The notes under the pieces: generated by a model
The model's input: only the letters and a program-made list of their open reading frames with translations
What the model was told of the DNA's origin: nothing
Databases searched by the model: none
Program-made: the position numbers and the translations under genes
In this document: positions 1 to 64,000 of the stretch, one piece after another
Numbering within the stretch: the first letter of the stretch is position 1
How the letters are laid out: the number at the start of each line of letters is the position of its first letter
Origin: Verrucomicrobiota bacterium
Lineage (GTDB): Bacteria > Verrucomicrobiota > Verrucomicrobiia > Opitutales > Opitutaceae
DNA length: 64,000 nt
Direction of reading: 5' to 3'
Assembly: GCA_016222805.1 (NCBI GenBank)
Contig: JACRQG010000005.1
Location: 105,645-169,644 of the forward strand

Positions 1-50
1 GGTGGCCGGCGCGTGAACCGCTGGCGGCGGCCCGTGCCCGCTTCGCCCCC

Positions 51-647
51 ATGTCTGTCGCACCCTTTGCCCTTCGGATGAGGCATGCGGCCGTGGTCTT
101 CGCGGTCGCCGGATTCGCAGGCGCCTCCACCCCGCCGCCGCCGGCCGGGTGGCTGCACGTCGATGTTCCGCTGTGGGACATTGCGGACGAAGGCCTGCCG
201 TTCCGGCTCACCTATTCCCGCACCTCCCCGGTGGACCCGCTCGCCCGGGCCTTCCTCGCCAGCGAGGTGCGCTGGACGATGAGCGGCGGATATGCCCGCG
301 TCTATGACAGCTACGACGCCGCGACGGGAGTATTCAAACACCGCGGCGGCCACGCCGCCCTCGCCAGCATCGGACGACAGTTTCGCTGGCATCCCCCTGC
401 CGCTTTCGGTCGAGGCGCACCGGCACTGGCCATCGAACTCGGCGTCCACGCTGCCACGCGTCGCTTCCCGGCTGACGGCACCGCCGTCAACGTGAAGCTC
501 ATCACCGGACTGGAGTGGACCCTTCCTCACCGCAGCGGCCGGCTGGGGAGCATCGGCGTGATGTGGCTCCATTTTTCAAACGCCAACCTCTTTCCGCGCA
601 ATGCCGGGTACGATGGCCTGGCGGTGCGCTTCGGACGTCGCCTCTGA
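51..647 (+). CDS. PagL-like lipid A 3-O-deacylase / acyloxyacyl hydrolase
   Basis: The 198-residue protein has an N-terminal hydrophobic segment (about residues 11-25), fitting export to the outer membrane, and alternating hydrophobic strands expected of a small beta-barrel. The C-terminal part has the PagL signature: H174-F-S176-N, then an Asn/Gly-rich turn and a final strand ending in RFGRRL. In PagL the His-Ser pair works with a Glu 14 residues after the His to remove the 3-O acyl chain of lipid A; here that position is Asp188. Length suits the family (about 170-200 residues). The ATG follows a C-rich leader with no Shine-Dalgarno sequence. The gene stands alone and converges on the decarboxylase gene. 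Assignment rests on the C-terminal motif; deacylase activity is inferred. Confidence 0.6.
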   Translation: MSVAPFALRMRHAAVVFAVAGFAGASTPPPPAGWLHVDVPLWDIADEGLPFRLTYSRTSPVDPLARAFLASEVRWTMSGGYARVYDSYDAATGVFKHRGGHAALASIGRQFRWHPPAAFGRGAPALAIELGVHAATRRFPADGTAVNVKLITGLEWTLPHRSGRLGSIGVMWLHFSNANLFPRNAGYDGLAVRFGRRL

Positions 648-758
648 CCGCCGGGCCGCGGTCCATCGCGCCGCCGCTCCCAACCGAAGGCCCGCCCGCC
701 TCGACGCAGACGCCTCGCCGCTCCCTCCGGCTTGGTCGGCCCGGGGCGCACTTCCCGC

Positions 759-2177
759 TCACGCCGTCCCGGCGGCTTCCACGGCATCGAGCATCGCGGC
801 CAGGTGGTCCGTCGTCGTGAAGGGGTTCATCAAGGCGGTGCGCAACCAGACCCGGCCCCGCAGCTTGGTCTGCACGATGTAGAAACGGCCGGATTCAATC
901 ACCCGCTGCCGCGCGAGGGCGTTCCGGGCATCCACGGCGGCCTCGTCCATCCCGGGCGGCCGCATCCGGAAGCACACGATGTTGGATTCGGGTTCGACCG
1001 CGACCTCGAAGGGAGGGCGCGCCCGCAGCATCCGGGCGAAGTCGCGCGCCAGCGCATGGACCGTGCGCAGGTGCTCGCGCCACAGCTCCTCGCCGGACGT
1101 GCGCCAGATCGCGGCGATCTTCGCGCTCATGCTGAGCTTCGTGCATTCGTAGGTCCGGCGCCCGCTGTCGCGCCAGGGATCACGCTCATTCTCGGCAAAA
1201 AGGTACTGCGCCCGGAGGTGAAACGCGGCCCACGAGGCCGCCGGTTCGCGAAACAGGACCGCGGTCGCGAGCGCCGGCGTGAGGAGCAGCTTGTGAAAAT
1301 CGACGATGGCGGAGTCGGCCCGCTCGATCCCAGCGATCCGATCCTTCAGTTCGGGACAGAACGCCACGGCGGCGCCATGTGCGCCGTCGACATGAAACCA
1401 CAGGCCATGTTGCGCGCAGAAGTCCGCCAGGGCCGGCAAGTCGTCGTAGCTGCCCGTCGAGGTTGAGCAGGCGCACGCGACCAGGGCCACCGGCCGGCGG
1501 CCGCGCCGCTCCGCTTCCGCCAGGGCGGCCGGCAGCAGATCCACGCGCAGCTTGAAGCGCTCGTCGGTCGGCACGGTCACCAGGCCCGCCCGCCCCCACC
1601 CCATCACCTGCACCGCCCGGGCGGTGCAATAATGCCCCTCCTCGGAGGCAATCACCGCCCATCGCCGATCCGTGCCCTCCTCCAGCGTCTCTTCCCCAAG
1701 CACCCGGCTGCGGGCCGCCAGCAGCGCCGTCAGCGTCGCCAGCGTGCCGCCCGAGGTGAGGAAACCATCCCCGGGCGACAGCCCGAGCACCGCGCAGGTG
1801 CGGCCGATGATCCACCGCTCGAGGGCATTCGCCGCCGGCCCCATCTCGTACACCGCCATTCCGTTGTTGAGCAGTTCCGCGGCCAGTCCGGCCAGCGCCG
1901 CCGCCGGGGCGGGCGCGCACACCTGGTGCCCCAAATAGTGGGGATGGTGCAAACGGATGCTGCGCTCGACAAACTCGCCGACGAATTCCGCCACGCGCTG
2001 CGGGGGCTCCGCCATGCGACGCTCCCAGTGCGCGAGCTCCGACGGCGGCGGCGTCCAGGGCAAGACGGGGCCCTGGCCTGCCTGCACCTGCGCCAGCAGG
2101 TTCGCGAGCAGGTCCACCACCTTGTGCCCCTCCTCGCGGAAGTGCGCCGCATCAAAGGCCGTTCGCAGGGTTTCCAT
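759..2177 (-). CDS. PLP-dependent group II amino acid decarboxylase
   Basis: A 472-residue member of the aromatic-L-amino-acid/glutamate decarboxylase family (fold type I, group II). Visible landmarks are the SGGT cofactor phosphate loop (residues 142-145), His182 in SEEGHYC, which stacks on the PLP ring, Asp264 in HVDGAHG, which contacts the pyridine nitrogen, and Lys296 in DFHKLLLTP, the Schiff-base lysine. Length matches bacterial AADC-like enzymes. The ATG at 2177 was chosen because the family begins with a short amphipathic helix (METLRTAFD); the frame stays open upstream only through the next gene's DNA. It lies 68 bases behind the small Cys-rich gene on the same strand, possibly in one transcript. 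The amino acid substrate cannot be told from sequence. Confidence 0.85.
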   Translation of the reverse strand: METLRTAFDAAHFREEGHKVVDLLANLLAQVQAGQGPVLPWTPPPSELAHWERRMAEPPQRVAEFVGEFVERSIRLHHPHYLGHQVCAPAPAAALAGLAAELLNNGMAVYEMGPAANALERWIIGRTCAVLGLSPGDGFLTSGGTLATLTALLAARSRVLGEETLEEGTDRRWAVIASEEGHYCTARAVQVMGWGRAGLVTVPTDERFKLRVDLLPAALAEAERRGRRPVALVACACSTSTGSYDDLPALADFCAQHGLWFHVDGAHGAAVAFCPELKDRIAGIERADSAIVDFHKLLLTPALATAVLFREPAASWAAFHLRAQYLFAENERDPWRDSGRRTYECTKLSMSAKIAAIWRTSGEELWREHLRTVHALARDFARMLRARPPFEVAVEPESNIVCFRMRPPGMDEAAVDARNALARQRVIESGRFYIVQTKLRGRVWLRTALMNPFTTTDHLAAMLDAVEAAGTA

Positions 2178-2245
2178 GAATCCGACATGGAGCACTTCCC
2201 GCCGCCCGACCGCGAATCCAATCTGCAACGCCCCCCGGCCAGGCG

Positions 2246-2473
2246 CTACGACCCGCGGCGGCTTCGGACCGGCGGCGGCATCTCTCCTCGCGCGAGCGCC
2301 TCGGCGGCGGCCTGCCGCTTCGCTTCCTCGAGCAGGCGCACCCGCTCCTCCGCCGGCACCGCAAACTCCGCCTTCCCTTCCAGCACGCAACCCTTGCGAC
2401 CCGGGACGCAGTCTGTCTTGAGCCGCAGGCAGTGGTCCTCGTCCGGACAGAAGTGCGGGCAGGAGAAACTCAT
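2246..2473 (-). CDS. small cysteine-rich protein of unknown function
   Basis: A 75-residue protein with five cysteines in its first 29 residues (C5, C9, C15, C22, C29), followed by an Ala/Glu/Arg-rich amphipathic helix and a basic tail. No signal peptide or membrane segment is visible. The Cys spacing suggests a small metal-binding or disulfide-stabilised head, but I do not recognise a named family. It is the first gene of a possible pair with the decarboxylase, and starts 46 bases from the end of the hydrolase gene upstream. Coding is supported by the clean ATG, the ordered Cys pattern and no overlap with a better frame. Function unknown. Confidence 0.6.
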   Translation of the reverse strand: MSFSCPHFCPDEDHCLRLKTDCVPGRKGCVLEGKAEFAVPAEERVRLLEEAKRQAAAEALARGEMPPPVRSRRGS

Positions 2474-2519
2474 GGCCGGTTGGCTTGGGGCACTGGGAAC
2501 GCAGGCGAAAGCGCGGCCG

Positions 2520-3320
2520 CTACAACTTCACGTGCCGGTTCAGGAAATCGAGGATTGGGGCCGGATCCTTGAGGCTGTGCGGATGATGATCCACCCCGGG
2601 CTTCACGATGACCTCGATCGGCCCGCCCGCCTCCCGGTAGCGCTGCTCGAACTTCGCGGTGTTCTCCGGGTACGGCACGACCTTGTCGGCGTCGCCGCAG
2701 ACGATGAGAATCGGCACCCGCGACCGCGCCACGATCACGGTCCGGTCCACGGGATTGCCGCGAAACTCCGCGACAGATTGCTCCGTGAGCCCGTAGGCCT
2801 CGAGGCACTCCTTCCACTCCTTGGAACTCCGGTCGCGGCCTGGCCAACTGCGGATGTCGAGCACCGGGGCATCGAGGTAGAGGGCCGCCACCCGGTTGGG
2901 GTGCGCGACCGCGAAATTGTAGGCGTAGAGCCCGCCCCGGCTGAACCCTTCGAGGACGACCCGCTGCGCCAGGCCGAAACGCACCACGACATGGGCGTAG
3001 AACTGACCGAAGAGGGCCATCGCCTTGGGAGCGCCGTACAGGTTTTTCGCGTCCATGTACGCCACGTGCCAGCCCCGCGCGAGCAGGGCGAGGTCCGCCT
3101 GGGGCTCGTGGCCAAAGAACTCCGTCCGCCAGATCCACGGCTTTCCCGGCGCAGCCTGGGCCGGAAACACCACCAGGCAGGGCCTGCCCGCCACGGTAAA
3201 ATCCGCTCGGGTGAAACCATTCCACTCCGAGATCTGCGGTGCCGCCTCGACCCCAGCCGCGGCGGCGAAAACCCCGGTACTGCCCAGGGCCAGGAAAAGG
3301 ACGAGGAGGACGAGGCGCAT
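2520..3320 (-). CDS. secreted alpha/beta hydrolase
   Basis: A 266-residue alpha/beta-hydrolase with a signal peptide (hydrophobic residues 3-20, Ala-rich cleavage region). The nucleophile elbow is G125-F-S127-R-G129; a late Asp (D210 or D212, in VCGDADKVV) and a C-terminal His in VDHHPHS (residues 244-249) complete the triad. Such proteins cleave ester or amide bonds in the periplasm; the substrate is not predictable. It is divergent from thymidine kinase, with 157 bases between the starts, and is followed by the Cys-rich protein gene. Family assignment is firm; a prolyl-oligopeptidase or acyl-esterase role is only a guess. Confidence 0.8.
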
Positions 3321-3477
3321 CTTGCCGGTGCGGGCAACAGTCGGCAGCTCCCCCCGCGAGGCAAGAGCGAAGCTCCGGTTCCCGCCAGCGGCAGCGGCCG
3401 CTTCCTCCCCCAGTCACCCCCTTTCGCGACACCGCAGGCTGGATCTTCCGCACCGCTCCCCCAGAGTCGGGTCCCCC

Positions 3478-4113
3478 ATGGCGAAGGTCTACTTCTACTA
3501 TGCCGCGATGAACGCGGGCAAAAGCACGGTCCTGCTCCAGTCGAGCTACAACTACCGCGAGCGCGGGATGCGCACCCTGCTCTTCACCCCGGCCATCGAC
3601 ACCCGTTACGGCACCGGCCGGATCGAGTCCCGCATCGGGCTCCACGCGGGCGCGATCCCCTTGGCCGCGACCGACAACATCCTCGCACTCGTTCGCACCG
3701 AGCACGGCCGCACGGCCGTGGCCTGCGTGCTGATCGACGAGTGCCAGTTCCTCACCACCGAGCAGGTCTGGCAGCTCTCGGACATCGCCGACACGCTCGA
3801 CATCCCGGTGCTGTGTTACGGACTCCGCACCGACTTCCAGGGAAAGCTCTTTCCCGGCAGCGCCGCACTCCTGGGAATTGCCGACGACCTCACGGAGCTG
3901 AAGACGATTTGCCACTGCGGGCGCAAGGCCACGATGAACCTCCGGGTCGATGCGCAAGGGCGGGGTGTTCGCGAAGGCGCCCAAGTCGAGATCGGCGGCA
4001 ACGACCGCTACGTCGCCATGTGCCGCCGGCACTTCAAGGACGCCCTCGCCGGCCGCATTATCGTCAAGCCCGACGCCACCCCGGGCACGCACGGCGAGGT
4101 GACGGCCTCCTGA
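3478..4113 (+). CDS. tdk: thymidine kinase (type II)
   Basis: A 211-residue protein very close to E. coli Tdk along its length. It phosphorylates thymidine with ATP in the salvage pathway. The P-loop is AMNAGKST (residues 10-17), the catalytic Glu88 lies in IDECQF, and the zinc site is formed by Cys145, Cys147, Cys182 and His185, in TICHCGRKA and MCRRHFK. The lasso-loop motif YGLRTDF is present at 114-120. The ATG at 3478 gives the exact family N-terminus (MAKVYFYY); the frame is open further upstream but that DNA is the divergent promoter region. It is followed after 27 bases by the broken lactonase gene. Confidence 0.95.
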
Positions 4114-4140
4114 CCTTCAACCGCGGCCTTTCCGGTCCCC

Positions 4141-5084
4141 ATGGCGCTCCCGCATCTCCTCTTCCTCGGCACCTACACCCGCTCCGGCACCAGCAAGGGC
4201 ATCTATTCCCTGCAGCTCGACGGAGCCACCGGCGCCCTCGGGGTGCCGAAGCTCGCCGCCGAGATTGCCGATCCCGGATGGATCACCCTCTCGCCCGACC
4301 GACGCCGGCTTTACGCCGTCCAACCGATCGCCAGCCAGGCGGTCGGCTTCGAGGTCGACGCCGATCAGGGGACCCTGATTCGCCTGGACGCTCCGGCCGG
4401 CACCGGACCGGCGACCGCCCCGGCCCACCTCGCCATTGACGCGACGGGCCGGGTCCTCCTCGCCGCCAACTACCACGAGGGCTACGTGGCGGCAGTTCCG
4501 CTCGGGGCTGGAGGATCGCCGGGCCAATCCCAGAGCATCCGTCACTCCGGGCGCAGCGTCCACCCGACGCGGCAGGACAAGGCCCATGTTCACTCGGTCA
4601 CCGTGTCGCCCGACAACCGCCACGTTGTCGTGGCTGATCTCGGCACCGACCAGGTCCATACGTACGCGCTCGACCTCGCCGGCGCGCGGTTGACCTCGCC
4701 GGCCTCGGCCGTACTCGCCGCCGCCCCCGGGGCGGGGCCCCGCCATGCGGCCTTCGGGCGCGATGGCCGGTTCCTTTACGTGGTGAATGAACTCCACAAT
4801 ACCGTGCTGGTCTGCGGCTTTGCGGCCGCCCGCGGTGAGCTGAATCCTCTACAGACTGTCTCGACGCTTCCGAACGGCTCGCAGGTAGCATCCACCGCCG
4901 CCGAAATCCGCGTCCACCCCAATGGCCAGTTCATCTACACCTCCAACCGCGGGTACGACAGTGCGGACATCAGGGCGACGACCTCGTCACGGTGTTTCAG
5001 GTCGACTCCGCGAGTGGCCGGCTAATCCCGACTCCACATTCCGCTCCGGTTCCCACCTGCATTTGCGTGGTGTTTCACCACTGA
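4141..5084 (+). pseudogene. lactonase-family beta-propeller gene, broken by an internal deletion
   Basis: The frame from 4141 encodes about 275 residues of a PF10282-type seven-bladed propeller (6-phosphogluconolactonase-like): it starts LFLGTYTRSG, carries repeated HPNG/SPD blade motifs and reaches YTSNRGYDS. It then slips out of frame and stops at 5025 after an unrelated tail. The missing C-terminal blade is intact in another frame from 4971 (QGDDLVTVFQVD) to the stop at 5082-5084, ending with the family's PTCICVVFHH. Against the intact paralogue at 20810-21943, about 42 residues (the GG.PRN blade) are absent at the junction near 4965-4972. So the gene has lost roughly 125 bases and its frame. 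No signal peptide, unlike the paralogue. A sequencing error would explain a frame slip but not the missing blade. Confidence 0.75.
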
Positions 5085-5226
5085 GGCAGCCACCGGGCCG
5101 CCGGCGGCTGCATAACGATCGCTTCTGGCCCGCCCGTTCGGGCCAAATCCACCTTATCTCTGCCCCGAACCCGGCGGGCCCGTTGACTCGCCTGCCGCCG
5201 AGACGCACATTCCCGGCCCTTTTCTC

Positions 5227-7104
5227 ATGGTCAGCCCTAACTCTCCCGAAACCCCGGGTGGTGCTGCCGCCGCTCCGCGCGCGACCCGCCCCATCAAGGA
5301 CGTCGTCATTCGACTCGCCGGCAACTCCCAGGACGGCATCCAGGCCGTCGGCGGATTCCTCGCCCGTCTCGCCGGGCGCAGTGAACAGGATGTCATGACC
5401 TACATGACCATCCCGTCGACCATCTCCGGCGGGCCCTCGATTTTCCAGGTCCGCATGGGCACCGGCGATATCCTGTCCGCCGGAGACCGGGCCGACATGC
5501 TGGTGGCCTTTTACCAGCACAGCTACGACGCCCATATCGGCTCCCTCCGGCCGGGCGGCGTGCTGCTCTACGATAGCGACCACGTGAAGCCCGCCGAAGG
5601 AGACCACCGTTTCACCGCGGTCGCCTGCCCGATCACCACCGGTACGGTCGAGGCGGTCGGCGGCACGGCGAAGGACAAGGGCAAGAACATCTTTGTCCTC
5701 GGCCTGATCGCGCGGATCTTCGACCTCGATGTCGAGAAACTCTCGGCGCTGATCAAGGAACGGTTCGGCGGCAAGCACGAGGACGTCGTGCGCAACGCGC
5801 TGCTCGCCTTCGACGCGGGGTATGCGTGGCCGCAGAACAACCTGCGCGATCTGTTTTATCGCTTCGAGGCCATCGAGGAGGCGGTCGCCCGGACGGGTCA
5901 CCCGCAGATCACCCTCGATGGCAACTCGGCCGTCGCCTACGGCCTGATCGCCGCGGGGGTCCGCCACGGCGCCGGCTATCCGATCACGCCGTGGTCCTCG
6001 ATCATGGAAATCCTCCGGTCGGAACTGCCGAAGTACGGCGGCATCTTCGTGCAGTGCGAGGATGAGATTGCGTCGATCTCCACGGCCCTCGGCTTCTCCT
6101 ACACCGGAGGCGTCGCGATCACCGGCAGCGCCGGTCCCGGGCTGTCGTTGAAGATGGAAGCCCTCAGCTGGGCCACGATGGCGGAAATGCCGTTGATCGT
6201 GGTCAACGTGCAGCGCGGCGGCCCCTCGACCGGCATGCCGACCAATGTCGAGCAGTCCGACCTCATGCAGGCGATCTGGGGCAGCCACGGCGACACGCCG
6301 CGGGTTGTCCTCGCGCCCAAGAACGTCGAGGACTGCTTCTACATCACGATGGAGGCGGTGCGGATCGCGAAGGAATATTCCACCCCCGTCATCATTCTCA
6401 CGGACCAGGCGCTCTCCTCGCGCATCGAAGCCTTCGACGAACCCGACCTGGCGAAGATCATGGTCGATCCCAAGGTCGACCGCTCGGAACGCCCCGCGGA
6501 CTTCAAACCCTACCCCCTGGACCGCCTGACCCAGCACGCTCCGGCCGGCACCAAGATGGCCTCGGGGCGTTACCCGACCGTCACGGGCCTGGAGCACGAC
6601 GAACACGGCCATCCCACCGGCAGCCCGAAACTGCACCAGCAGATGAACGCGAAGCGGCGCGAGAAGATCAAGGCCCTCGCCGCCACCCTGCCCGCTCCGG
6701 AACTCTCCGGCGACTCGGCGGGCGAGGTGCTCCTCGTCACCTGGGGCTCGAACTGGGGTCCCGCCCGCGAGGCGCTGGCCCGGGTCCGCGCCGCCGGCGT
6801 CAAGGCCGGCCACATGCACCTGCGCCATGTCCACCCGTTGCCCAACGGCCTCGAGCAGACCTTCAGCCGCTACCACAAGATCGTCGTGGCGGAGCTGAAC
6901 GACGAGGGCGTGTACGGCTTCGGCCAGTTCACCACCATGCTGCGCGCGCGGTACGCGATGCCCAACATCGTCAGCGTGTGCAAGACCGACGGTCTCACCT
7001 TCAAGGTGAGCGAGATCGTGGCGGGCATCTCCCGCCATGTCGAAAGCACCGAACTCGAGGCCACCCTCGGCGTGGCCCGCCAGAGCGCCCTCGCCCAACG
7101 CTGA
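5227..7104 (+). CDS. korA: 2-oxoacid:ferredoxin oxidoreductase, fused gamma-alpha subunit
   Basis: A 625-residue fused subunit. Residues 22-205 are the gamma domain (AGNSQDGIQ near the N-terminus), about 228-430 the alpha pyrimidine-binding domain (YPITP 251-255, CEDEIASI, RGGPSTGMPT 330-339), and about 515-620 the C-terminal domain. This architecture is typical of KorA, which with KorB oxidatively decarboxylates a 2-oxoacid, usually 2-oxoglutarate, to the acyl-CoA while reducing ferredoxin. The korB gene follows after 20 bases. The ATG at 5227 follows a pyrimidine-rich leader. The residues that decide 2-oxoglutarate versus pyruvate were not tested, so substrate is inferred from architecture. 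Confidence 0.92.
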   Translation: MVSPNSPETPGGAAAAPRATRPIKDVVIRLAGNSQDGIQAVGGFLARLAGRSEQDVMTYMTIPSTISGGPSIFQVRMGTGDILSAGDRADMLVAFYQHSYDAHIGSLRPGGVLLYDSDHVKPAEGDHRFTAVACPITTGTVEAVGGTAKDKGKNIFVLGLIARIFDLDVEKLSALIKERFGGKHEDVVRNALLAFDAGYAWPQNNLRDLFYRFEAIEEAVARTGHPQITLDGNSAVAYGLIAAGVRHGAGYPITPWSSIMEILRSELPKYGGIFVQCEDEIASISTALGFSYTGGVAITGSAGPGLSLKMEALSWATMAEMPLIVVNVQRGGPSTGMPTNVEQSDLMQAIWGSHGDTPRVVLAPKNVEDCFYITMEAVRIAKEYSTPVIILTDQALSSRIEAFDEPDLAKIMVDPKVDRSERPADFKPYPLDRLTQHAPAGTKMASGRYPTVTGLEHDEHGHPTGSPKLHQQMNAKRREKIKALAATLPAPELSGDSAGEVLLVTWGSNWGPAREALARVRAAGVKAGHMHLRHVHPLPNGLEQTFSRYHKIVVAELNDEGVYGFGQFTTMLRARYAMPNIVSVCKTDGLTFKVSEIVAGISRHVESTELEATLGVARQSALAQR

Positions 7105-7124
7105 CCCCGCCTCCTCCCATTCCC

Positions 7125-8063
7125 ATGTCTTCCGCCGTCGTCACTCCTCCCCAACCCGGCCAGCCGCTGACCAAGAAGGCCCTCGTCGCCGACCACCCGA
7201 CCTGGTGTCCCGGTTGCGGCGACTTCGCCGTGCTCGCCTCGTTCTACCGCGTGCTCGAGAAGCTCCAGTACCCGCACGAGAAGATCGTGACCTTCGCGGG
7301 CATCGGCTGCTCCTCGCGGTTCCCCTACTTCGTCAACACCCACGGTGGCCACTTCATCCACGGCCGCGCCCTCCCGTTCGCCGCCGGCATCAGCCTCGGG
7401 AACGACGACCTGCACGTCTTCGTCTTCGGCGGCGACGGCGATGGTTTCTCCATCGGGGGCAACCACCTCACCCACACCGCCCGCAAGAACATCCGGATCA
7501 CCTACGTGATCATGGATAACTCGGTGTACGGCCTGACCAAGAAGCAGACGTCGCCCACCTCGCCCGTCGGGTTCAAGTCCAAGACCGATCCCACCGGCGC
7601 GGTCGACCAGCCCATCAACCCGATGCGCACGCTGCTGAACAGCGGCGCCACGTTTGTCGCCCGCAGTCACGCCACCCAGGTCAATCACATGACCGACATG
7701 ATGCTTCGGGCCGCGCGGCACGACGGCTTCTCGGTCGTCGAAATCCTCTCCGAATGCGTCGAGTTTTTCGAGGGCGCCTTCGACGCCGCCAACCCCCGCA
7801 AGGGCGGCAACTGGGTCGTCATCGAGGAAAAGAAAAACGACGGCAGCCCCGAGGACGCGAAGCGGCACGACGTCACCGACGAAGTCGCCGCCTTCAAGCT
7901 CGCCAGCCTGGCCTGGCCGGGCGCCTTCGGCGTCTTTTACGAGAACAAGAGCCGCAAGACCAAGAACGCGCTCGAAGCGGATTTGATCACCCGCGCCCGG
8001 GAACGCACCAAGGGGGCCAGCGACCTCGCGGTGCTCCAGGCGACGTTCGCCAAGCTGCGGTAA
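7125..8063 (+). CDS. korB: 2-oxoacid:ferredoxin oxidoreductase, beta subunit
   Basis: A 312-residue TPP-binding beta subunit, partner of the preceding gene. CPGCG (residues 28-32) with a further Cys62 fits the [4Fe-4S] ligands of the family; GGDGDGFSIGGNH (102-114) and DNSVYGLTKKQ (131-141) form the Mg-TPP site. There is no ferredoxin-type 2x[4Fe-4S] domain, so electrons go to an external ferredoxin. The ATG at 7125 was preferred because it sits just past the korA stop and gives the usual short N-terminus; the frame extends upstream only inside korA. Confidence 0.93.
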   Translation: MSSAVVTPPQPGQPLTKKALVADHPTWCPGCGDFAVLASFYRVLEKLQYPHEKIVTFAGIGCSSRFPYFVNTHGGHFIHGRALPFAAGISLGNDDLHVFVFGGDGDGFSIGGNHLTHTARKNIRITYVIMDNSVYGLTKKQTSPTSPVGFKSKTDPTGAVDQPINPMRTLLNSGATFVARSHATQVNHMTDMMLRAARHDGFSVVEILSECVEFFEGAFDAANPRKGGNWVVIEEKKNDGSPEDAKRHDVTDEVAAFKLASLAWPGAFGVFYENKSRKTKNALEADLITRARERTKGASDLAVLQATFAKLR

Positions 8064-8502
8064 GGCCCGCCTCCCGCCGCTCCGTATCCGGAGCGCGTTC
8101 AACTCTCCGGGGGCCGCGCTTGAGCCGAAGGCGAGAGCGCGGCTGCCGAATAACTGAAAGCGCTGGAGATCCAGCGTCCGGCGTCCTTCGTCCGCGCCCC
8201 TGTGGGCGCGGCGACCCCGCCGCGCCGGCGGAAGCGTCACTGGCGGAGAAGGACCGGGCGAGCCCGCCCAGCCCGCAGGGCTGACGGCCGCATCCGACCG
8301 TCCGGTTCGGTCCGCCCCACGACCGGGGTGTCGTTCAGGGCTGCTCGCCGCTTCTGGAGCGGCGCGTTCGCCGGGAAAGGGACCTTTACAGGCCCTTAAC
8401 AAAAAAGCCGGCCGACCGGTGAAACACTCCCCGATCGCTCCCGTCCAAACTCGTCGCGCGGTTTTCGCCCGCCTCGGGCGGACGCGCCTCACTCCCGCTC
8501 CG
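8064..8502. other. non-coding stretch with REP-like palindromes
   Basis: No credible gene. It holds a six-base-arm hairpin just after korB (8161-8176) and, near 8200, a degenerate copy of the GTGGGCG..GCGACC..GCC palindrome seen elsewhere in the window. A GTG at 8419 would extend the next gene in frame, but the added residues look random. Confidence 0.5.
8161..8176 (+). terminator. possible weak terminator hairpin after korB
   Basis: CGCTGG-AGAT-CCAGCG forms a perfect six-base stem about 100 bases after the korB stop. There is no T-run after it, so Rho-independent termination is doubtful. Confidence 0.3.
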
Positions 8503-10377
8503 ATGCACCTTCCCTCCGCCCTGTACCCGTTCCGCCACACTGGCGTCGCCGTCGCCTGGTTGCTCTTGCTGCTCCAACGCACGCCGGTGCTCCGACTGGC
8601 CTCCGGTTCGGGTGACTTGACCGCTCCGACCCGCATCGTGGTCCTGCTCCGCGGTCTCTTCACGACCGCCGCCTCGCTGGGCTCGGTCCACACGCTGGCA
8701 GGCGCGACGACGCTGACGACTTCGGTCTCCAGTCCCGCGTCCGCGACCGTCGGGGTGTCCTCGCAGATCGCCTTTGCCATCACCGGGTCCAAGAGTCCCG
8801 CGGCCTCCTGGACGGTCAGCGGTTCGGTGCCCCCGGGGATGACCTTCAGTGGTGGCGCGACCTCCGGTACGATCAATGTCTCCACCCTGATTCTCAGCGG
8901 CACTCCTACCACCGCCGGCAGCTACACCTTTTCGTTGCGAGGCTGGGAGAAGATCAACGCCGGCCCCGCGGGATCCATCACCTATTCCTACACGGTGAAC
9001 GTCGCCGCCGGCAGCGGCTCCCCCAATTCCGCTCCGGTCATCACCAGCCAACCCGTCAGCGTCACGGTTGCCGCAGGTGGTTCCGCCGCCTTCACCGTAG
9101 GCGCCACCGGTTCTCCGACACCTGGCTATCAATGGCGCAAGGACGGCGTCGCCATCAACGGCGCCACCACCGCCACTCTCAGCCTCACGGGCGTCCAGGC
9201 CGCCAACGCCGGCACTTACACGGTCGTGGTCTCCAACACCGCCGGCTCGCTCACCAGCGGCGCCGCCGTCCTGACCGTGACCCCGGCGACCTCCGCCGGC
9301 CCGGTCATCACGAGCCAGCCGGCTTCGCAGCACGTCACAGCCGGGACATCCGTCGCCTTCACCGTCGCCGCCACGGGCGCCGGCCTGACGTATCAATGGC
9401 TCAAGGACGGAACGGTCCTCGCCGGAGCCACCGGCGCGACACTCTCCCTCGGCAGCGCCACCGCTTCCGCGATGGGCTTCTACGCGGTGCGGGTCGGCGC
9501 CGCCGACGGCACGATCACCTCCTCGGTCGCCACGCTCACGGTACAGACCGGGGGCGCCAGCCGGTTGGTCAATGTCTCCACTCGCGGCTACGTGCCCGCC
9601 GGCGGGGCCCTGACCCCGGGTTTCGTGCTCCAGGGGACCGCCAGCAAGTCCGTCCTGATCCGCGCCGTCGGCCCCACCCTGGGGAGTTTTGGGGTCTCCG
9701 GCACGCTGCCCGATCCGGTGATGGAGGTCATCCCGCTTGGTCGGACCGTGGCCGTCGCCGCCAACGACGACTGGGGCGGGCTCAGCGCCCTGGCGACGGC
9801 GTTCGGGCGCGTCGGCGCCTTTCCCCTCGCCGCCGCCTCCTCCACCGACGCTTCGGTCGAGACGGCACTCCCCGCCACGGGCGCCAGCGGTTACACCGTT
9901 CGCATCACCGCCAAGAACCCCGCCGCCGCGGGCATCGCCCTGGCCGAGGTCTACGATGAGGAGGGCCTGGCGGCCGCCGTTCGCCTCGTCAATGTCTCCA
10001 CCAGCGGTTTCGTCGGAACGGGCGACCAGGCCCTGGTGCCGGGGTTTGTCATCGGCGGCACGGCGCCGAAACAACTGCTCATTCGCGCCGTCGGCCCGGG
10101 TTTGGCCCAGTTCGGGGTGTCCGAAACGCTGCCCGATCCCCAACTCTCCGTCGTCCCGCTCGGCAAGGATTTTACCGTTGCGGCAAACGACAACTGGGGC
10201 GGCAGCGCGACGCTGCAGGCGGCCTTCGCCTCCGCCGGGGCCTTCGCCCTTCCGAGTGGGAGCAACGATGCCGCCGTCCTGCTGCGGCTCCCGCCCGGCG
10301 GCTACACCGTGGTGGTCTCCGGCGCGGGCGGCCAGACCGGCACGGCGCTCGTCGAGGTCTACGACCTCGATCCGTAA
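8503..10377 (+). CDS. secreted Ig-domain protein with two C-terminal ~130-residue repeats
   Basis: About 624 residues from the ATG at 8503. Order: a hydrophobic, possibly signal, segment (roughly residues 45-68, ending near LAGA); a putative-Ig-like domain (about 70-166); two I-set-like Ig domains (about 179-261 and 267-348, each with YQW.KDG); and two copies (about 353-488 and 493-624) of a repeat that opens RLVNVST, has PGFV..GT..K.LIRAVGP.L and ends VEVYD. The same repeat ends the 1598-residue protein downstream. Such proteins are secreted adhesive or structural proteins; no enzyme motif is visible. The start is uncertain: GTG at 8419, ATG at 8503 and GTG at 8638 are all possible, and the last gives the most normal signal peptide. 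Confidence 0.75.
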   Translation: MHLPSALYPFRHTGVAVAWLLLLLQRTPVLRLASGSGDLTAPTRIVVLLRGLFTTAASLGSVHTLAGATTLTTSVSSPASATVGVSSQIAFAITGSKSPAASWTVSGSVPPGMTFSGGATSGTINVSTLILSGTPTTAGSYTFSLRGWEKINAGPAGSITYSYTVNVAAGSGSPNSAPVITSQPVSVTVAAGGSAAFTVGATGSPTPGYQWRKDGVAINGATTATLSLTGVQAANAGTYTVVVSNTAGSLTSGAAVLTVTPATSAGPVITSQPASQHVTAGTSVAFTVAATGAGLTYQWLKDGTVLAGATGATLSLGSATASAMGFYAVRVGAADGTITSSVATLTVQTGGASRLVNVSTRGYVPAGGALTPGFVLQGTASKSVLIRAVGPTLGSFGVSGTLPDPVMEVIPLGRTVAVAANDDWGGLSALATAFGRVGAFPLAAASSTDASVETALPATGASGYTVRITAKNPAAAGIALAEVYDEEGLAAAVRLVNVSTSGFVGTGDQALVPGFVIGGTAPKQLLIRAVGPGLAQFGVSETLPDPQLSVVPLGKDFTVAANDNWGGSATLQAAFASAGAFALPSGSNDAAVLLRLPPGGYTVVVSGAGGQTGTALVEVYDLDP

Positions 10378-10643
10378 GACCTCCCTTCCGGGCCCGCAGT
10401 GGCCTTCGCGGCGGTGCTCCCACGCTCCGCTCCGCGACGAGGTCGTCGCGGCTACATGAATGCGGTTTTCAACGACTCCGATTGCATCGTTCCGGCCCAC
10501 GAGGAGGTCGTTTGGAAACTGGTTTTCGAAGGGTCCGCTCTGGAGCGGCGTGTCGCATCGGCGACGGGGTTTGGCTTCCTGGCTTTCGTGGGGGTGACAT
10601 CATCGATCCAGTTCCAACCGTCGTGGGACGATTCTGCGGCGAA

Positions 10644-10730
10644 GGTAGGGCGCGGACTCCGCTCCGCGCCTTGACAGCCGTCAGCCGAGCCGACCGGAGC
10701 TGCGGCGGCGATGGGACTCGCCGCCCTACC
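10644..10730. repeat. 87-base element with 9-base terminal inverted repeats
   Basis: GGTAGGGCG at 10644-10652 is matched by CGCCCTACC at 10722-10730. Inside are smaller palindromes (CGCGGA..TCCGCG and GGCGA..TCGCC). It looks like a REP or MITE-type non-autonomous element; no transposase is in the window. Confidence 0.5.
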
Positions 10731-10803
10731 CGAGACCCCGCCTTGGATTGCGGCCTCAGGCCGCGGTGGGATGGAGGCAGACTCGCAGCGGCGTCCTCCT
10801 CGC

Positions 10804-10828
10804 GCGGGGCGGGGTCGCCCCGCCTACC
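10804..10828. repeat. copy of the GCGGGGCGA..TCGCCCCGCCTAC palindromic repeat
   Basis: A GC-rich palindrome ending in GCCTACC. The same core occurs five to six times in tandem at 32515-32712 and twice in inverted orientation at 42590-42665, so it is a dispersed repeat family of this genome. Confidence 0.5.
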
Positions 10829-10852
10829 GGTCGCCGCGAGGAGGTGTGATTC

Positions 10853-12529
10853 CTACCGCGCGGCCGCAATCTCCGGGTGCTGCAGCAGGAAGGTCCGGCG
10901 CTGTTCGGCAAAGGTCTTCAGGCTCCGCGGATCGTCGCCGAGGCTGGAGGCGAACTCCTCGTAGCGATCGAGCTTCCGCGTGTCCCGCTTCACGTCGGCG
11001 TCAATGAGATCATGATACGCCTGCGCCACCGGGCCGAGCACCTTCCAGTCGAGCCACTTCTCCGCGATGTCCCGCACATAACCGAGATAGCGCGCCCGCA
11101 GCGCCGGTACCGCGAGCAGCTTCGCCGCCAGCGCCGCATTGGGGTTGTTCAGCGGGGCCAGGGGATCGAGATTCGGTCCGCCGCCACGCACGCCGCCAAA
11201 TCCGCCGCGTCCGGCCGGCGGAGTCCCCGGACCCGGACCTCCGGCCCCGCCGCCCTCGCGTCCGGCTGGGCCGAAACCCACCGCGCCCTCGGGGGGCCGC
11301 GGGCCCCGGCCCCCGCGAGGACCGCCCCGCCCACCCGGGCCGCCGCCGTTGCTGAAGGCTTCGTTCATGTCATGCGGCACGAGGTGCAGCCGCCCCCCGA
11401 CGTCCTCGCCGATCGAGTAGTCGCTGGTCCGCGTCCAGTAGCCGTCGCCATTCACCAGCGCGACATCGAGCGCCAGGAAGCGCAGGGCACCGTCGACGTC
11501 GAAATGCGGTGCCAGCGCCGCCGCGAGTTGATCGGGTGCGGTCTCCTCGAGCAACCGGCAGACCCGAATCAACTTCGCCCACGACGCCGGTTCGTCCTTC
11601 GACTTGATTTCGTAGGTTCGACGATACGCCGCCGCGTCCTCGCCCAGGTAGGCCATCCCGCCCCTCCCTCCCGGGCTGCCGGGCACCTTCCAGCGCGCCC
11701 CCTTGATCGAACCGAAGTTCGCCTTGAGAAAGTCCTTGTTGAACTGCTCCGCGCTGGCGTACACGCCCCAGTTCTCGCCGTTGATCACCGTGCGCACGAA
11801 GTTCACGCGCGGCGCCGGCAGGTACTGCCGTGCAATGTGGCTGAACAGCGCCGCCCGGAGGAACGAGGGATCCTCGTGGGAATTGAGCAGGTTCAGCGTC
11901 CGGAAACCCAGGAGCGCCTGGTCCTCGTGGGCGTAGTCGATCGAGAGGTTGAGCGACCGCTTGTAGCCCGTCGGCACCATCATGTACGAGGACATGCCGC
12001 GGAAGCGCACCCCGACGTCGCGATACGTCCGGCCGTCCACCCGCAGAGTCGCGGGCACGTCGACATCGGTACCGTGGAAGTCCTCGAGTTCACGTTCCCA
12101 GTCGCTGTCGTCAAACTCGAGGAACAGCGTGCGCAGCACGCCGGGCCCGTACAGCGGCTCGTTCGTGAACGTCGCGACCTCCGCGGCGACAATCTTCTCG
12201 CCGGTCTCCGGCGGAGTCGACGTCCGCCCGCCCCGCCCCGGGGGACCGCCCGGTCCGCGCCCGCCGAAGCCCCGCGGGTTGCCCGCCCGTTCCTGCTGAA
12301 GAAAGTCGCGCGCCGCCGCGCGCTCCGTCGCGTCGAGGCGTTTGTTCCCGTCGCGATCGAACTGCGCCAGGATCTTGCGATCCTCGCGCATCGGCGGCCC
12401 GAAGCCGCGCCCGGGTCCGCCCGGGAATCCCATGCCAGGAGGAGGGAATTCCGGTTGGCCCGAGACCGAGAGCGGGCCCGCCGCGGCAAGGAGGACAGTG
12501 GTGAAAATCGAAGGGAGGGAGGGTTTCAT
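10853..12529 (-). CDS. secreted CotH-family protein kinase with EF-hand-like motif
   Basis: A 558-residue protein with a signal peptide (about residues 1-24). A single EF-hand-like loop, DRDGNKRLDATE (58-69), is followed by a Gly/Pro/Arg-rich linker and a CotH kinase domain from about residue 125: a Lys-bearing strand (GYKRSLNLSID, K190), E-x-F around 261-263 and the acidic HDMN motif (386-389). CotH proteins are atypical kinases that phosphorylate proteins, first described on spore coat. A second Gly/Arg/Pro-rich insertion of about 60 residues follows HDMN. It diverges from the giant lamin-tail/CotH gene, 203 bases apart. Kinase activity is inferred from the family. Confidence 0.82.
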   Translation of the reverse strand: MKPSLPSIFTTVLLAAAGPLSVSGQPEFPPPGMGFPGGPGRGFGPPMREDRKILAQFDRDGNKRLDATERAAARDFLQQERAGNPRGFGGRGPGGPPGRGGRTSTPPETGEKIVAAEVATFTNEPLYGPGVLRTLFLEFDDSDWERELEDFHGTDVDVPATLRVDGRTYRDVGVRFRGMSSYMMVPTGYKRSLNLSIDYAHEDQALLGFRTLNLLNSHEDPSFLRAALFSHIARQYLPAPRVNFVRTVINGENWGVYASAEQFNKDFLKANFGSIKGARWKVPGSPGGRGGMAYLGEDAAAYRRTYEIKSKDEPASWAKLIRVCRLLEETAPDQLAAALAPHFDVDGALRFLALDVALVNGDGYWTRTSDYSIGEDVGGRLHLVPHDMNEAFSNGGGPGGRGGPRGGRGPRPPEGAVGFGPAGREGGGAGGPGPGTPPAGRGGFGGVRGGGPNLDPLAPLNNPNAALAAKLLAVPALRARYLGYVRDIAEKWLDWKVLGPVAQAYHDLIDADVKRDTRKLDRYEEFASSLGDDPRSLKTFAEQRRTFLLQHPEIAAAR

Positions 12530-12732
12530 GGTTCTGACGTTCCCGGACGGGACGCGCGCCGCGCGAGAAAGTCTCTACCCATCCTTCATCGCACGAGCGC
12601 GGTCGGGCAACACCGCGGCGCGCGCAGGTTCGTCCCGGCCCCCGCCGCCTTGGTCCCGGTCCGCCACGCCTTGGTCACAATCTGGAGACCTTTTTTTTCG
12701 CGGGGAGTCCTATCACGGCACTTCCGATTTCC

Positions 12733-15700
12733 ATGGCACGCCGTTCCTTCTTCCGTTCCCTCGCGCTGGCCTCATTCCTCGGCCTGGCACCCGCACTCCC
12801 CGCCGCCCCGGTGATCAACGAGATCATGTACCGGCCCGGATCGGGGTATCCGGAAAACACCTCCCTCGAGTTCATCGAGATTCACAATCCGGAGGCCGCT
12901 CCTGTCGACCTTTCCGGCTGGGCCCTCACCAAAGGGGCCGACTTCACCTTTCCCGCCGGCACGACGCTTCCCGCCGGAGGATATCTCGTGGTCGCCGCCA
13001 ACCCCTCCGCCCTCAAGGCCGCCAGCGCGGCCGCGGCGGCGGCCACGGTCCTCGGACCATGGAAAACCGGCGCCCGGCTCGCGAATAACGGCGAGACCGT
13101 GACGCTCGCCCGACCCGGGACGACCGCCGGCGCCTGGACCACGGTCGACTCCGTCGACTACGCCAACGAAGGCGACTGGGCCACCCGCACCCGCGATTCC
13201 CTCGGGGGCTGGTCCTGGGCCAGCACCGCCGATGGTGGCGGTTCCTCCCTCGAGCGGCGCAATCCCGCGTTGACGAAGAACACCGGCCAGAACTGGGGTC
13301 CCTCCGCCGCCAGCGGAGGCACGCCGGGCGCGGCGAACTCGCTCCGCACTTCCAATGTCGCGCCGCTCATCACCGGCGTGAAACACGTCCCCGCGGTGCC
13401 CCGGAGCACGGATCCCGTGACGATTTCCGCCAACCTCACCGATGAAAGCCCGATGAGCGCCCTCACCGCCACGCTCTACTGGCGGGATGCCACCTCCGCC
13501 GCGCCCGGCGCCTTTCAGTCGGTCGCCATGACCGCCAACGCCTCGGGCGCCTTCTCCGCCACCCTTCCGCCGCTCGCGGACAAGTCCATCGTGGAGTTTT
13601 ACGTGGCCGCCAGCGACGGCACCCAGGCACGGACCTGGCCCGCGCCCACCAGCGAGGGACAGAACGCCAATTGTGCCTACCAGGTCGACAACGAGGTCAT
13701 CGCCGGCCCGGCTCCGGCCTACCGACTCATCCTCACCGGCGCCGAGAACGCCGCCTTCAATACCTACACCGCAAGCGGCGGCCCCACCGGTGCGCTTCCC
13801 GGTCGCCCGGGAGGCGGAGCCGTCGGGGGCGGCGCCATCGGTGATCGACAGTTCCACTTCACCCTCGTGGCCGCCCGTGGCGACGACACCACCATCCGCT
13901 ACCTCGCCTCGATGCGGGTCCGCGGCAACAGCAGCCGCCAGTACACGATCAAGCCCCTGCGCATTTCCCTGCCGACCGACGACCGCTGGGATGGGGTGAG
14001 TGACTTCATGATCAACCCGCGCGGCGCGCCGGTGCAGTTTCTCGCCATGCGCGCCCAGCGCGCCGCCGGTCTCGTCGCCGCCGACGCCTCCCCCATCGAG
14101 GTGCGTCGCAATGGCGTCGAGTACACGGTAACGACCGGAACGACCGCGGATCACGGCCAACTCGTCCGCATCGAGGAGCTCAACGGGGACTACCTGGACA
14201 ACCACTTCCCGCTCGCGGTCGACGCGCAGCTCTACCGGAAGGTCTCCATCTCGGGCTGGTCGTACGCCTCCGCCACCGCCCCCGCCAATCCGGACCTCAC
14301 CTGGAGCGGCTGGTCCAAGCAGAGCGCCAGCGCCGCCAACGACTGGTCCGACGTGATGAACTTTTCCAAGGTATGGCAGGAGACCGCGGCCGCGCACTTC
14401 ACCGGCGCCACCGCGGGCAACGTCGCCGCCGGCACCTGGGATGGCGCACCGTTCTCGGACACTGAGGTCGCCACGCTCTCCACCGTCGTCGACCTCGACT
14501 ACCTCGCCCGCTGGCTCGCGGTGATGATCATCATGCCCAACGGCGAGGAGAACCTCTCCACCGGCGAGGACGACGACTACGCCGCCGCCTTCGTGAGCGA
14601 TGGCACGCACCGTCGTTTCATTCCACTGCCGCACGACATGGACACCACCTTTGGGCAGGGAGAGGTCACCGTCGCGGCCACGGCCCGGGGGCTCTATGAC
14701 ATGACCGAGACCTTCACGCAGACCTCCGCCGGCGGCTTTGCCGACACCCTGATGAAGCCCCTCCTGCCGCTTCTCGGGGACAGCACCCGGCCCGGAAACG
14801 CCGCTTTTCGCCAGAGGTACCTCACGGCTCTGCGCGAACTGCTCGGTTCGGTCTTCGACGCCGACACCACCACCAGCTCCACCCCGCCCTTCCATCAGTT
14901 CGTCGACGCCCACCTCGGCACCTGGGCCCCGGAGAACTACCGCAGCCAGATCAAGAACTTCATGACCCAGCGGCAGGCCTTCCTGCTCGGCAAGATTGGT
15001 GCGGCCAAGATCACGCCTGCCACCGCCTCCAGCACCGCCGCCCAGGCCGCCGCCGCCACCCCGGTCCTGCGGATCAACGAGGTGCTCGCGGTGAACACGA
15101 AGACTGCAAACTCCGGCACCTACCCGGATCTCATCGAGCTCCACAACAGCGGCACCACCGCCATTGACCTCGCGGGCAAGAGCCTCTCCGACGACCCGGC
15201 CACTCCCCGCAAGTACACCTTCCCGAGCGGCACCACCCTGCCCGCCGGCGGCTACCTCGTGGTCTACGCCGACACCGACACGACCACCCCGGGCCTGCAC
15301 ACGGGCTTCGCCCTCGACGCCGAGGGGGACCGCGTCCTGCTCTACGACACCACCGCCGCGGGCGGCGCGTTGCTGGATTCCATCGCTTTCGGGTATCAGA
15401 TTCCCGACTACTCCCTCTCCCGCACCGGCACGGGTGGCGATACCTGGGCGCTGACCGTCCCGACCGCCGGCGCCGCCAATGGCGCCGCCGCCCCGCTCGG
15501 TTCCCTCGCCGCCGTGAAGATCAACGAGTGGGCCGGTCGCGTGACCTTCCGGGTCGATCACGACTTCGTGGAACTTCATAACTCCGCCGCGCAACCCGTC
15601 GCGCTCGGGGGCGTCCGCCTGACGGACGACGCCACCAACTACCCGAGCCGCTTCGCGTTTCCCGCGCTCAGCTACCTGGCGCCCGGCGGATTCCTCTCCC

Positions 15701-17529
15701 TGTTCGGCGCCGACCTGCCTTTCGGTCTCGACGGCGACTTCGACACCCTCTGGCTGCTCGGCGAGAATGGAGCGGCAATCGACCAGGTCGCGTTCATCGC
15801 CCAGCCCGCCGATCACTCCACCGGCCGCAGTCCGGACGGCGCCGCGAGCCTCGCGGACTTCGGCGTCCCCACGCCGGGCCTGCCCAACGCCACCGCCCTG
15901 CCCGCCGCGTACCGCGCGCTGCTCGACCACCTGCGGATCACGGAGATCATGTACCAACCCGTCGCGGCCGCCTCGGCCGGGGATTACGAGTACATCGAAC
16001 TCCAGAATACCGGCACCGCGACGCTCGACCTGGCAGGCGTCCGCTTCAGCAACGGACTCGACTACACGTTTCCCGCCGGCGTGACCCTCGCTCCCGGCGC
16101 CTACCTCGTGGTTGCCAAGAACCGCACCGCCTTTGCGTCGCGCTACCCGTCCGCCATGGCGGCCCTGGCCCCCGGTCAGTTCAGCGGGGCGCTCGACAAC
16201 AGCGGTGAGAACCTCGCCCTCACCCTGCCCGCCCCGTGGTACGTGCACATCCTGAAGTTCCGCTACGAGTCCACGTGGTCGGCGCTCGCTTCCGGGAGCG
16301 GCCACTCGCTTGTGGTGCGCGATTCGTCCGCGACCGCGGCGTGGGACTGGGGCAGGGAGGCGACGTGGCGCGCCTCGACCACCGCCAACGGCAACCCGGG
16401 GGCGGCCGACGCCGGAGGAGCTTCCATTGCCATGGCCCAATCCGCCACCCTCGCCAGCATCGCAGGGAACGCGACCACCCTGGCGGTCCGGGTCGCCGCC
16501 GAAGGTGCCGTCACCTACCAGTGGCAGGTGTTGAGCGGCGGCCAGTGGGTCAACGTCGCCGGGGCAACTGCCGCCTCCTACACCATCCCGAGCACCCAGG
16601 CCTTTGACGCCGGCACCTATCGCGTGCTGGTCACCGTCGCCGGCAACACCATTGCGAGCGATGCGACCACCCTCACCGTCACGCCGGCGGTCACCACGGG
16701 GGCGCGTCTCGTCAACCTGGCAACCCGCGCGCAGTCCCTGACCGGTGCCAACGCCCTCGTGCCGGGTTTTGTCATCTCGGGCACCGGCACCAAGCGCCTG
16801 TTGATCCGCAACGTCGGCCCCACCCTGGCGACCTTCGGGGTCACCGGTGCGCTCGCGGATCCGCAGGTCACGCTGCAGCGCTACGACGCAACCTCCGGCG
16901 GCTACACCACGGTCGCGGCCAACGACAATTGGGGCACCACGTCCGGCCTCGCGAACCTCACCACCGCCACCGCCTCCCTCGGCGCCTTCGCTCTCGCCGC
17001 GGGCAGCGCCGACTCCGCCCTGCTGGTCGATCTCGCCCCCGGGCAGTACACCGCCCTCGCCGGCGGGGCCAACGGATCCACCGGAGTCGCCCTGGTTGAG
17101 CTCTACGACGCTGACACGACCACCCCCACGGCCCGGCTGAGCAACATCGCCACCCGGGGTTACGTCGGGTCCGGCACCGACATCATCGCCGCCGGCTTCG
17201 TGATCTCCGGGAACGGGGCGCGCAATGTCCTCGTGCGCGCCATCGGTCCCACCCTCGCCGCCTTCGGCCTCACCGGCGTGCTCGCCGACCCGCAGCTCGC
17301 CATCTACCGCGGCACCGAGGTCATCCTCGCGAATGACGACTGGTCGGGCGGCTCCACCGCCGCACTCACCGCGGCCACGGCCGCCCAGCTCGGGGCTTTC
17401 GCCCTGCCCACCGGCAGCAAGGACGCCGCGTTCGTCGTCACCCTGCCGGCCGGGGCCTACACGGTGCAGGTCCGCGGCGCCGGCACCTCGGCCGGCCTCG
17501 CCCTGGTCGAGATCTACGAGGTCCCCTGA
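12733..17529 (+). CDS. giant secreted lamin-tail/CotH kinase multidomain protein
   Basis: 1598 residues with a signal peptide (1-24, ending LPAAP). Order: lamin-tail domain 1 (about 26-150, INEIMYRP..FIEIHN); CotH kinase domain (about 328-750) with a Lys strand (YTIKPLRISL) and the HDMD motif at 634-637; lamin-tail domains 2 (about 777-906), 3 (927-1040) and 4 (1067-1220), each opening with IN/ITE and an ELHN/ELQN strand; an Ig-like domain (1234-1317); and two ~130-residue repeats (1325-1461, 1467-1598) shared with the protein at 8503. It is probably an extracellular phosphotransferase with adhesive modules. The VTC polymerase gene begins 13 bases after its stop, so it heads a probable operon. 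The long antisense open frame over this gene is a composition artefact. Confidence 0.85.
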   Translation: MARRSFFRSLALASFLGLAPALPAAPVINEIMYRPGSGYPENTSLEFIEIHNPEAAPVDLSGWALTKGADFTFPAGTTLPAGGYLVVAANPSALKAASAAAAAATVLGPWKTGARLANNGETVTLARPGTTAGAWTTVDSVDYANEGDWATRTRDSLGGWSWASTADGGGSSLERRNPALTKNTGQNWGPSAASGGTPGAANSLRTSNVAPLITGVKHVPAVPRSTDPVTISANLTDESPMSALTATLYWRDATSAAPGAFQSVAMTANASGAFSATLPPLADKSIVEFYVAASDGTQARTWPAPTSEGQNANCAYQVDNEVIAGPAPAYRLILTGAENAAFNTYTASGGPTGALPGRPGGGAVGGGAIGDRQFHFTLVAARGDDTTIRYLASMRVRGNSSRQYTIKPLRISLPTDDRWDGVSDFMINPRGAPVQFLAMRAQRAAGLVAADASPIEVRRNGVEYTVTTGTTADHGQLVRIEELNGDYLDNHFPLAVDAQLYRKVSISGWSYASATAPANPDLTWSGWSKQSASAANDWSDVMNFSKVWQETAAAHFTGATAGNVAAGTWDGAPFSDTEVATLSTVVDLDYLARWLAVMIIMPNGEENLSTGEDDDYAAAFVSDGTHRRFIPLPHDMDTTFGQGEVTVAATARGLYDMTETFTQTSAGGFADTLMKPLLPLLGDSTRPGNAAFRQRYLTALRELLGSVFDADTTTSSTPPFHQFVDAHLGTWAPENYRSQIKNFMTQRQAFLLGKIGAAKITPATASSTAAQAAAATPVLRINEVLAVNTKTANSGTYPDLIELHNSGTTAIDLAGKSLSDDPATPRKYTFPSGTTLPAGGYLVVYADTDTTTPGLHTGFALDAEGDRVLLYDTTAAGGALLDSIAFGYQIPDYSLSRTGTGGDTWALTVPTAGAANGAAAPLGSLAAVKINEWAGRVTFRVDHDFVELHNSAAQPVALGGVRLTDDATNYPSRFAFPALSYLAPGGFLSLFGADLPFGLDGDFDTLWLLGENGAAIDQVAFIAQPADHSTGRSPDGAASLADFGVPTPGLPNATALPAAYRALLDHLRITEIMYQPVAAASAGDYEYIELQNTGTATLDLAGVRFSNGLDYTFPAGVTLAPGAYLVVAKNRTAFASRYPSAMAALAPGQFSGALDNSGENLALTLPAPWYVHILKFRYESTWSALASGSGHSLVVRDSSATAAWDWGREATWRASTTANGNPGAADAGGASIAMAQSATLASIAGNATTLAVRVAAEGAVTYQWQVLSGGQWVNVAGATAASYTIPSTQAFDAGTYRVLVTVAGNTIASDATTLTVTPAVTTGARLVNLATRAQSLTGANALVPGFVISGTGTKRLLIRNVGPTLATFGVTGALADPQVTLQRYDATSGGYTTVAANDNWGTTSGLANLTTATASLGAFALAAGSADSALLVDLAPGQYTALAGGANGSTGVALVELYDADTTTPTARLSNIATRGYVGSGTDIIAAGFVISGNGARNVLVRAIGPTLAAFGLTGVLADPQLAIYRGTEVILANDDWSGGSTAALTAATAAQLGAFALPTGSKDAAFVVTLPAGAYTVQVRGAGTSAGLALVEIYEVP

Positions 17530-17542
17530 ACCCCGCGCGCCC

Positions 17543-18346
17543 ATGGTCCCCGATCGCCTCCAATCCCGACGCTTCGAGGTGAAGTACCGCATCGACGAGG
17601 CCACCGCCCGCGCCGTGCGCGAGTACGCCCGCGGCCGGCTGGAACCCGACGAATTCGGACTCGCCAGCGACGTGCCCACCTACCCGGTGCACAGCCTGTA
17701 CCTGGATTCCGCGGGTCTCGATCTCTTCCACTCCACGATCAACGGCGACCGCAACCGGTTCAAGTTGCGCGCCCGCTTCTACGACGACGCGCCCAACTCG
17801 CCCGTCTACCTCGAGATCAAGCGCCGGGTCGATCGCTGCATCGTCAAACAGCGCGCCCGGGTGCGTCGCGAGTGCGTCCCCGACCTGCTCTCCGGAGACC
17901 TGCCCGCTTGGAAACACTTGGCGCAGGCCGACGCTCGCCACTATGCGGCGCTCCTCTCGTTCTGCACGCTGCGGCGCCAGCTCGCCGCCGGCCCCAGCGC
18001 CCACGTCGCCTACGATCGCGAGGCGTGGACCAGCCGGGAAAACAACAGCGTGCGCCTGACCCTCGATCGCCGCGTGCAGTGCGAAGTCCATCGCACGCCG
18101 GTCTTGTCGACCGCCTTTTCGCGGCCGACAGGGATCTTCGCCGGCACCGTCATCCTCGAGTTGAAGTTCACCAATCGCTTCCCCGTCTGGTTCCGCGAGC
18201 TGGTCGAGCACCTCGACCTCCAGCCGGAAAGCGCCGCGAAGTACGTCGACGGCCTCGCTGCCGTCACCGCTCCGCACCTCGCGTCCGCCCGGTGGTCCGG
18301 GCCGGCTCCTTCGTTTTCGTTCAAACCCGGGCTGCTGCCGGCCTGA
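17543..18346 (+). CDS. VTC-domain polyphosphate polymerase
   Basis: A 267-residue VTC domain with no membrane segment. VTC proteins form a tunnel-like beta barrel that makes polyphosphate from ATP, or act on related polymers. The expected charged strands are present: RFEVKYRI (10-17), YLEIKRRV (about 92-99), LTLDRRV and the late VILELKF strand. The N-terminus at the ATG 17543 matches the family start; open frame upstream lies inside the giant gene. Spacings of 13 bases behind the lamin-tail/CotH gene and 17 bases ahead of DUF4956 point to one transcript. CotH, VTC and DUF4956 genes are found side by side in many bacteria, without an established joint function. Confidence 0.88.
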   Translation: MVPDRLQSRRFEVKYRIDEATARAVREYARGRLEPDEFGLASDVPTYPVHSLYLDSAGLDLFHSTINGDRNRFKLRARFYDDAPNSPVYLEIKRRVDRCIVKQRARVRRECVPDLLSGDLPAWKHLAQADARHYAALLSFCTLRRQLAAGPSAHVAYDREAWTSRENNSVRLTLDRRVQCEVHRTPVLSTAFSRPTGIFAGTVILELKFTNRFPVWFRELVEHLDLQPESAAKYVDGLAAVTAPHLASARWSGPAPSFSFKPGLLPA

Positions 18347-18363
18347 CGATCCCTCCCCTCTCC

Positions 18364-19047
18364 ATGCTCGACTCCCTGCTTCACGCGGATGCGGCGACCG
18401 CCCCCACTCCGCTCTCCGTCCTGCTGCTGGCGCTGCTGCTCGCCTTTGCCCTCGGCCAGGCCCTGGCCTGGGTCTACATGGCCACCCACGACGGCCTGTC
18501 CTACTCCCGCGCATTCGTGGTGTCGCTGCTGTTGCTGCCGGTCATCGTCGCCCTGGTGATGTTCGTGCTCTCGAACAGCCTGGTCACGGCGTTCGGACTG
18601 ATGGCCATCTTTGCGATTGTCCGGTTCCGCAACATCCTCCGCGACACCCTCGACACCGCCCATGTGCTGGCGGGCATCGTGCTCGGCATGAGCTGTGGCA
18701 CGCTCAAGTTCACCACCGCCATCGTCGGGGGCGCCGTCCTGCTCGCCATCATGGGCTATGCCCGCCTCACGTTGTTTGGCCGCCGCCTCCGACATGACTT
18801 CGTGCTGCACCTCGAAGCGGACCAGCCGGCGGAGTCCCTGGCCGCGCTCCCCGGCCTCTTGGCCCGCCACGGCACCCGCGTGCACTGCGTGAGCCGGCGC
18901 ACGGCTCCCGGGCGGGGCACGCAACTCTCCTATCATCTTCTGCTCCGCGATCCCGACCGGGTCGATGAACTGCTGGCCGAGGTCACCGCCGTCCCCGGAA
19001 TCACCCAGGCTGCCGGCGTGCCGGCCGAACCGGAATCCGAGGTGTAG
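18364..19047 (+). CDS. DUF4956 membrane protein
   Basis: A 227-residue protein with about four or five hydrophobic segments between residues 15 and 135 (PLSVLLLALLLAFALG; VVSLLLLPVIVALVMFVL; LMAIFAIVRFRN; IVLGMSCG; IVGGAVLLAIMGYA) and a soluble C-terminal domain (about 140-227). The conserved IVRFRN..RDTLDTAH stretch is the DUF4956 hallmark. It follows the VTC gene closely, the usual partner arrangement. A membrane platform or channel role for the polymer or kinase system is inference only. The ATG at 18364 gives a short N-terminal tail before the first membrane segment. Confidence 0.85.
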   Translation: MLDSLLHADAATAPTPLSVLLLALLLAFALGQALAWVYMATHDGLSYSRAFVVSLLLLPVIVALVMFVLSNSLVTAFGLMAIFAIVRFRNILRDTLDTAHVLAGIVLGMSCGTLKFTTAIVGGAVLLAIMGYARLTLFGRRLRHDFVLHLEADQPAESLAALPGLLARHGTRVHCVSRRTAPGRGTQLSYHLLLRDPDRVDELLAEVTAVPGITQAAGVPAEPESEV

Positions 19048-19165
19048 TGCCCGTCGCACTCCTCGTGCTCCCACCCCTTTTCCGTCCTTCCCGCCTTCCC
19101 GGCAAAAGAACCCAAGAGGTTTTTTCCTCTCCGCCGGTGCCGCGCGCACCGACTGCCCCTGTTGC

Positions 19166-20263
19166 ATGAGCCGTCCCTCCCTCTCTCCCATTCCCACGCC
19201 ACCGCGACAACGCTGGCGCGCCTTCCGCACCGGCGCCCTTCCCGCTCTCGTCTTTCTCGGATGCGTGGTGGCCATTGCCGCCCTCTGGCGGGGCTCCGCG
19301 GCCGCGCCAACCCTCGTGGCCGAGGCTGAAACGACCCGTCGGGAGATCGGCGCGGAGTGTGCGGGGACCGTCACGAACCTCCGGGTTTCCCTCTTTCAAG
19401 CGGTCCAGGCCGGGGAGATCCTGGGCCAGATCACCGCCCCGGCGCCGGCGCAGGCCGAGGCCTCCCTGGCGGTGGTGCGGGCGGAAATCAACGCGCTCCA
19501 CCGCAGCCTCACCGCCGCCGTCGATCAACAGCGCCTGAACCTCGACTTCCACCGGCTTCAGCTCGACTGGATGCGCGCCCGGACGGACCTCGCCTCTCTG
19601 CAGGTGCAGCTGCGCCAGGCCGAAGCCGACCTGAAACGCGCCGCCCCGTTGCGCGAGCGCAGCGTCGTCTCCGAAGAATCCTTCGAGGCCACGCGGAGCC
19701 TGCGGGATCGCCGCGCCGCCCAGGTGCGCGAACAGGAGTCGCTGGTCGAACGGCTGGCGCCGGCGGCGCTCCCTCCGGCATCACCGGTCGACGAAGTGTC
19801 AGCCGCCCTCGACGCCCGCATTCGGATCCAGGAGGAGAAACTCCGCGCCGCCGAACTCCAGCTCCAGCCCCTGCCCCTGGTCGCCCCGATCGACGGCATC
19901 GTGACCTCCGTGCTTCGCCAGGAAGGCGAGGTGGTCGTGGCGGGGCAGTCCATCCTGACCGTGGCCCGTCCGGCACCCACTCACCTGGTCGGCTACCTCC
20001 GGCAGCCTCTGCCGTTTCAACCGGAGCCCGGCATGGTCGCGGAGGTGCGCACGCGCGGACCCGACCGCCGGAGTGCGACGACCTCCGTCCTGGCCGCCAG
20101 TCCCGCGCTCGAGCGGGTGCCACCCACCCTCCTCGCCCTGTTAAACCGGGATGATGTCCCCGAGCTCGGCCTGAGGGTCCACCTCACGGCCCCCCCTTCG
20201 CTCCGCCTCCGGCCGGGGGAACAGGTCGACGTCTGGTTTGCGCGCAGCGGCCGCTCCCCGTAG
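19166..20263 (+). CDS. HlyD-like membrane fusion / periplasmic adaptor protein
   Basis: A 365-residue adaptor: a basic N-terminus and one membrane segment (about 25-43), a first half-lipoyl segment (GTVTNLRVSLFQAVQAGEI), a long coiled coil (about 90-215, rich in QLRQAEADL-type heptads), the second half-lipoyl segment (LVAPIDGIVTS) and a beta-barrel end. Such proteins link inner-membrane exporters to the outer membrane. No ABC or RND pump gene is next to it; instead it sits 118 bases after DUF4956, so it may serve the CotH/VTC/DUF4956 group or an unlinked exporter. The ATG at 19166 was chosen because the membrane segment then sits near the N-terminus. It converges on the next gene with only 12 bases between. 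Confidence 0.8.
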   Translation: MSRPSLSPIPTPPRQRWRAFRTGALPALVFLGCVVAIAALWRGSAAAPTLVAEAETTRREIGAECAGTVTNLRVSLFQAVQAGEILGQITAPAPAQAEASLAVVRAEINALHRSLTAAVDQQRLNLDFHRLQLDWMRARTDLASLQVQLRQAEADLKRAAPLRERSVVSEESFEATRSLRDRRAAQVREQESLVERLAPAALPPASPVDEVSAALDARIRIQEEKLRAAELQLQPLPLVAPIDGIVTSVLRQEGEVVVAGQSILTVARPAPTHLVGYLRQPLPFQPEPGMVAEVRTRGPDRRSATTSVLAASPALERVPPTLLALLNRDDVPELGLRVHLTAPPSLRLRPGEQVDVWFARSGRSP

Positions 20264-20275
20264 CTCCGCCAGCCT

Positions 20276-20701
20276 TCAGGCCGGAGCCCTCGGCACGCCC
20301 CCCAGAAATCGTGCCGCCAGCCAGCCCATCGGCAGATAGGCCAGAAGGAGGTCCACGGCGGAGAACCACACCGGCGACGGCAACAGGATCACGTTGGAAA
20401 TGCCACCGACGAGGAAAAGGCCAGCCACGGTCATCGCCAGGGCGAACTTGCGCGTCTGCGCCACTCGCGCCGCCACGGCCGCACCGGCCAGGGTGCCCAG
20501 GGCGTGCGCCAGGAAAGGGAACAAGAAGTGTTGCGGACCGAAGAGGTGCATCGACGCCTTCAAACCCTCCATGGTCGTCACATCCGCGCCCGCGGGCGGC
20601 GGGATGACCTTTCCGCTCACGAGGATGAGCGACATGTTGACGATGCTGCCGATGATCAGGCCGAGCAGAAGCCCGAGGCCGTTGCGCAGAATGGGGTGCA
20701 T
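20276..20701 (-). CDS. small four-helix inner-membrane protein, function unknown
   Basis: A 141-residue hydrophobic protein with four predicted membrane helices (about 7-30, 60-85, 90-108, 115-135) joined by short loops. I do not recognise an assigned function. The ATG at 20701 begins just before the first helix; a longer start at 20764 adds a poor leader. It lies alone between the HlyD-like gene (convergent) and the lactonase gene (same strand, 108 bases upstream). Confidence 0.6.
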   Translation of the reverse strand: MHPILRNGLGLLLGLIIGSIVNMSLILVSGKVIPPPAGADVTTMEGLKASMHLFGPQHFLFPFLAHALGTLAGAAVAARVAQTRKFALAMTVAGLFLVGGISNVILLPSPVWFSAVDLLLAYLPMGWLAARFLGGVPRAPA

Positions 20702-20809
20702 GGACGTGGGGTGGGGTCCACACGAGCTAGCCAGCCCACTCAGGACTGCAAGCGCGACCTTCACCGCGCCATCGTTCCGCCTTCTCCAGCAGCCTGGGAG
20801 CGTCCTTCC

Positions 20810-21943
20810 CTACGGCTTCACAAACACGATGCAGATCGGCGCGGGGACGTTGATCACTCCCTTGGTTTGGTACGTGAGCCGCCCCGTCTGCGGGTTCACC
20901 TGATGGACGGAAACGGTGTTGGAATCCGCCCCGGCCGCCAGCAGCCATCCCGCGCCCGGCGCCAGGTTGATGTTGCGCGGAAACGCGCCGCGCACCGGCT
21001 GCACCTGGATCACCTCGGTCGCCGCCGTCGCGGGATCCGCGCGGTACACCGTCACGGTGTCGTTTCCACGGTTGGAGTAGTAGAGGAAGCGTCCGCTGGG
21101 ATGGATCAGGATCTCCGCCCCGGAATTGTGGGTCTCGCCGGCCTTCACCGTCTCGCTGATCGAGGGCACGGTGCCGAGCTGGCGCGCCGTGCCCGCCGCC
21201 GCATCCCAGGCGAAAGAGGTCAGCGACACCGAGAGTTCGTTCAGGAGATAGATGAACCGCCCGTCCGGGGAGAACTTGAGGTGCCGCGGGCCACCGCCGC
21301 GGACGGAGGCGGCGAAGCCATGTCGGACGACTTCGGCCCGCTCGGCCTCAACCCGGTAGATCACGATGCCGTCGAGGCCGAGATCCGGGACCAGGGCGAA
21401 GCGCCCGTCCGGAGACCAGCCGACATAGTGGGGATGCGGGGAGTCCTGCCGCTTCTCGACCACCCGGGAGCCGCCCTCGTGCTCGATGACGCGGGCCGGA
21501 CCGAGCTTGCCGTCCGCCGCCAAGGGAAACACCGCGACCGAACCTCCGCCATATTGGGCGGTCATCACCAGTCGACCCGAGGGATGCACCGCGATGTGAG
21601 CCGCCCCGCCGTCGCCGGTCGCCAGTTCGTTGATCACGGTCAACGCGCCCTTCGGCCCGATCTGATAGGCCACCGCCCCCGGACCGCCCTTGAAGTTCGC
21701 CGCGGCGTAGAGCTTCTTCCCGTCCGGATGGACCGCCAGGAAACCCGGTGAGCCGACCTCCGCGGCGAGTTCCGCCGCCGAGAGCTTGCCGGTCGAGGTA
21801 TCGAAGGTGGATCGGTAGATGCCCTTCGCCCCCGGACCGCCCGTGCCGAAGTACACGAGCCAAGTCTCGGCCCGCACAATCGCGGAAGCACCCAACAGGA
21901 CACCACCAAGTCCCAGGACCCGAACCGAGTTGAAGAACTTCAT
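20810..21943 (-). CDS. secreted lactonase-family seven-bladed beta-propeller protein
   Basis: A 377-residue intact member of the PF10282 family (6-phosphogluconolactonase / carboxymuconate-cyclase-like) with a signal peptide (about residues 1-25, ending VRAE). Blade signatures recur (LAVHPDGKKLYAA, FSPDGRFIYLLNEL, HPSGRFLYYSNRG), followed by the PRN..LAPG blade and the closing strand PICIVF. Secretion argues against a role in cytosolic pentose-phosphate metabolism; a periplasmic sugar-lactone hydrolase is likelier. It is the full-length counterpart of the broken gene at 4141-5084. The ATG at 21943 gives a clean signal peptide. Confidence 0.82.
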   Translation of the reverse strand: MKFFNSVRVLGLGGVLLGASAIVRAETWLVYFGTGGPGAKGIYRSTFDTSTGKLSAAELAAEVGSPGFLAVHPDGKKLYAAANFKGGPGAVAYQIGPKGALTVINELATGDGGAAHIAVHPSGRLVMTAQYGGGSVAVFPLAADGKLGPARVIEHEGGSRVVEKRQDSPHPHYVGWSPDGRFALVPDLGLDGIVIYRVEAERAEVVRHGFAASVRGGGPRHLKFSPDGRFIYLLNELSVSLTSFAWDAAAGTARQLGTVPSISETVKAGETHNSGAEILIHPSGRFLYYSNRGNDTVTVYRADPATAATEVIQVQPVRGAFPRNINLAPGAGWLLAAGADSNTVSVHQVNPQTGRLTYQTKGVINVPAPICIVFVKP

Positions 21944-22042
21944 GGCGCTTCGCCTTACACCCCGACCCACCAAGCGCCAAGAGCGAATGTGCAAGCCGGC
22001 AGGAATCGCCGTGGATCCCCAACCTGCCGGCAATCGGACAGG

Positions 22043-22070
22043 AAAAAGGGCGGGACCGGGGTCCCGCCCT
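22043..22070 (-). terminator. Rho-independent terminator after the VPDSG-CTERM-type gene
   Basis: On the minus strand a perfect ten-base stem (AGGGCGGGAC / GTCCCGCCCT at 22047-22070, four-base loop) is followed by five T residues. It lies 28 bases after the stop of the gene at 22098-22799. It is the clearest intrinsic terminator in the window. Confidence 0.85.
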
Positions 22071-22097
22071 GTTACCGGTCACGCTTCGGGGAGGCGC

Positions 22098-22799
22098 TCA
22101 GGCCGAGAAGCGGCGGCGCAGTCCCCGCATCAGCAATCCGGCGCCAGCGAGCAAGCCGAGGGTCGTCGCGGAATCGGGCGCACCCGGAGGCGCAGGTTCG
22201 TCGATGTAGAAATTGTCCAGGCCGAAGCAGTAGGCGTTCTGTGAGGTCACCGTGAACGACGTGATCCCATCGAAGCTGGAGTCCATCCACAGGCGCTTGA
22301 TGCCGTCTCCCGGAGCCCCCGTCGACAGGTGGTCAATCCCCCAATGGGACGACGGCAGCAGGACCGGCGCTCCTCCCGACGGAGTGACGTAGGACAATTC
22401 CGTTCCATTGGACAGTCCGCCCCCGGTGACAGTGTTCGAGGTCAGGTCCATGTAATTGAGGTCAAATGTGCCGCCTCCGACCTTTGAAAACACGATCGAG
22501 GTGGCACCGCCCCCCGTCCAGTGGTTGTGGAGAACGCTATTGTTGTCCGTATTGGGCGCGAAGGTGCCATAGTAGTTTCCGATGTCCCCATAACCGCCAA
22601 TGAAATCGATCCTGATGCCGTCCTCGATATAGTAGAGGACGTTTCCAGCATATCCGCCCGTGTTGGTCGGGGTGTAGGTGACTCCACCGGGCAGGTAGGC
22701 GGTGCCGCCAGTGAAGTCGATGACGACGGCCGAAGCGGTGCTGGCCATTCCCAGGCATACTGCCGCCAGTAACGAGGTCCACAGTTGTGCGCGTTTCAT
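22098..22799 (-). CDS. secreted protein with VPDSG-CTERM-type sorting tail
   Basis: A 233-residue protein: signal peptide (1-24, ending ASA), a Gly/Thr/Tyr-rich beta-sandwich-like body, and a C-terminal tail made of an APDSA motif, a hydrophobic helix (TTLGLLAGAGLLMRGL) and a terminal RRRF cluster. This is the layout of VPDSG-CTERM signals, a verrucomicrobial relative of PEP-CTERM that exosortase-like enzymes process at the membrane; the motif here is a variant (A for V, A for the last G). The body has no recognised enzyme motif. The gene is monocistronic, with a strong terminator behind it and a 450-base AT-richer region before it. Confidence 0.75.
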   Translation of the reverse strand: MKRAQLWTSLLAAVCLGMASTASAVVIDFTGGTAYLPGGVTYTPTNTGGYAGNVLYYIEDGIRIDFIGGYGDIGNYYGTFAPNTDNNSVLHNHWTGGGATSIVFSKVGGGTFDLNYMDLTSNTVTGGGLSNGTELSYVTPSGGAPVLLPSSHWGIDHLSTGAPGDGIKRLWMDSSFDGITSFTVTSQNAYCFGLDNFYIDEPAPPGAPDSATTLGLLAGAGLLMRGLRRRFSA

Positions 22800-23247
22800 A
22801 GGGTACTTCGAGTTTCGAGGCTGTTTCGCGCCCGTCGCCCCAGAAAGAAACGGCGTGCGCCATCCGCGTGATTGGGAGTGAAGACCAATAAGCATAGCTT
22901 ACGCCAAGTGACTCTCGGTATAAGCTCCCATGCAGACCTCATTTGAACTCAATAACCTCGGTTAGTGGCTCCTCAGATCCAGCAACCGCCCCTCCGCCAC
23001 CGGGAGTAAACCGCGGCGACTCTCCCTCTCCCGATCCGCGGCAAGAGAGCTATTTCTTGTTCTATTACAATTCTTTCCGCCACCGCCCCAAGGTGTAAGG
23101 ATTGCCAACACTTTCCGCCCCTCCTCGGCCCCGCCGGCACCGGCCAGAGGGCGCCCTGATTCGCGAATGCCGATGCTTGCCGGCTGTCGGCCCCGTCCTT
23201 GGAGGTCTGCAGAGGCCGGCTTTTAACTCCTCCCGGGAAGGGAGGTC
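22800..23247. other. 448-base non-coding region, AT-richer than its surroundings
   Basis: No gene is supported. The part at about 22880-23100 is clearly AT-richer than the rest of the window and probably holds the promoter of the VPDSG-CTERM-type gene, though no convincing -35/-10 pair could be picked. Near the other end a hairpin CCTCCC..GGGAGG (23229-23245) lies just past the stop of the beta-propeller lipoprotein gene and may end that operon. Confidence 0.5.
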
Positions 23248-24762
23248 CTACCTCTCCGCGGCGAGACTGAAAAGCCGGGTGCCGCTCATTTCAACCACCA
23301 CCCGGACCGCCCGATCCTTCGGAAGGGTTCCGCCGCGCCAGCGCACCGCGGCCCGCGTGGCGTCGGTGGTCAACGGCACACTGTCCTCGAGCCCGCAGCC
23401 GGGGATCGGGCGGCCATCGGCCTCCAGGAGAGCGACCCGCAGCCGGCCCCGACTGGCGTCAGCGTTGACCAGCAACGTCCCCGACGGAACCAGCAACGGG
23501 CGCGTCTCGATGCGGCCGCCGGCAGGGCTCGCATCGAGGGAGGCAAACCCGTGCAAACGCCAAGTGGCACGTCCGACCGTGATTCGTTTCGGCGGAATCG
23601 CTCCGCCGTGACCCGTGTTGATGGCGGTGTAGAGCAGCCACGTTTCATCGCCGGCGTCGATGCGCGTGCTGGTCACGCCCAGGATCGTGCCGCCGTCAAA
23701 GGTCCCGGGCGCCCCCCGTGGAATCACCGGCATCCGCGGCCAGGTGCGGTGCCACTTCTCGCCATCCGTGCTCGTCACGAGGTGAACATCGATTGGCCCG
23801 TCGTTGCTGCTCTGCGACGACGGCAGTTTCATCCCCTTGGGCGCGCGCCACGTCACCCGAAACATCGTCGGCAGCCCCAGAAATCCTCCCGCATGCGGCA
23901 GGACGGCCATGTTGTAGACTTCCATGCGCTGGTCCGGTCCCCGCGCCCAGGCGTGATCCTCCGCATCGGGATGGAAGACGAGTTTGGGCTCGCTCCACGA
24001 CTGGAAATCGCGGCTGCGCGTCAACCAGACCAGGCGGCCCGGCACCTCGGCGCTCGGCTTCTTGAAGTAGACGAGAAACTCCCCGGTCCGCGGGTCCTGC
24101 GTCATCGACATGGTGTCGCTGCCGGTGAACACCGGATCCTTCGGGTACGGAAGCCACCGCTGTCCATCCGCGGAGTGGTACGCGTGGTAGCCGCCCTTGT
24201 GGTAGCCGAGCAGCTTGTAGCGTTTCGCCGGATCCCGCTCGAACCGATCCACCACCACCGCGGGCGAGTGCACGTCCGCCACGATGTTGTTCGCCGTGGA
24301 TCCGTCGTACGCATGCCGTCCCAGCGCCGGCTTCTCCCAACTCCGGCCGTCCCTCGACGTGGCCCACAGGACCACGTCCATGCCGCCACTCCGCAACGTC
24401 GGCGCCGCGGAGGTGCCGCCGGGCCGCTGGGTCCGCGACATGTACCACAGGACGAAGCGCCCGTTCGCCTCATCGTGGAATAACGTCCCGTAGGTGTAGA
24501 CCCGGTCTCCCTCCCAAGGCCGATCCGGTTCGATCACCGGAGCGGGCAAGGTCCGCGCCGCGTGGATCGTGCGCACCACACCTCGCTGGTCGGCCAGCGC
24601 CGCGTCATCGGCAAACAGCAGCGGCAGGTCGCGCAACTCGATGGGCGCCGGCGAACTCGCCCGCGCTCCGCCGCACGCGGTCAGCACGGCGGTGAGCAGG
24701 ACGCCGGCGGCCAGGTTTCTTCCGCAGCACGCGACCCGCGGTTGAAGGAGTGGTGGTTTCAT
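23248..24762 (-). CDS. glycosidase-like five-bladed beta-propeller lipoprotein
   Basis: 504 residues. A lipoprotein signal is visible: hydrophobic residues 17-27 then lipobox LTAC with Cys30. The body has the repeated DG..W and DP..KRYKLLGY strands of GH32/GH43/GH130-like five-bladed propellers, then a C-terminal beta-sandwich-like part. It is clearly paralogous to the gene at 28003-29421: PAPVIEPDRPWE/ARPVLEPDRPWE, DPAKRYK, and PPKRITVG/PPKRITIG are shared. No catalytic pair can be named, so hydrolysis is unproven. Its ATG overlaps the stop of the TonB-receptor gene by one base (TGATG), indicating coupling; the two may form a surface binding-and-uptake pair. Confidence 0.72.
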   Translation of the reverse strand: MKPPLLQPRVACCGRNLAAGVLLTAVLTACGGARASSPAPIELRDLPLLFADDAALADQRGVVRTIHAARTLPAPVIEPDRPWEGDRVYTYGTLFHDEANGRFVLWYMSRTQRPGGTSAAPTLRSGGMDVVLWATSRDGRSWEKPALGRHAYDGSTANNIVADVHSPAVVVDRFERDPAKRYKLLGYHKGGYHAYHSADGQRWLPYPKDPVFTGSDTMSMTQDPRTGEFLVYFKKPSAEVPGRLVWLTRSRDFQSWSEPKLVFHPDAEDHAWARGPDQRMEVYNMAVLPHAGGFLGLPTMFRVTWRAPKGMKLPSSQSSNDGPIDVHLVTSTDGEKWHRTWPRMPVIPRGAPGTFDGGTILGVTSTRIDAGDETWLLYTAINTGHGGAIPPKRITVGRATWRLHGFASLDASPAGGRIETRPLLVPSGTLLVNADASRGRLRVALLEADGRPIPGCGLEDSVPLTTDATRAAVRWRGGTLPKDRAVRVVVEMSGTRLFSLAAER

Positions 24763-27700
24763 CAGAAAGTCCCCCGAATTCCCGCCGACATCTTCACGCC
24801 GCCGTTCGAAAACGTGTAGGCGTGGCTGTACGACGGCGTCAGCGGGGTGTAGCGATACGTCCGGATCAAGGCGTTCGTGAGATTGCGAACGTTGAAAAAC
24901 AGTGAGAACCGCGGCGAGAAGCGGAACTCGCTGTTCGCATCCAGGTACAGGACCGGCTTGGTCACGCTCAAGCCGCCCGGCCCGATGCTCGTCAGGCTCG
25001 ATTCGTCGCCTCCGACGTAGTTCCACTTCAGGCCGGCGCCAAAACGCTTGCGGGAATACGAGATGCCCCAGTTGAAGGTCCGATCCTGTAGCGACAGCCC
25101 GATCTGCGTGGATCCATCCACATCGAGAAGCGTGGCGTTGCCGAAGACCGACAGGCCCCGCGCCCAGGCCGGGAGGAAGGTGAGTTGCTGCTGGAGGTTG
25201 AACTCGAGGCCGTTGATCCGCGTGACCTCGGTGGAGTTGGTGCGCCCGACCAGCGTCCAGCCGTCGTACATCGCATCGAGGCCGTACTCGGCCAGCAATC
25301 CCGCATCGAGGATCCGCCGGGCGGAGACGAAGGCATTGGAGACGTCCTTGCGGAAGTACCCCGCCGAGATCACGCCGTTGCGGAAGTAGTATTCGACCGA
25401 GATCTCGTGGCTCTTCGCCTTCCAGGGCTTGAGCGACGGGTTGCGGGCGGTGACCGTCTCCGTGTCCTCGTTCACATCCACATTGGGCACGATGTTGCTG
25501 AACTCGGGGCGGCCCAGGGTGTGGGCGTAGCTGAGGCGGACCTGCAGGTCGGTCGCGATCTTGTAGGTGAGATTGGCGCTCGGATAGTACCCATCGTAGC
25601 TCTTGGAAACCCCGAGGCCGCGCGGCTGATAGGAGAGCTTTGCCTGGGCCAGGGGGTCCGTGGTGAGCAGGATGGGCTGGCCGCGGGCATCGCGCACCAG
25701 GTTGCCCTGGGCGTCGCGCTGGTAGATCGCGTTGCGATCGCGCAACAACCCGCGTCCCTCATCCTCCGTCCGCTCGAACCGCACCCCGCCCAGCAGGGCA
25801 AGGCGGTTCTCGAGGAACTTTACCTCTCCCTGGAGGTACCCGGCCGTGATGGTCTCGACAATACGCTCCGAACTGGTGGCCGTGGTGATGTAGGCCGCCG
25901 GTTCCTCGAGGCGGAAGTAGCCGGGATTCGCCACGTAGAGGGCCCAGAGCGCGCGGAGATTTGGCCACTGGATGTCGCGCGGGGTGTTGAATTTCGCATT
26001 CTGGCCGAAATCGACCGGATCAACAAAGGGCGCCGCGCTGTCGTCGGCCGTGCCGGACCGGCCATCCGCCCCCAGGAAGGTCCAGTTCGGCGTCCACTGC
26101 ACGCGGTCGAGCGTGCGTTGCTTGAACGCACCGCCGACCTGGATCGCCACGGTCGCGCGCCCCAGCGGGAGATCGCGCCGCAGGTTCACCTTGGCCTGGG
26201 TGATGTCATCGGTCGCATTGCGGTTGTCGGCACCGACACTGGTGATCGTGTAGTTGGCGAGCCGCTTCCAGTCGATGACTGCGCCGGTGGCGGCATGGCG
26301 CAGTTCGATCACGTTGGGAGCGTTGGTCTGGTAAAAGCCCTCAAGGCGCAGGGTGGCGGGATCGGTCAGCCGCGTCGTCACGCTGCGGAAGAACCCGCGC
26401 TGGATGTTGGGATAGTCGAGGTAGGAGTCGCCAATCGACGCGGAGAAATCCCCCGTCCACAGGCCCTTCCGGTAGCGGCCAGACAGCGAAGAGAGGTTTG
26501 TCGTGCCCTTCTTGCCGGTCCAGATCTGCTGGTGCACGCCGGTGGCGGCGCCGCTGCGGCCCTGCGTGAAGTCGGGCCCGTAGACGGTGGGATTGTTGCC
26601 CGTGCTCAGCGTCATGCGATCCGGCGCGGTGAAGAGGTCGTAGGTGCCCCGCCGGTAGCCAAGCGTTAGGGTCAGCGACTCGATCGGGCGCCAGTCGACG
26701 CTGGCCGCATACGAGTCGCGCTCGGTCTCGCGGGGGTCGTTGCGGGGGTTGACGGTCTGGCGGTAGGGCGCGGTTTCCCTCGCCCCCTGCGCGGCGGTGA
26801 ACTGCCAGGTGGCGATCGGCGACAGCAACCGGCCGAACTGATCGGAGAGGAGCGAACTGAACGTGAAGCCAAAGTTCCGGGTCACCGGATAAACGAGGGA
26901 GAGGTCGTAACCCGGACGGAGCTTGCGGGTGGCGGGCGAACCGGGTCCGGGCGTCTTGCTCCAGCCATAGTCGTCAGAGGTGAACTGGACCGTCCCGCGC
27001 ACCGTCAACTGCGGTTTGCTGCGCTCGAATGAACTCTTGGGCAGCAGATTCACCGACCCGCCCAGGAAGTCAGCCGACATGCTCGGCACCGGCGTCTTGA
27101 TGACCTCCACGCGAGCCACATTGCTCATCGATATCTGCTCGAGCAGGATGCCGCGGCTCGCGCCGGTGGCCGAGGACGACGCGCTCGGGATGTCGTTTCC
27201 GTCCACCGTGATGGGAGTCTGCGTACCGGCGAAGCCGCGCAGCGACACCTGCGACGCATCGCCCGCTGCATAGAGGATCGCCACGCCGGGCAGGAGCTTG
27301 ATGAACTCGCCGAGGTTGCCCTCGCTCACGTCGCCAAACGCATCCGCCGCAATCACGGTCTTCACGTTGCCCGCATAACGCTGCTCATTCACCGCGAGGG
27401 TGGTCGCGTCCATCTCGCGCGTCGCCGCCACTTGGAATTCGTCCATCTTCACCACCTCCTCCCGGGCACCCGCGCGCGCCCGACTGCCGAGACTGAAGTC
27501 CACTTCCGTGACGGCCCCCGCCCGGATCTCCACCGTGCGCTCCTCCTCCTCCAGACCGGGGTGGCTGACCCGCAAGGTCACGCGGCCGGCCGGAAGATTG
27601 GGGAAGTAGTAGCTTCCGGTCACATCGGTGAGCGCGGCCAGTTCCGTGCCTTTCACGCTCACGCGCGCATTGAGGAGGTAGTCGCCAGTCGCCGGGTTGA

Positions 27701-27869
27701 GCACCCGCCCCATCACCGTGCCCGCGGCGGGCACCGTCTGTGCCGTCCCCGGCGACACCGCCAACCATGGCCAGAGAAGAAACACCAGCAGTCTCCAACC
27801 GAACGTCCACCGCAAGGGACGGAAGAGGGAGCGACCGTCCGCTCCAGACGACAGGATCGGGGTTTGCAT
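24762..27869 (-). CDS. TonB-dependent receptor with carboxypeptidase-like N-terminal domain
   Basis: 1035 residues: signal peptide (about 1-44), a CarboxypepD_reg-like domain (about 50-130, GTVMGRVLNPATG), a plug domain (about 155-290, with VSLRGF and ITVDGNDI), then a long beta-barrel ending in an aromatic residue (AGIRGTF). It is an outer-membrane importer for large substrates, here probably oligosaccharides given its neighbours. It lies seventh-gene-downstream in a chain from the aldolase but has a 133-base gap before it containing a perfect palindrome (27966-27982), so it may also have its own promoter. The ATG at 27869 was chosen for the signal peptide; the frame upstream overlaps the previous gene. 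Confidence 0.9.
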   Translation of the reverse strand: MQTPILSSGADGRSLFRPLRWTFGWRLLVFLLWPWLAVSPGTAQTVPAAGTVMGRVLNPATGDYLLNARVSVKGTELAALTDVTGSYYFPNLPAGRVTLRVSHPGLEEEERTVEIRAGAVTEVDFSLGSRARAGAREEVVKMDEFQVAATREMDATTLAVNEQRYAGNVKTVIAADAFGDVSEGNLGEFIKLLPGVAILYAAGDASQVSLRGFAGTQTPITVDGNDIPSASSSATGASRGILLEQISMSNVARVEVIKTPVPSMSADFLGGSVNLLPKSSFERSKPQLTVRGTVQFTSDDYGWSKTPGPGSPATRKLRPGYDLSLVYPVTRNFGFTFSSLLSDQFGRLLSPIATWQFTAAQGARETAPYRQTVNPRNDPRETERDSYAASVDWRPIESLTLTLGYRRGTYDLFTAPDRMTLSTGNNPTVYGPDFTQGRSGAATGVHQQIWTGKKGTTNLSSLSGRYRKGLWTGDFSASIGDSYLDYPNIQRGFFRSVTTRLTDPATLRLEGFYQTNAPNVIELRHAATGAVIDWKRLANYTITSVGADNRNATDDITQAKVNLRRDLPLGRATVAIQVGGAFKQRTLDRVQWTPNWTFLGADGRSGTADDSAAPFVDPVDFGQNAKFNTPRDIQWPNLRALWALYVANPGYFRLEEPAAYITTATSSERIVETITAGYLQGEVKFLENRLALLGGVRFERTEDEGRGLLRDRNAIYQRDAQGNLVRDARGQPILLTTDPLAQAKLSYQPRGLGVSKSYDGYYPSANLTYKIATDLQVRLSYAHTLGRPEFSNIVPNVDVNEDTETVTARNPSLKPWKAKSHEISVEYYFRNGVISAGYFRKDVSNAFVSARRILDAGLLAEYGLDAMYDGWTLVGRTNSTEVTRINGLEFNLQQQLTFLPAWARGLSVFGNATLLDVDGSTQIGLSLQDRTFNWGISYSRKRFGAGLKWNYVGGDESSLTSIGPGGLSVTKPVLYLDANSEFRFSPRFSLFFNVRNLTNALIRTYRYTPLTPSYSHAYTFSNGGVKMSAGIRGTF

Positions 27870-27965
27870 GGGGAAAAGGGGAGTCGCCGCGCCGCCGGGC
27901 CCAGAAAGGTTGCGACGCCACGAAACCGTCGACCCCGGTTCCGTGCTTCTCAAGGACGATTCCGT

Positions 27966-27982
27966 GGTCTCCGGAGGAGACC
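27966..27982. promoter_or_regulatory. 17-base palindrome, candidate operator before TonB receptor 1
   Basis: GGTCTCC-GGA-GGAGACC is a perfect seven-base inverted repeat with a three-base spacer, about 100 bases before the receptor start. It has the same layout (GGT..CC-N3-GG..ACC) as the palindrome between the regulator and aldolase genes at 35306-35322. Confidence 0.5.
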
Positions 27983-28002
27983 AAACGCCGGCCGGCTCCC
28001 GG

Positions 28003-29421
28003 CTATCTCCCGCGGGGCACGGTGTAGCTGAACAGCCGGCCCTGCCGCCAGCGAAACCGCAGGCGGATTTCCTCCCCGACCGGCAGGGTGTCGCGCGCGC
28101 CCCATCGCACCGGGTGGCGCACGTGATCGCCCTGCAACGCCACCTGGTCCGCCGCCGCGAAGCCGGGCCGCACTTTTCCGTCCCGGTCCAGCACCTCGAC
28201 CACCATGCGCCCGCGGGTGAGGTCGGCGTTGATCTCCAGCCGGCCGCCGGACGCGTTGACGGCAACCGTCTCCACCACCCCCTCCGTCGGTCCCGCCTCC
28301 AGGGCCACCCAGCCGTCGAGCCGCCACCGGGCCAGCCCGATCGTGATCCGTTTCGGAGGGATCGGGGCCCCATGGGTCGCGTTGATCCCCGTGTAGTAGT
28401 GCCAGACTTCGTCGCCCACTACCAGGGGCGCAATCGCGACGTTCATGATGCTCCGATCGAAGTCTGGTCCGCCCGGGAGCACCGGCTCCCGCTCGTCCAT
28501 CCGCCGCCAGGAGAGACCGTCGCGACTCGTGATCAGCTGCCCTTCCATCGGCCCGTCGTAGCGCGACTGGCCCGGGGCGTTCGTGGTGTGAATCGCGGTG
28601 ATCCGGAACACCGGTACGACTCCGAGGTACGAATGGCCATAGGCAAAACCGTTCATCGCATAGAACTCCGTCCGCTGCTCCGGTCGCTCCACCCAGGCGT
28701 CGTCGAGGGCGTCGGGCACCAGGACCACCCGCAATTCCGACCAGTGGACGAAATCGTCGCTGGTCACGACAGCCCCGAGGCGTCTTTCGCGGATATCCTT
28801 CGGGTGGTGTTTGGGCGGGTACGGGCGAACATAGGCCACATACTTCCGCGTCGCCGGATCGCGCATCAGGTGTCCGAGTTCCGAGCCGACTTTCAGGATC
28901 CGATCCGTGCCGTACCGCACCCAGTGAATCCCGTCCGCGGAATGATAGCCGGAAAAGCCCCCGACCTGGATCGGCTCGTTGCAGAACGCCTTGTAGCGCT
29001 TCGCCGGATCCGGTTCGAGGCCATCGAAGATCACCGCTCCCCCGCCCTGCGGGAGCACGAAATTCGTGCGCTGCCCGGCAAACTCCTCCACGTCCAGCCC
29101 CGGCTTGGTCCACCGGATTCCGTCCGGCGAAGTCGCGTACTGCCGGCTGTACCACATGCGAAACTCGCCGGTGGCCTCGTCGCGGAGGACAGACCCGTAG
29201 ATCCGCACCGCCGCCCCGCGCTCCCACGGTCGATCCGGCTCCAGCACCGGCCGGGCCAGCCGGCGGGCCGGCACAATCTTCCGGACCACGTCGGTGCGCC
29301 GGGCAATCCGCACGTCGTCGACAAACAACTCGGTGTCCGGCCGCAGCGCCCGCAGATCCGCCCCGCTGGCGGCGGTTCCCCCCAGCACCACCAGGCCGAG
29401 CACCACCGCGAGGCGCTTCAT
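28003..29421 (-). CDS. secreted glycosidase-like five-bladed beta-propeller protein
   Basis: 472 residues with a type I signal peptide (MKRLAVVLGLVVLGG..ASGA). Propeller strands such as SADGIHWVRYG, DPATRKYVAYVRP and SRDGLSW recur, then a C-terminal beta-sandwich-like domain (about 375-472). It is paralogous to the lipoprotein at 23248-24762, but that copy has a lipobox where this one has an ordinary signal peptide, so one would be membrane-anchored and the other periplasmic or secreted. The start overlaps the MFS transporter stop by four bases (ATGA), so translation is probably coupled. Substrate unknown; catalytic residues not assignable. Confidence 0.72.
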   Translation of the reverse strand: MKRLAVVLGLVVLGGTAASGADLRALRPDTELFVDDVRIARRTDVVRKIVPARRLARPVLEPDRPWERGAAVRIYGSVLRDEATGEFRMWYSRQYATSPDGIRWTKPGLDVEEFAGQRTNFVLPQGGGAVIFDGLEPDPAKRYKAFCNEPIQVGGFSGYHSADGIHWVRYGTDRILKVGSELGHLMRDPATRKYVAYVRPYPPKHHPKDIRERRLGAVVTSDDFVHWSELRVVLVPDALDDAWVERPEQRTEFYAMNGFAYGHSYLGVVPVFRITAIHTTNAPGQSRYDGPMEGQLITSRDGLSWRRMDEREPVLPGGPDFDRSIMNVAIAPLVVGDEVWHYYTGINATHGAPIPPKRITIGLARWRLDGWVALEAGPTEGVVETVAVNASGGRLEINADLTRGRMVVEVLDRDGKVRPGFAAADQVALQGDHVRHPVRWGARDTLPVGEEIRLRFRWRQGRLFSYTVPRGR

Positions 29422-30695
29422 GCGCGCGCCGCCCGCCGCCCTTCCACGTGGAAGCCCCAGGCGAGGACGGCAAACGCCGTGAGATGCAGTCCGCCGAGAA
29501 CCGTGAACACCGGCACGTAACCGTAATCGGCCACCGCGCGGCCGGTGAGGAGATTCGAAATCACCCCGCCGATGCTCCCGCCCACCGCGGACAGTGCGAG
29601 CAGGGTGGCGACATTCTCGCGCGACGTGCTCTCCGAAATGAGGGTGAGTTGGTTGGCCATCCAGCAGCTCTGCGCCGCGAGCAGGATCGCAATCAACCCG
29701 ATCGCCAGCCACGCGCTCTCCACCCGCACGGCCAGGGCGGCGAGCGGCATGAGGCAGGCCGCCACGGCCATCATCGTGCGGCGGGCGCGCTGCGGGCGCC
29801 AACCGCGGCGAATCATCCAGTCCGAGAGCGCCCCGCCGCCCGGCCCGCCGACATCGGACGCGAGGAACGGCAGCCACCCCACCAGCCCGATCATCGCCAG
29901 GGTGAACCCGCGAGCGTGAGTCAGGTAGTCCGGCAACCAGAAGGAAAAGAAGTAGGCGGTCGAATCGGTCAGCAGCCGCGCCACGAAGAAGCCCAGGCAG
30001 ATCGGGCTGGCGAACAACCGCCACATGGAGACCTTTGCCGCCGGCGCCATCCCGGGGGGCGTCCGGGCCGCGAGGACATACTCCCGCTCCGCCGGAGTGA
30101 TCTGCCGGTGCCGCTCCGGCGAATCGAAGAACCGCCACCAGACCGCCAGCAGGACAAACCCGGACGCGCCGGTCACCACGAAGGCCAGCTGCCAGCTGAA
30201 GTGCAGGGCCAGGTACGACACAAGCGGAGGGGCGATGATGGCGCCGACGATGTTGCCGTTGGAGAACACCGCCATGCTCAGCCCGCGCTCCCGTGGCGGA
30301 ATCCACTCGGCAATCGCCTTCACCCCGGCCGGGCTGTTGAAGCTCTCGCCCAGCCCGAGCAGGAAGCGGAACACCACCAGCGACAGCCAGCCGGTCGCCA
30401 GCGCATGACCGGCCCCGGCCAGCGACCAGAAAGCCAGCGCCACCGCCAGGCCCACCTTGACGCCGACCCGATCGAGCACGCGCCCGCAGAAGAGGTACCC
30501 CAGCGTGTAGGCCGTGAGGAACGCCGACGTGATGTAGGAATACTCGACCGGCCCGAAGCCCATCTCCTTCCGCAGCGTCGGTGCCAGCACCGAGAGGGTC
30601 TGGCGGTCGAGGTTGTTCACCATCGCGACCAAAAAGAGCAGAGCGACAATCAGCCAGCGCTGGTGCTCGCGAAGGAAGCTCAGGAAGCGGGGCAT
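29418..30695 (-). CDS. MFS transporter, anion:cation symporter (ExuT/GudP-like)
   Basis: A 425-residue, 12-helix major facilitator protein. The first helix carries the NNLDRQTLS stretch typical of the ACS subfamily, which moves hexuronates, galactonate and other sugar acids with protons. CGRVLDRVGVK forms the loop 2-3 motif, and LGLGESFNSPAGVKAIAEWIP marks helix 4-5. It lies in the operon between the Asp-box protein (49 bases away) and the propeller protein (four-base overlap). With an HpcH/HpaI aldolase upstream this points to import and cleavage of a sugar acid; which one cannot be told. Confidence 0.88.
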   Translation of the reverse strand: MPRFLSFLREHQRWLIVALLFLVAMVNNLDRQTLSVLAPTLRKEMGFGPVEYSYITSAFLTAYTLGYLFCGRVLDRVGVKVGLAVALAFWSLAGAGHALATGWLSLVVFRFLLGLGESFNSPAGVKAIAEWIPPRERGLSMAVFSNGNIVGAIIAPPLVSYLALHFSWQLAFVVTGASGFVLLAVWWRFFDSPERHRQITPAEREYVLAARTPPGMAPAAKVSMWRLFASPICLGFFVARLLTDSTAYFFSFWLPDYLTHARGFTLAMIGLVGWLPFLASDVGGPGGGALSDWMIRRGWRPQRARRTMMAVAACLMPLAALAVRVESAWLAIGLIAILLAAQSCWMANQLTLISESTSRENVATLLALSAVGGSIGGVISNLLTGRAVADYGYVPVFTVLGGLHLTAFAVLAWGFHVEGRRAARA

Positions 30696-30744
30696 GGCGG
30701 GGCGCGGAGAATGGGCCAGCGGGCTCGGGAAATGGCGAGTCGTT

Positions 30745-32736
30745 TCAACGTGCCGCCTTCCCGGCCGGCGCGCGCACCAGTTCCGCCTCGCGCACCCGGT
30801 AGGCGCGAATCAGGTTGCGCGCCGGTTCGGCGGACGTCGCCGTGCCCGGATGGCGAAGGTTGGTGTAATCGACGATCACGATGCCGCCGTCTGCGAGCTG
30901 GGTCCACGAACTGTAGCCGCAGTCCCCGGCCGGCATCGCGTAGTCCAGCACGACGGTTCGGTCCCTTCGAAACTGGTCCGGATACCCGTCCGCCGGAGTC
31001 CAACTCCAGTCGATCGAGTAGTCCCGGGAGTCGTTTTCCACCTTGACCCGCAGCGCCCGCCAGTGGCTCACCGCCCGGTTCTGGGGATAAGCCTCTCCCG
31101 CCCGCGGCACGGATCGATTGCCGAACCTCACCTCGCGCACCCAGAGGCCGTCGATCTTCTGCCGCAGCTTCTCCACCCCGTCCGCGAGGATCACGATCTC
31201 TCCTCCCGCCCGCACCAACCGGTAGGTGTGCCAGCCGCGGGTGTCGAAGGCGAACCCCGCCTCCGGTCGCGCCGCCAGCGAAATTCGCCCCGGCTCAAAG
31301 CGCACCCAGCAGCCCGCACTGATCGCGACTCCATGGGGTTCCGCCTCATCCACCTTCAACGTCACCTCGATTTCCACCCGCGCCCGATCGTCCTGCGCCG
31401 GGTAGAGGTTGAACTCCACCGCCCCGCGGCGGCCCTCACCGGTGCGCAACGTCAACGCCTCCGCCGACAGCACGCAGCGCGTCTCATCTGGAAGATAGGA
31501 CGTCGGCTGGAAGCCCAGCCGATCGGTCGCATCGAAAACCACCGCCCGGCTCCCCGGCGTGCCCCAGACGTTGCGGTACGTCGCAAGCAGCCGCCCCGAT
31601 TGCAGCCGGCCAAGGTGCACCCGCTGGCCGTAGAACGGGGCCGGCTCGGCCCGCGGCCACGTGCGGCCGCCGTCGTCGCTGAACAGCAGCCGGCTCGGGT
31701 GGCCGAAACGGCCGTTGCCCAGGCCGATTCGCGAAGCGGCCATCAGGCGGCCCGGGGCGAGTTCGGCCAGCCCCACTTCGCAGTCGCCGTGAAACGGGTT
31801 GTCCGCCAGCCACGCCGTGCGCCCCCAGGTCTTTCCACCGTCATCCGAGAAGACGATCTCGTTGCGATAGTAGATGTCGTTCCAGGGCGCCGGGGGATTG
31901 CGCAACTGATCCGTCTGCTTCGACGACGTGCGCGTGAACGCCAACGTGCCGTCCGTCAGCTCGAGAACGTATCCGGGTTCGCCGCCCACGTCGTCCACCT
32001 TCGCCCCCGCCGACCAGGTGCGACCGTGGTCGCTGCTCCAGAAGATCCAGTTCGCCATCCCGCGCCCGGGCTTCTGCCAGTCGGAAAGCATGGGCCAGTT
32101 CTGCCCCGGGTTGCGCTGCCCGCGATCGCACACGATCACCAGGCGCCCATCGCCCAACACGCTCATCTGCGGCACCACCCACACCCAGCCGTGTTCCTGC
32201 GCGCTGGAGTGGGAGATGACCTGATGCCCGCCCCAAGTCCGGCCACCGTCCGCCGACCGCGCCACCATCAGCCAGCTGGTCGTCGAGGTGTGCTGATCCG
32301 ACAGCTGCCAGCACGCGACCAAGGACCCGTCGCGCGCCCGCACGACATTGGCACATTTGTAGTACCAACCGCGCGCAGGCGTCGGCAGGCCCGGATACTC
32401 GTCGCGCGTGACGGTCGACTTCGCCGACTCGGGCACCGCGAGTGAATCGCGGTGAAAGGGAGCCGCGGATAACGCGGTGGCCAGCAGAAAGGCGCAGGAA
32501 AATCGCAGGCTTCTGCGACCCAGTGTGCGCGGGGCGGCTTGGCTACACGTCCCTTGCGGGGCGAGGTCGCCCCGCCTACATCTCCCTCGCGGGGCGAGGT
32601 CGCCCCGCCTACATCCCTCGCGCGGGGCGCGGCCACCCTGCCTACATCCCTCTCGCGGGGCGAGGTCGCCCCGCCTACAGTTCTCACACGAGGCGGGGGT
32701 GCCGTGCCTGCAGGCCGCTTCAGCGCGCATGGGCAT
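30745..32736 (-). CDS. Asp-box (sialidase/BNR-like) secreted protein with an N-terminal 11-residue tandem repeat
   Basis: From the ATG at 32736 the product is 663 residues. Residues 9-74 are six 11-residue repeats of type CRRGDLAPREG, encoded by a 33-base tandem repeat. After them comes a signal-like segment (GRRSLRFSCAFLLATALSAAP), then a six-bladed propeller with four Asp boxes (SADGGRTW, SSDHGRTW, SDDGGKTW, SDDGGRTW) and a C-terminal beta-sandwich (about 440-560). A signal peptide 75 residues in is abnormal. Either translation starts near a CTG at 32523, or the repeat array has grown into the 5' end and displaced the start. The ATG overlaps the FAD-oxidoreductase stop. Sialidase activity is not proven. 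Confidence 0.72.
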   Translation of the reverse strand: MPMRAEAACRHGTPASCENCRRGDLAPREGCRQGGRAPREGCRRGDLAPRGRCRRGDLAPQGTCSQAAPRTLGRRSLRFSCAFLLATALSAAPFHRDSLAVPESAKSTVTRDEYPGLPTPARGWYYKCANVVRARDGSLVACWQLSDQHTSTTSWLMVARSADGGRTWGGHQVISHSSAQEHGWVWVVPQMSVLGDGRLVIVCDRGQRNPGQNWPMLSDWQKPGRGMANWIFWSSDHGRTWSAGAKVDDVGGEPGYVLELTDGTLAFTRTSSKQTDQLRNPPAPWNDIYYRNEIVFSDDGGKTWGRTAWLADNPFHGDCEVGLAELAPGRLMAASRIGLGNGRFGHPSRLLFSDDGGRTWPRAEPAPFYGQRVHLGRLQSGRLLATYRNVWGTPGSRAVVFDATDRLGFQPTSYLPDETRCVLSAEALTLRTGEGRRGAVEFNLYPAQDDRARVEIEVTLKVDEAEPHGVAISAGCWVRFEPGRISLAARPEAGFAFDTRGWHTYRLVRAGGEIVILADGVEKLRQKIDGLWVREVRFGNRSVPRAGEAYPQNRAVSHWRALRVKVENDSRDYSIDWSWTPADGYPDQFRRDRTVVLDYAMPAGDCGYSSWTQLADGGIVIVDYTNLRHPGTATSAEPARNLIRAYRVREAELVRAPAGKAAR
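32515..32712. repeat. six-copy 33-base tandem repeat with palindromic core
   Basis: Units end in CTACA/CTGCA at 32547, 32580, 32613, 32646, 32679 and 32712, an exact 33-base period. The middle four share the core GCGGGGCGAGGTCGCCCCGC (one degenerate); the outer two are diverged. As 33 is 11 codons the array is open on the minus strand and reads as six Cys-led 11-residue repeats. Single copies of the same core occur at 10804 and 42590-42665. Confidence 0.85.
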
Positions 32737-34345
32737 GGGGATCTCCGTCGTCCAGGTTGAGATTCTCCGGCCAGCGCAGTTCCACGCCGCGGGCCTCGAG
32801 CCGGGCCTGGAATGCCCGCGTGCGATCCCCTGAGGCATGCACCGCCCGCGGGGTGACGTCGTGATCCAGGCAGAAGGAGCACAGCGCTCCCGCCGATTCG
32901 CCGATGTTCCATTCCACCGGGTGCAGGCGGTAGCACCCGTTGGTGAGATGGGTGGTGCCGAGATTCTTCGCGGCGGGCAGGAGGTTCTCCATTCGCACCG
33001 GAATCAGTGCTCCCAGCGGAATGCGGAACGGCAGCGAGGGCACGTCAATGTAGTTGTCTCCGCCGGTCGAGGGATGCAGGTCGATCCGGTAATAGCCGAT
33101 GCCGACCGAATCCTCGTAGCGCTCCGCCAGGGTCTCACCGGGGCGGAAAGTCGCCGAGACCTCGCGCTCAACGATGGTCTTTACCGCCCGAATCCGCCGC
33201 GATTCGCGGATGTACGGAGCCATCGCAAGTCCGTTCGCCGTTCCCAGCAGATCCCCGCGCAGGCGCAAGCCTGGCCACCCCACGCCTCCGTCAGGACGCG
33301 GCGCTTCGGTCTGCAGCCAATGCACCATCGACAAGCTGAGCTGCTGCGCGTCCGCCACCCGGGCCGCCCGGGTGTTCTCCTCACCGGTCAACAAGTCACC
33401 TTCGAGGTAGTCGATCATCGGCCAGTTCACCAGGCAGACATCGCTGGCGTACGCACCCGGCAGGAACTGGGCGCGATCGATGATGCGCCGAAACGCCCAC
33501 AACCCGGAGAACAACCCTGGTTTCTCCCGGTGCGGATTGAAGTTGTACCGCATGACCTGCATCGTGCGCGGGTTGAGCCCGGCCCAGCCGAGCAAGGGGC
33601 CCGGCCAAGGTGGCGTGAGCCGCGGGAGATAGGCGCGCCAGAACGCGTACCGCTCCGGCGGCGCGATCACGTGGTCCTCCCCTGCCCTTTCCTCCAGCAC
33701 GAAGCAGACCGAGAACGCCTGCACGTTGGCCGGCGCGGCCTGTTCCGGGGCGCTTGCCTCGCCGGTTTCGGACCTCGCCTCCGCGCCCGAGACGAACTCG
33801 ACCCCGGCCAGCGGCAGCACGTCGCCGTTTTCCGTGGCATCGAGAAAGTACGCCGCCCGCAATTCCAGGTCGGCGCCCGCCACCAGGTCTCGCGCCGTGA
33901 CGGCGGCCAGCCGGTCGTCGCCGTCGCACCGGACCGCCACCGGCCGGTGTTGCCGCAGAATCCGCACGCGGCCACTCGACACATGCGGTGCCAGCAGGGA
34001 TTCGAGCACCGCCAGCGCCACGCGCGGTTCATGGCAAAGCGGCGAAACCCAACCGTTGCCGGGGTTGAGCCGCGGATTGTCACGGCATTCCGGCCGGAGC
34101 GGATAATGTGCCCGGTAATAGGCACGCACGCCCTCGCGGAATCTCCGGTAGTTGCGGGTGCAGCCAAAACGCTCGATCCAGCCATGCTCGTCGGGCGGCA
34201 CCGCCTGCGACGTGAACTGTCCGCCGATCCACGGGTACTCCTCCGTCATCACGACGGTCCGACCCGCCTCCGCCAGCGCGAGTGCCGCGGCGATCCCTCC
34301 GGCGCCACCACCGAGCACCGCCACATCCGCTACCAGGGCCTTCAT
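32720..34345 (-). CDS. FAD-dependent oxidoreductase (FAD_oxidored, PF12831-like)
   Basis: A 541-residue flavoprotein. The N-terminal VAVLGGGAGGIAAA (residues 8-21) is the dinucleotide-binding fold; EEYPWIGGQ and LDATENGDVLP are characteristic of the FAD_oxidored family common in Planctomycetes and Verrucomicrobia. No signal peptide. Reaction and substrate are unknown; in sugar-utilisation loci members of this family are presumed to oxidise a sugar or sugar-acid derivative. Transcribed 64 bases after the aldolase and overlapping the Asp-box gene's possible start. The ATG at 34345 starts exactly at the fold; the longer frame adds a low-complexity leader. Confidence 0.82.
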   Translation of the reverse strand: MKALVADVAVLGGGAGGIAAALALAEAGRTVVMTEEYPWIGGQFTSQAVPPDEHGWIERFGCTRNYRRFREGVRAYYRAHYPLRPECRDNPRLNPGNGWVSPLCHEPRVALAVLESLLAPHVSSGRVRILRQHRPVAVRCDGDDRLAAVTARDLVAGADLELRAAYFLDATENGDVLPLAGVEFVSGAEARSETGEASAPEQAAPANVQAFSVCFVLEERAGEDHVIAPPERYAFWRAYLPRLTPPWPGPLLGWAGLNPRTMQVMRYNFNPHREKPGLFSGLWAFRRIIDRAQFLPGAYASDVCLVNWPMIDYLEGDLLTGEENTRAARVADAQQLSLSMVHWLQTEAPRPDGGVGWPGLRLRGDLLGTANGLAMAPYIRESRRIRAVKTIVEREVSATFRPGETLAERYEDSVGIGYYRIDLHPSTGGDNYIDVPSLPFRIPLGALIPVRMENLLPAAKNLGTTHLTNGCYRLHPVEWNIGESAGALCSFCLDHDVTPRAVHASGDRTRAFQARLEARGVELRWPENLNLDDGDPHAHAR

Positions 34346-34409
34346 GCCCCGCCCTCCCGGCTTTCCTCCGCCGACCCGGTCGCGCGGTTGCCGGCCATCG
34401 CCGCCCGGC

Positions 34410-35255
34410 TCATTGGCCGGCGCCTCCTTTGGCTGCGGCGGGCGCAAAGGTTTTCGCCAGTTCGCGCACGCCGAGTTGCATCACCTTCACATCCCCGCCC
34501 GCGCAGATCAGCCGGGCCCCGAGATCAAAGACGCGCGTGAACATCTCCGGCCCCACGGCGACCGTGCCCCACCACTTGCCCGCCGCGGACACCGCCTTCG
34601 CGACCGTCGCCATCGCCGCCCGCACCTGCAGGTGGTCGATCTGGCCGGGCAGGCCCAGCGACACCGAGTAGTCGCCGGGGCCGAAGAAAAGGCCGTCCAC
34701 GCCCGGCACCGCCGCGATCTCCGCCGCGGCGTCGACCCCGGCCGCCGTCTCGATCTGGCAGATCACCATGGTCTGCGTGTTCTGCTGCCGGATGTACTCG
34801 AGCGCCGGGATCGTGGCATAGGCGGCGTCGATGTTGCCGCCGTTCCAGCCACGCATGCCGGTGGCCTCGCCGGGGGCGGGCGTCGGGTTGTTGAACTTGG
34901 CCCACTGGACAATCTGCCGCGCTTCCGCGGCGCTGTTCACCATCGAGCACATGATGCCTCCCACGCCCGTCTCGAGGATCCGCATCACCGTCTGGTAGTC
35001 GCTCGCCTTGAAGCGGGCGATGGTGGTCACCGGATGGCCCCGCGCCACGAGATTCAGCACCGCCACCTCCTGGGTCGGCAGGTCAAAGTGCTCCAGATCG
35101 AGCCAGAGCGCATCAAACAGGCCGGTGCGGCAGATGAAGTCCACGTGCCGTGGGGTGGCGAAGTTGCCCGTCACATAGAGCTTCACGAGTTCGCCAGCGC
35201 GCAGGCGAGCCTGGGCGCGATTCACGGCAGCGGTCTCGGCGGAAGGGGTGCTCAT
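34410..35255 (-). CDS. HpcH/HpaI-family aldolase
   Basis: A 281-residue TIM-barrel class II aldolase. Metal-site features are visible: QIETAAGVD (Glu ligand) and FFGPGDYSVSLG (Asp ligand), with WLDLEHFDL near the N-terminus. The family cleaves 2-keto-3-deoxy sugar acids (glucarate, rhamnonate) or 4-hydroxy-2-oxo acids to pyruvate and an aldehyde. It is the first gene of the long minus-strand operon and diverges from a GntR-type regulator, with a palindrome between them, so expression is probably substrate-induced. The substrate is inferred from the sugar-acid-type transporter in the same operon. The ATG at 35255 is preferred to one five codons upstream. Confidence 0.88.
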   Translation of the reverse strand: MSTPSAETAAVNRAQARLRAGELVKLYVTGNFATPRHVDFICRTGLFDALWLDLEHFDLPTQEVAVLNLVARGHPVTTIARFKASDYQTVMRILETGVGGIMCSMVNSAAEARQIVQWAKFNNPTPAPGEATGMRGWNGGNIDAAYATIPALEYIRQQNTQTMVICQIETAAGVDAAAEIAAVPGVDGLFFGPGDYSVSLGLPGQIDHLQVRAAMATVAKAVSAAGKWWGTVAVGPEMFTRVFDLGARLICAGGDVKVMQLGVRELAKTFAPAAAKGGAGQ

Positions 35256-35305
35256 GCGTCCCCGAGCCAACCCGTCCGGTGCCGCGCCGCCAACCTCCGA
35301 GTACT

Positions 35306-35322
35306 GGTTCCCAGCGGGAACC
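35306..35322. promoter_or_regulatory. 17-base palindromic operator candidate between regulator and aldolase operon
   Basis: GGTTCCC-AGC-GGGAACC is a perfect seven-base inverted repeat with a three-base spacer, 51 bases from the aldolase start and 98 from the GntR-type regulator start. Position and form fit an autoregulated divergent operator. Confidence 0.65.
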
Positions 35323-35419
35323 GGAGAACCCTTGACCGGCTCCCTTCCGTGAGCCCCGCGGCGCCAGCCGGTTCACCGTTGCCAAGCGGGGCCGACCGGT
35401 GCTCGCTCGCCGCGACCCC

Positions 35420-36490
35420 ATGTCGCTGCCGTTCCAAACCCTCGCCGCGCAACTCGCGCAGGCGCTCCGCGCGGAGATCCGGAACCGGCATTGGGAACGC
35501 CACCTGCCGGGGGAACGCCAGCTCGCGGAACGTTTCAACGTGAGTCGGAAGACCGTCCGCAAGGCGCTCGCGGAGCTGCGTGCCACCGGCGAATTGCAGA
35601 CCACCCGGAGCCGCGGTTCGCGCGTCACGCTGCGGCGCGGACGCCCCCGCGAGGTCAATCCGCGCATCGCCCTTCTGTTGCCTGAGCCGCTGGAGGTGTC
35701 GCGGCCGTTCACCACGCTTTGGGTGAACCGCCTGATGTCGCTGCTGCAGGAGATGGGACACCCGCTGCACATTTTTCATGGGACGAAGTACTTTGGCGCC
35801 GAGGCCGGCCGCTCCCTCACCCGGTTGACCGCGGAGCACCCGGCCCGCTGCTGGATCGTGGGCCGATCCAACCGTTCCCTGCAGGAGTGGTTTGCCGCCA
35901 GCGGGCTCCCGACCGTGATCTCCGGCTCCACCTTCCCCGGGATCGCCCTGCCCAGCGTCGACGTCGACCACCGCGCCCTGTGCCGCCACGCCGCCGTTCA
36001 CTTCCTGCGCCAGGGCCACCGCCGGCTCGCCCTCTTCCTCGAACGGGGCGGCCACGGGGGCGACGTGGAGAGCGAGCAGGGCTTTCGCGCCGGCCTGGCC
36101 GCCGAGCCCACGGCGGCCGAGCCCATCGTCCGCGCCCCGGAGCGCCGCGCGGACTCCATCCTCCGGGAACTCCGCCGGCTGCTGGAACGCCCGCAGCCGC
36201 CCACCGGTCTCCTGCTCTCCAACTCCTATTCGTACCTCACGGTTTCCGGCTACCTCGCCTCCCGCGGCCTGCGGGTGCCACGCGACCTCTCCGTGGTGTC
36301 GCGCGATGAGGAGACCTTCCTGCGGTTTGTCTATCCCACCCCCACGTATTACTCGACCGCCCCGGTGAAGTTCGCGCAGGCGCTGCACCAGGCCTTGAAG
36401 CGAATCCTCGCCGGCGAGCGCGGCGACTTCGCCCTCCGCATCATGCCGGACCTGATCAAGGGGGACTCCGTCGGCCCGGCTCCGCGTTAA
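35420..36490 (+). CDS. GntR-family transcriptional regulator with LacI-type sugar-binding domain
   Basis: 356 residues. The N-terminal winged helix (about 8-72) has the GntR pattern LPGERQLAERFNVSRKTVRKALAEL; the rest (about 85-350) resembles the periplasmic-binding-protein-like sensor of LacI/AraR regulators (DVDHRALCRHAAVHFLRQGHRRLALF). This combination is typical of AraR-like sugar-responsive repressors. It is divergent from the aldolase operon with a perfect palindrome between, and a TonB receptor lies beyond it. The likely role is local control of the operon and both receptors. The ATG at 35420 places the helix at the N-terminus; a GTG seven codons earlier is possible. Confidence 0.88.
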   Translation: MSLPFQTLAAQLAQALRAEIRNRHWERHLPGERQLAERFNVSRKTVRKALAELRATGELQTTRSRGSRVTLRRGRPREVNPRIALLLPEPLEVSRPFTTLWVNRLMSLLQEMGHPLHIFHGTKYFGAEAGRSLTRLTAEHPARCWIVGRSNRSLQEWFAASGLPTVISGSTFPGIALPSVDVDHRALCRHAAVHFLRQGHRRLALFLERGGHGGDVESEQGFRAGLAAEPTAAEPIVRAPERRADSILRELRRLLERPQPPTGLLLSNSYSYLTVSGYLASRGLRVPRDLSVVSRDEETFLRFVYPTPTYYSTAPVKFAQALHQALKRILAGERGDFALRIMPDLIKGDSVGPAPR

Positions 36491-36547
36491 CGACGACCAC
36501 CTGACCTGGGAGCCTCTTCATCCCCGGTACCACCGCCGCACCCTGAA

Positions 36548-36564
36548 GGCGGGGTGACCCCGCC
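36548..36564. terminator. hairpin between convergent regulator and TonB receptor genes
   Basis: GGCGGGG-TGA-CCCCGCC forms a perfect seven-base stem in the convergent gap. No T-run follows on either strand, so it may be a REP-type palindrome acting as a weak bidirectional stop. Confidence 0.4.
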
Positions 36565-36602
36565 CCTCGGCACCGCGCGCGACGGCCGCCACGACCCGGC
36601 CC

Positions 36603-39600
36603 TCAGAAACTGCCCTTGATCCCCAAGGTCGTGTAGTAACCGAGCTCCTGATACCGCTGGCGCCGCGCGTACTCCGGGGTGTCCGGGGCGTAGCGCAGCG
36701 TCGCCGGATTGAAGCCGCCGTTGAAGTCCATCACCGTGCCGTACAGCGCCAGCCCCTTCCGCAGGCTGTATTCCGCGCTGAGGCTCCACCGCGTGCGCGC
36801 GTCCTGGTAGTTGTACGTGCCTGCCGGCACCGTCGCCGAGGCGCCGACCGCGCCGCGGCGCGTCTCCCCCTGGTGCGTGCACGTCAGCTTGACCGCATAC
36901 CGGGACCGCAGGAGGGCGATGCCGCCCGCGTAGGCGCTCGGATTGAAGCCGGTGAAGTCCGTGGTCCGATCCCCGCTCAGCGACATCTTGGTGCCGTTGA
37001 CGAACACCTGCAACCCGCGGGCCCACCCGGGCAGGAATGTCAGCGCCTGCCGGTAGCTGAATTCGACTCCGGTGATCTTCGCGGTGCCCGCGTTGGTCGT
37101 GGTGGCGATCTCGTAGGCCAGATAGGTCGGATCGCTTGGCAATCCGTAGAGTTCGAGCAGCTCCGGTGTCGCCGGGCTCCGCACCGAACCGAAGAAGTCC
37201 TTGATGTCCTTCCGAAAGACCCCGAACGAGCCCACGCCGTCCTTCACGTGGTAGGATTCCACCGTGAAATCGTAGCTGTCCGCCGTCCAGGGCTTCAGCC
37301 CCGGATTGGTCACCGTGATGGTGGGCGCGGCCACCGTCGGCTCGGTGAAGGTCGCGCTCGGCACCACCGAGCTGATGTTGGGACGCCCAATCGTCCGGGC
37401 ATACGCCCCGCGCAGCACCAGTTGTTCGGACACGCTGAAACTGGCGTTCACGCTGGGATAGTAACCTTCGTACTCCTGTTGGCCCCGGGAACCGCGCTCG
37501 ACGTAGCGCTGCTTCGCGCGCACGAGCAAGTCGTTGCTGAGGTAGATCGGCTGCACCCCTGCCTGCGCGGGATTGCCGTCCACCAGGCGGCCGGAGGCGT
37601 CCTTCTGGTACTGGGCGGAGGGATCATTGAGCGGTCCCGTCCCTTCATCCTTCGTCTTCTCCAGGCGGACGCCCCCGACCAGCCAGAGACGGTTCTGGAA
37701 GAAGCGTCCGTCCGCTCGCAGGTACGCGGCCGACACCGTCTCGCGGAGCCGGCGGGAGTTGCTCACCCGGTTCTGGTGTTCCAGCACCTCGTCGAGCACG
37801 AACCACCCCGGCTGCGCCCGGAAGAGATCGTACACCTTCGCCGGGCTGATCCAGCGCATCGGCTGGCCGTAGATCGTCGGGGCCTGCTGGTTGAAGGCGA
37901 CGTCGAAGACGTCGAAACGGCCGGCCTCGCGGGAGACGGCGTCGGTCGCCCCGTTGGGCCGGAAGTTCCAGGTCTTCAGGTAACGGTGGTTGTCGCGCTC
38001 CATGCGGTCGACCCGCACGCCCGCGCGGAACGAGAGGGGCGCCAGAAACGTGACGTCGCGGGTGACGTCGGCGCGGGCCGTCCATTTCTCCGCCAGGTAC
38101 TCGCTCTCGAGGGAGTTGCCGTTGCTGATGTTGTAGAGCCCGCCGTCGAAGATGTCGACCGGGGCTCCGGTCCGGCCCAGCGCCGTGTAACGCACCGGCA
38201 GGATCCCGCTGCTCGCCGGCGTGCCTTCGCCGCGGAGGATCAGGTTCGAGATGCCGGTGGTCATCGTGTTGAAATGTCCCTTCGAGATGTCGAGCCATTG
38301 GGACTCGGCCAGGGACCAGTTCAACGCGGCCTCGAGTCGCCACGCCTCGCGGCGGTGCCGGTACCGCAGCACCGCCTGGGTCGTCTGGGTGAGGATGTCC
38401 TGGTTGTTGCCGTTCCCCTGCGACACGCTGCCCACCCCCGTGGCGGCGCCCTGCGTGAAGGTCGCGCCGCCGGTCGCCCCGGCCCCGTACGCCACCGAGA
38501 AGATGCTCCGCGTGATGTAGCTGTCGGACTCGCGGTGGGCGAAGCTCGCCGACAGCGTGTCCCGCGGCGAGAGCCGCCAGTCGAAGCCGGCCTGCGCCGA
38601 CCAGGTCTTGAGAATCTGCGCAAGGCTTTGCCAATCGCTCGAGGTGATGAAGAGGTTCACGAGGTTCCAGGTGGCGGTCTCGTCGGCGTCCTTCCCGCTC
38701 TCCATCGGCTTTTGCCGCCAGGTGCGCGAACCCCCGACCGTGAAGGCAAAATCGCGATTCACGGGGTGCTGGTAGCTGAAGTTAAAGGAAGGCTGGGTGT
38801 ACTTCGGGCTGAGGGCCTCCACATGCGTCCGCGAGCCTCCGTCCAGGGTCAGGCCGCTCCGGTTGTGGAAGAGCTGGCTCACGTTGTAGGAGAACGAGGG
38901 GCGCTTCCGCTCGAAGCCGCCCTTGCTGATGATGTTCAGCGTGCCGCCCATGCCGCTCGCCGGCATGTCGGGGGTCGGCACCTTGGTGACCTCGACCCGC
39001 GAGACGTTGCTCGTCGGCACCTCGAGGAGCGAAATTGCGCGGGTGTCGCCCCCGCGGGCGCCCATCACATCGCCGCCGTCGATCGTGATGCTGGAGGTGT
39101 TGGCCGGAAAGCCGCGCAGGGTGACCTCGTTGGGCACATGACCCGAGTCGTTGAGGGCCACGCCGGGCAGGAAGCGGAAGAACTCGCCGATGTTCTCGTC
39201 CCCGCGATCCCCAAACTCGTCCACCGCGACCACGTTCTTGATGTTGGGGGCGGAACGCTGCTCGTTCGCGGCGAGGGCCTGGGCGCTCATCTCGCGATCC
39301 GCCACGACCGTGAACTCCGCCAGTTTGACCGTCTCACCCAGCGCCCGGGAGCCGCCCAGCGGCGCGAGGTCGAAGTCGCGTTGGGCCACGCCGCCGGCGG
39401 TGACGCTCACCGCGGCGGTCTGCCGCTCGAAGCCCAGATAGGACACCGCGACCCGCGCCGACCCTGCCGGCACGCCGGAGAGGACGTAAGCCCCGGCCTC
39501 GTCGGTCAGCACCTCACGGGTGGTGCCCTCGATCATCACCCGTACGTTGGCCAGCGCGGTGCCGGTGGCGGCGTTGAATATCCGGCCTTCGATGGTGCCG

Positions 39601-39728
39601 GCGGACTGGGCGCCGAGGGGCGCGAACAGGGCACTGGCCGCCAGGCCGGCCATCGTCAGGGCACGCATCCAATGGCATGACCGGCGAAGCACACCGGCGG
39701 CAGAATCGAACAGCAGGGGGTTGATCAT
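36603..39728 (-). CDS. TonB-dependent receptor with carboxypeptidase-like N-terminal domain (second)
   Basis: 1041 residues: basic N-terminus and signal segment (about 15-42, ending AQSAG), a CarboxypepD_reg-like domain (about 44-125, GTIEGRIFNAATG), plug (about 155-280, VTLRGF and ITIDGGDV), and a barrel ending LGIKGSF. It shares the overall plan and several plug and barrel motifs with the receptor at 24762-27869 but differs enough to suggest another ligand. It is a single-gene unit convergent with the regulator. Its upstream region has a strong stem-loop (39754-39777) and an imperfect copy of the 17-base palindrome (39799-39815), suggesting control by the neighbouring GntR-type protein. Confidence 0.9.
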   Translation of the reverse strand: MINPLLFDSAAGVLRRSCHWMRALTMAGLAASALFAPLGAQSAGTIEGRIFNAATGTALANVRVMIEGTTREVLTDEAGAYVLSGVPAGSARVAVSYLGFERQTAAVSVTAGGVAQRDFDLAPLGGSRALGETVKLAEFTVVADREMSAQALAANEQRSAPNIKNVVAVDEFGDRGDENIGEFFRFLPGVALNDSGHVPNEVTLRGFPANTSSITIDGGDVMGARGGDTRAISLLEVPTSNVSRVEVTKVPTPDMPASGMGGTLNIISKGGFERKRPSFSYNVSQLFHNRSGLTLDGGSRTHVEALSPKYTQPSFNFSYQHPVNRDFAFTVGGSRTWRQKPMESGKDADETATWNLVNLFITSSDWQSLAQILKTWSAQAGFDWRLSPRDTLSASFAHRESDSYITRSIFSVAYGAGATGGATFTQGAATGVGSVSQGNGNNQDILTQTTQAVLRYRHRREAWRLEAALNWSLAESQWLDISKGHFNTMTTGISNLILRGEGTPASSGILPVRYTALGRTGAPVDIFDGGLYNISNGNSLESEYLAEKWTARADVTRDVTFLAPLSFRAGVRVDRMERDNHRYLKTWNFRPNGATDAVSREAGRFDVFDVAFNQQAPTIYGQPMRWISPAKVYDLFRAQPGWFVLDEVLEHQNRVSNSRRLRETVSAAYLRADGRFFQNRLWLVGGVRLEKTKDEGTGPLNDPSAQYQKDASGRLVDGNPAQAGVQPIYLSNDLLVRAKQRYVERGSRGQQEYEGYYPSVNASFSVSEQLVLRGAYARTIGRPNISSVVPSATFTEPTVAAPTITVTNPGLKPWTADSYDFTVESYHVKDGVGSFGVFRKDIKDFFGSVRSPATPELLELYGLPSDPTYLAYEIATTTNAGTAKITGVEFSYRQALTFLPGWARGLQVFVNGTKMSLSGDRTTDFTGFNPSAYAGGIALLRSRYAVKLTCTHQGETRRGAVGASATVPAGTYNYQDARTRWSLSAEYSLRKGLALYGTVMDFNGGFNPATLRYAPDTPEYARRQRYQELGYYTTLGIKGSF

Positions 39729-39753
39729 CGTCTGGGCTGGGGTCGAGGTTTCC

Positions 39754-39777
39754 CCGGACCGTCATCATCCGGTCCGG
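39754..39777. promoter_or_regulatory. stem-loop in the leader of TonB receptor 2
   Basis: CCGGACCG (39754-39761) pairs with CGGTCCGG (39770-39777) around an eight-base loop, 26 bases before the receptor start codon. Runs of T and A flank it on the wrong sides for a terminator of the receptor. It could be an operator or an RNA leader structure. Confidence 0.4.
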
Positions 39778-39798
39778 GAAAATCGATTCGAATCACGT

Positions 39799-39815
39799 GG
39801 TACCCCCAAGGGACC
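39799..39815. promoter_or_regulatory. imperfect copy of the 17-base palindrome before TonB receptor 2
   Basis: GGTACCCCCAAGGGACC keeps the outer GGT and ACC and the inner CC of the site at 35306-35322, with five of seven arm positions paired. It lies about 70 bases before the receptor start. Weak alone; it gains weight from the other two sites. Confidence 0.35.
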
Positions 39816-39932
39816 AAGCGCCCCACACCCGCCTCGGGCCCTTGCCGCCATGGGTCCGATGCGTTCTCTTCCCGAACCAAAAAAACCCATCGCCACGCCG
39901 CGGCGCGTCCCCTTTCATCCCGCACCGTGGCC

Positions 39933-40427
39933 ATGCGACATTGCATCTATCCCGGGACCTTCGACCCGATCACGTACGGGCATCTCGATGTCCTTTCCCG
40001 CGCCGCCCGACTCTTTGACCGCGTGACGGTGGCGGTGGCCGAAACCGCCGGGGCCGGCAAGGCCCCGCTCTTCACCGCGGAGCAACGGATGGCGATGATC
40101 GCCCCGAACCTGAAGGAACTGCCCAATGTGGGCATCACGACCTTCCGCGGCCTGTTGGTGGAGTTCTGCATGGCCCAGAAGGCCGACGCGATCATCCGGG
40201 GGCTGCGCGTGCTCTCCGATTTCGAATTCGAGTTCAACATGGCGTTGATGAACCGCCACCTTGAGCCGCGGATGGAAACTCTCTTCGTCATGCCGAACGA
40301 GGAGTTCAGCTATACCAGTTCGACGCTGGTGAAACAGGTCGCCCGCTTCGGCGGCGACGTGGCCCGCTTCGTCCCGCCAAACGTCGCCGACGCCCTCCGC
40401 GCCGCCTACGCCGCCGGGGCAAGATAG
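39933..40427 (+). CDS. coaD: pantetheine-phosphate adenylyltransferase
   Basis: A 164-residue nucleotidyltransferase that makes dephospho-CoA from 4'-phosphopantetheine and ATP. It has the (T/H)xGH-type motif within YPGTFDPITYGH (residues 6-17), the IIRGLRVLSDFEFE stretch and YTSSTLVKQV matching the C-terminal ISSS-type ATP loop. Length is right for CoaD. The ATG at 39933 gives the classic MRHCIYPGTFDP start; a GTG two codons upstream is less likely. No operon partner. Confidence 0.95.
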   Translation: MRHCIYPGTFDPITYGHLDVLSRAARLFDRVTVAVAETAGAGKAPLFTAEQRMAMIAPNLKELPNVGITTFRGLLVEFCMAQKADAIIRGLRVLSDFEFEFNMALMNRHLEPRMETLFVMPNEEFSYTSSTLVKQVARFGGDVARFVPPNVADALRAAYAAGAR

Positions 40428-40481
40428 GCGGTGGCCCCTCCGCCACCCACGCGCCCATCGGGCGGAGCGGGTGGCGCGGCG

Positions 40482-40501
40482 ATCGTCCGCCGGAGGACGA
40501 T
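40482..40501. terminator. hairpin between convergent coaD and sugar-isomerase-like genes
   Basis: ATCGTCC-GCCGGA-GGACGAT forms a seven-base stem ending at the last base before the minus-strand stop codon. A second GGTGGC..GCCACC palindrome lies just after the coaD stop. They may together end both transcripts, though no T-run is present. Confidence 0.4.
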
Positions 40502-41314
40502 TCAGCCAAACACGCGCTTCAGGTACGCCAGGCTGCGCGCCGCGATTTCCTCCGGCCCTTCATCGAACTTGAAGACCTCCACCGAGACCGTCCCGTCGTA
40601 ACCCACCTCGCGCAGGGCCGCGGCAATCGGCCCGAAGTCCACCTCGCCAAAGCCCGGCCCCTTCAGGTTCTTGTCGTTGGCGTGCACATAGGCGAATGCT
40701 CCGCGGCTCTCGCGGATGATCTGCGGCACCGGCTTGGCCTCGTGGCTCATGGCGCGCACGTCGAGGATCACCTGGAAGGCAGGGGAGCCCATCGCCCGGG
40801 CGAACCGCACCGCCTCCTCCGCCGTGTTCACGAAGTTCGTGTCCTCCGCCGGCAGGGGCTCGAAGCAAATCGTCACGCCGCGCCGCTCCGCCATCGCCAC
40901 GGAGGGCCGGAAAACCTCCTGCGCCCACGCCCACCCCTGCTCGGGTGTCACGCCGGGCAGCAGGCTCCGCTGCTTCGGCGACCCAACCACGATCACCTTG
41001 CCCCCCAGGTCGGCGCAGAAGTCCGCCAGGTCGCAGAAATACTGCGCCGTGCGCGCGCGCGTCGCCGCCTCCGGCGAGGTTACATACATGCCTTCCGCCT
41101 GCACCAGCACCCAATGGATGCCGGAGATCGCGACGCCGGCCCGCTCCGCCGCCCCGCGGATCCGCGCCCGCTCCGCCGGGGGAATCTCCGTGACGTGCTT
41201 CGCCAGCGTGAACGGCGCGATTTCCACCGCGTCGTAGCCAAGGCGCGCCGCGTAGGTGAAGACGTCGTCGATTTTCCAGCCCTGGAAGATCTCGTTGCAG
41301 ATGCCGAATTTCAT
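40502..41314 (-). CDS. sugar phosphate isomerase/epimerase-like TIM-barrel protein
   Basis: A 270-residue AP-endonuclease-2-like barrel (xylose-isomerase-like family). Likely metal ligands are Glu in CFEPLPAEDTNF, Asp in ILDVRAMSHE, His in YVHANDKN and Glu in VSVEVFKFDE. Members epimerise or isomerise ketoses such as tagatose or psicose, or act on inositol derivatives; the substrate is unknown here. The ATG at 41314 gives the standard MKFGICNE start. It diverges from the carbamate kinase gene but looks functionally separate. Confidence 0.82.
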   Translation of the reverse strand: MKFGICNEIFQGWKIDDVFTYAARLGYDAVEIAPFTLAKHVTEIPPAERARIRGAAERAGVAISGIHWVLVQAEGMYVTSPEAATRARTAQYFCDLADFCADLGGKVIVVGSPKQRSLLPGVTPEQGWAWAQEVFRPSVAMAERRGVTICFEPLPAEDTNFVNTAEEAVRFARAMGSPAFQVILDVRAMSHEAKPVPQIIRESRGAFAYVHANDKNLKGPGFGEVDFGPIAAALREVGYDGTVSVEVFKFDEGPEEIAARSLAYLKRVFG

Positions 41315-41610
41315 GGGAGGGAGCGAAGCCAGGGCGCATCCGCCACGGGGCGGGCACAACCCGGTCCGGACGTTGCGAGTTTCCCGGCCGCGTGGCCACG
41401 CCGAACTTCCGGCCAGCCCCCTTTTGCGCCGCGACGGGCCGCAACTCCCCTTTGGCTGATCTCGCCGGTCTCGGCGCGGCCGGCCGGGGTCGCCGCCCCC
41501 GGCTACAACTTGACCGAACCCCGCCAATCGCGGGAGGCCTCCGTCACTCGCGGCTCGTCAGGTCTCCTGTCCAATGCCAGACTACCGGCGCTTTTCCGGC
41601 CGACCTTCCT
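41315..41610. other. divergent intergenic region of 296 bases
   Basis: No gene seen. It separates the isomerase-like gene (-) from the carbamate kinase gene (+) and must hold both promoters, but no clear -35/-10 pair was found. Around 41482-41508 is a degenerate copy of the GGCCGGGGTCGCC..GGCTACA palindrome family. Confidence 0.4.
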
Positions 41611-42549
41611 GTGAAGACCCTTGTCATCGCCATCGGCGGCAACTCCCTCATCCGGGACGCCCGGCACATGAGCGTGCCCGACCAGTACGCCGCGATCGCG
41701 CAGACGGCGCGGCACATTGCCGATCTGCTGGAGCGCCGGCACCGGGTGGTGATCACCCACGGCAACGGGCCGCAGGTGGGCTTCATCCTGCGGCGGAGCG
41801 AGCACTCGCGCGGCATCCTGCACGAGGTGCCGCTCGATTCCATCGTCGCCGACACCCAGGGCGCGCTGGGCTACCAGATTCAGCAGGCGCTCGGCAACGA
41901 GTTCCGCCGCCGCGGACTTCCCCACCCCGTGGTATCCGTCGTCACGCAAACCCTCGTGCGCCCCGACGATCCCGCGTTCGCCGCGCCCAGCAAGCCGATC
42001 GGCGAATTCTACGCGCGCGGACCGGCGGAGGAGCGGATGCGCGTGGAGGGATGGCAGATGATGGAGGACGCCGGCCGCGGCTGGCGCCGCGTGGTCGCCT
42101 CGCCGCACCCCGTGCGGATCATCGAGGCGGACGCGATCCGGCGGTTGCTCGACGATGGGTGCGTGGTCGTGGCGGCGGGCGGCGGCGGGATTCCCGTGGT
42201 CGCCGATGACACCGGCGCGCTCCGGGGGGTCGCCGCCGTCGTCGACAAGGACCTCGCCTCGGCGGTTCTCGCCCACGAAATCGGCGCCGATCTGCTTGTC
42301 ATCTCCACCGCCGTGAACCGGGTCTGCGTGAACTACGGCCGGCCCGACCAGCGGGAACTCGAGTCGCTGACCGCCGCCGAGGCCCGCCGGCACCTCGACG
42401 AGGGGCAGTTTGCGCCGGGTTCGATGCGCCCGAAGATCGAGGCAGCCCTCCAGTTTCTGGCCGGAGGCGGCCGCGAGGTGCTCATCACCGGCACGGAGGC
42501 ACTCGGTCACGCCTTTGACGGCCACACCGGCACCCGCCTCGTGCCGTAG
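41611..42549 (+). CDS. arcC: carbamate kinase
   Basis: 312 residues from a GTG start. Amino-acid-kinase fold markers are GGNSL (residues 9-13), THGNGPQVG (about 49-57), VVAAGGGGIPV and AVVDKDLASA; GTEAL near the end is also typical. It converts carbamoyl phosphate and ADP to carbamate and ATP. It converges on the purine/pyrimidine-type operon and matches yqeA in the E. coli ygeW gene set, so its likely source of carbamoyl phosphate is the YgeW-type transferase next door, not arginine deiminase (no arcA in the window). The GTG at 41611 gives the normal VKTLVIAIGGN start. Confidence 0.92.
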   Translation: MKTLVIAIGGNSLIRDARHMSVPDQYAAIAQTARHIADLLERRHRVVITHGNGPQVGFILRRSEHSRGILHEVPLDSIVADTQGALGYQIQQALGNEFRRRGLPHPVVSVVTQTLVRPDDPAFAAPSKPIGEFYARGPAEERMRVEGWQMMEDAGRGWRRVVASPHPVRIIEADAIRRLLDDGCVVVAAGGGGIPVVADDTGALRGVAAVVDKDLASAVLAHEIGADLLVISTAVNRVCVNYGRPDQRELESLTAAEARRHLDEGQFAPGSMRPKIEAALQFLAGGGREVLITGTEALGHAFDGHTGTRLVP

Positions 42550-42550
42550 T

Positions 42551-42683
42551 ATGACTATGTTGCGTTGCCTGGCCGTCCCTCGATTTCCCTGTGGGCGGGG
42601 CGACCTCGCCCCGCGCCTTCCGCGTCGACGCCCGGTTCCCGCGGGGCGGAGTCGCCCCGCCCACACGATCGTAACACAGTCAT
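42551..42683. repeat. 133-base nested inverted-repeat element between convergent genes
   Basis: Outer arms of 14 bases (42551-42564 and 42670-42683) pair at 12 positions. Inside them two 26-base arms (42590-42615 and 42640-42665) pair at 24 positions, each itself a GGGGCGA..TCGCCCC-type palindrome. The element fills the gap between two convergent stop codons, so it could act as a bidirectional terminator and is probably a MITE/REP-type insertion. Confidence 0.7.
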
Positions 42684-42690
42684 GTTAGCC

Positions 42691-44151
42691 TCAGGAGGAG
42701 GCCCCCACGGTGGCGTTGAAGGCCTCGATCAGTGCGTCGAAAGTCCCGACCTCCTCCTCGAAGAGTTGGCGCCAGTAATCCGGATCCCACTGCTCCGTCA
42801 GTTCCCGGCTCGTCCGGCCCTGCTGCTCCACCCAGGTGAAGTACTTCAGGTGGTGGATCGCCTTCCGGTCGTGATAGCCGAGTTCCTTGAAGTGCTCCAC
42901 CCCCTGGTGCGCGAGCGGCCCGGCTAGGTCGGCGATGGCGTCGGGCGCGCGGTACGGACCGCGCTCGGCCGTCAGCTCCGCCAGGCGCGAACGATACAGA
43001 TCCAGCGAGTCGGTGAACACGGTGAAAATGACATCGCGCTCGTCGAACTCGAAGAACTTCGCCGTCTTGATCGCCGCGAGCAGGTTGGCGATCCCCGAGA
43101 TCCCGAGCCAGGGAAGGCGGTCCAGCGCGTCGACCGCGACCCCATGCGCCGCGAGATGCGCGCGTCCGGCGGGCTCGTTGAAGAGACGCAGCAGGCGCAG
43201 GCAGTCCTCATCGTCGATGGCGGCGACCGCGTCGGTATTTCGGACGTTGTGCACCCACGGCACGTGCTTGTCGCCGATGCCCTCGATGCGGTGATCGCCG
43301 AAGCCGTTGCACAGGAGCGTGGGACACTGGAGCGCCTCGGTGGCGACGATCCGCAGGCCCGGGTGATGCCGCTTCAGGTAATCGCCGGTGGCCAGGGTGC
43401 CGGCCGATCCGGTGGCCGAGACGAAGGCGGCCAGACGCACCCGCGGGTCGCCGAGGCCCGCGAAGACCTCTGCACAGGCCGGACCGGTGACGTTGTAGTG
43501 GAAGAGCGGATTTCCGAACTCCTCAAACTGGTTGAAGATGACGTGCCCGGGATCCCGCTTCAGTTCCCAGCACTTGTCGTAGATCTCCTTCACGTTCGAT
43601 TCGCACCCTGGGGTGGCGATGATCTCGGCGCCGATTTGCCGCAGCCACTCGAAACGCTCGCGGGACATCCGCTCGGGCAGGATGGCGACGGCCGTGCAGC
43701 CCAGGACGGCGCAATCAAAGGCGCCACCGCGGCAGTAGTTGCCAGTCGAGGGCCAGGCCGCCTTCTGCCGTGCGGGATCGAACTCCCCGCTCACGAGGCG
43801 CGGCACGAGGCAGCCGAAGGCGGCGCCGACCTTGTGCGCACCGGTGGGGAATGCCCGGCCCGTCAAGCCGATGACGCGCGCCCGGAGGCCGGTGATCTCC
43901 CGCGGCACCTCGAAGCAGTTCACCCCACCATAGCCGCCGGTCGCGAGGTCGTTCTTCCACGTGATCCGGAAGAGATTCAGCGGATTCACCTCGTGCAGGC
44001 CCACTCCCGGCAATCGGGCGCGGAGAGCGGCCGGCACCAGGGACGGATCACGCAGCTGGCGAAACGTCGGGATGACCACCCCGCGCTCGCGGCAGCGCGC
44101 GGCCGTGCGCGCGATGATCTCGGGGTGCTGGCGTTGGAGGATGCGGCTCAT
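42691..44151 (-). CDS. fold-type II PLP-dependent enzyme (cysteine-synthase-like)
   Basis: A 486-residue enzyme of the tryptophan-synthase-beta/cysteine-synthase fold. Lys107 in TGAHKVGAAFG is the likely Schiff-base residue; STGNYCRGGAF resembles the substrate-binding loop and VSATGSAGTLATGD the phosphate-binding Gly-rich loop. It is about 100 residues longer than YgeX or cysteine synthase, with a long C-terminal extension (about 380-486). It is the last gene of the operon, one base after the ygeW stop. The diaminopropionate ammonia-lyase YgeX holds a comparable place in E. coli, but this protein does not look orthologous, so a lyase role is inference. Confidence 0.8.
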   Translation of the reverse strand: MSRILQRQHPEIIARTAARCRERGVVIPTFRQLRDPSLVPAALRARLPGVGLHEVNPLNLFRITWKNDLATGGYGGVNCFEVPREITGLRARVIGLTGRAFPTGAHKVGAAFGCLVPRLVSGEFDPARQKAAWPSTGNYCRGGAFDCAVLGCTAVAILPERMSRERFEWLRQIGAEIIATPGCESNVKEIYDKCWELKRDPGHVIFNQFEEFGNPLFHYNVTGPACAEVFAGLGDPRVRLAAFVSATGSAGTLATGDYLKRHHPGLRIVATEALQCPTLLCNGFGDHRIEGIGDKHVPWVHNVRNTDAVAAIDDEDCLRLLRLFNEPAGRAHLAAHGVAVDALDRLPWLGISGIANLLAAIKTAKFFEFDERDVIFTVFTDSLDLYRSRLAELTAERGPYRAPDAIADLAGPLAHQGVEHFKELGYHDRKAIHHLKYFTWVEQQGRTSRELTEQWDPDYWRQLFEEEVGTFDALIEAFNATVGASS

Positions 44152-44152
44152 G

Positions 44153-45337
44153 TCAGGATTTCACCGGCGTACCTTCGATCAGGGCCCGAAGCGTGGCGAC
44201 CGGATCGCGCACGCGCGAAAGCAGGATCATCGCGGCGATCACAAACGGCTTCTGGCTCGCCTCCTGGTAGGTCGCGAGGCGGTGCTGCTCGAACACGTCG
44301 GCGGTCACCTCGCCTCGCTCACAGCTGACGCCCGAGATGTCGGCCGGCAGGCAGTGGAGGTAGATCCCCCGGCCTTCGCGGGTGAGCTTCATCTTGCGGG
44401 CATCGCACTCCCACGCCTGGTAACGCGCGTTTTGCGCGAGGCAGTCCCGCTCCAGCGCCTTGAGACCGGCCTGGTCGCCCCGCTTCAGGAGAGGCGTGCG
44501 CTGCTGCATTACCGCATAGGGCGCCCACGATTTGGGATAGACGACGTCGGCGTCCTGGAACGCCTCCTCCATGCTGCCGGCGAGCGCGAACGAGCCGCCG
44601 CTCCGCCCGGCGTTTCGGCGCGCCAGGTCCACGACGTCGGGAATCAGCCCGTAGCCCTCGGGATGCGCCAGCGTCACGTGCATGCCAAAGCGCGTGAGCA
44701 GGCCGATGATTCCCTGGGGCACGGAGAGCGGCTTGCCGTAGCTTGGCGAGTAGGCCCAGGTCATCGCGATCTTCCTGCCGCGCAGCTGCTCGAGCGAACC
44801 GAAGTGGTTCCGCAGGTGCATGAGGTCGGCCACGCTCTGCGTCGGGTGGTCGAGATCACACTGGAGGTTGATCACGCTGGGACGCTGGTGCAGCACGCCG
44901 CGCTCGTAACCCTCCTGCACCGCGGCGGCGACCTCGCGCATGTAGCGGTTGCCTTCGCCGAGGTACATGTCGTCGCGGATGCCGATCGTCTCCGCGGTGA
45001 AGGCGATCATGTTGGCGGTCTCGCGGACCGTCTCCCCATGGGCGATCTGGGACTTGCCTTCGTCGAGGTCCGCCACCGCGAGGCCGAGGGCATTGGCGGC
45101 GGACGCGAAGCTGAAGCGCGTACGGGTCGAGTTGTCGCGGAAGATCGAGACGGCGAGACCCGTGTCAAAGACGCGGATCGACTTCCGGGCCCGGTGCAGC
45201 CGGGCGAGACTGTCGGCGACCAGCGTCAGCGCGCGGATCTCCTCATCGGTCTTCTCCCACGTGAGCAGGAAGTCTTGTCCATGCAGGCCGAGTGGCAACG
45301 TGGCCAGGGCGGCGAGGTTCTCTTGCAGCGTCTTCAT
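44153..45337 (-). CDS. ygeW: knotted carbamoyltransferase YgeW
   Basis: 394 residues, very close to E. coli YgeW throughout. The carbamoyl-phosphate loop is S70-TRTR74, preceded by FRDN; KSQIAHGETVRETANM, HPTQSVADL and HCLPADISGVSC are all family signatures. YgeW belongs to the transcarbamylase superfamily; its natural acceptor is not settled, but it is thought to work in reverse, producing carbamoyl phosphate from a ureido intermediate of purine breakdown for carbamate kinase. The start overlaps the 2Fe-2S subunit stop by four bases (ATGA), and the second PLP enzyme follows after one base. Confidence 0.95.
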   Translation of the reverse strand: MKTLQENLAALATLPLGLHGQDFLLTWEKTDEEIRALTLVADSLARLHRARKSIRVFDTGLAVSIFRDNSTRTRFSFASAANALGLAVADLDEGKSQIAHGETVRETANMIAFTAETIGIRDDMYLGEGNRYMREVAAAVQEGYERGVLHQRPSVINLQCDLDHPTQSVADLMHLRNHFGSLEQLRGRKIAMTWAYSPSYGKPLSVPQGIIGLLTRFGMHVTLAHPEGYGLIPDVVDLARRNAGRSGGSFALAGSMEEAFQDADVVYPKSWAPYAVMQQRTPLLKRGDQAGLKALERDCLAQNARYQAWECDARKMKLTREGRGIYLHCLPADISGVSCERGEVTADVFEQHRLATYQEASQKPFVIAAMILLSRVRDPVATLRALIEGTPVKS

Positions 45338-45834
45338 GAAGGGGGTGAAACAAGCCCGTTGGCGGTTTCGCGGTCACGGTACGCGACCGCGGCGGCGGCG
45401 ATGGCGTCGATGATCTGCTGGTAGCCGGTGCACCGGCAGAGGTTGTGGCCGATCGCGGTGCGGATCTGCTCCCGCGTCGGGGTCGGATTCTTCCGCAGGA
45501 ACGCGTGGGCGGTGAGCACCATGCCCGGCGTGCAGAAACCACACTGAATCGCGCCGGCGTCGACAAACGCCTGCTGCAGCGGATGGAGCGTGCCGTCCGG
45601 CTCCGCGAGCCCCTCGATGGTCAGCAGGCGGTGGCCGGCGACATCCTTGACCCGCTTGAGGCAGATCTTCAGCGGCTCGTCGTCGATCAGGATGGTGCAG
45701 GCGCCGCAGGCCCCGATGTCACAGGCGTTCTTCGCCCCGGTGAGGTCCAGCTCCTCGCGCAGGTACTCGATCAGGCGCTTCTCGGCCAACGCCTCGTCGA
45801 CGGTGAGTTCGCGCCCGTTGAGGTGGAGTTTCAT
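45334..45834 (-). CDS. 2Fe-2S subunit of molybdenum hydroxylase (xanthine dehydrogenase family)
   Basis: A 166-residue iron-sulfur subunit with two [2Fe-2S] sites: the plant-ferredoxin-type C38, C43, C46, C58 (CDIGACGAC) and the helical-domain C98, C101, C133, C135 (CGFCTPG, CRCTGY). It passes electrons from the molybdenum centre. The stop of the large subunit overlaps its start by four bases, so the two are coupled. In E. coli XdhD this domain is fused to the molybdenum domain; here it is separate. No FAD subunit gene is present in the window. Confidence 0.92.
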   Translation of the reverse strand: MKLHLNGRELTVDEALAEKRLIEYLREELDLTGAKNACDIGACGACTILIDDEPLKICLKRVKDVAGHRLLTIEGLAEPDGTLHPLQQAFVDAGAIQCGFCTPGMVLTAHAFLRKNPTPTREQIRTAIGHNLCRCTGYQQIIDAIAAAAVAYRDRETANGLVSPPS

Positions 45835-48113
45835 GGCGCGCCCTCCGTGCTGGCCGGTTCAGGCCACGGCGGCGCCGGTCGCATCGGCAGCGAAAAGTGG
45901 CGGCGGCCGGTGGCATGGAAGAGGGCGTTGGCGACGGCCGGCGCCATGATCTCGTTGGTCGGCTCGCCGATGCTCTTGGCCCCCGACGGCGAGGCGGGAT
46001 CGGGGTTCTCGATGATGAGCGCCGTCATCTCCGGCACGTCGGTGGCGCGCGGGAGGCGGTAGGTATTGAGGTTGGTGTTGGTGATCCGGCCGTCCTTCAG
46101 CTTCACCTCCTCGTGGAGGGCGTAACCCAGGCCCATGACCATGCCGCCATAGAATTGCCCGGCCACCATGCCGGGGTTGATCGCGCGGCCGACATCGTGG
46201 GCGGCCACCGCGCCGAGGAGACGGACCTTGCCGGTCTGCTTGTGCACCGCGAGTTCCACCGCCTGGCAGCCATACACCCAGGTGAAGTAGGCATCGCCCT
46301 GCCCGGTCTCCTCGTCCCAGCTCACCGACGGCGCCCGGAAGACCGCGCAGGCATGGGGCCGCTCACGTTGCCGCCACACCGCCTGCACCGCCTCCAGAAA
46401 CGAGAGGCTCGCGCCCGCGGCGCCGTGAAGGCGGCCGTCGCCAAACCGCACCTCCGCGGGTGCGCAGCGAAGGGTCTCCGCCACTGCGGCCGCGAGCTTG
46501 CGCTTCAACTCCCGCGCCGCGAGCACCACCGCGCCCCCGCCCATGATTGTGCCCCGCGACGCCACGGTCGTGCCGCTGTCGGGAATCGTCGAGGTGGAGG
46601 CGCGCTGGCAACGGACCTGGTCGGGTTCCAGGCCGAGTTCACCGGCACAGAGGATGACCATCGCGGATTCCGCGCCCTGTCCGTTTTCGTGCACCCCCAA
46701 GTCGAGCACGACCGTGCCGTCGGCCTGGACGTTGAGGATGGCGGCGCACAGATCGACTCCCTCCGCGCCGAGGCTCACACCGCGGTAGCTCATCGCGAGA
46801 CCGATCCCGTAGAACTCGGCGGCGTCGGAGTGCCCGTGCGAGCAGCGGGAGAGCTTTCGCTCATAGTCGATCTCTTTCAGCACGGCCTCGAGCACCTCCC
46901 CCATCGAAACCGTGTGGTTGTCGAGCCGCTGGCCGGTGATGGTCACGCTGCCCTGCCGGACCATGTTGCGGCGACGAAACTCAATCCCGGAGAGGCCGGC
47001 CCGGGCTGCGGCGATCTCGACCATCTGCTCCACGACAAAGTTCATCTGCGGGGAGCCGAAGCCCCGCATCGCCCCGGTCACGACGTTGTTGGTGTAGACG
47101 CCCAGCGTGTCGCAGTGCACATGGGGCACGACGTAGGGCCCGCAGCACTGGACGGTCGAGCGCCAGGTGACCCAGGGGGTGACCGAACAGTAGGCGCCGC
47201 CGTCGGCGACGATGCGGCATTCCACCGCCGTGATGAGCCCGGCCGCCGACACGCCCATCCGGTAGTGCACGCGATAGGGATGGCGCTTGTAGCTTTCGCG
47301 GATCGACCAGCCGCGCTGGTACATTGTCTTGACCGGCCGGCCCAGCAGGCGGGCGGCGAGCGCGGTGCGGGCGCAGACGATCGCGGCGGTGTCGTCCTTG
47401 CCGCCGAAGCCGCCGCCCATCGGGGTGCCGACAACCTCCACCTGCGGTAGCGGACAGCCCAGGCAGGCCGCCACAAACCGACGGGTGCTGAAGGGGTGCT
47501 GCATGCTGCCGTGGATTTCGAACACGCCATCGGGGCGCGGCACCGCCACCGCGACCTCCGGCTCCAGATACGCGTGCTCAATGAACGGCGTGCGGAAGTC
47601 GTGCTCGATCACAAACGCCGCCTCCCGGAAACCGGCCTCCGGATCACCGCGCCGCACCCGGTGCGTGTTAATCAGGTTGGTGCCGCGTTCCTCGTGGACC
47701 AGGACCTCGTCCCGCAGCGCCACCTCCGGATCGAGCACCGCCGCCAGCGGGACCGTGTCGACGCGCACGAGCCGTCCGGCATGAATCGCCTGATCCCGCG
47801 TCTCCGCGACGACCACTGCGACCACATCGCCGTGGTACCGGATCTTGTCGTCGGCGAAGATACGGAAATCGGCGATGATCTGGCCGACGCGGTTGGCACC
47901 CGGCACATCGCGCGCCGTCAGCACCCGCACCACCCCGGGCGCGGCCGCCGCCGCGGCGGTCTCGACCGCCCGGAGCCGGGCGTGCACCTCGTCGGCGTAG
48001 ACCGGCACGGCATGGAGCAGCCGCGGGAACTTCAGGTCGTCCGTGTACTTGGTGCGTCCGGTGACCTTGGCGTGCGCGTCGTTGCGCCAATTGGCAGGAA
48101 ACGCGGGCGGCAT
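45831..48113 (-). CDS. molybdopterin-binding large subunit of xanthine-dehydrogenase-family enzyme
   Basis: A 760-residue molybdenum hydroxylase large subunit. Family motifs include GGGFGGKDD, GAMRGFGSPQMNF and, near the end, KSIGEPTNE, where Glu717 is the conserved catalytic base that lies next to Mo. The enzyme hydroxylates a purine-like ring with water; hypoxanthine, xanthine or another azaheterocycle is likely. Genome context (ssnA, ygeW, ygeY) matches XdhD. The start overlaps the threonine-synthase-like gene stop by one base. No selenium-insertion gene is visible, so selenium dependence cannot be judged. Confidence 0.92.
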   Translation of the reverse strand: MPPAFPANWRNDAHAKVTGRTKYTDDLKFPRLLHAVPVYADEVHARLRAVETAAAAAAPGVVRVLTARDVPGANRVGQIIADFRIFADDKIRYHGDVVAVVVAETRDQAIHAGRLVRVDTVPLAAVLDPEVALRDEVLVHEERGTNLINTHRVRRGDPEAGFREAAFVIEHDFRTPFIEHAYLEPEVAVAVPRPDGVFEIHGSMQHPFSTRRFVAACLGCPLPQVEVVGTPMGGGFGGKDDTAAIVCARTALAARLLGRPVKTMYQRGWSIRESYKRHPYRVHYRMGVSAAGLITAVECRIVADGGAYCSVTPWVTWRSTVQCCGPYVVPHVHCDTLGVYTNNVVTGAMRGFGSPQMNFVVEQMVEIAAARAGLSGIEFRRRNMVRQGSVTITGQRLDNHTVSMGEVLEAVLKEIDYERKLSRCSHGHSDAAEFYGIGLAMSYRGVSLGAEGVDLCAAILNVQADGTVVLDLGVHENGQGAESAMVILCAGELGLEPDQVRCQRASTSTIPDSGTTVASRGTIMGGGAVVLAARELKRKLAAAVAETLRCAPAEVRFGDGRLHGAAGASLSFLEAVQAVWRQRERPHACAVFRAPSVSWDEETGQGDAYFTWVYGCQAVELAVHKQTGKVRLLGAVAAHDVGRAINPGMVAGQFYGGMVMGLGYALHEEVKLKDGRITNTNLNTYRLPRATDVPEMTALIIENPDPASPSGAKSIGEPTNEIMAPAVANALFHATGRRHFSLPMRPAPPWPEPASTEGAP

Positions 48114-49357
48114 CAGCGAACTCCTTTCCCCGACAGGCGGTCGGCAACCGCGGCGAGGGCGGCGGGGTTCGGCTCGATGGCCGGCGGCACGCGCAGGCCG
48201 CGCAGCGCGGCGTCGACGTCCTTCAGGCCGTGTCCCGTGATCAGCAGCACGACCTGGTCCTGCCGCGGAAGCCGGCGGTCGCCCCGCAGTTTCCGCAACG
48301 CCGCCACGGTGGCCGCGGCGGCGGGTTCGGCAAAGATGCCGGTTTCTCCGGCGAGGAGACGCTGCGCCCGGAGGATCTCGGCATCGGTGACGGTAAGGGA
48401 GAATCCGTCGCTCGCCTCCACCGCGGCGCGAGCGAGGTGGGCGTTGGCCGGGACCGAGACCGAAATGGAGTCGGCGACGGTGTCGGGCCGCGTCGCATCG
48501 CGATACCGCCCGGTGCGGAGGTAATGGTGGAGCGCGGCGGAACGCTGCGCCTGGACGCAGATCAACCGCGGCACGCGCGGGATGAGGCCGGCCGCCCGGA
48601 GATCGGCGAAGGCCTTCGCCACTCCGGCCAGGATCACGCCATCGCCGACCGGCACCACAATCGCCGCCGGCACGCGCCAGCGGTTCTGCGCGGCGATCTC
48701 GAGACCGACGGTCTTCTTCCCCTCGATCGTCAGGGGATGATAGGCGGTGTTGCGGTTTAGGCCCCCGTAGCGCGCCGTGTACTCGAGCGAGAGGCGGAAA
48801 GCGTCGTCATAGGTGCCGCGCACCGGCACGACGCGGGCCCCGTGCGCCAGCATCTGGGCAAGCTTGGGTCGGGGCGCAGTGGCGGGAACGAAGATGATCG
48901 CCTTCCGGCGGGCCGCGGCGCAGGTCGCCGCCAGGGCGCTGGCGGCGTTGCCGGTGGAGGCGGTGACCACCGTGGTTTCCCCGAGGCGGGCGGCCTCCGC
49001 CACGACGAGGAACGAGGCCCGGTCCTTCAGCGAGCCGCTCGGGTTCTGCCCGTCGTTCTTGATCCACACATCGGCAAAACCGAGGGCGCGGCCAAGCGCC
49101 GGCGAACGGAAGAACGGCGTGTTTCCCACCGGATAGGGCGGATAAAACCTCGGTTCGACGGCGGAAAACAGGTTCCAGTCCGGCGCCCGTTTCTCGAACC
49201 GGCGCCGAATCGCGGCGTACTCGAACTCGACGCTGAGCACACCGGCCAACGGCCGCCCCGGAGTGTACCCCCGCGAGCAGTCCGGGCAGAGGTAACGCAC
49301 CTCGTCCCGCGCGTAGTGCCGGCCGCACGTCGGGCAGAGGTAGCGGAACGCGGTCAT
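48113..49357 (-). CDS. threonine-synthase-like PLP enzyme with zinc ribbon
   Basis: A 414-residue fold-type II PLP enzyme. The N-terminus has a zinc-ribbon-like pair of CxxC motifs (C8, C11, C24, C27), as in class I threonine synthases; Lys111 in NPSGSLKDRAS is the Schiff-base lysine, with STGNAASALAA as the substrate loop. It lies inside the nucleobase-degradation operon, overlapping its neighbour by one base, which argues against threonine synthesis. A beta-elimination role, for example 2,3-diaminopropionate ammonia-lyase like YgeX, is plausible but unproven. Confidence 0.85.
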   Translation of the reverse strand: MTAFRYLCPTCGRHYARDEVRYLCPDCSRGYTPGRPLAGVLSVEFEYAAIRRRFEKRAPDWNLFSAVEPRFYPPYPVGNTPFFRSPALGRALGFADVWIKNDGQNPSGSLKDRASFLVVAEAARLGETTVVTASTGNAASALAATCAAARRKAIIFVPATAPRPKLAQMLAHGARVVPVRGTYDDAFRLSLEYTARYGGLNRNTAYHPLTIEGKKTVGLEIAAQNRWRVPAAIVVPVGDGVILAGVAKAFADLRAAGLIPRVPRLICVQAQRSAALHHYLRTGRYRDATRPDTVADSISVSVPANAHLARAAVEASDGFSLTVTDAEILRAQRLLAGETGIFAEPAAAATVAALRKLRGDRRLPRQDQVVLLITGHGLKDVDAALRGLRVPPAIEPNPAALAAVADRLSGKGVR

Positions 49358-49360
49358 TGC

Positions 49361-50614
49361 TCACACCCGGCCGTTCATCCGGGCCACCAGCGCGGCGTAG
49401 AAGGCGACGGCGCTGCTCAGGTGCGCGACCGGGCAGGCCTCGTTGACGGCATGGGCGTGGACCTCATGGCCCGGGCCCAGGCCGAGGCAGGGAGTTCCCC
49501 GCCGACCCGCAATCGCAACCGCATTGGTGCTGAAGGTCCACTTGTCGACGAGCGGCGCGCGGCCCAGCACTCCGGTGTAGGCCGCCACGGCGTCGCGCAG
49601 GTACGGGGAATCCTCCGCCAGCGTCCAGGTGGGGAAGTACTTCTCCATCGGGTACACCTTGCCCGTGTACGCCCGTTCCTCGCTGTGCAGCACCCCGACC
49701 TGCGCGTCGGGCACGCCGGCCCGTTCCGCCGCCGCGCGCACCTCGGCCAGGGCACTTTCCATCGTCTCGCCGGCCGTCAGCCGTCGATCGAGGTGCAGGC
49801 TGGCCTCATCGGGGACGGCGCAGAGCGAGGGAGACGACGATCGGACCTCGGTGACCGTGACGGTGCCCTGCCCCAGGAAGGGATCCTGGCGCAACTTTCC
49901 GTTGAGCCGTTCGACCTCGAGCGCGATGCGGGCGATCTTGTAGATCGCGTTGTCGCCGCGCTCAGGCGCCGAGCCGTGGCAGCTGCGGCCCTTGGCCACG
50001 ACGCGGATCTCCATCCGGCCGCGGTGGCCGCGGTAGAGGTTGAGGTTGGTCGGCTCGGTGATCACCACAAACTCGGGCCGCAGCCCCTCCTCCTCCCACA
50101 GGTACTGCCAGCACAGGCCGTCGCAGTCCTCCTCCATCACCGTGGCGGTGAAGTAGAGCGAGAACTGCTCGTTCAGGCCCAGCTCGCGCACCAGGCGCCC
50201 GGCATGGATCATGGCGGCGACGCCGCCCTTCTGATCCACCGTGCCGCGGCCCCAGATTTTTCCCTCCTCCACCTTGGGAGTGAACGGATCGAAGCTCCAC
50301 TGGCTCAGATCTCCCGGGTAGACGGTGTCGATGTGGCCGTCGAACGCCACCACCCGCGGCCCACGCCCCAACCGGCCGATGACATTCCCGAGCCCGTCGA
50401 CGCGCACCTCGTCGAAGCCGCAGGCGCGCATCTCGCGCTCCACGACCGGCGCGACGTCCTGCTCCTTGCCGGAGAACGACCGGGTGCGGACGAGGTCGGC
50501 GAGGAAGCGGACGGTGTCGTTTTCGAGTTCCTGCGCGCGGGCGTGAATGGTCCGGTAAAGACCCGGCGAGGAGGAGGCGGCGGGAGCGGCGTTGGAGTTC
50601 ACAGGCGTTGCCAT
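49361..50614 (-). CDS. ygeY: YgeY-family M20-type metallohydrolase
   Basis: 417 residues of the M20/ArgE/DapE fold and the 'selenium-metabolism-linked hydrolase' YgeY branch. Metal-site motifs are FDGHIDTV (about 94-101), TVDQKGG, TVMEEDCDGL (Glu pair) and VITEPTN. The family hydrolyses amide bonds of small metabolites such as N-acyl or N-carbamoyl amino acids. It is three bases before the threonine-synthase-like gene and overlaps ssnA by 16 bases. The ATG at 50614 starts a short flexible leader; a later start is possible. Confidence 0.9.
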   Translation of the reverse strand: MATPVNSNAAPAASSSPGLYRTIHARAQELENDTVRFLADLVRTRSFSGKEQDVAPVVEREMRACGFDEVRVDGLGNVIGRLGRGPRVVAFDGHIDTVYPGDLSQWSFDPFTPKVEEGKIWGRGTVDQKGGVAAMIHAGRLVRELGLNEQFSLYFTATVMEEDCDGLCWQYLWEEEGLRPEFVVITEPTNLNLYRGHRGRMEIRVVAKGRSCHGSAPERGDNAIYKIARIALEVERLNGKLRQDPFLGQGTVTVTEVRSSSPSLCAVPDEASLHLDRRLTAGETMESALAEVRAAAERAGVPDAQVGVLHSEERAYTGKVYPMEKYFPTWTLAEDSPYLRDAVAAYTGVLGRAPLVDKWTFSTNAVAIAGRRGTPCLGLGPGHEVHAHAVNEACPVAHLSSAVAFYAALVARMNGRV

Positions 50615-51930
50615 AGACGGGTGGCGAGCCGGCGGGCGCGCGCGTGGAGGCGCGCCTCGTCGAGGTCGAGAGTGAGCTGGCGGTGGCGCATGAGCACGCG
50701 CCCATCGACGATCGTGGTGTCGATGGCGGCCTGGGAGAGGCCGAAGACGAGGTGGCCGGCCCAGTTTCCGCGGGTGAGCGGGGTCGGTGGATCGTAGTCG
50801 GCAATCACGACATCGGCGGCCGCGCCTTCGGCGAGCCGCCCGAGGGGCCGCCCGAAGATCTGCGACGCAATTCGGGCATTGTTGACCGTCAGCGCGCGAA
50901 CCACCTCGGCAAATCCGACCGACGGGTTCCCCGCCCGCAGGTGCTGGGCCCAAAGCGCCACGCGAAGCTCCTCCAGGAGGTTGGCGGTCATGGCGTCCGT
51001 GCCGAGTCCGACCCGGACGCCGCGCGCGGCCAGGGCGACGACATCGGCGATGCCGACGGCGTTGTTGAGGTTCGACTGCGGGTTGTGGATCGCGGCGGTT
51101 CCGGTCTCGGCAAGCAGGTCCATCTCCCTCCGGCCGACGTGAATGCAGTGGGCCGCGAGCGTCCGCTCGCCGAGGATGCCCGCGTGCGCGAGGCGCGCGA
51201 CCACACTCCGGCGATGCCGGCGGCGCGCGATCGTCTGATCGGAGGGAGCTTCGGCGACGTGGAGGTGGAATCCCGCGCCGAGGTCGCGGGCCAAGCCAAC
51301 GGCCGCGTCCAGCGTGCGATCGGAAAGCGTGAACGATGCGTGCAGGCCGAACAGGCCCGCGAGGTGCGGATCCGGGGCACGCTGGCAGCGCCGGAGGAAG
51401 GCGGCGTTTTCCGCGAGCCCGGCGCGGGCGATCCCCGCCCCGCCGCGATCGGACACCTCGTAGCAAAGACAGGCCCGCATGCCGGTCGCCCGCACGGCGC
51501 GTGCGAGGGCGTCGAGCGAACCCTCGACGGCGTTTGGGCTCGCGTGGTGATCAATTACCGTCGTGGTGCCGTGGCGGATCGAATCGATCAGGCCGAGCAG
51601 CGCACTCACGTGGCAGTCCTCCGTCGTCAGCGCGGAATCCAGCCGCCACCAGAGGTGGCGCAGCACCTCGCCGAAGTCCGTCGCCGGCCGCGTCTTCGTC
51701 ATCCCCCGGGCGAACGCGCTGTACCAGTGGGTGTGCGCGTTGATCAGTCCCGGCAGGACAACCTGCCCGCTGGCGTCGAGACGACGGCCGCGGAACGATG
51801 CCAGGGCCCGCGCCGGTGCGATCCGCGCGATCCGGCCGTCTTCGATCAGCACCGAGTGCCCGGGCAGCACGGCTGTCTTTTCCCCCCCGGTGAGGATCGT
51901 CCCGTTGTCGATGAGGAGCGGCGCGGTCAT
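50599..51930 (-). CDS. ssnA: SsnA-type amidohydrolase
   Basis: 443 residues of the metal-dependent amidohydrolase superfamily (cytosine/guanine deaminase branch), closely like E. coli SsnA: LWWRLD, VIDHHASP and the late STPTPL-type stretch are shared. Metal ligands are H66 and H68 (NAHTH), the His in HLHVAEA, the His in LAAHCIH and the Asp in GLGTDAM. A purine or ring-opened intermediate is the likely substrate. The stop overlaps the ygeY start by 16 bases, and the upstream flavoprotein gene is nine bases away. Confidence 0.92.
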   Translation of the reverse strand: MTAPLLIDNGTILTGGEKTAVLPGHSVLIEDGRIARIAPARALASFRGRRLDASGQVVLPGLINAHTHWYSAFARGMTKTRPATDFGEVLRHLWWRLDSALTTEDCHVSALLGLIDSIRHGTTTVIDHHASPNAVEGSLDALARAVRATGMRACLCYEVSDRGGAGIARAGLAENAAFLRRCQRAPDPHLAGLFGLHASFTLSDRTLDAAVGLARDLGAGFHLHVAEAPSDQTIARRRHRRSVVARLAHAGILGERTLAAHCIHVGRREMDLLAETGTAAIHNPQSNLNNAVGIADVVALAARGVRVGLGTDAMTANLLEELRVALWAQHLRAGNPSVGFAEVVRALTVNNARIASQIFGRPLGRLAEGAAADVVIADYDPPTPLTRGNWAGHLVFGLSQAAIDTTIVDGRVLMRHRQLTLDLDEARLHARARRLATRLWQRL

Positions 51931-51939
51931 GGGGGAGGC

Positions 51940-54432
51940 TCAATGCCGGGCCAGCGCGGCGGTCTCGGCGGCGGTGCGCGGGTGGAGCCGGATCGCGCCC
52001 GCGAAGCAGCCCTGCGCGCAGAGCGAGCAGCCGATGCAGCGGCTGGCATCAAAGGTCGGGAGGCCGCGCCGGTTGAGCGCGACCGCCTGGTACGGGCAGT
52101 GCGTGCAGTTGCCGCAGTGGACACACGCTGACGCCGTCACGCGCGGCAGCTTCTTGGCCGCCGGCAGCGCGGCGAAATCCGTGATTGGCGCAGGTTGCGC
52201 CGCCCCGAGGAGTTCCGCGACCGAACGCAGGCCGCGCTCCGCCAGCAGGTGACTCAGCCCGCGGTGCAGCTCGTCCACGACGCCCAGCCCGTACTTCATC
52301 ACGATCGAGCAGAACTGCACGGTGCGGGCACCGAGGGCGAGGAAGTGCGCGGCGGCGCGATAATCCATCGGCCCGCCATTGCCGGAGATCACCAGGCCCA
52401 GGCCGGCCGCCCGCGCGAGGGTGAGGTTGCTAATCGGCAGCACGCCCTCGCCTGAAAGACCCACGATCACGCCCTCGTCCCACCGCCGATCCGCGGTGGC
52501 GCGGAACGCCAGCGCGGGAAAGCTGTTGGCCAGCGTCACGCCCGCCAACTTGTGCGGGTACTTCGCCAACACCGCCTGGATCGCGCGCAGGATCGGCGCG
52601 ATCGCCGTGACCGCCGCGGTCAGCTTGAAGAGCTTCGGACAGTCGGCCCGACCCGCGGCCATGACCCAGTCGACGATTCGCGCCGTGAGGGCGGCGTTCT
52701 GGGACACGAGATCGCCGTCCGTGCCATCACCGCCCTGGGGGCAGGACAGGCTGTACTCCACGCCCATGGCGCCGGCGTTCTCGAGCTGGCGGGTATTCGC
52801 CTGCCACCCGGCGCAATCCTCGTCGTCGCGGCCGGTGACCGGTCCGCCCGTGGAGGCCAGCGTGAGGCGATCCGGATAATCCCGCACCAGGCGCGCGACC
52901 TCGCCGCAGACCCGATCCAGCCGGTGACCCGATACGTTGTCGCAGTTGCCGTAGGTCGCGGGGCCGAAGCGAAACAGGTATTCGCCGGGGATGTGGATCG
53001 GCCCGTGGGCGAAGGCCGTCTTCATCACTCCACCCGCCCAACCACACTCGTATGCCAGCCGCATCGGCTCGTAGCCATCCGTGTGCGGCGCGGCCGACAG
53101 CAGGAAGGGCGAGACGATCGGCCGGCCGAAAAACTCCGCCGCGAGCGGCACCGGCAGCTCCCCCACGCCCGCGAGCAGCACGCGGCTCTTGGCCCGCCGG
53201 CCTTGGCGCGGCCGGGGCAAGTTGCGCAGGAACGCGTCGGCCGCGAGCGCGGCGTTCTTCCCCGTCGCCACCGCCTCGACCACGGTGGCGGCGCCGAGCA
53301 GGAGGTCCCCGGCGTAAAACACGCCCCGGGCCTTCCGGATCGGCACGCCGGCACGGCTGCCGATGGCCGAGATCACCACGTCGAACTCGCGGAAGATCGG
53401 CGACTCCTTCCGGCTAACGACGAAGTTCTCCGGCCTCGGCGCCCGCCCGGCCGGCAACGCCAGTCGCGCCAGCCGCAAGCCAGTCACTCGCCCGCCCACG
53501 CGCACGATTGCGAGGGGCCGCACGCCGCTCGAGATCTCCACGCCGTGCGCCAGCAGTTCGCCCCGCTCATACGCCGTGAGCGGCATGTGCTCCTGCTTCC
53601 GCCGGTAGATCAGCTCCACCGCCTGCGCCCCGTGCCGCACGGCGGTGGTCGCGCAGTCGACGGCGATGGCCCCGCCGCCCAGCACCGCCACCCGTTTCCC
53701 CGCCACGTCGATCCGGCGACCCTCCTGGAGATACTCCAGCCACGACCACGCCGCCTCCTCCCCCGGGATGCCGAGCCGCGCCGGCTCGCTCAGACCCGCG
53801 GCCACGATGACGGCGTCGTGCCCGCCCGCTCCCAGCAGTCCGGCCGGATCCGGCACCCCGGCGCCGAACCGGAACGTGATCGCCCCCAGCCCCGCCAGAT
53901 AAGCCACATCCGCCCGCAGTACGCGGCGGTCTAGCCGCGCCGCCGGGATTCGATTGACCATGCCCCCCGCCCGCCGGCCCCGCTCGAACACCGTCACCCG
54001 ATACCCCAGCCGAGCCAGCACGGCCGCCGCCGCCAGCCCCGCGGGCCCGGCGCCGACGACCGCCACCGTCCGGCCATTCCACGTCGGCGCCGCGGGTCCG
54101 CGCAGTCCAGCCTCCCGCCCGCGCCGCACCAGCGTTGCCTGCACCGCCGGAATCGCGATCGCACCATCGATCCGCCGCCGCGCGCACGCGGCCACGCAAA
54201 ACGTATCCGGGCACACCGCCCCGCAGACGCCTCCGAGCGGGTTGGCCGCCAGGATCATCTCCGCCGCCCGGCGGTAGTCCGCCGGCGCTCCCACCCGCGC
54301 CGCCAGGATGAAGTCCGCCGGGGAACAGTGCGCCGGACAGGCCTCCTGGCACGGCTTCGTGGCGCAATACGCACACCGTTCCAGTTCCGCTCGCAACTGG
54401 GCCTCACCGAGGGATCCATCGCGCGGTTTCAT
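51940..54432 (-). CDS. dihydropyrimidine-dehydrogenase-like Fe-S flavoprotein (PreT-PreA-type fusion)
   Basis: 830 residues. N-terminal helical Fe-S domain with two cysteine sets (C20, C23, C28, C32/C36; C70, C74, C79, C83; NPLGGVCGAVCP is DPD-like); FAD fold VVGAGPAGLAAA (about 125-136); NAD(P) fold VAVLGGGAIA (about 248-257); a dihydroorotate-dehydrogenase-like FMN barrel (about 420-745) with Cys564 in SLSCPQGGDG, where DPD has its catalytic Cys; and a C-terminal ferredoxin domain (C770-C779, C799-C809). The domain order is that of mammalian DPD or fused PreT-PreA. The first ferredoxin motif is one residue short of the usual C-x2-C-x2-C-x3-C. It occupies the place of ygfK in the E. coli set and follows dihydropyrimidinase. 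Confidence 0.85.
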   Translation of the reverse strand: MKPRDGSLGEAQLRAELERCAYCATKPCQEACPAHCSPADFILAARVGAPADYRRAAEMILAANPLGGVCGAVCPDTFCVAACARRRIDGAIAIPAVQATLVRRGREAGLRGPAAPTWNGRTVAVVGAGPAGLAAAAVLARLGYRVTVFERGRRAGGMVNRIPAARLDRRVLRADVAYLAGLGAITFRFGAGVPDPAGLLGAGGHDAVIVAAGLSEPARLGIPGEEAAWSWLEYLQEGRRIDVAGKRVAVLGGGAIAVDCATTAVRHGAQAVELIYRRKQEHMPLTAYERGELLAHGVEISSGVRPLAIVRVGGRVTGLRLARLALPAGRAPRPENFVVSRKESPIFREFDVVISAIGSRAGVPIRKARGVFYAGDLLLGAATVVEAVATGKNAALAADAFLRNLPRPRQGRRAKSRVLLAGVGELPVPLAAEFFGRPIVSPFLLSAAPHTDGYEPMRLAYECGWAGGVMKTAFAHGPIHIPGEYLFRFGPATYGNCDNVSGHRLDRVCGEVARLVRDYPDRLTLASTGGPVTGRDDEDCAGWQANTRQLENAGAMGVEYSLSCPQGGDGTDGDLVSQNAALTARIVDWVMAAGRADCPKLFKLTAAVTAIAPILRAIQAVLAKYPHKLAGVTLANSFPALAFRATADRRWDEGVIVGLSGEGVLPISNLTLARAAGLGLVISGNGGPMDYRAAAHFLALGARTVQFCSIVMKYGLGVVDELHRGLSHLLAERGLRSVAELLGAAQPAPITDFAALPAAKKLPRVTASACVHCGNCTHCPYQAVALNRRGLPTFDASRCIGCSLCAQGCFAGAIRLHPRTAAETAALARH

Positions 54433-54550
54433 GACACGGGGTCAACCGCCCGGCAGGGCGGTGCAATCGCCGGAGGATAGAAGGTCCGTTCCCGGCGCTC
54501 TGCGCATTTCTTGGCCAATCGTCCGCACCACGGCGGCCGGTGGCCGGCGA

Positions 54551-55954
54551 TCAGGCCGCGGAGTCCGCCAGTTCCGACGGGCGCACCTTGCGCGCGAGAA
54601 AGCGACCGCGGCCCGGCGAACCGGCAAAGCGGCCGTCGCGCACCATGACCTCGCCGCGCACGGTCACCACGACCGGGCTCCCTTCGTACCGCCAGCCCTC
54701 GAAGGCGCTGTAGTCGACGTTCATGCGGTGAGTCCGCGCCGAAATCACGCCGCCCCGCCGCGGATCGAACACCACCAGATCCGCGTCGGCCCCCACCGCG
54801 ACGGTGCCCTTGCGCGGATACAACCCGAAGATTTTCGCCGCCCGCGTGCTCGCCGCGTTCACCAGCGTCGGCAATTCGATCCGCCCCGCCCCCACTCCGT
54901 AGGTGTGCAGAAGCTTCACCCGCTCCTCGATCGCGGGGATTCCGTTTGGAATCTGCGTGAAGTCGCCCCGCCCCCGCGCCTTCTGCGTGGCGAAATCGAA
55001 CGGCGCGTGATCCGTCGCCACCGTGTCGATGTGCCCCGCCCGCAAGGCCTCCCACAGCACCGCCTGGTGCCGCGCCTCTCGCAGCGGCGGCGACATGATG
55101 TACTTCGCTCCCTCGAAATCCGGCCGCTCCGCCCAGGTCTTGTCCAGCAACAGATGCTGGATCACCGCCTCGATCCTCGCACGCACACCGCGCCGCCGCG
55201 CCGCCAGGGCCACCTCCAGCGCCTCCGCACAACTGGTGTGCGCGAGGTAGGTCTCCGCCCCGGTCAACTCCGCAAACGTCAACAGATGGTGGACGCCCTC
55301 CGCTTCCACCACCGGCGGCCGGCTGTCGTGGTGCGCCGCCGGCTCCGTCCGCCCGGCCGCCAGGAGCTCGCGGGCGCGCTCGGTCACCAGCGTCGCGTTC
55401 TCGCAGTGGGCCGCGACGATCACGTTGAGCTCGCGCGCCAGCCGCAACACCCCGTAGAGCGCCGCGTCGTCGAGCCCGTAGACGCCCTGGTAGGCGAGGA
55501 AGATTTTGAGCGACGTCACCCCGCCGGCCACAATCTCCCGCACCTGCGCCTCGGTGTGGGCATCCCACCGCGCCACGCCCAGGTGAAACGAATAATCGCA
55601 GGCCGCCCGCCCGGCGGCCGCCGCCTGCCAGCGAGCGTAGCTCTCCCGGAGATCGTCACCGGTCTCCGGGCAGCACATTTCGATGACGGTGGTCGTGCCT
55701 CCAACCAGCGCCGCCTGGGTGCCCGAGGCAAAGTCATCCTTTGCCGTCGTCACCCGCCCGGGCAGGTGAAGGTGCACATGCGGATCGATGAAGCCGGGAA
55801 AAACCAGACATCCCCGGGCGTCGATCACCTCCGCGCCCGGCGGCACCGGGAGATCCGGCCCGACCGCGGTGATGATCTCGCCTTCGCACGCCACATCCGC
55901 CGCTTCACGGCTCGTCGCCGTGACCACCTCGCCACCTTTGAAAAGAAGCCCCAT
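54551..55954 (-). CDS. hydA: dihydropyrimidinase / hydantoinase (HyuA-like)
   Basis: 467 residues of the cyclic amidohydrolase family. DPHVHLH gives metal ligands H59 and H61, Lys150 in SLKIFLAYQG is the carboxylated bridging lysine, and VAAHCEN, LAHTSC and ATDHAPF supply the remaining ligands. It opens dihydropyrimidine or hydantoin-like rings to N-carbamoyl products. First gene of the nine-gene operon, 118 bases ahead of the DPD-like gene. In E. coli HyuA (phenylhydantoinase) is the counterpart. No regulator gene is next to it. Confidence 0.92.
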   Translation of the reverse strand: MGLLFKGGEVVTATSREAADVACEGEIITAVGPDLPVPPGAEVIDARGCLVFPGFIDPHVHLHLPGRVTTAKDDFASGTQAALVGGTTTVIEMCCPETGDDLRESYARWQAAAAGRAACDYSFHLGVARWDAHTEAQVREIVAGGVTSLKIFLAYQGVYGLDDAALYGVLRLARELNVIVAAHCENATLVTERARELLAAGRTEPAAHHDSRPPVVEAEGVHHLLTFAELTGAETYLAHTSCAEALEVALAARRRGVRARIEAVIQHLLLDKTWAERPDFEGAKYIMSPPLREARHQAVLWEALRAGHIDTVATDHAPFDFATQKARGRGDFTQIPNGIPAIEERVKLLHTYGVGAGRIELPTLVNAASTRAAKIFGLYPRKGTVAVGADADLVVFDPRRGGVISARTHRMNVDYSAFEGWRYEGSPVVVTVRGEVMVRDGRFAGSPGRGRFLARKVRPSELADSAA

Positions 55955-56117
55955 GAGAAAGGGCGCCGGCGCCTGGTCCCAGGCCCCGGCGGCGAAGCCG
56001 ATGCTGGGACGTCAACCCGCGTCCCGCAAGCCGGCACCCGTTTCCTGCCACCCCGGCTACGGGACGGCCTGAACTCCTCTCCGAAGCCGGGTCAGAGCCC
56101 AGTCCGGCGCCGCCGCC

Positions 56118-57305
56118 TCAAGGCGGGTTCTTGCCCACCGCCGGGGCCTTGCGGACGGCTTTCGGTTTCTCCCGGCCGCCCGAAGCCTTGCTCACCACCT
56201 GCCGCAGGCGCACCGCCCCGCTGACGTCGCGCCCGGCGGCGGCGTCCTCCTCGCGGAAAGACGCGATCAGGATGTTCCGCTCCTCCGTCCGGCTGAAGTC
56301 GTAGATGATCCGGATCGTGCCATCGGCACTCTCCTGCCCATCCGGATACGAGACGCCGGTGCGCTCATCGAGCAGCAGGCCCCCGCCCCAGGTGCGCCCG
56401 TCGTCGCGGGAGACAAATGCCATCAGGTGGGAGCGTCCGGTCTGCTTCTCCATCGGCCCGTGCTTCACCAGAAGCAGGCTCCCCGAGGCCAGCCGGCGGA
56501 TGAAGAAGCGCGCGCTGGGATGCGGGATCGACGTGGGCGTCACTTCCGGCCAGGTCCGCCCGCGATCCGTCGCGACACTCTCGCCGATCCCGTACTTGGT
56601 GCGCACGAGCATCCACAGCGACTGCTCGCGGCGCTCCACGAACATATGCTCGTCGAACTGCCGCGCCGGCACGGGCACGTTGGCCGCCCCGCGGAGCTCC
56701 CAGGATTGGCCCCGATCGGTGGACACCATCATCCGCGCGCTGCGGTCGGTGGCCCGCCAGGTCGACACCGGCAACACCCACTCGCCGGACGAAAGCGCCA
56801 GGGGCTTGCACATCATGATGCCATCGGTGAGCCGCCGCGGCGCACTCCACGTTGGGACCGCGGCCGCGGGCGTGTCGGTCGTCAGGCACCAGACGCCCGC
56901 GACCGAGCCGTCGTGGCCTTCCGCCTGCGCCCAGAACACGAAGAGCCGGCCGTCCGGCGCGAGCCACAGCTCCGGATCAAACGCGCGCACCGGGCCTTCG
57001 CCATCGGGATCCACGATGACCGTCTCCCTCCACGTGGCGCCGCCATCCCCGCTGGTGCTGATCACCACGTAGTTGTTCTGATCCTCGGCGGGAGTGACCC
57101 CCGCGTACCAGATGGCCCAGAGACGGCCGCCCGGCGCCACGGCCAGGCTGGGAATGCCCTGGAACGCCCGGTTGGTCGCCGCGTGCTCCGGCCGCGGCGG
57201 GCCGACGTGCCGCGGCGCGGCGAGGAAGGCCCGCTCGGCCGCCGGCGCATCCCCGGGGAACCAGCACGCGGCGAGGAGGAACAGACGGGCAACAGGGATT
57301 TTCAT
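56118..57305 (-). CDS. secreted Asp-box (sialidase/BNR-like) protein
   Basis: 395 residues with a signal peptide (KIPVARLFLLAACW..APAAE). Four Asp boxes mark a six-bladed propeller: SGDGGATW, STDRGQSW, ATDRGRTW and SRDDGRTW. The C-terminus (about 360-395) is a Lys/Arg-rich tail. It may be an exo-sialidase or a related glycan-binding propeller; the Arg triad and Tyr/Glu pair of sialidases could not be placed with certainty. Divergent from the next Asp-box gene, 204 bases apart. The ATG at 57305 gives a clean signal peptide. Confidence 0.78.
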   Translation of the reverse strand: MKIPVARLFLLAACWFPGDAPAAERAFLAAPRHVGPPRPEHAATNRAFQGIPSLAVAPGGRLWAIWYAGVTPAEDQNNYVVISTSGDGGATWRETVIVDPDGEGPVRAFDPELWLAPDGRLFVFWAQAEGHDGSVAGVWCLTTDTPAAAVPTWSAPRRLTDGIMMCKPLALSSGEWVLPVSTWRATDRSARMMVSTDRGQSWELRGAANVPVPARQFDEHMFVERREQSLWMLVRTKYGIGESVATDRGRTWPEVTPTSIPHPSARFFIRRLASGSLLLVKHGPMEKQTGRSHLMAFVSRDDGRTWGGGLLLDERTGVSYPDGQESADGTIRIIYDFSRTEERNILIASFREEDAAAGRDVSGAVRLRQVVSKASGGREKPKAVRKAPAVGKNPP

Positions 57306-57509
57306 GGCACCGGAGATTCGCCGCCACCGTGGCCCGGGAGGCAAGAGAAAGCCCCGGTGAACTCACCAGCGAACGTTGCCCCCGCGTCGCCACAACCGCG
57401 GCCCGCCGCCGACCGGCATAGGGCGATCCGTGCGGGGACCGCGACACCGGGAAGCTCCCCCACGCGGATTCCTTTGCCCCGCCGGGCGCCGGAGTATTCG
57501 CTGCCCGTC

Positions 57510-59333
57510 ATGAAGCGCCTGGCCTCCTGTGCCCCAGAGCGAAAATCCTGCCGGATCTGCCCCGGGCTTCTCGTCGCCGTCGTAGTACTTCGTTCCCTGG
57601 TCAGTGCCGCCGACCCGCGCAACTTCGACACCGGCCGCCTGATCCCGGACGAGAGCTATTGCGACCAACCGTACGTCGTCGTCACGAAGGACGGCCACTG
57701 GCTTTGCACGCTGACCACCGGCGCCGGACGAGAGGGGGCCGGGGGACAACACGTGGTCGCCACCATCAGTGCCGACCAGGGGCGGACGTGGTCGCCGTTG
57801 ATCGACATTGAGCCAGCCACCGGACCGAGCGCCTCCTGGGTGGTGCCGCTGCTCACCCCCGGCGGCCGGGTGTACGTTTTCTACAACTACAACGGTGATC
57901 GCGTCGAGGTCCCCCCGTTTCCTCACGTCAAGCACCGCCGCGACGACACCCTCGGCTGGTACGCCTGGAAATACTCCGACGACCATGGCCGCACCTGGTC
58001 ACCGCGCCACCGCCTGCCGATGCCCGTGGCCGAGGTCGATCGCGGCAACGAGTGGCAGGGCAGGGTCCAGCTGTTCTGGGGGATCGACAAACCCGTGGTC
58101 GCCGGAGACCGCGTGCTGTTCGGCTTCACGCGCCTCGGCGGGTACTTCCAGGAACGGGGCGAGGGGTGGTTCTACCGGTCGGACAATGTCCTGACTGAGC
58201 TCGATCCGGCCAAGGTGCAATGGACGTTGCTGCCCGGCGACGGCCACGGTCTCCGCGGTCCCGCCTTCGGTTCCATCCAGGAGGAACACAACGTCGTGCC
58301 GCTGGCGAATGGCGATCTCTTCTGCGTGTGGCGCTCGGAAACCGGCCACCCCCTCCAGGCCTACAGCCGAGACGGCGGCACGACCTGGACCACCCCGGCC
58401 CTCGCCACCTATGCTCCCGGCGGCAGGCGGATCAAAACCCCGCGGGCGTGCCCGATGCTCTGGCGCACCCAGGACGGGCGCTATCTCTTCTGGATTCACC
58501 ACAACTCGTTTCCCCGGACGGGCGGAGCCGCGCGCAACGTCGGGTGGCTCTCCGGTGGCCTCGAGCGCCACGGCTTCATTCACTGGTCGCAGCCTGAGCC
58601 GGTCTGTTACCAGCCCGACCGGCGCAAGGGAGCAAGCTATCCGGATCTGATCGAATGGGAGGGACGATTCTTCCTGGCAGCCACCAACAAGCAGGAAGCC
58701 CGCATCCTCGAACTGGATCGGGACCTCCTCGAAGGGCTCTGGCGGCAACCCGAACTCGCCACGGTGGCCCGCCGGGGCCTCGCGGTCGATCGGCCGGCCA
58801 CGACGCCGGCTTCGACCGCCAGTTCCCTGCCGCGTCTCCCGTCGCTGTTGGACGACCACGGCGGATTTGCCGTGGAACTCTGGTTTCAGCTTGCGGGCCT
58901 GCGCGCCGGACAAGTGCTCGTCGACTCGCGCCTCCGCCCCGACGGGCCCGGGCTGGTGGTAACCACGGGGCCGCACGACACGCTGGTGTTGGAACTGACG
59001 GACGGGCGCCACCGCACCACGTGGACCTGCGACCCGGGAATCCTCACCCCCGGTCGCCGGCACCAGGTGGTTTTCAACGTCGATCTCGCGCCTCGACTCA
59101 TCACCGCAATGGTCGACGGCGTGCTGTGCGACGGTGGAGACCACGCGCAGTTCGGTTATGCGCGTTACGCGGACAGCGGACGTCCCCCCACCGGGAAGGA
59201 GCCGCGCGACGTCAACGCCGGGCCGCTGCGGGTCCGGCTGGCGCCTCCGGACGGCGAAATGCACCGGTTGCGCTTTTACGACCGCTACCTCACGACCTCC
59301 GAAATGGTCGGCAACTTCCGGGCCGGACCCTAG
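57510..59333 (+). CDS. secreted Asp-box protein with C-terminal LamG-like domain
   Basis: 607 residues. Basic N-terminus and signal segment (about 17-34), a six-bladed propeller with Asp boxes SADQGRTW, SDDHGRTW and SRDGGTTW, then a concanavalin-A/LamG-like sandwich (about 445-600; FAVELWFQLAG, LRFYDRYLTTSEM). The LamG part probably binds glycans. It diverges from the Asp-box gene at 56118-57305, so the two may share a regulatory region. Exact chemistry unknown. Confidence 0.78.
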   Translation: MKRLASCAPERKSCRICPGLLVAVVVLRSLVSAADPRNFDTGRLIPDESYCDQPYVVVTKDGHWLCTLTTGAGREGAGGQHVVATISADQGRTWSPLIDIEPATGPSASWVVPLLTPGGRVYVFYNYNGDRVEVPPFPHVKHRRDDTLGWYAWKYSDDHGRTWSPRHRLPMPVAEVDRGNEWQGRVQLFWGIDKPVVAGDRVLFGFTRLGGYFQERGEGWFYRSDNVLTELDPAKVQWTLLPGDGHGLRGPAFGSIQEEHNVVPLANGDLFCVWRSETGHPLQAYSRDGGTTWTTPALATYAPGGRRIKTPRACPMLWRTQDGRYLFWIHHNSFPRTGGAARNVGWLSGGLERHGFIHWSQPEPVCYQPDRRKGASYPDLIEWEGRFFLAATNKQEARILELDRDLLEGLWRQPELATVARRGLAVDRPATTPASTASSLPRLPSLLDDHGGFAVELWFQLAGLRAGQVLVDSRLRPDGPGLVVTTGPHDTLVLELTDGRHRTTWTCDPGILTPGRRHQVVFNVDLAPRLITAMVDGVLCDGGDHAQFGYARYADSGRPPTGKEPRDVNAGPLRVRLAPPDGEMHRLRFYDRYLTTSEMVGNFRAGP

Positions 59334-59461
59334 GACCGCCCTGCCGGCGCGGCACTGCCTCCGGTGGCGGCGTTTTCTTCACAGCTGAAAAATCCGACTA
59401 ATACTTCCATCGGGCCGCGTGCGAGGCGTGAAGTCGCCCCGACGTCCAGTACCGTGGGAGT

Positions 59462-61861
59462 GTGCAACCGTCGCGACGTCACCTCCCGAGGACCCCTGGA
59501 ATCCGTCACGGGCGCAGGCTGGCTTCATTCGGAGCAGCGGGCTGGTTGATACTGGTGGGGGCGTCCTGGAGCCAGACTCCGCCCGCCCCGGTCCCGTCCA
59601 CCCCGGCGGGCGGTTATGCCGGTTCCCAGAGCTGCCGCGCCTGCCACGAGCGATTCTACGACCTCTGGTCAACGTCGCACCACGGTCTCGCCATGCAGCC
59701 ATACACGCCCGAGCTGGCCCGCCAGCGGCTCACGCCGCAGCCCGAGCCGGTGGCGGTCGGTCGCGTCACCTACCAGGCGTTTCCCGAAAAGCAGGTCGTG
59801 ATCGAGAAGGGCCCCGCGGGCGAGAAGAGCTACCGGATCGAGCACACGATGGGCGGGAAGAACGTGTTCTATTTCCTCACGCCCACGGAGCGCGGGCGGC
59901 TGCAGGTCCTGCCGATCGCCTACGATGTGAACCGCCGCGCGTGGATCGACACGTCGGCGAGCGCGGTGCGCCATTTCGGGGACGCCACGGCCGACGCCCC
60001 GATCGAGTGGACGAACCCCGTCTACACCTTCAACACCTCGTGCCTCGGCTGCCACGTGAGCCAGCTGGCGCGCAACTACGACCCCGCGACGGACACCTAC
60101 CGCACGAAGTGGGGCGAGCCGGGCATCAACTGCGAGACCTGCCACGGGCCCTCCGCCGAGCATGTGCGGCTCGCGCGCGCCCTTCCCCCCGGCGCTCCGA
60201 TGCCCGACCCCAAGCTCATCGTCGCCCGCAAGCTCACCCCCGAACAGACCAACGCCACCTGCGGGAGCTGCCACGCCAAGTTGTCGCCCCTCACCGAACA
60301 TCTCCCTCCCGGGGAGCGTTTCTTCGATCACTTCAACCTCTCCACGCTCGAGGATCCCGATTTCTACCCGGACGGCCGCGACCTCGGGGAAAACTTCACG
60401 ATGACCACGTGGCGGCTCAGCCCGTGCCTGAAGTCGGGCCAGATCGACTGCGTCGACTGCCACACGTCGAGCGGCCGTTACAAATTCCGCCAGGGCAACC
60501 CCAACGCCGCCTGCCTGCCCTGCCATGAGAAACACGTGAACAACGCCGCCGCGCATTCGCACCATCCGGCGGAGAGCGAGGGCGCGCGGTGCGTCGCCTG
60601 CCACATGCCGAAAACCGAGTTCGGCCGCATGCACCGGAGCGATCACTCGATGCGGCCTCCCGCCCCGGCCGCCACCCTCGCCTTCAAGTCCCCCAACGCC
60701 TGCAACATGTGCCACATGGACAAGGACGCCGCCTGGGCGGACAAGCACGTGCGCGAATGGCGCACGCGGGACTACCAGGCCCCGATCCTGCTCCGCGGCG
60801 GCTGGATCGCGGCGGCGCGCAAGGGCGACTGGTCGAAGTTGGCGGAGATGATCCGTTACCTCGGCTCCAAGGACCGCGAGGAGATCTGGTCCGCGTCGTT
60901 GCTCCGGCTGTTGCGGTCGTGCGACCGCGAGGAGAAATGGCCGGCCATCCTCGCGTGCCTCACGGATTCCTCCCCGTTGGTCCGCGCCGCCGCGGTCGAG
61001 GCGCTCGGCGATCGCATCCGCCCCGACACCCTCGCTCCGCTCCTCGCCGCCGCCGGCGACGAGTACCGCCTCGTGCGCACCCGGGCCGGGGCCGCCTTGT
61101 CGGCGGTGCCGTTGGGCAGCCTGCCGTCCGCCGACCGCCGCGTCGCCGAGGCCGCGACCCAGGAGTACCTGCGGACGCTGCGGGCGCGTCCCGACGACTC
61201 CGCGTCACGCTACAACCTTGGCAATTTTTACCTGGAACGGCAGGACTACGCGCGTGCGGTGGAGGAGTTCAGCGCGGCGAGCCGGCTCCAGCCGCTCAGT
61301 CTCGCGCCCCTGGCCAACCAGGCGCTCGCCTATGCCGCCACCGGGGACAATCCCCGGGCCGAGGCGAGCCTGCGGGCCGCCCTGAAACTGGATCCCGCCC
61401 ATGCCGGCGTGAACCTCAACCTCGGCATGCTGCTCGCCGAGCTCGGCCGCCTGCGCGAGGCGGAACAGGCCTTCCGCACCGCCGCCAAGAGCGACCCGCA
61501 GTCGGCCGCGGCCGCCTACAATCTGGGTGTGCTGCTCTGCCGCGATCGTCCGGCCGAGGGCATCGAGTGGTGCCGGCGCGCCGCCACGCTGCGCCCGCAG
61601 GATGCGCGGTATGGCTACACGCTGGGTTTCTTCCTCCACCAGCAGGGCCGCACGGCAGAGGCAGTGACGGCGTTGCAGGCCGTCATCGACCGCCAACCCT
61701 CGTCCTCCGAGGCCTACGTGCTCCTCGCCAGCATCCACGAACGTGCGAACCGGTGGGCGGAGGCCCGCACTGTCTACCAGCGGGCCGTCGCCAACCCGCA
61801 GATCCCCGAACCCGAGCGGTTCCAGTTCCTGGCCCGCGAGCGCCAGTTGCCGCTGCGGTGA
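59462..61861 (+). CDS. octahaem c-type cytochrome fused to HEAT-like and TPR repeats
   Basis: 799 residues from a GTG start, with a signal/anchor segment (about 20-37). Eight CxxCH haem motifs begin at residues 58, 194, 224, 267, 330, 351, 377 and 414. Residues about 450-555 look like HEAT-type helical repeats, and about 565-790 form at least six tetratricopeptide repeats. The haem part resembles cytochrome c554/NrfA-like multihaem cytochromes; the TPR part implies a protein-binding role. It is periplasmic, and electron donor and acceptor are unknown. The sulfatase gene follows after 61 bases. A purine-rich GGGAG precedes the GTG, unusual in this window. Confidence 0.85.
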   Translation: MQPSRRHLPRTPGIRHGRRLASFGAAGWLILVGASWSQTPPAPVPSTPAGGYAGSQSCRACHERFYDLWSTSHHGLAMQPYTPELARQRLTPQPEPVAVGRVTYQAFPEKQVVIEKGPAGEKSYRIEHTMGGKNVFYFLTPTERGRLQVLPIAYDVNRRAWIDTSASAVRHFGDATADAPIEWTNPVYTFNTSCLGCHVSQLARNYDPATDTYRTKWGEPGINCETCHGPSAEHVRLARALPPGAPMPDPKLIVARKLTPEQTNATCGSCHAKLSPLTEHLPPGERFFDHFNLSTLEDPDFYPDGRDLGENFTMTTWRLSPCLKSGQIDCVDCHTSSGRYKFRQGNPNAACLPCHEKHVNNAAAHSHHPAESEGARCVACHMPKTEFGRMHRSDHSMRPPAPAATLAFKSPNACNMCHMDKDAAWADKHVREWRTRDYQAPILLRGGWIAAARKGDWSKLAEMIRYLGSKDREEIWSASLLRLLRSCDREEKWPAILACLTDSSPLVRAAAVEALGDRIRPDTLAPLLAAAGDEYRLVRTRAGAALSAVPLGSLPSADRRVAEAATQEYLRTLRARPDDSASRYNLGNFYLERQDYARAVEEFSAASRLQPLSLAPLANQALAYAATGDNPRAEASLRAALKLDPAHAGVNLNLGMLLAELGRLREAEQAFRTAAKSDPQSAAAAYNLGVLLCRDRPAEGIEWCRRAATLRPQDARYGYTLGFFLHQQGRTAEAVTALQAVIDRQPSSSEAYVLLASIHERANRWAEARTVYQRAVANPQIPEPERFQFLARERQLPLR

Positions 61862-61922
61862 CGCGGAACTGCGGCGCACACGCCGCTTGACGTCGTCCCG
61901 CCCGCCCGTGCCACTTGTGCCG

Positions 61923-63506
61923 ATGAAAGTCCGCCCCTTCCCCGCGCTGCTTCTCCTGTTGACCGCCACCGTCGGCACGGCCGCCCCGGCCAAGCGCCCC
62001 AACATCCTCTTCATCTTCTCCGACGACCACGCGCAGCATGCCATCAGCGCCTATGGCTCGAAGGTGAACCAGACGCCGCACCTCGATCGCCTCGCGGCCG
62101 CGGGTGTGCGCTTCAACCACTGCTTCGTCACCAACTCCATCTGCACGCCGAGCCGCGCGGTGGTGCTGACCGGCAAGTACTCCCACGCCAACGGCACGCC
62201 GGTCTTCAACGTCTTCGACGGCTCGCAGCCCAACGTCGCGAAGCTGCTGCAGGCCGCCGGATATCACACCGGCATGATCGGCAAGTGGCACCTCGGCAGC
62301 ATGCCGACGGGCTTTGACCGCTGGATCATTTTGCCCGGCCAGGGCGTGTACTTCGATCCCGACTTCCTCACGCCGCACGGCCGCGTGACCGTCAAGGGCC
62401 ATGTCTCGCCGGTCACCACGCAGCTCGGCCTCGAGTTCCTGGAGACGCGCCCCAAGGACAAGCCCTTCTTCCTGATGCTGCACCACAAGGCGCCGCACCG
62501 CGCCTGGGAACCGGACCCGAAGAACAAGGCACTCTTCAAGGACCGCGTCATTCCCGAGCCCGCCACGCTCTGGGACGACTACGCCACACGCCCGGCCGCC
62601 CTGCCGGAAAACCAGCAGACCGTCGCCAAGGACCTCACCCGGCGCGACCTCAAGCTCGACCCGCCCGCCGACCTTGCGCCCGGGCCGGAGCGCCAGAAAT
62701 GGCTCAACGCGAAACCGATGGAGCTGGAGGTGACGCAACCCGACGGGAGCAAACGCACGCTCCGCGGCCGCGAGCTCGTGCAGTGGAAATACCAGCGGTA
62801 CATGCAGGACTACCTGGCCTGCGTGCAGGGCGTGGATGACAGCGTCGGCGAGGTGCTCGCCTACCTCGATCGCACCGGCCTGGCCAAGGATACCGTGGTG
62901 ATCTACAGCTCCGACAACGGCTGGTATCTCGGCGACCTCGGGATGTACGACAAGCGCTTCATGTACGAACCGGGCCTGCACATCCCGCTCCTCGTCCGCG
63001 GCCCGGGCGTCAAGGCCGGCGCCACCACCGATCTCTTCGCGCTCAACGCCGACTTCGCCCCGACCTTCCTGGAGCTGGCCGGCCTGCCGGTGCCCGGCGA
63101 CATGCACGGCAAGTCGCTCGTGCCGATCCTGCGCGGCGAAAAACCCGCCGCCTGGCGCACCTCGGCGTATTACCGCTATTACCACGATCCGGGGCACCAC
63201 AACACGCGGGCCCACTACGGCGTCCGCACAGCCACCCACAAGCTGATCCACTACTGGAAGAAGGACGCGTGGGAGCTGTACGACCTCACCCGCGATCCCA
63301 CCGAGCAGAAGAACCTGATCCTGGACCCGGCGCAGGCCCCGCGCATCGCGGAGCTGAAGACGGAGCTCCGGCGGCTGCAGCAGGAACTCGGCGACACCGG
63401 CCAGTTCGCCAACGAGATCCCGCGCGACGGCGTCGACGCTCCGGTCAACGTGCCGCGCCTCGGCGAAAAATCGGTCAAGGACGCAATCGCAAGCGCCCGG
63501 CCGTAG
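61923..63506 (+). CDS. secreted type I sulfatase
   Basis: 527 residues with a signal peptide (1-20). The formylglycine motif C74-TPSR lies in SICTPSRAVVLTGK, with metal ligands from FSDDH (33-37) and a late DNG (SSDNGWYLGD); GKWHLG is conserved. It hydrolyses sulfate esters, most likely of carbohydrates (GlcNAc-6-sulfatase / mucin-desulfating type by overall motif), in the periplasm or outside. It needs a formylglycine-generating or anaerobic sulfatase-maturing enzyme not seen in this window. The ATG at 61923 gives the signal peptide start. Confidence 0.88.
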   Translation: MKVRPFPALLLLLTATVGTAAPAKRPNILFIFSDDHAQHAISAYGSKVNQTPHLDRLAAAGVRFNHCFVTNSICTPSRAVVLTGKYSHANGTPVFNVFDGSQPNVAKLLQAAGYHTGMIGKWHLGSMPTGFDRWIILPGQGVYFDPDFLTPHGRVTVKGHVSPVTTQLGLEFLETRPKDKPFFLMLHHKAPHRAWEPDPKNKALFKDRVIPEPATLWDDYATRPAALPENQQTVAKDLTRRDLKLDPPADLAPGPERQKWLNAKPMELEVTQPDGSKRTLRGRELVQWKYQRYMQDYLACVQGVDDSVGEVLAYLDRTGLAKDTVVIYSSDNGWYLGDLGMYDKRFMYEPGLHIPLLVRGPGVKAGATTDLFALNADFAPTFLELAGLPVPGDMHGKSLVPILRGEKPAAWRTSAYYRYYHDPGHHNTRAHYGVRTATHKLIHYWKKDAWELYDLTRDPTEQKNLILDPAQAPRIAELKTELRRLQQELGDTGQFANEIPRDGVDAPVNVPRLGEKSVKDAIASARP

Positions 63507-63580
63507 CCACCGTAAACCGTAGTCGTGCGGGAACGCAGCGACAGCGTCGCCCGCAACCGCTCACCGGCCGCCGGGGGAAC

Positions 63581-64000
63581 TCAGTTCTCCGGCGGCTCCA
63601 GGTTGAAGCGATGGCTCTCGTCCACCACGTGGGTGATTTTCAGGTCGTAGCCGATGTCGAGGTCGATCCAGGCGCGTACCGGCTGGCCCTGGCGTAGTGC
63701 GGGTTTGAACTTCGCCCCGCTCGCGACGCGGTGGATCAGGTCGGCGTAGTCGGGGGGCAGCAGCTCGGGCAGGGTCACGCGGCTGGTCGAACCATCCTTC
63801 TCCACGATCATGCCGACGCGTGAATGGGCGTGCAGGTACGCTCCGCCCGACGCCAGGCGCTGCGCCAGCTCCTCGAGCAGCGGACCACTGCGGTGCAGTT
63901 CGGGCTGGCGGTCCACGTCGTTGAGGGAGTGCAGGCGGTTGTCGCGTTCGGGGAACTGCACCGGAAACTGGATCGCCAGGGCCAGCGGCCGGCCGTCGCG
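63581..64000 (-). CDS. 3' end of a TonB C-terminal-like protein (partial at window edge)
   Basis: The frame is open to the window edge, so at least 139 C-terminal residues are visible and the true start lies beyond base 64000. The segment ASGAKFKPALRQGQPVRAWIDLDI resembles the C-terminal TonB fold (PA..G.PV..W), and the preceding LLPPDYADLIHRV helix fits. If correct it is an energy transducer for TonB-dependent receptors. A GTG at 63961 could start a shorter product, but the upstream residues read as coding. Moderate confidence in the family. Confidence 0.5.
   Translation of the reverse strand, partial: RDGRPLALAIQFPVQFPERDNRLHSLNDVDRQPELHRSGPLLEELAQRLASGGAYLHAHSRVGMIVEKDGSTSRVTLPELLPPDYADLIHRVASGAKFKPALRQGQPVRAWIDLDIGYDLKITHVVDESHRFNLEPPEN

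Follow-up and report, generated by a model that had tools for sequence, protein, structure and literature searches.

A probable reductive urate pathway operon with a DPD-type reductase and two PLP enzymes in place of YgeX in an uncultured Verrucomicrobiota bacterium

Introduction

Work on E. coli and Clostridia established the reductive urate pathway in 2025. In E. coli, the responsible gene cluster yields diaminopropionate and pyruvate as end products, and YgeW generates carbamoyl phosphate from which ATP is made (Li et al. 2025, PMC12507026). In C. difficile, the PydA homologue UacX stands in for YgfK and the molybdenum enzyme lacks an FAD subunit; C. difficile XdhD is only 25.63% identical to its E. 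coli counterpart, in which Glu606, it has been suggested, may orient urate (Li et al., PMC12507026). Commentary leans towards a recent gut origin or adaptation of the pathway (PMC12990295).

Here we analyze an operon within a window of 64,000 nucleotides from an uncultured Verrucomicrobiota bacterium. Judged from its sequence, the operon probably encodes a variant of the reductive urate pathway, and the cluster most likely lets its host degrade uric acid without oxygen. A first-pass annotation of the window had drawn the link to anaerobic purine/urate breakdown, and this link is now supported by family models; the pathway, moreover, has since been characterized biochemically, and further corrections to the annotation are given below. 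Pathway chemistry is taken from PMC12507026 and PMC12990295.

Results

A compact operon faces a carbamate kinase gene

Nine minus-strand genes occupy positions 42691-55954, and a convergent carbamate kinase gene (41611-42549) lies 141 bases beyond the last of them. All ten open reading frames are present and open (scores in bits against NCBIfam models unless stated otherwise):

41611-42549, plus strand: carbamate kinase (YqeA/ArcC type), GTG start; PRK12352 385 against a cut-off of 266, arcC 359.1 against 358.25, scored from codon 5
42691-44151, minus strand: PLP-A, a fold-type II PLP enzyme of 486 residues, CysK/CBS-like in its core and extended at both ends; reaches no curated cut-off
44153-45337, minus strand: YgeW knotted carbamoyltransferase; NF005538 651 against 453, TIGR03316 619 against 500
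45334-45834, minus strand: 2Fe-2S subunit of a molybdenum hydroxylase; Fer2_2 and Fer2 domains, NF043084 (XdhC) 166, below the cut-off of 217
45831-48113, minus strand: molybdopterin-binding subunit, candidate urate-to-yanthine reductase; MoCoBD_1 and MoCoBD_2 domains, no cut-off reached
48113-49357, minus strand: PLP-B, a threonine-synthase-like PLP enzyme with four conserved N-terminal cysteines; TIGR00260 (thrC) 181 against 167
49361-50614, minus strand: YgeY, M20-family hydrolase; NF009555 516 against 321, scored from codon 12
50599-51930, minus strand: SsnA aminohydrolase; NF005540 502 against 444, TIGR03314 475.5 against 455.5
51940-54432, minus strand: UacX/PydA-type reductase of DPD architecture with an Asp611/Ser668 signature; best solved relative DPD 1gt8, E=1.8e-53
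54551-55954, minus strand: HyuA D-hydantoinase/dihydropyrimidinase; TIGR02033 524 against 393

The tight packing described in the first-pass annotation holds, with its coordinates and overlaps exact: the YgeW and 2Fe-2S genes overlap by 4 bases, the 2Fe-2S and Mo genes by 4, the Mo and PLP-B genes by 1, and the YgeY (start ATG 50614) and SsnA genes by 16. Gaps separate PLP-A from YgeW (1 base, computed), PLP-B from YgeY (3), SsnA from the DPD-like gene (9) and the latter from HyuA (118). Because the identical gene order is found again in other phyla, the block reflects more than chance.

Four urate-pathway families, SsnA, YgeW, YgeY and the HyuA hydantoinase, exceed curated cut-offs, as does the carbamate kinase. 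Identity to the E. coli MG1655 proteins is 66% for YgeW, 51% for YgeY, 45% for the carbamate kinase (to YqeA), 43% for the 2Fe-2S subunit (to XdhC), 38% for HyuA and 34% for SsnA. The Mo subunit is 29% identical to XdhA and 26% to XdhD.

The reductase carries a cluster-type residue signature

The reductase comprises a Fer4_20 domain, an FAD/NAD(P)H module, an FMN barrel recognized by alignment to DPD and PreA, and a C-terminal ferredoxin-like part (Fer4_21, 26.3 bits, below the cut-off of 35). It reaches neither the YgfK model (153 bits, cut-off 835) nor the PreA model (169 bits, cut-off 335); its match to E. coli YgfK is confined to the FAD part (30% over 425 columns), and a Pfam scan gave no PF01180 match at E<=1e-4. 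Because PF01180 does not match and the YgfK model fails, reductases of this kind may have gone unlabelled in the published SsnA survey.

Domain order and a conserved cysteine, which we take to be an active-site residue, are shared with DPD (1gt8) and E. coli PreT/PreA; in the alignment to 1gt8, the cysteine falls within NLSCPHG. By contrast with DPD, the window enzyme adjoins SsnA and replaces Glu611 and Asn668 (DPD numbering), presumably residues of the uracil site, with Asp and Ser. The Asp/Ser pair recurs in the fused reductases of 17 genomes and in five stand-alone barrels, whereas Glu/Asn occupies these positions in E. coli PreA and in a second DPD copy carried by 4 of the 17 genomes. These residues provide a signature for telling cluster-type reductases from uracil-type ones.

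The signature bears on a rival raised in the first-pass annotation, a reductive pyrimidine route through DPD and dihydropyrimidinase. Here the DPD-like protein would reduce uracil, HyuA would open dihydrouracil and YgeY would act as ureidopropionase, with the other genes carried along. The DPD architecture and an above-threshold hydantoinase/dihydropyrimidinase are what such a route would use, the window HyuA is 63-64% identical to HyuA enzymes beside PreT/PreA in two relatives (G283 and G387), and the host genome contains no PreA over the cut-off, in the operon or elsewhere. Nevertheless, the Asp/Ser pair, set against the uracil-type Glu/Asn across 17 genomes of which four hold a separate uracil-type copy, disfavors this route. 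It would also leave YgeW, the Mo pair and the PLP pair without a role. Moreover, SsnA adjoins the reductase both in the operon and at three loci where the rest of the block is not nearby (L176-L178), and in 4 of the 12 genomes with upstream DNA read, XDH genes directly precede the reductase gene on the same strand. We therefore regard the pyrimidine route as very improbable. HyuA itself may derive from a pyrimidine enzyme, as it resembles the two PreT/PreA-side enzymes far more closely than E. coli HyuA. In relatives G283 and G388, the DNA upstream of the reductase showed no HyuA.

The molybdenum enzyme is the least certain component

The first-pass annotation correctly described a DPD-type flavoprotein where E. 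coli has ygfK, and noted that the Mo and 2Fe-2S subunits are split and that the operon has no FAD subunit. Neither feature is new, as C. difficile already uses UacX for YgfK and an FAD-less Mo enzyme (PMC12507026).

A residue check showed the XdhD Glu606 motif to be missing from the window Mo subunit; the XdhD-like subunits of two other loci (L040 and L063) retain it. With this lack and the low identity to XdhD, urate reduction is the weakest step of the proposed pathway. The Mo/2Fe-2S pair could instead act on another azaheterocycle, or oxidize a 2-oxopurine to yanthine, giving a non-urate purine entry into the same downstream route; the missing Glu606 motif and a Mo subunit score below every NCBIfam XDH cut-off would be compatible with either. 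However, low identity is not decisive, given the similar divergence of C. difficile XdhD, and the host encodes, outside the operon, a separate fused XDH that could supply urate. The one PF00860 permease of the host likewise lies elsewhere, which speaks somewhat against the urate reading of the operon. We consider a different substrate unlikely.

Two PLP enzymes, of which PLP-A accompanies YgeW across genomes

As first annotated, two dissimilar PLP enzymes occur where E. coli has YgeX. Both are PALP enzymes, neither closely resembles YgeX (37% identity over 49 columns and 22% over 180), and a search of the host genome with E. coli YgeX gave no match at E<=1e-10. An AF2 model of PLP-A (pLDDT 92.6) matches cystathionine beta-synthase, cyanoalanine synthase and CysK (best Foldseek E 1.2e-17), and Lys107 is invariant in 41 of 41 aligned sequences. 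PLP-A shares the fold-type II core of CysK and cystathionine beta-synthase, but the sequence match covers at most approximately residues 79-343 of its 486, it has invariant motifs of its own, and its best curated score (cysK, 101 bits) falls short of the cut-off of 351. In PLP-B, C8, C11, C24 and C27 are invariant in all seven aligned sequences. Although PLP-B exceeds the thrC cut-off, it does not reach PRK08197 (247 bits against 303), and its context makes threonine synthase activity doubtful. The positions of YgeX Asp120 and Asp189, presumably catalytic, are Thr and Asn in PLP-B.

PLP-A occurs in all 28 genomes with YgeW or a YgeW-like protein. For YgeW over the cut-off, the figure is 25 of 25 genomes, versus 14 of 362 other sampled genomes of the phylum (Fisher P ~1e-29, a statistic that ignores kinship). 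PLP-A also directly follows YgeW, both here and in the syntenic relatives of this operon. Such a conserved, pathway-linked family would be counted as YgeX in a PF00291 survey. YgeX-like genes co-occur with PLP-A in 9 of the 28 genomes, and this coexistence led us to drop plain replacement of YgeX by PLP-A as a firm claim. Nor could PLP-A be taken as sufficient alone in G055, which has neither PLP-B proper nor YgeX, since another PALP gene lies between PLP-A and YgeY; G052 and G040 likewise lack both.

PLP-A and PLP-B might instead form an ancillary amino-acid system, for example one reusing diaminopropionate in beta-replacement, rather than end-of-pathway lyases. The PLP-A fold is that of beta-replacement as well as beta-elimination enzymes, and PLP-B is present in eight of the nine genomes with YgeX-like genes. 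But no YgeX-like gene was found in the other 19 genomes (E<=1e-10), which therefore need some replacement, and the position of PLP-A after YgeW also speaks against an ancillary role. We view this reading as rather unlikely.

PLP-A also occurs apart from the block. At 23 of 80 loci, it stands without any other query gene, and clustering of the neighbors there offered no clue to its function; in the three of these genomes that were searched (L107 and L109, both Elusimicrobiales, and L112), the reductase and SsnA lie side by side elsewhere. Counting against the proposed link to the pathway, nine PLP-A-like genes, most of them from a group scoring 640-660 bits, belong to genomes that gave no SsnA match at E<=1e-90. 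The loci of a divergent subgroup (L194-L202) have only two neighbor families in common, at three loci each.

The block recurs beyond Verrucomicrobia

SsnA is found in 27 of the 28 genomes with YgeW or a YgeW-like protein at E<=1e-90, and exceeds the SsnA cut-off in 24. The variant is not special to Verrucomicrobia: the same block appears in named records from four or five other phyla. By record name, carriers include Opitutae, Ignavibacteriales, Bacteroidetes, Myxococcota, LCP-89 and Cloacimonadota; looser versions occur in Acidobacteriota, Planctomycetota and Elusimicrobiota. The cluster is thus best viewed as a variant, widely spread, of a pathway already known, and as no Verrucomicrobia oddity. 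None of the block-carrier record titles names a gut source, most giving no habitat, and a handful of isolate names (fen, LacPavin, SlDig) hint at fens, lakes and digesters.

Discussion

By analogy with the characterized E. coli and C. difficile enzymes, the steps upstream of the PLP stage would run as follows. The Mo/2Fe-2S pair would convert urate to yanthine (2,8-dioxopurine), which the DPD-architecture flavoprotein would reduce with NAD(P)H via its FAD, Fe-S and FMN centers. Opening of the six-membered ring by SsnA and of the hydantoin by HyuA would then yield 2,3-diureidopropionate. YgeW would phosphorolyze one ureido group to carbamoyl phosphate, from which carbamate kinase would make ATP, and YgeY would hydrolyze the other to leave 2,3-diaminopropionate. 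The first-pass annotation anticipated ATP formation by the carbamate kinase, and the route from carbamoyl phosphate agrees with Li et al. 2025; the source, however, is a ureido group of diureidopropionate and not a ring carbon. Finally, PLP-A and PLP-B, as fold-type II enzymes, may take over from YgeX in removing the amino groups, a role suggested by their position and fold. Pyruvate would pass to the host pyruvate:ferredoxin oxidoreductase (1742 bits, cut-off 911).

More broadly, recurrence of the block in records whose titles name no gut source makes the origin of the pathway a testable question. One tentative proposal, which we hold to be somewhat less probable than its converse, is that the block represents an old, mainly environmental form of the urate pathway. 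Its last stage would use two PLP enzymes (PLP-A with PLP-B or a PLP-B-like partner) with non-YgeX chemistry on diaminopropionate or a ureido precursor, and its yanthine reductase would be a repurposed full-length DPD marked by Asp611/Ser668. The gut form would then have branched off as a derived version, contrary to the suggestion of a recent gut adaptation (PMC12990295).

The closest described systems share parts of this operon in different combinations. The E. coli ygeW-ygeX-ygeY-hyuA-yqeA and ygfK-ssnA-ygfM-xdhD genes have the YgeW, YgeY, SsnA, HyuA and carbamate kinase families in common with the window, and both systems include a Mo hydroxylase and a flavin reductase. In contrast to E. 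coli, the window reductase has full-length DPD architecture rather than being YgfK, the Mo enzyme is split into Mo and 2Fe-2S subunits without YgfM (FAD), two other PLP enzymes occur in place of YgeX, and the window genes form one compact nine-gene operon. The systems of C. difficile and C. sporogenes (UacX, UacY and XdhAC), compared here through their descriptions in PMC12507026 and PMC12990295, share the PydA-type reductase and the FAD-less Mo enzyme. UacX, as described, lacks the FAD domain present in the window reductase, C. difficile uses the hydrolase UacY where the window has YgeW and carbamate kinase, and the window operon, unlike the clostridial clusters, has no YgeX.

Operon organization and assignment

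Judged from sequence, the operon very probably encodes a widely distributed variant of reductive urate degradation, a pathway that is already known. As outlined in two papers (PMC12507026, PMC12990295), that pathway converts urate to yanthine (2,8-dioxopurine) by XdhD or XdhAC, reduces yanthine with either YgfK or UacX, a homologue of PydA, and opens the rings by SsnA and HyuA; YgeW (yielding carbamoyl phosphate and ATP) or UacY then acts, followed by YgeY and, in a last step to pyruvate, YgeX (diaminopropionate ammonia-lyase). On re-reading the window, we found all ten genes where the first-pass annotation had placed them, and its overlaps of 1, 4, 4 and 16 bases were exact on recomputation. 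The operon occupies the minus strand, starting with HyuA (55954) and ending with PLP-A (42691); features in and around it are as follows.

29418–36490: distinct, seemingly catabolic gene block (MFS transporter, BNR-repeat protein, FAD oxidoreductase, HpcH/HpaI aldolase, GntR/periplasmic-binding-type regulator)
39927–40427: cytidylyltransferase-like (CoaD-like) gene near carbamate kinase; no obvious tie to the operon
40502–41395: xylose-isomerase-like TIM-barrel gene adjoining carbamate kinase; no obvious tie to the operon
41611–42549: carbamate kinase, convergent with the nine-gene operon
42691–44151, minus: PLP-A, a 486-aa fold-type II PLP enzyme
48113–49357, minus: PLP-B, a threonine-synthase-like PLP enzyme
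51940–54432, minus: UacX/PydA-type flavoprotein (the reductase)
56118–57344 and 57474–59330: divergent pair of BNR-repeat proteins beside the operon
59462–61861: long protein with several CxxCH haem motifs, beyond the BNR-repeat pair
61743–63503: sulfatase

YgeW, YgeY, SsnA, hydantoinase and carbamate kinase reached their NCBIfam cut-offs, and PLP-B exceeded that for thrC. PLP-A and the Mo and 2Fe-2S subunits fell below every NCBIfam cut-off, as did the reductase in each of the 25 families listed for it, out of 83. The host genome (7.9 Mb, 95.6% complete) and G283, which also carries the operon, are the only two of 37 listed genomes of their family (f1) with YgeW over cut-off; G010, from the host's genus, has no YgeW over cut-off.

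A DPD-like reductase with distinct residues at positions 611 and 668

The closest solved structure to the reductase is dihydropyrimidine dehydrogenase (DPD) 1gt8, from pig, and the alignment across residues 7–765 upholds the earlier description of a DPD-type flavoprotein: Fer4_20 with an FAD/NAD(P)H module, an FMN barrel (placed from the alignment) and a ferredoxin-like end. Counted on this alignment, residues 609, 670, 671 and 736 are conserved, Glu611 is replaced by Asp and Asn668 by Ser, and position 737 is occupied by Ser, or by Thr in certain relatives. In DPD, positions 611 and 668 contact uracil.

When 20 genomes were searched with the window protein, 17 had a full-length reductase (the host and 16 others at 51–68% identity) and G389, G393 and G401 had none. 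All 17 proteins carry Asp611/Ser668, as do five stand-alone barrels (L073, L077, L079, L096 and L128, with L073 and L096 being records of one MAG). Another DPD is encoded in four of the 17 genomes (G283, G387, G394 and G395), two of them with HyuA no more than a few genes away from it, and all four second copies have Glu611/Asn668, the same as E. coli PreA. This difference between the cluster reductases and the separate DPD copies is the strongest evidence against the alternative that the reductase works in a pyrimidine route on uracil, which we regard as very improbable. In the host, every PreA match lies below the curated cut-off; the reductase itself ranks first at 171 bits, followed at 42 bits by a DHOD-like gene adjoining pyruvate:ferredoxin oxidoreductase.

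PLP-A accompanies YgeW

A profile (A1) search found PLP-A in 39 of 387 sampled genomes: 25/25 with YgeW over cut-off and 14/362 without. The 14 comprise three YgeW-like genomes, G294, G121 with a fragmented YgeW, and a further nine that belong for the most part to a divergent group; PLP-A occurs in 28/28 YgeW genomes (25 over cut-off plus three YgeW-like). The Fisher value for 25/25 versus 14/362 (P about 1e-29) ignores kinship, but kinship alone is an unlikely cause because the 25 genomes cover nine families. SsnA (E≤1e-90) was present in two of the 11 PLP-A genomes that are not YgeW-like (G294 and G121) and in none of 11 PLP-A-negative controls. PLP-A is a component family tied to the pathway in the genomes examined here. 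Separately, a PLP-A-like subgroup in Verrucomicrobiota (L194–L202; 44–52% identity to the window protein where scored) comes from genomes with no SsnA at E≤1e-90 and no YgeW over cut-off.

PLP-B proper (over 500 bits) occurs in 24/28 YgeW genomes versus 0/8 controls, and YgeX-like genes occur in 9/28. The host has no YgeX-like gene at E≤1e-10. Among the 28, three have PLP-A alone (one of these, G055, has another PALP gene beside it), 16 PLP-A with PLP-B, eight both with YgeX, and one PLP-A with YgeX. In its AlphaFold model (pLDDT 92.6, from 41 sequences) PLP-A is folded like cystathionine beta-synthase and cysteine synthase, which would fit beta-elimination or beta-replacement on 3-amino- or 3-ureido-alanine.

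Molybdenum enzyme and purine context

Gene content confirms that the Mo/2Fe-2S enzyme is split and that the operon encodes no FAD subunit; the sole FAD_binding_5 domain of the host lies inside a fused xanthine dehydrogenase (XDH). The XdhD Glu606 motif is absent from the window Mo subunit and is kept in XdhD-like proteins of two other Verrucomicrobiota clusters (L040 and L063). Candidate urate reduction in step 1 is therefore the least certain step of the proposed pathway.

The region upstream of the reductase, in some cases limited to a few kb, was examined in 12 genomes (G283, G388, G390, G392, G394, G395, G398, G399, G400, G402, G403 and G404). Four of them, G390, G394, G395 and G399, have XDH genes immediately upstream of it and in the same orientation. 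Among the three large subunits scanned, G390 (881.6) and G394 (858.3) exceed TIGR02965 (849.5) and G395 is 1.1 bits short; the small subunit of G399 exceeds TIGR02963 (467.3 versus 467), and those of G390, G394 and G395 fall below it (393–413). The host's fused XDH (1549 aa), outside the operon, is over the large-subunit cut-off (952 versus 849.5) and below the small-subunit one (452 versus 467). The host has one PF00860 permease.

Spread across phyla

A search of genome contigs confirmed at least 562 PLP-A relatives. Among the best 80 stretches, BLAST matches, which may include general PALP or Mo paralogues, placed SsnA, YgeW or YgeY near PLP-A in 51, PLP-B in 34, YgeX in one and no other query gene in 23. 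Twelve held the set SsnA, YgeY, PLP-B, Mo, FeS, YgeW and PLP-A (L071, L072, L073, L079, L087, L094, L099, L101, L110, L116, L126 and L138), with a different gene order in L073 and L079. Of the twelve, L138 is the G283 contig again and L116 is G399. The ten besides L073 and L079 bear the titles Opitutae, Verrucomicrobiia, Bacteroidetes, LCP-89, Myxococcota, Deltaproteobacteria, Ca. Syntrophosphaera, Ignavibacteriales and Cloacimonadota. The PLP-A proteins of L087 (Bacteroidetes) and L081 (Ignavibacteriae) are almost identical and one label may be off; we therefore count the other phyla as four or five. SsnA adjoins the fused reductase within the stretch in seven of these ten loci and also in G399 (L116), and the two lie apart in Ca. 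Syntrophosphaera (G398) and a Cloacimonadota MAG (G400).

A rapidly built PLP-A tree (84 rows, none of them gut Bacillota) requires at least three Verrucomicrobiota label changes on starred branches. Transfer is only suggested, as binning errors and paralogues could add label changes.

Two variations in gene content were also seen. In L087 (4730–6070; 273 bits versus the hydantoinase cut-off of 393), L110 (5113–6090) and L126 (5089–6078), PLP-B and the Mo subunit are separated by a second amidohydrolase, perhaps a local HyuA. L065 (G374) and L121 (Elusimicrobia) each have two adjoining, diverged YgeW-like carbamoyltransferases.

Comparison with the known pathway

The phyla with SsnA named in the accessible text of Li et al. 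2025 are Pseudomonadota, Bacillota, Chloroflexota, Actinomycetota, Spirochaetota and Elusimicrobiota, with Verrucomicrobiota not among them (PMC12507026); another paper terms termite-gut urate degraders and their routes unknown (PMC9137090). The reductase architecture is without description in the available portions of the reductive urate pathway papers (PMC12507026, PMC12990295).
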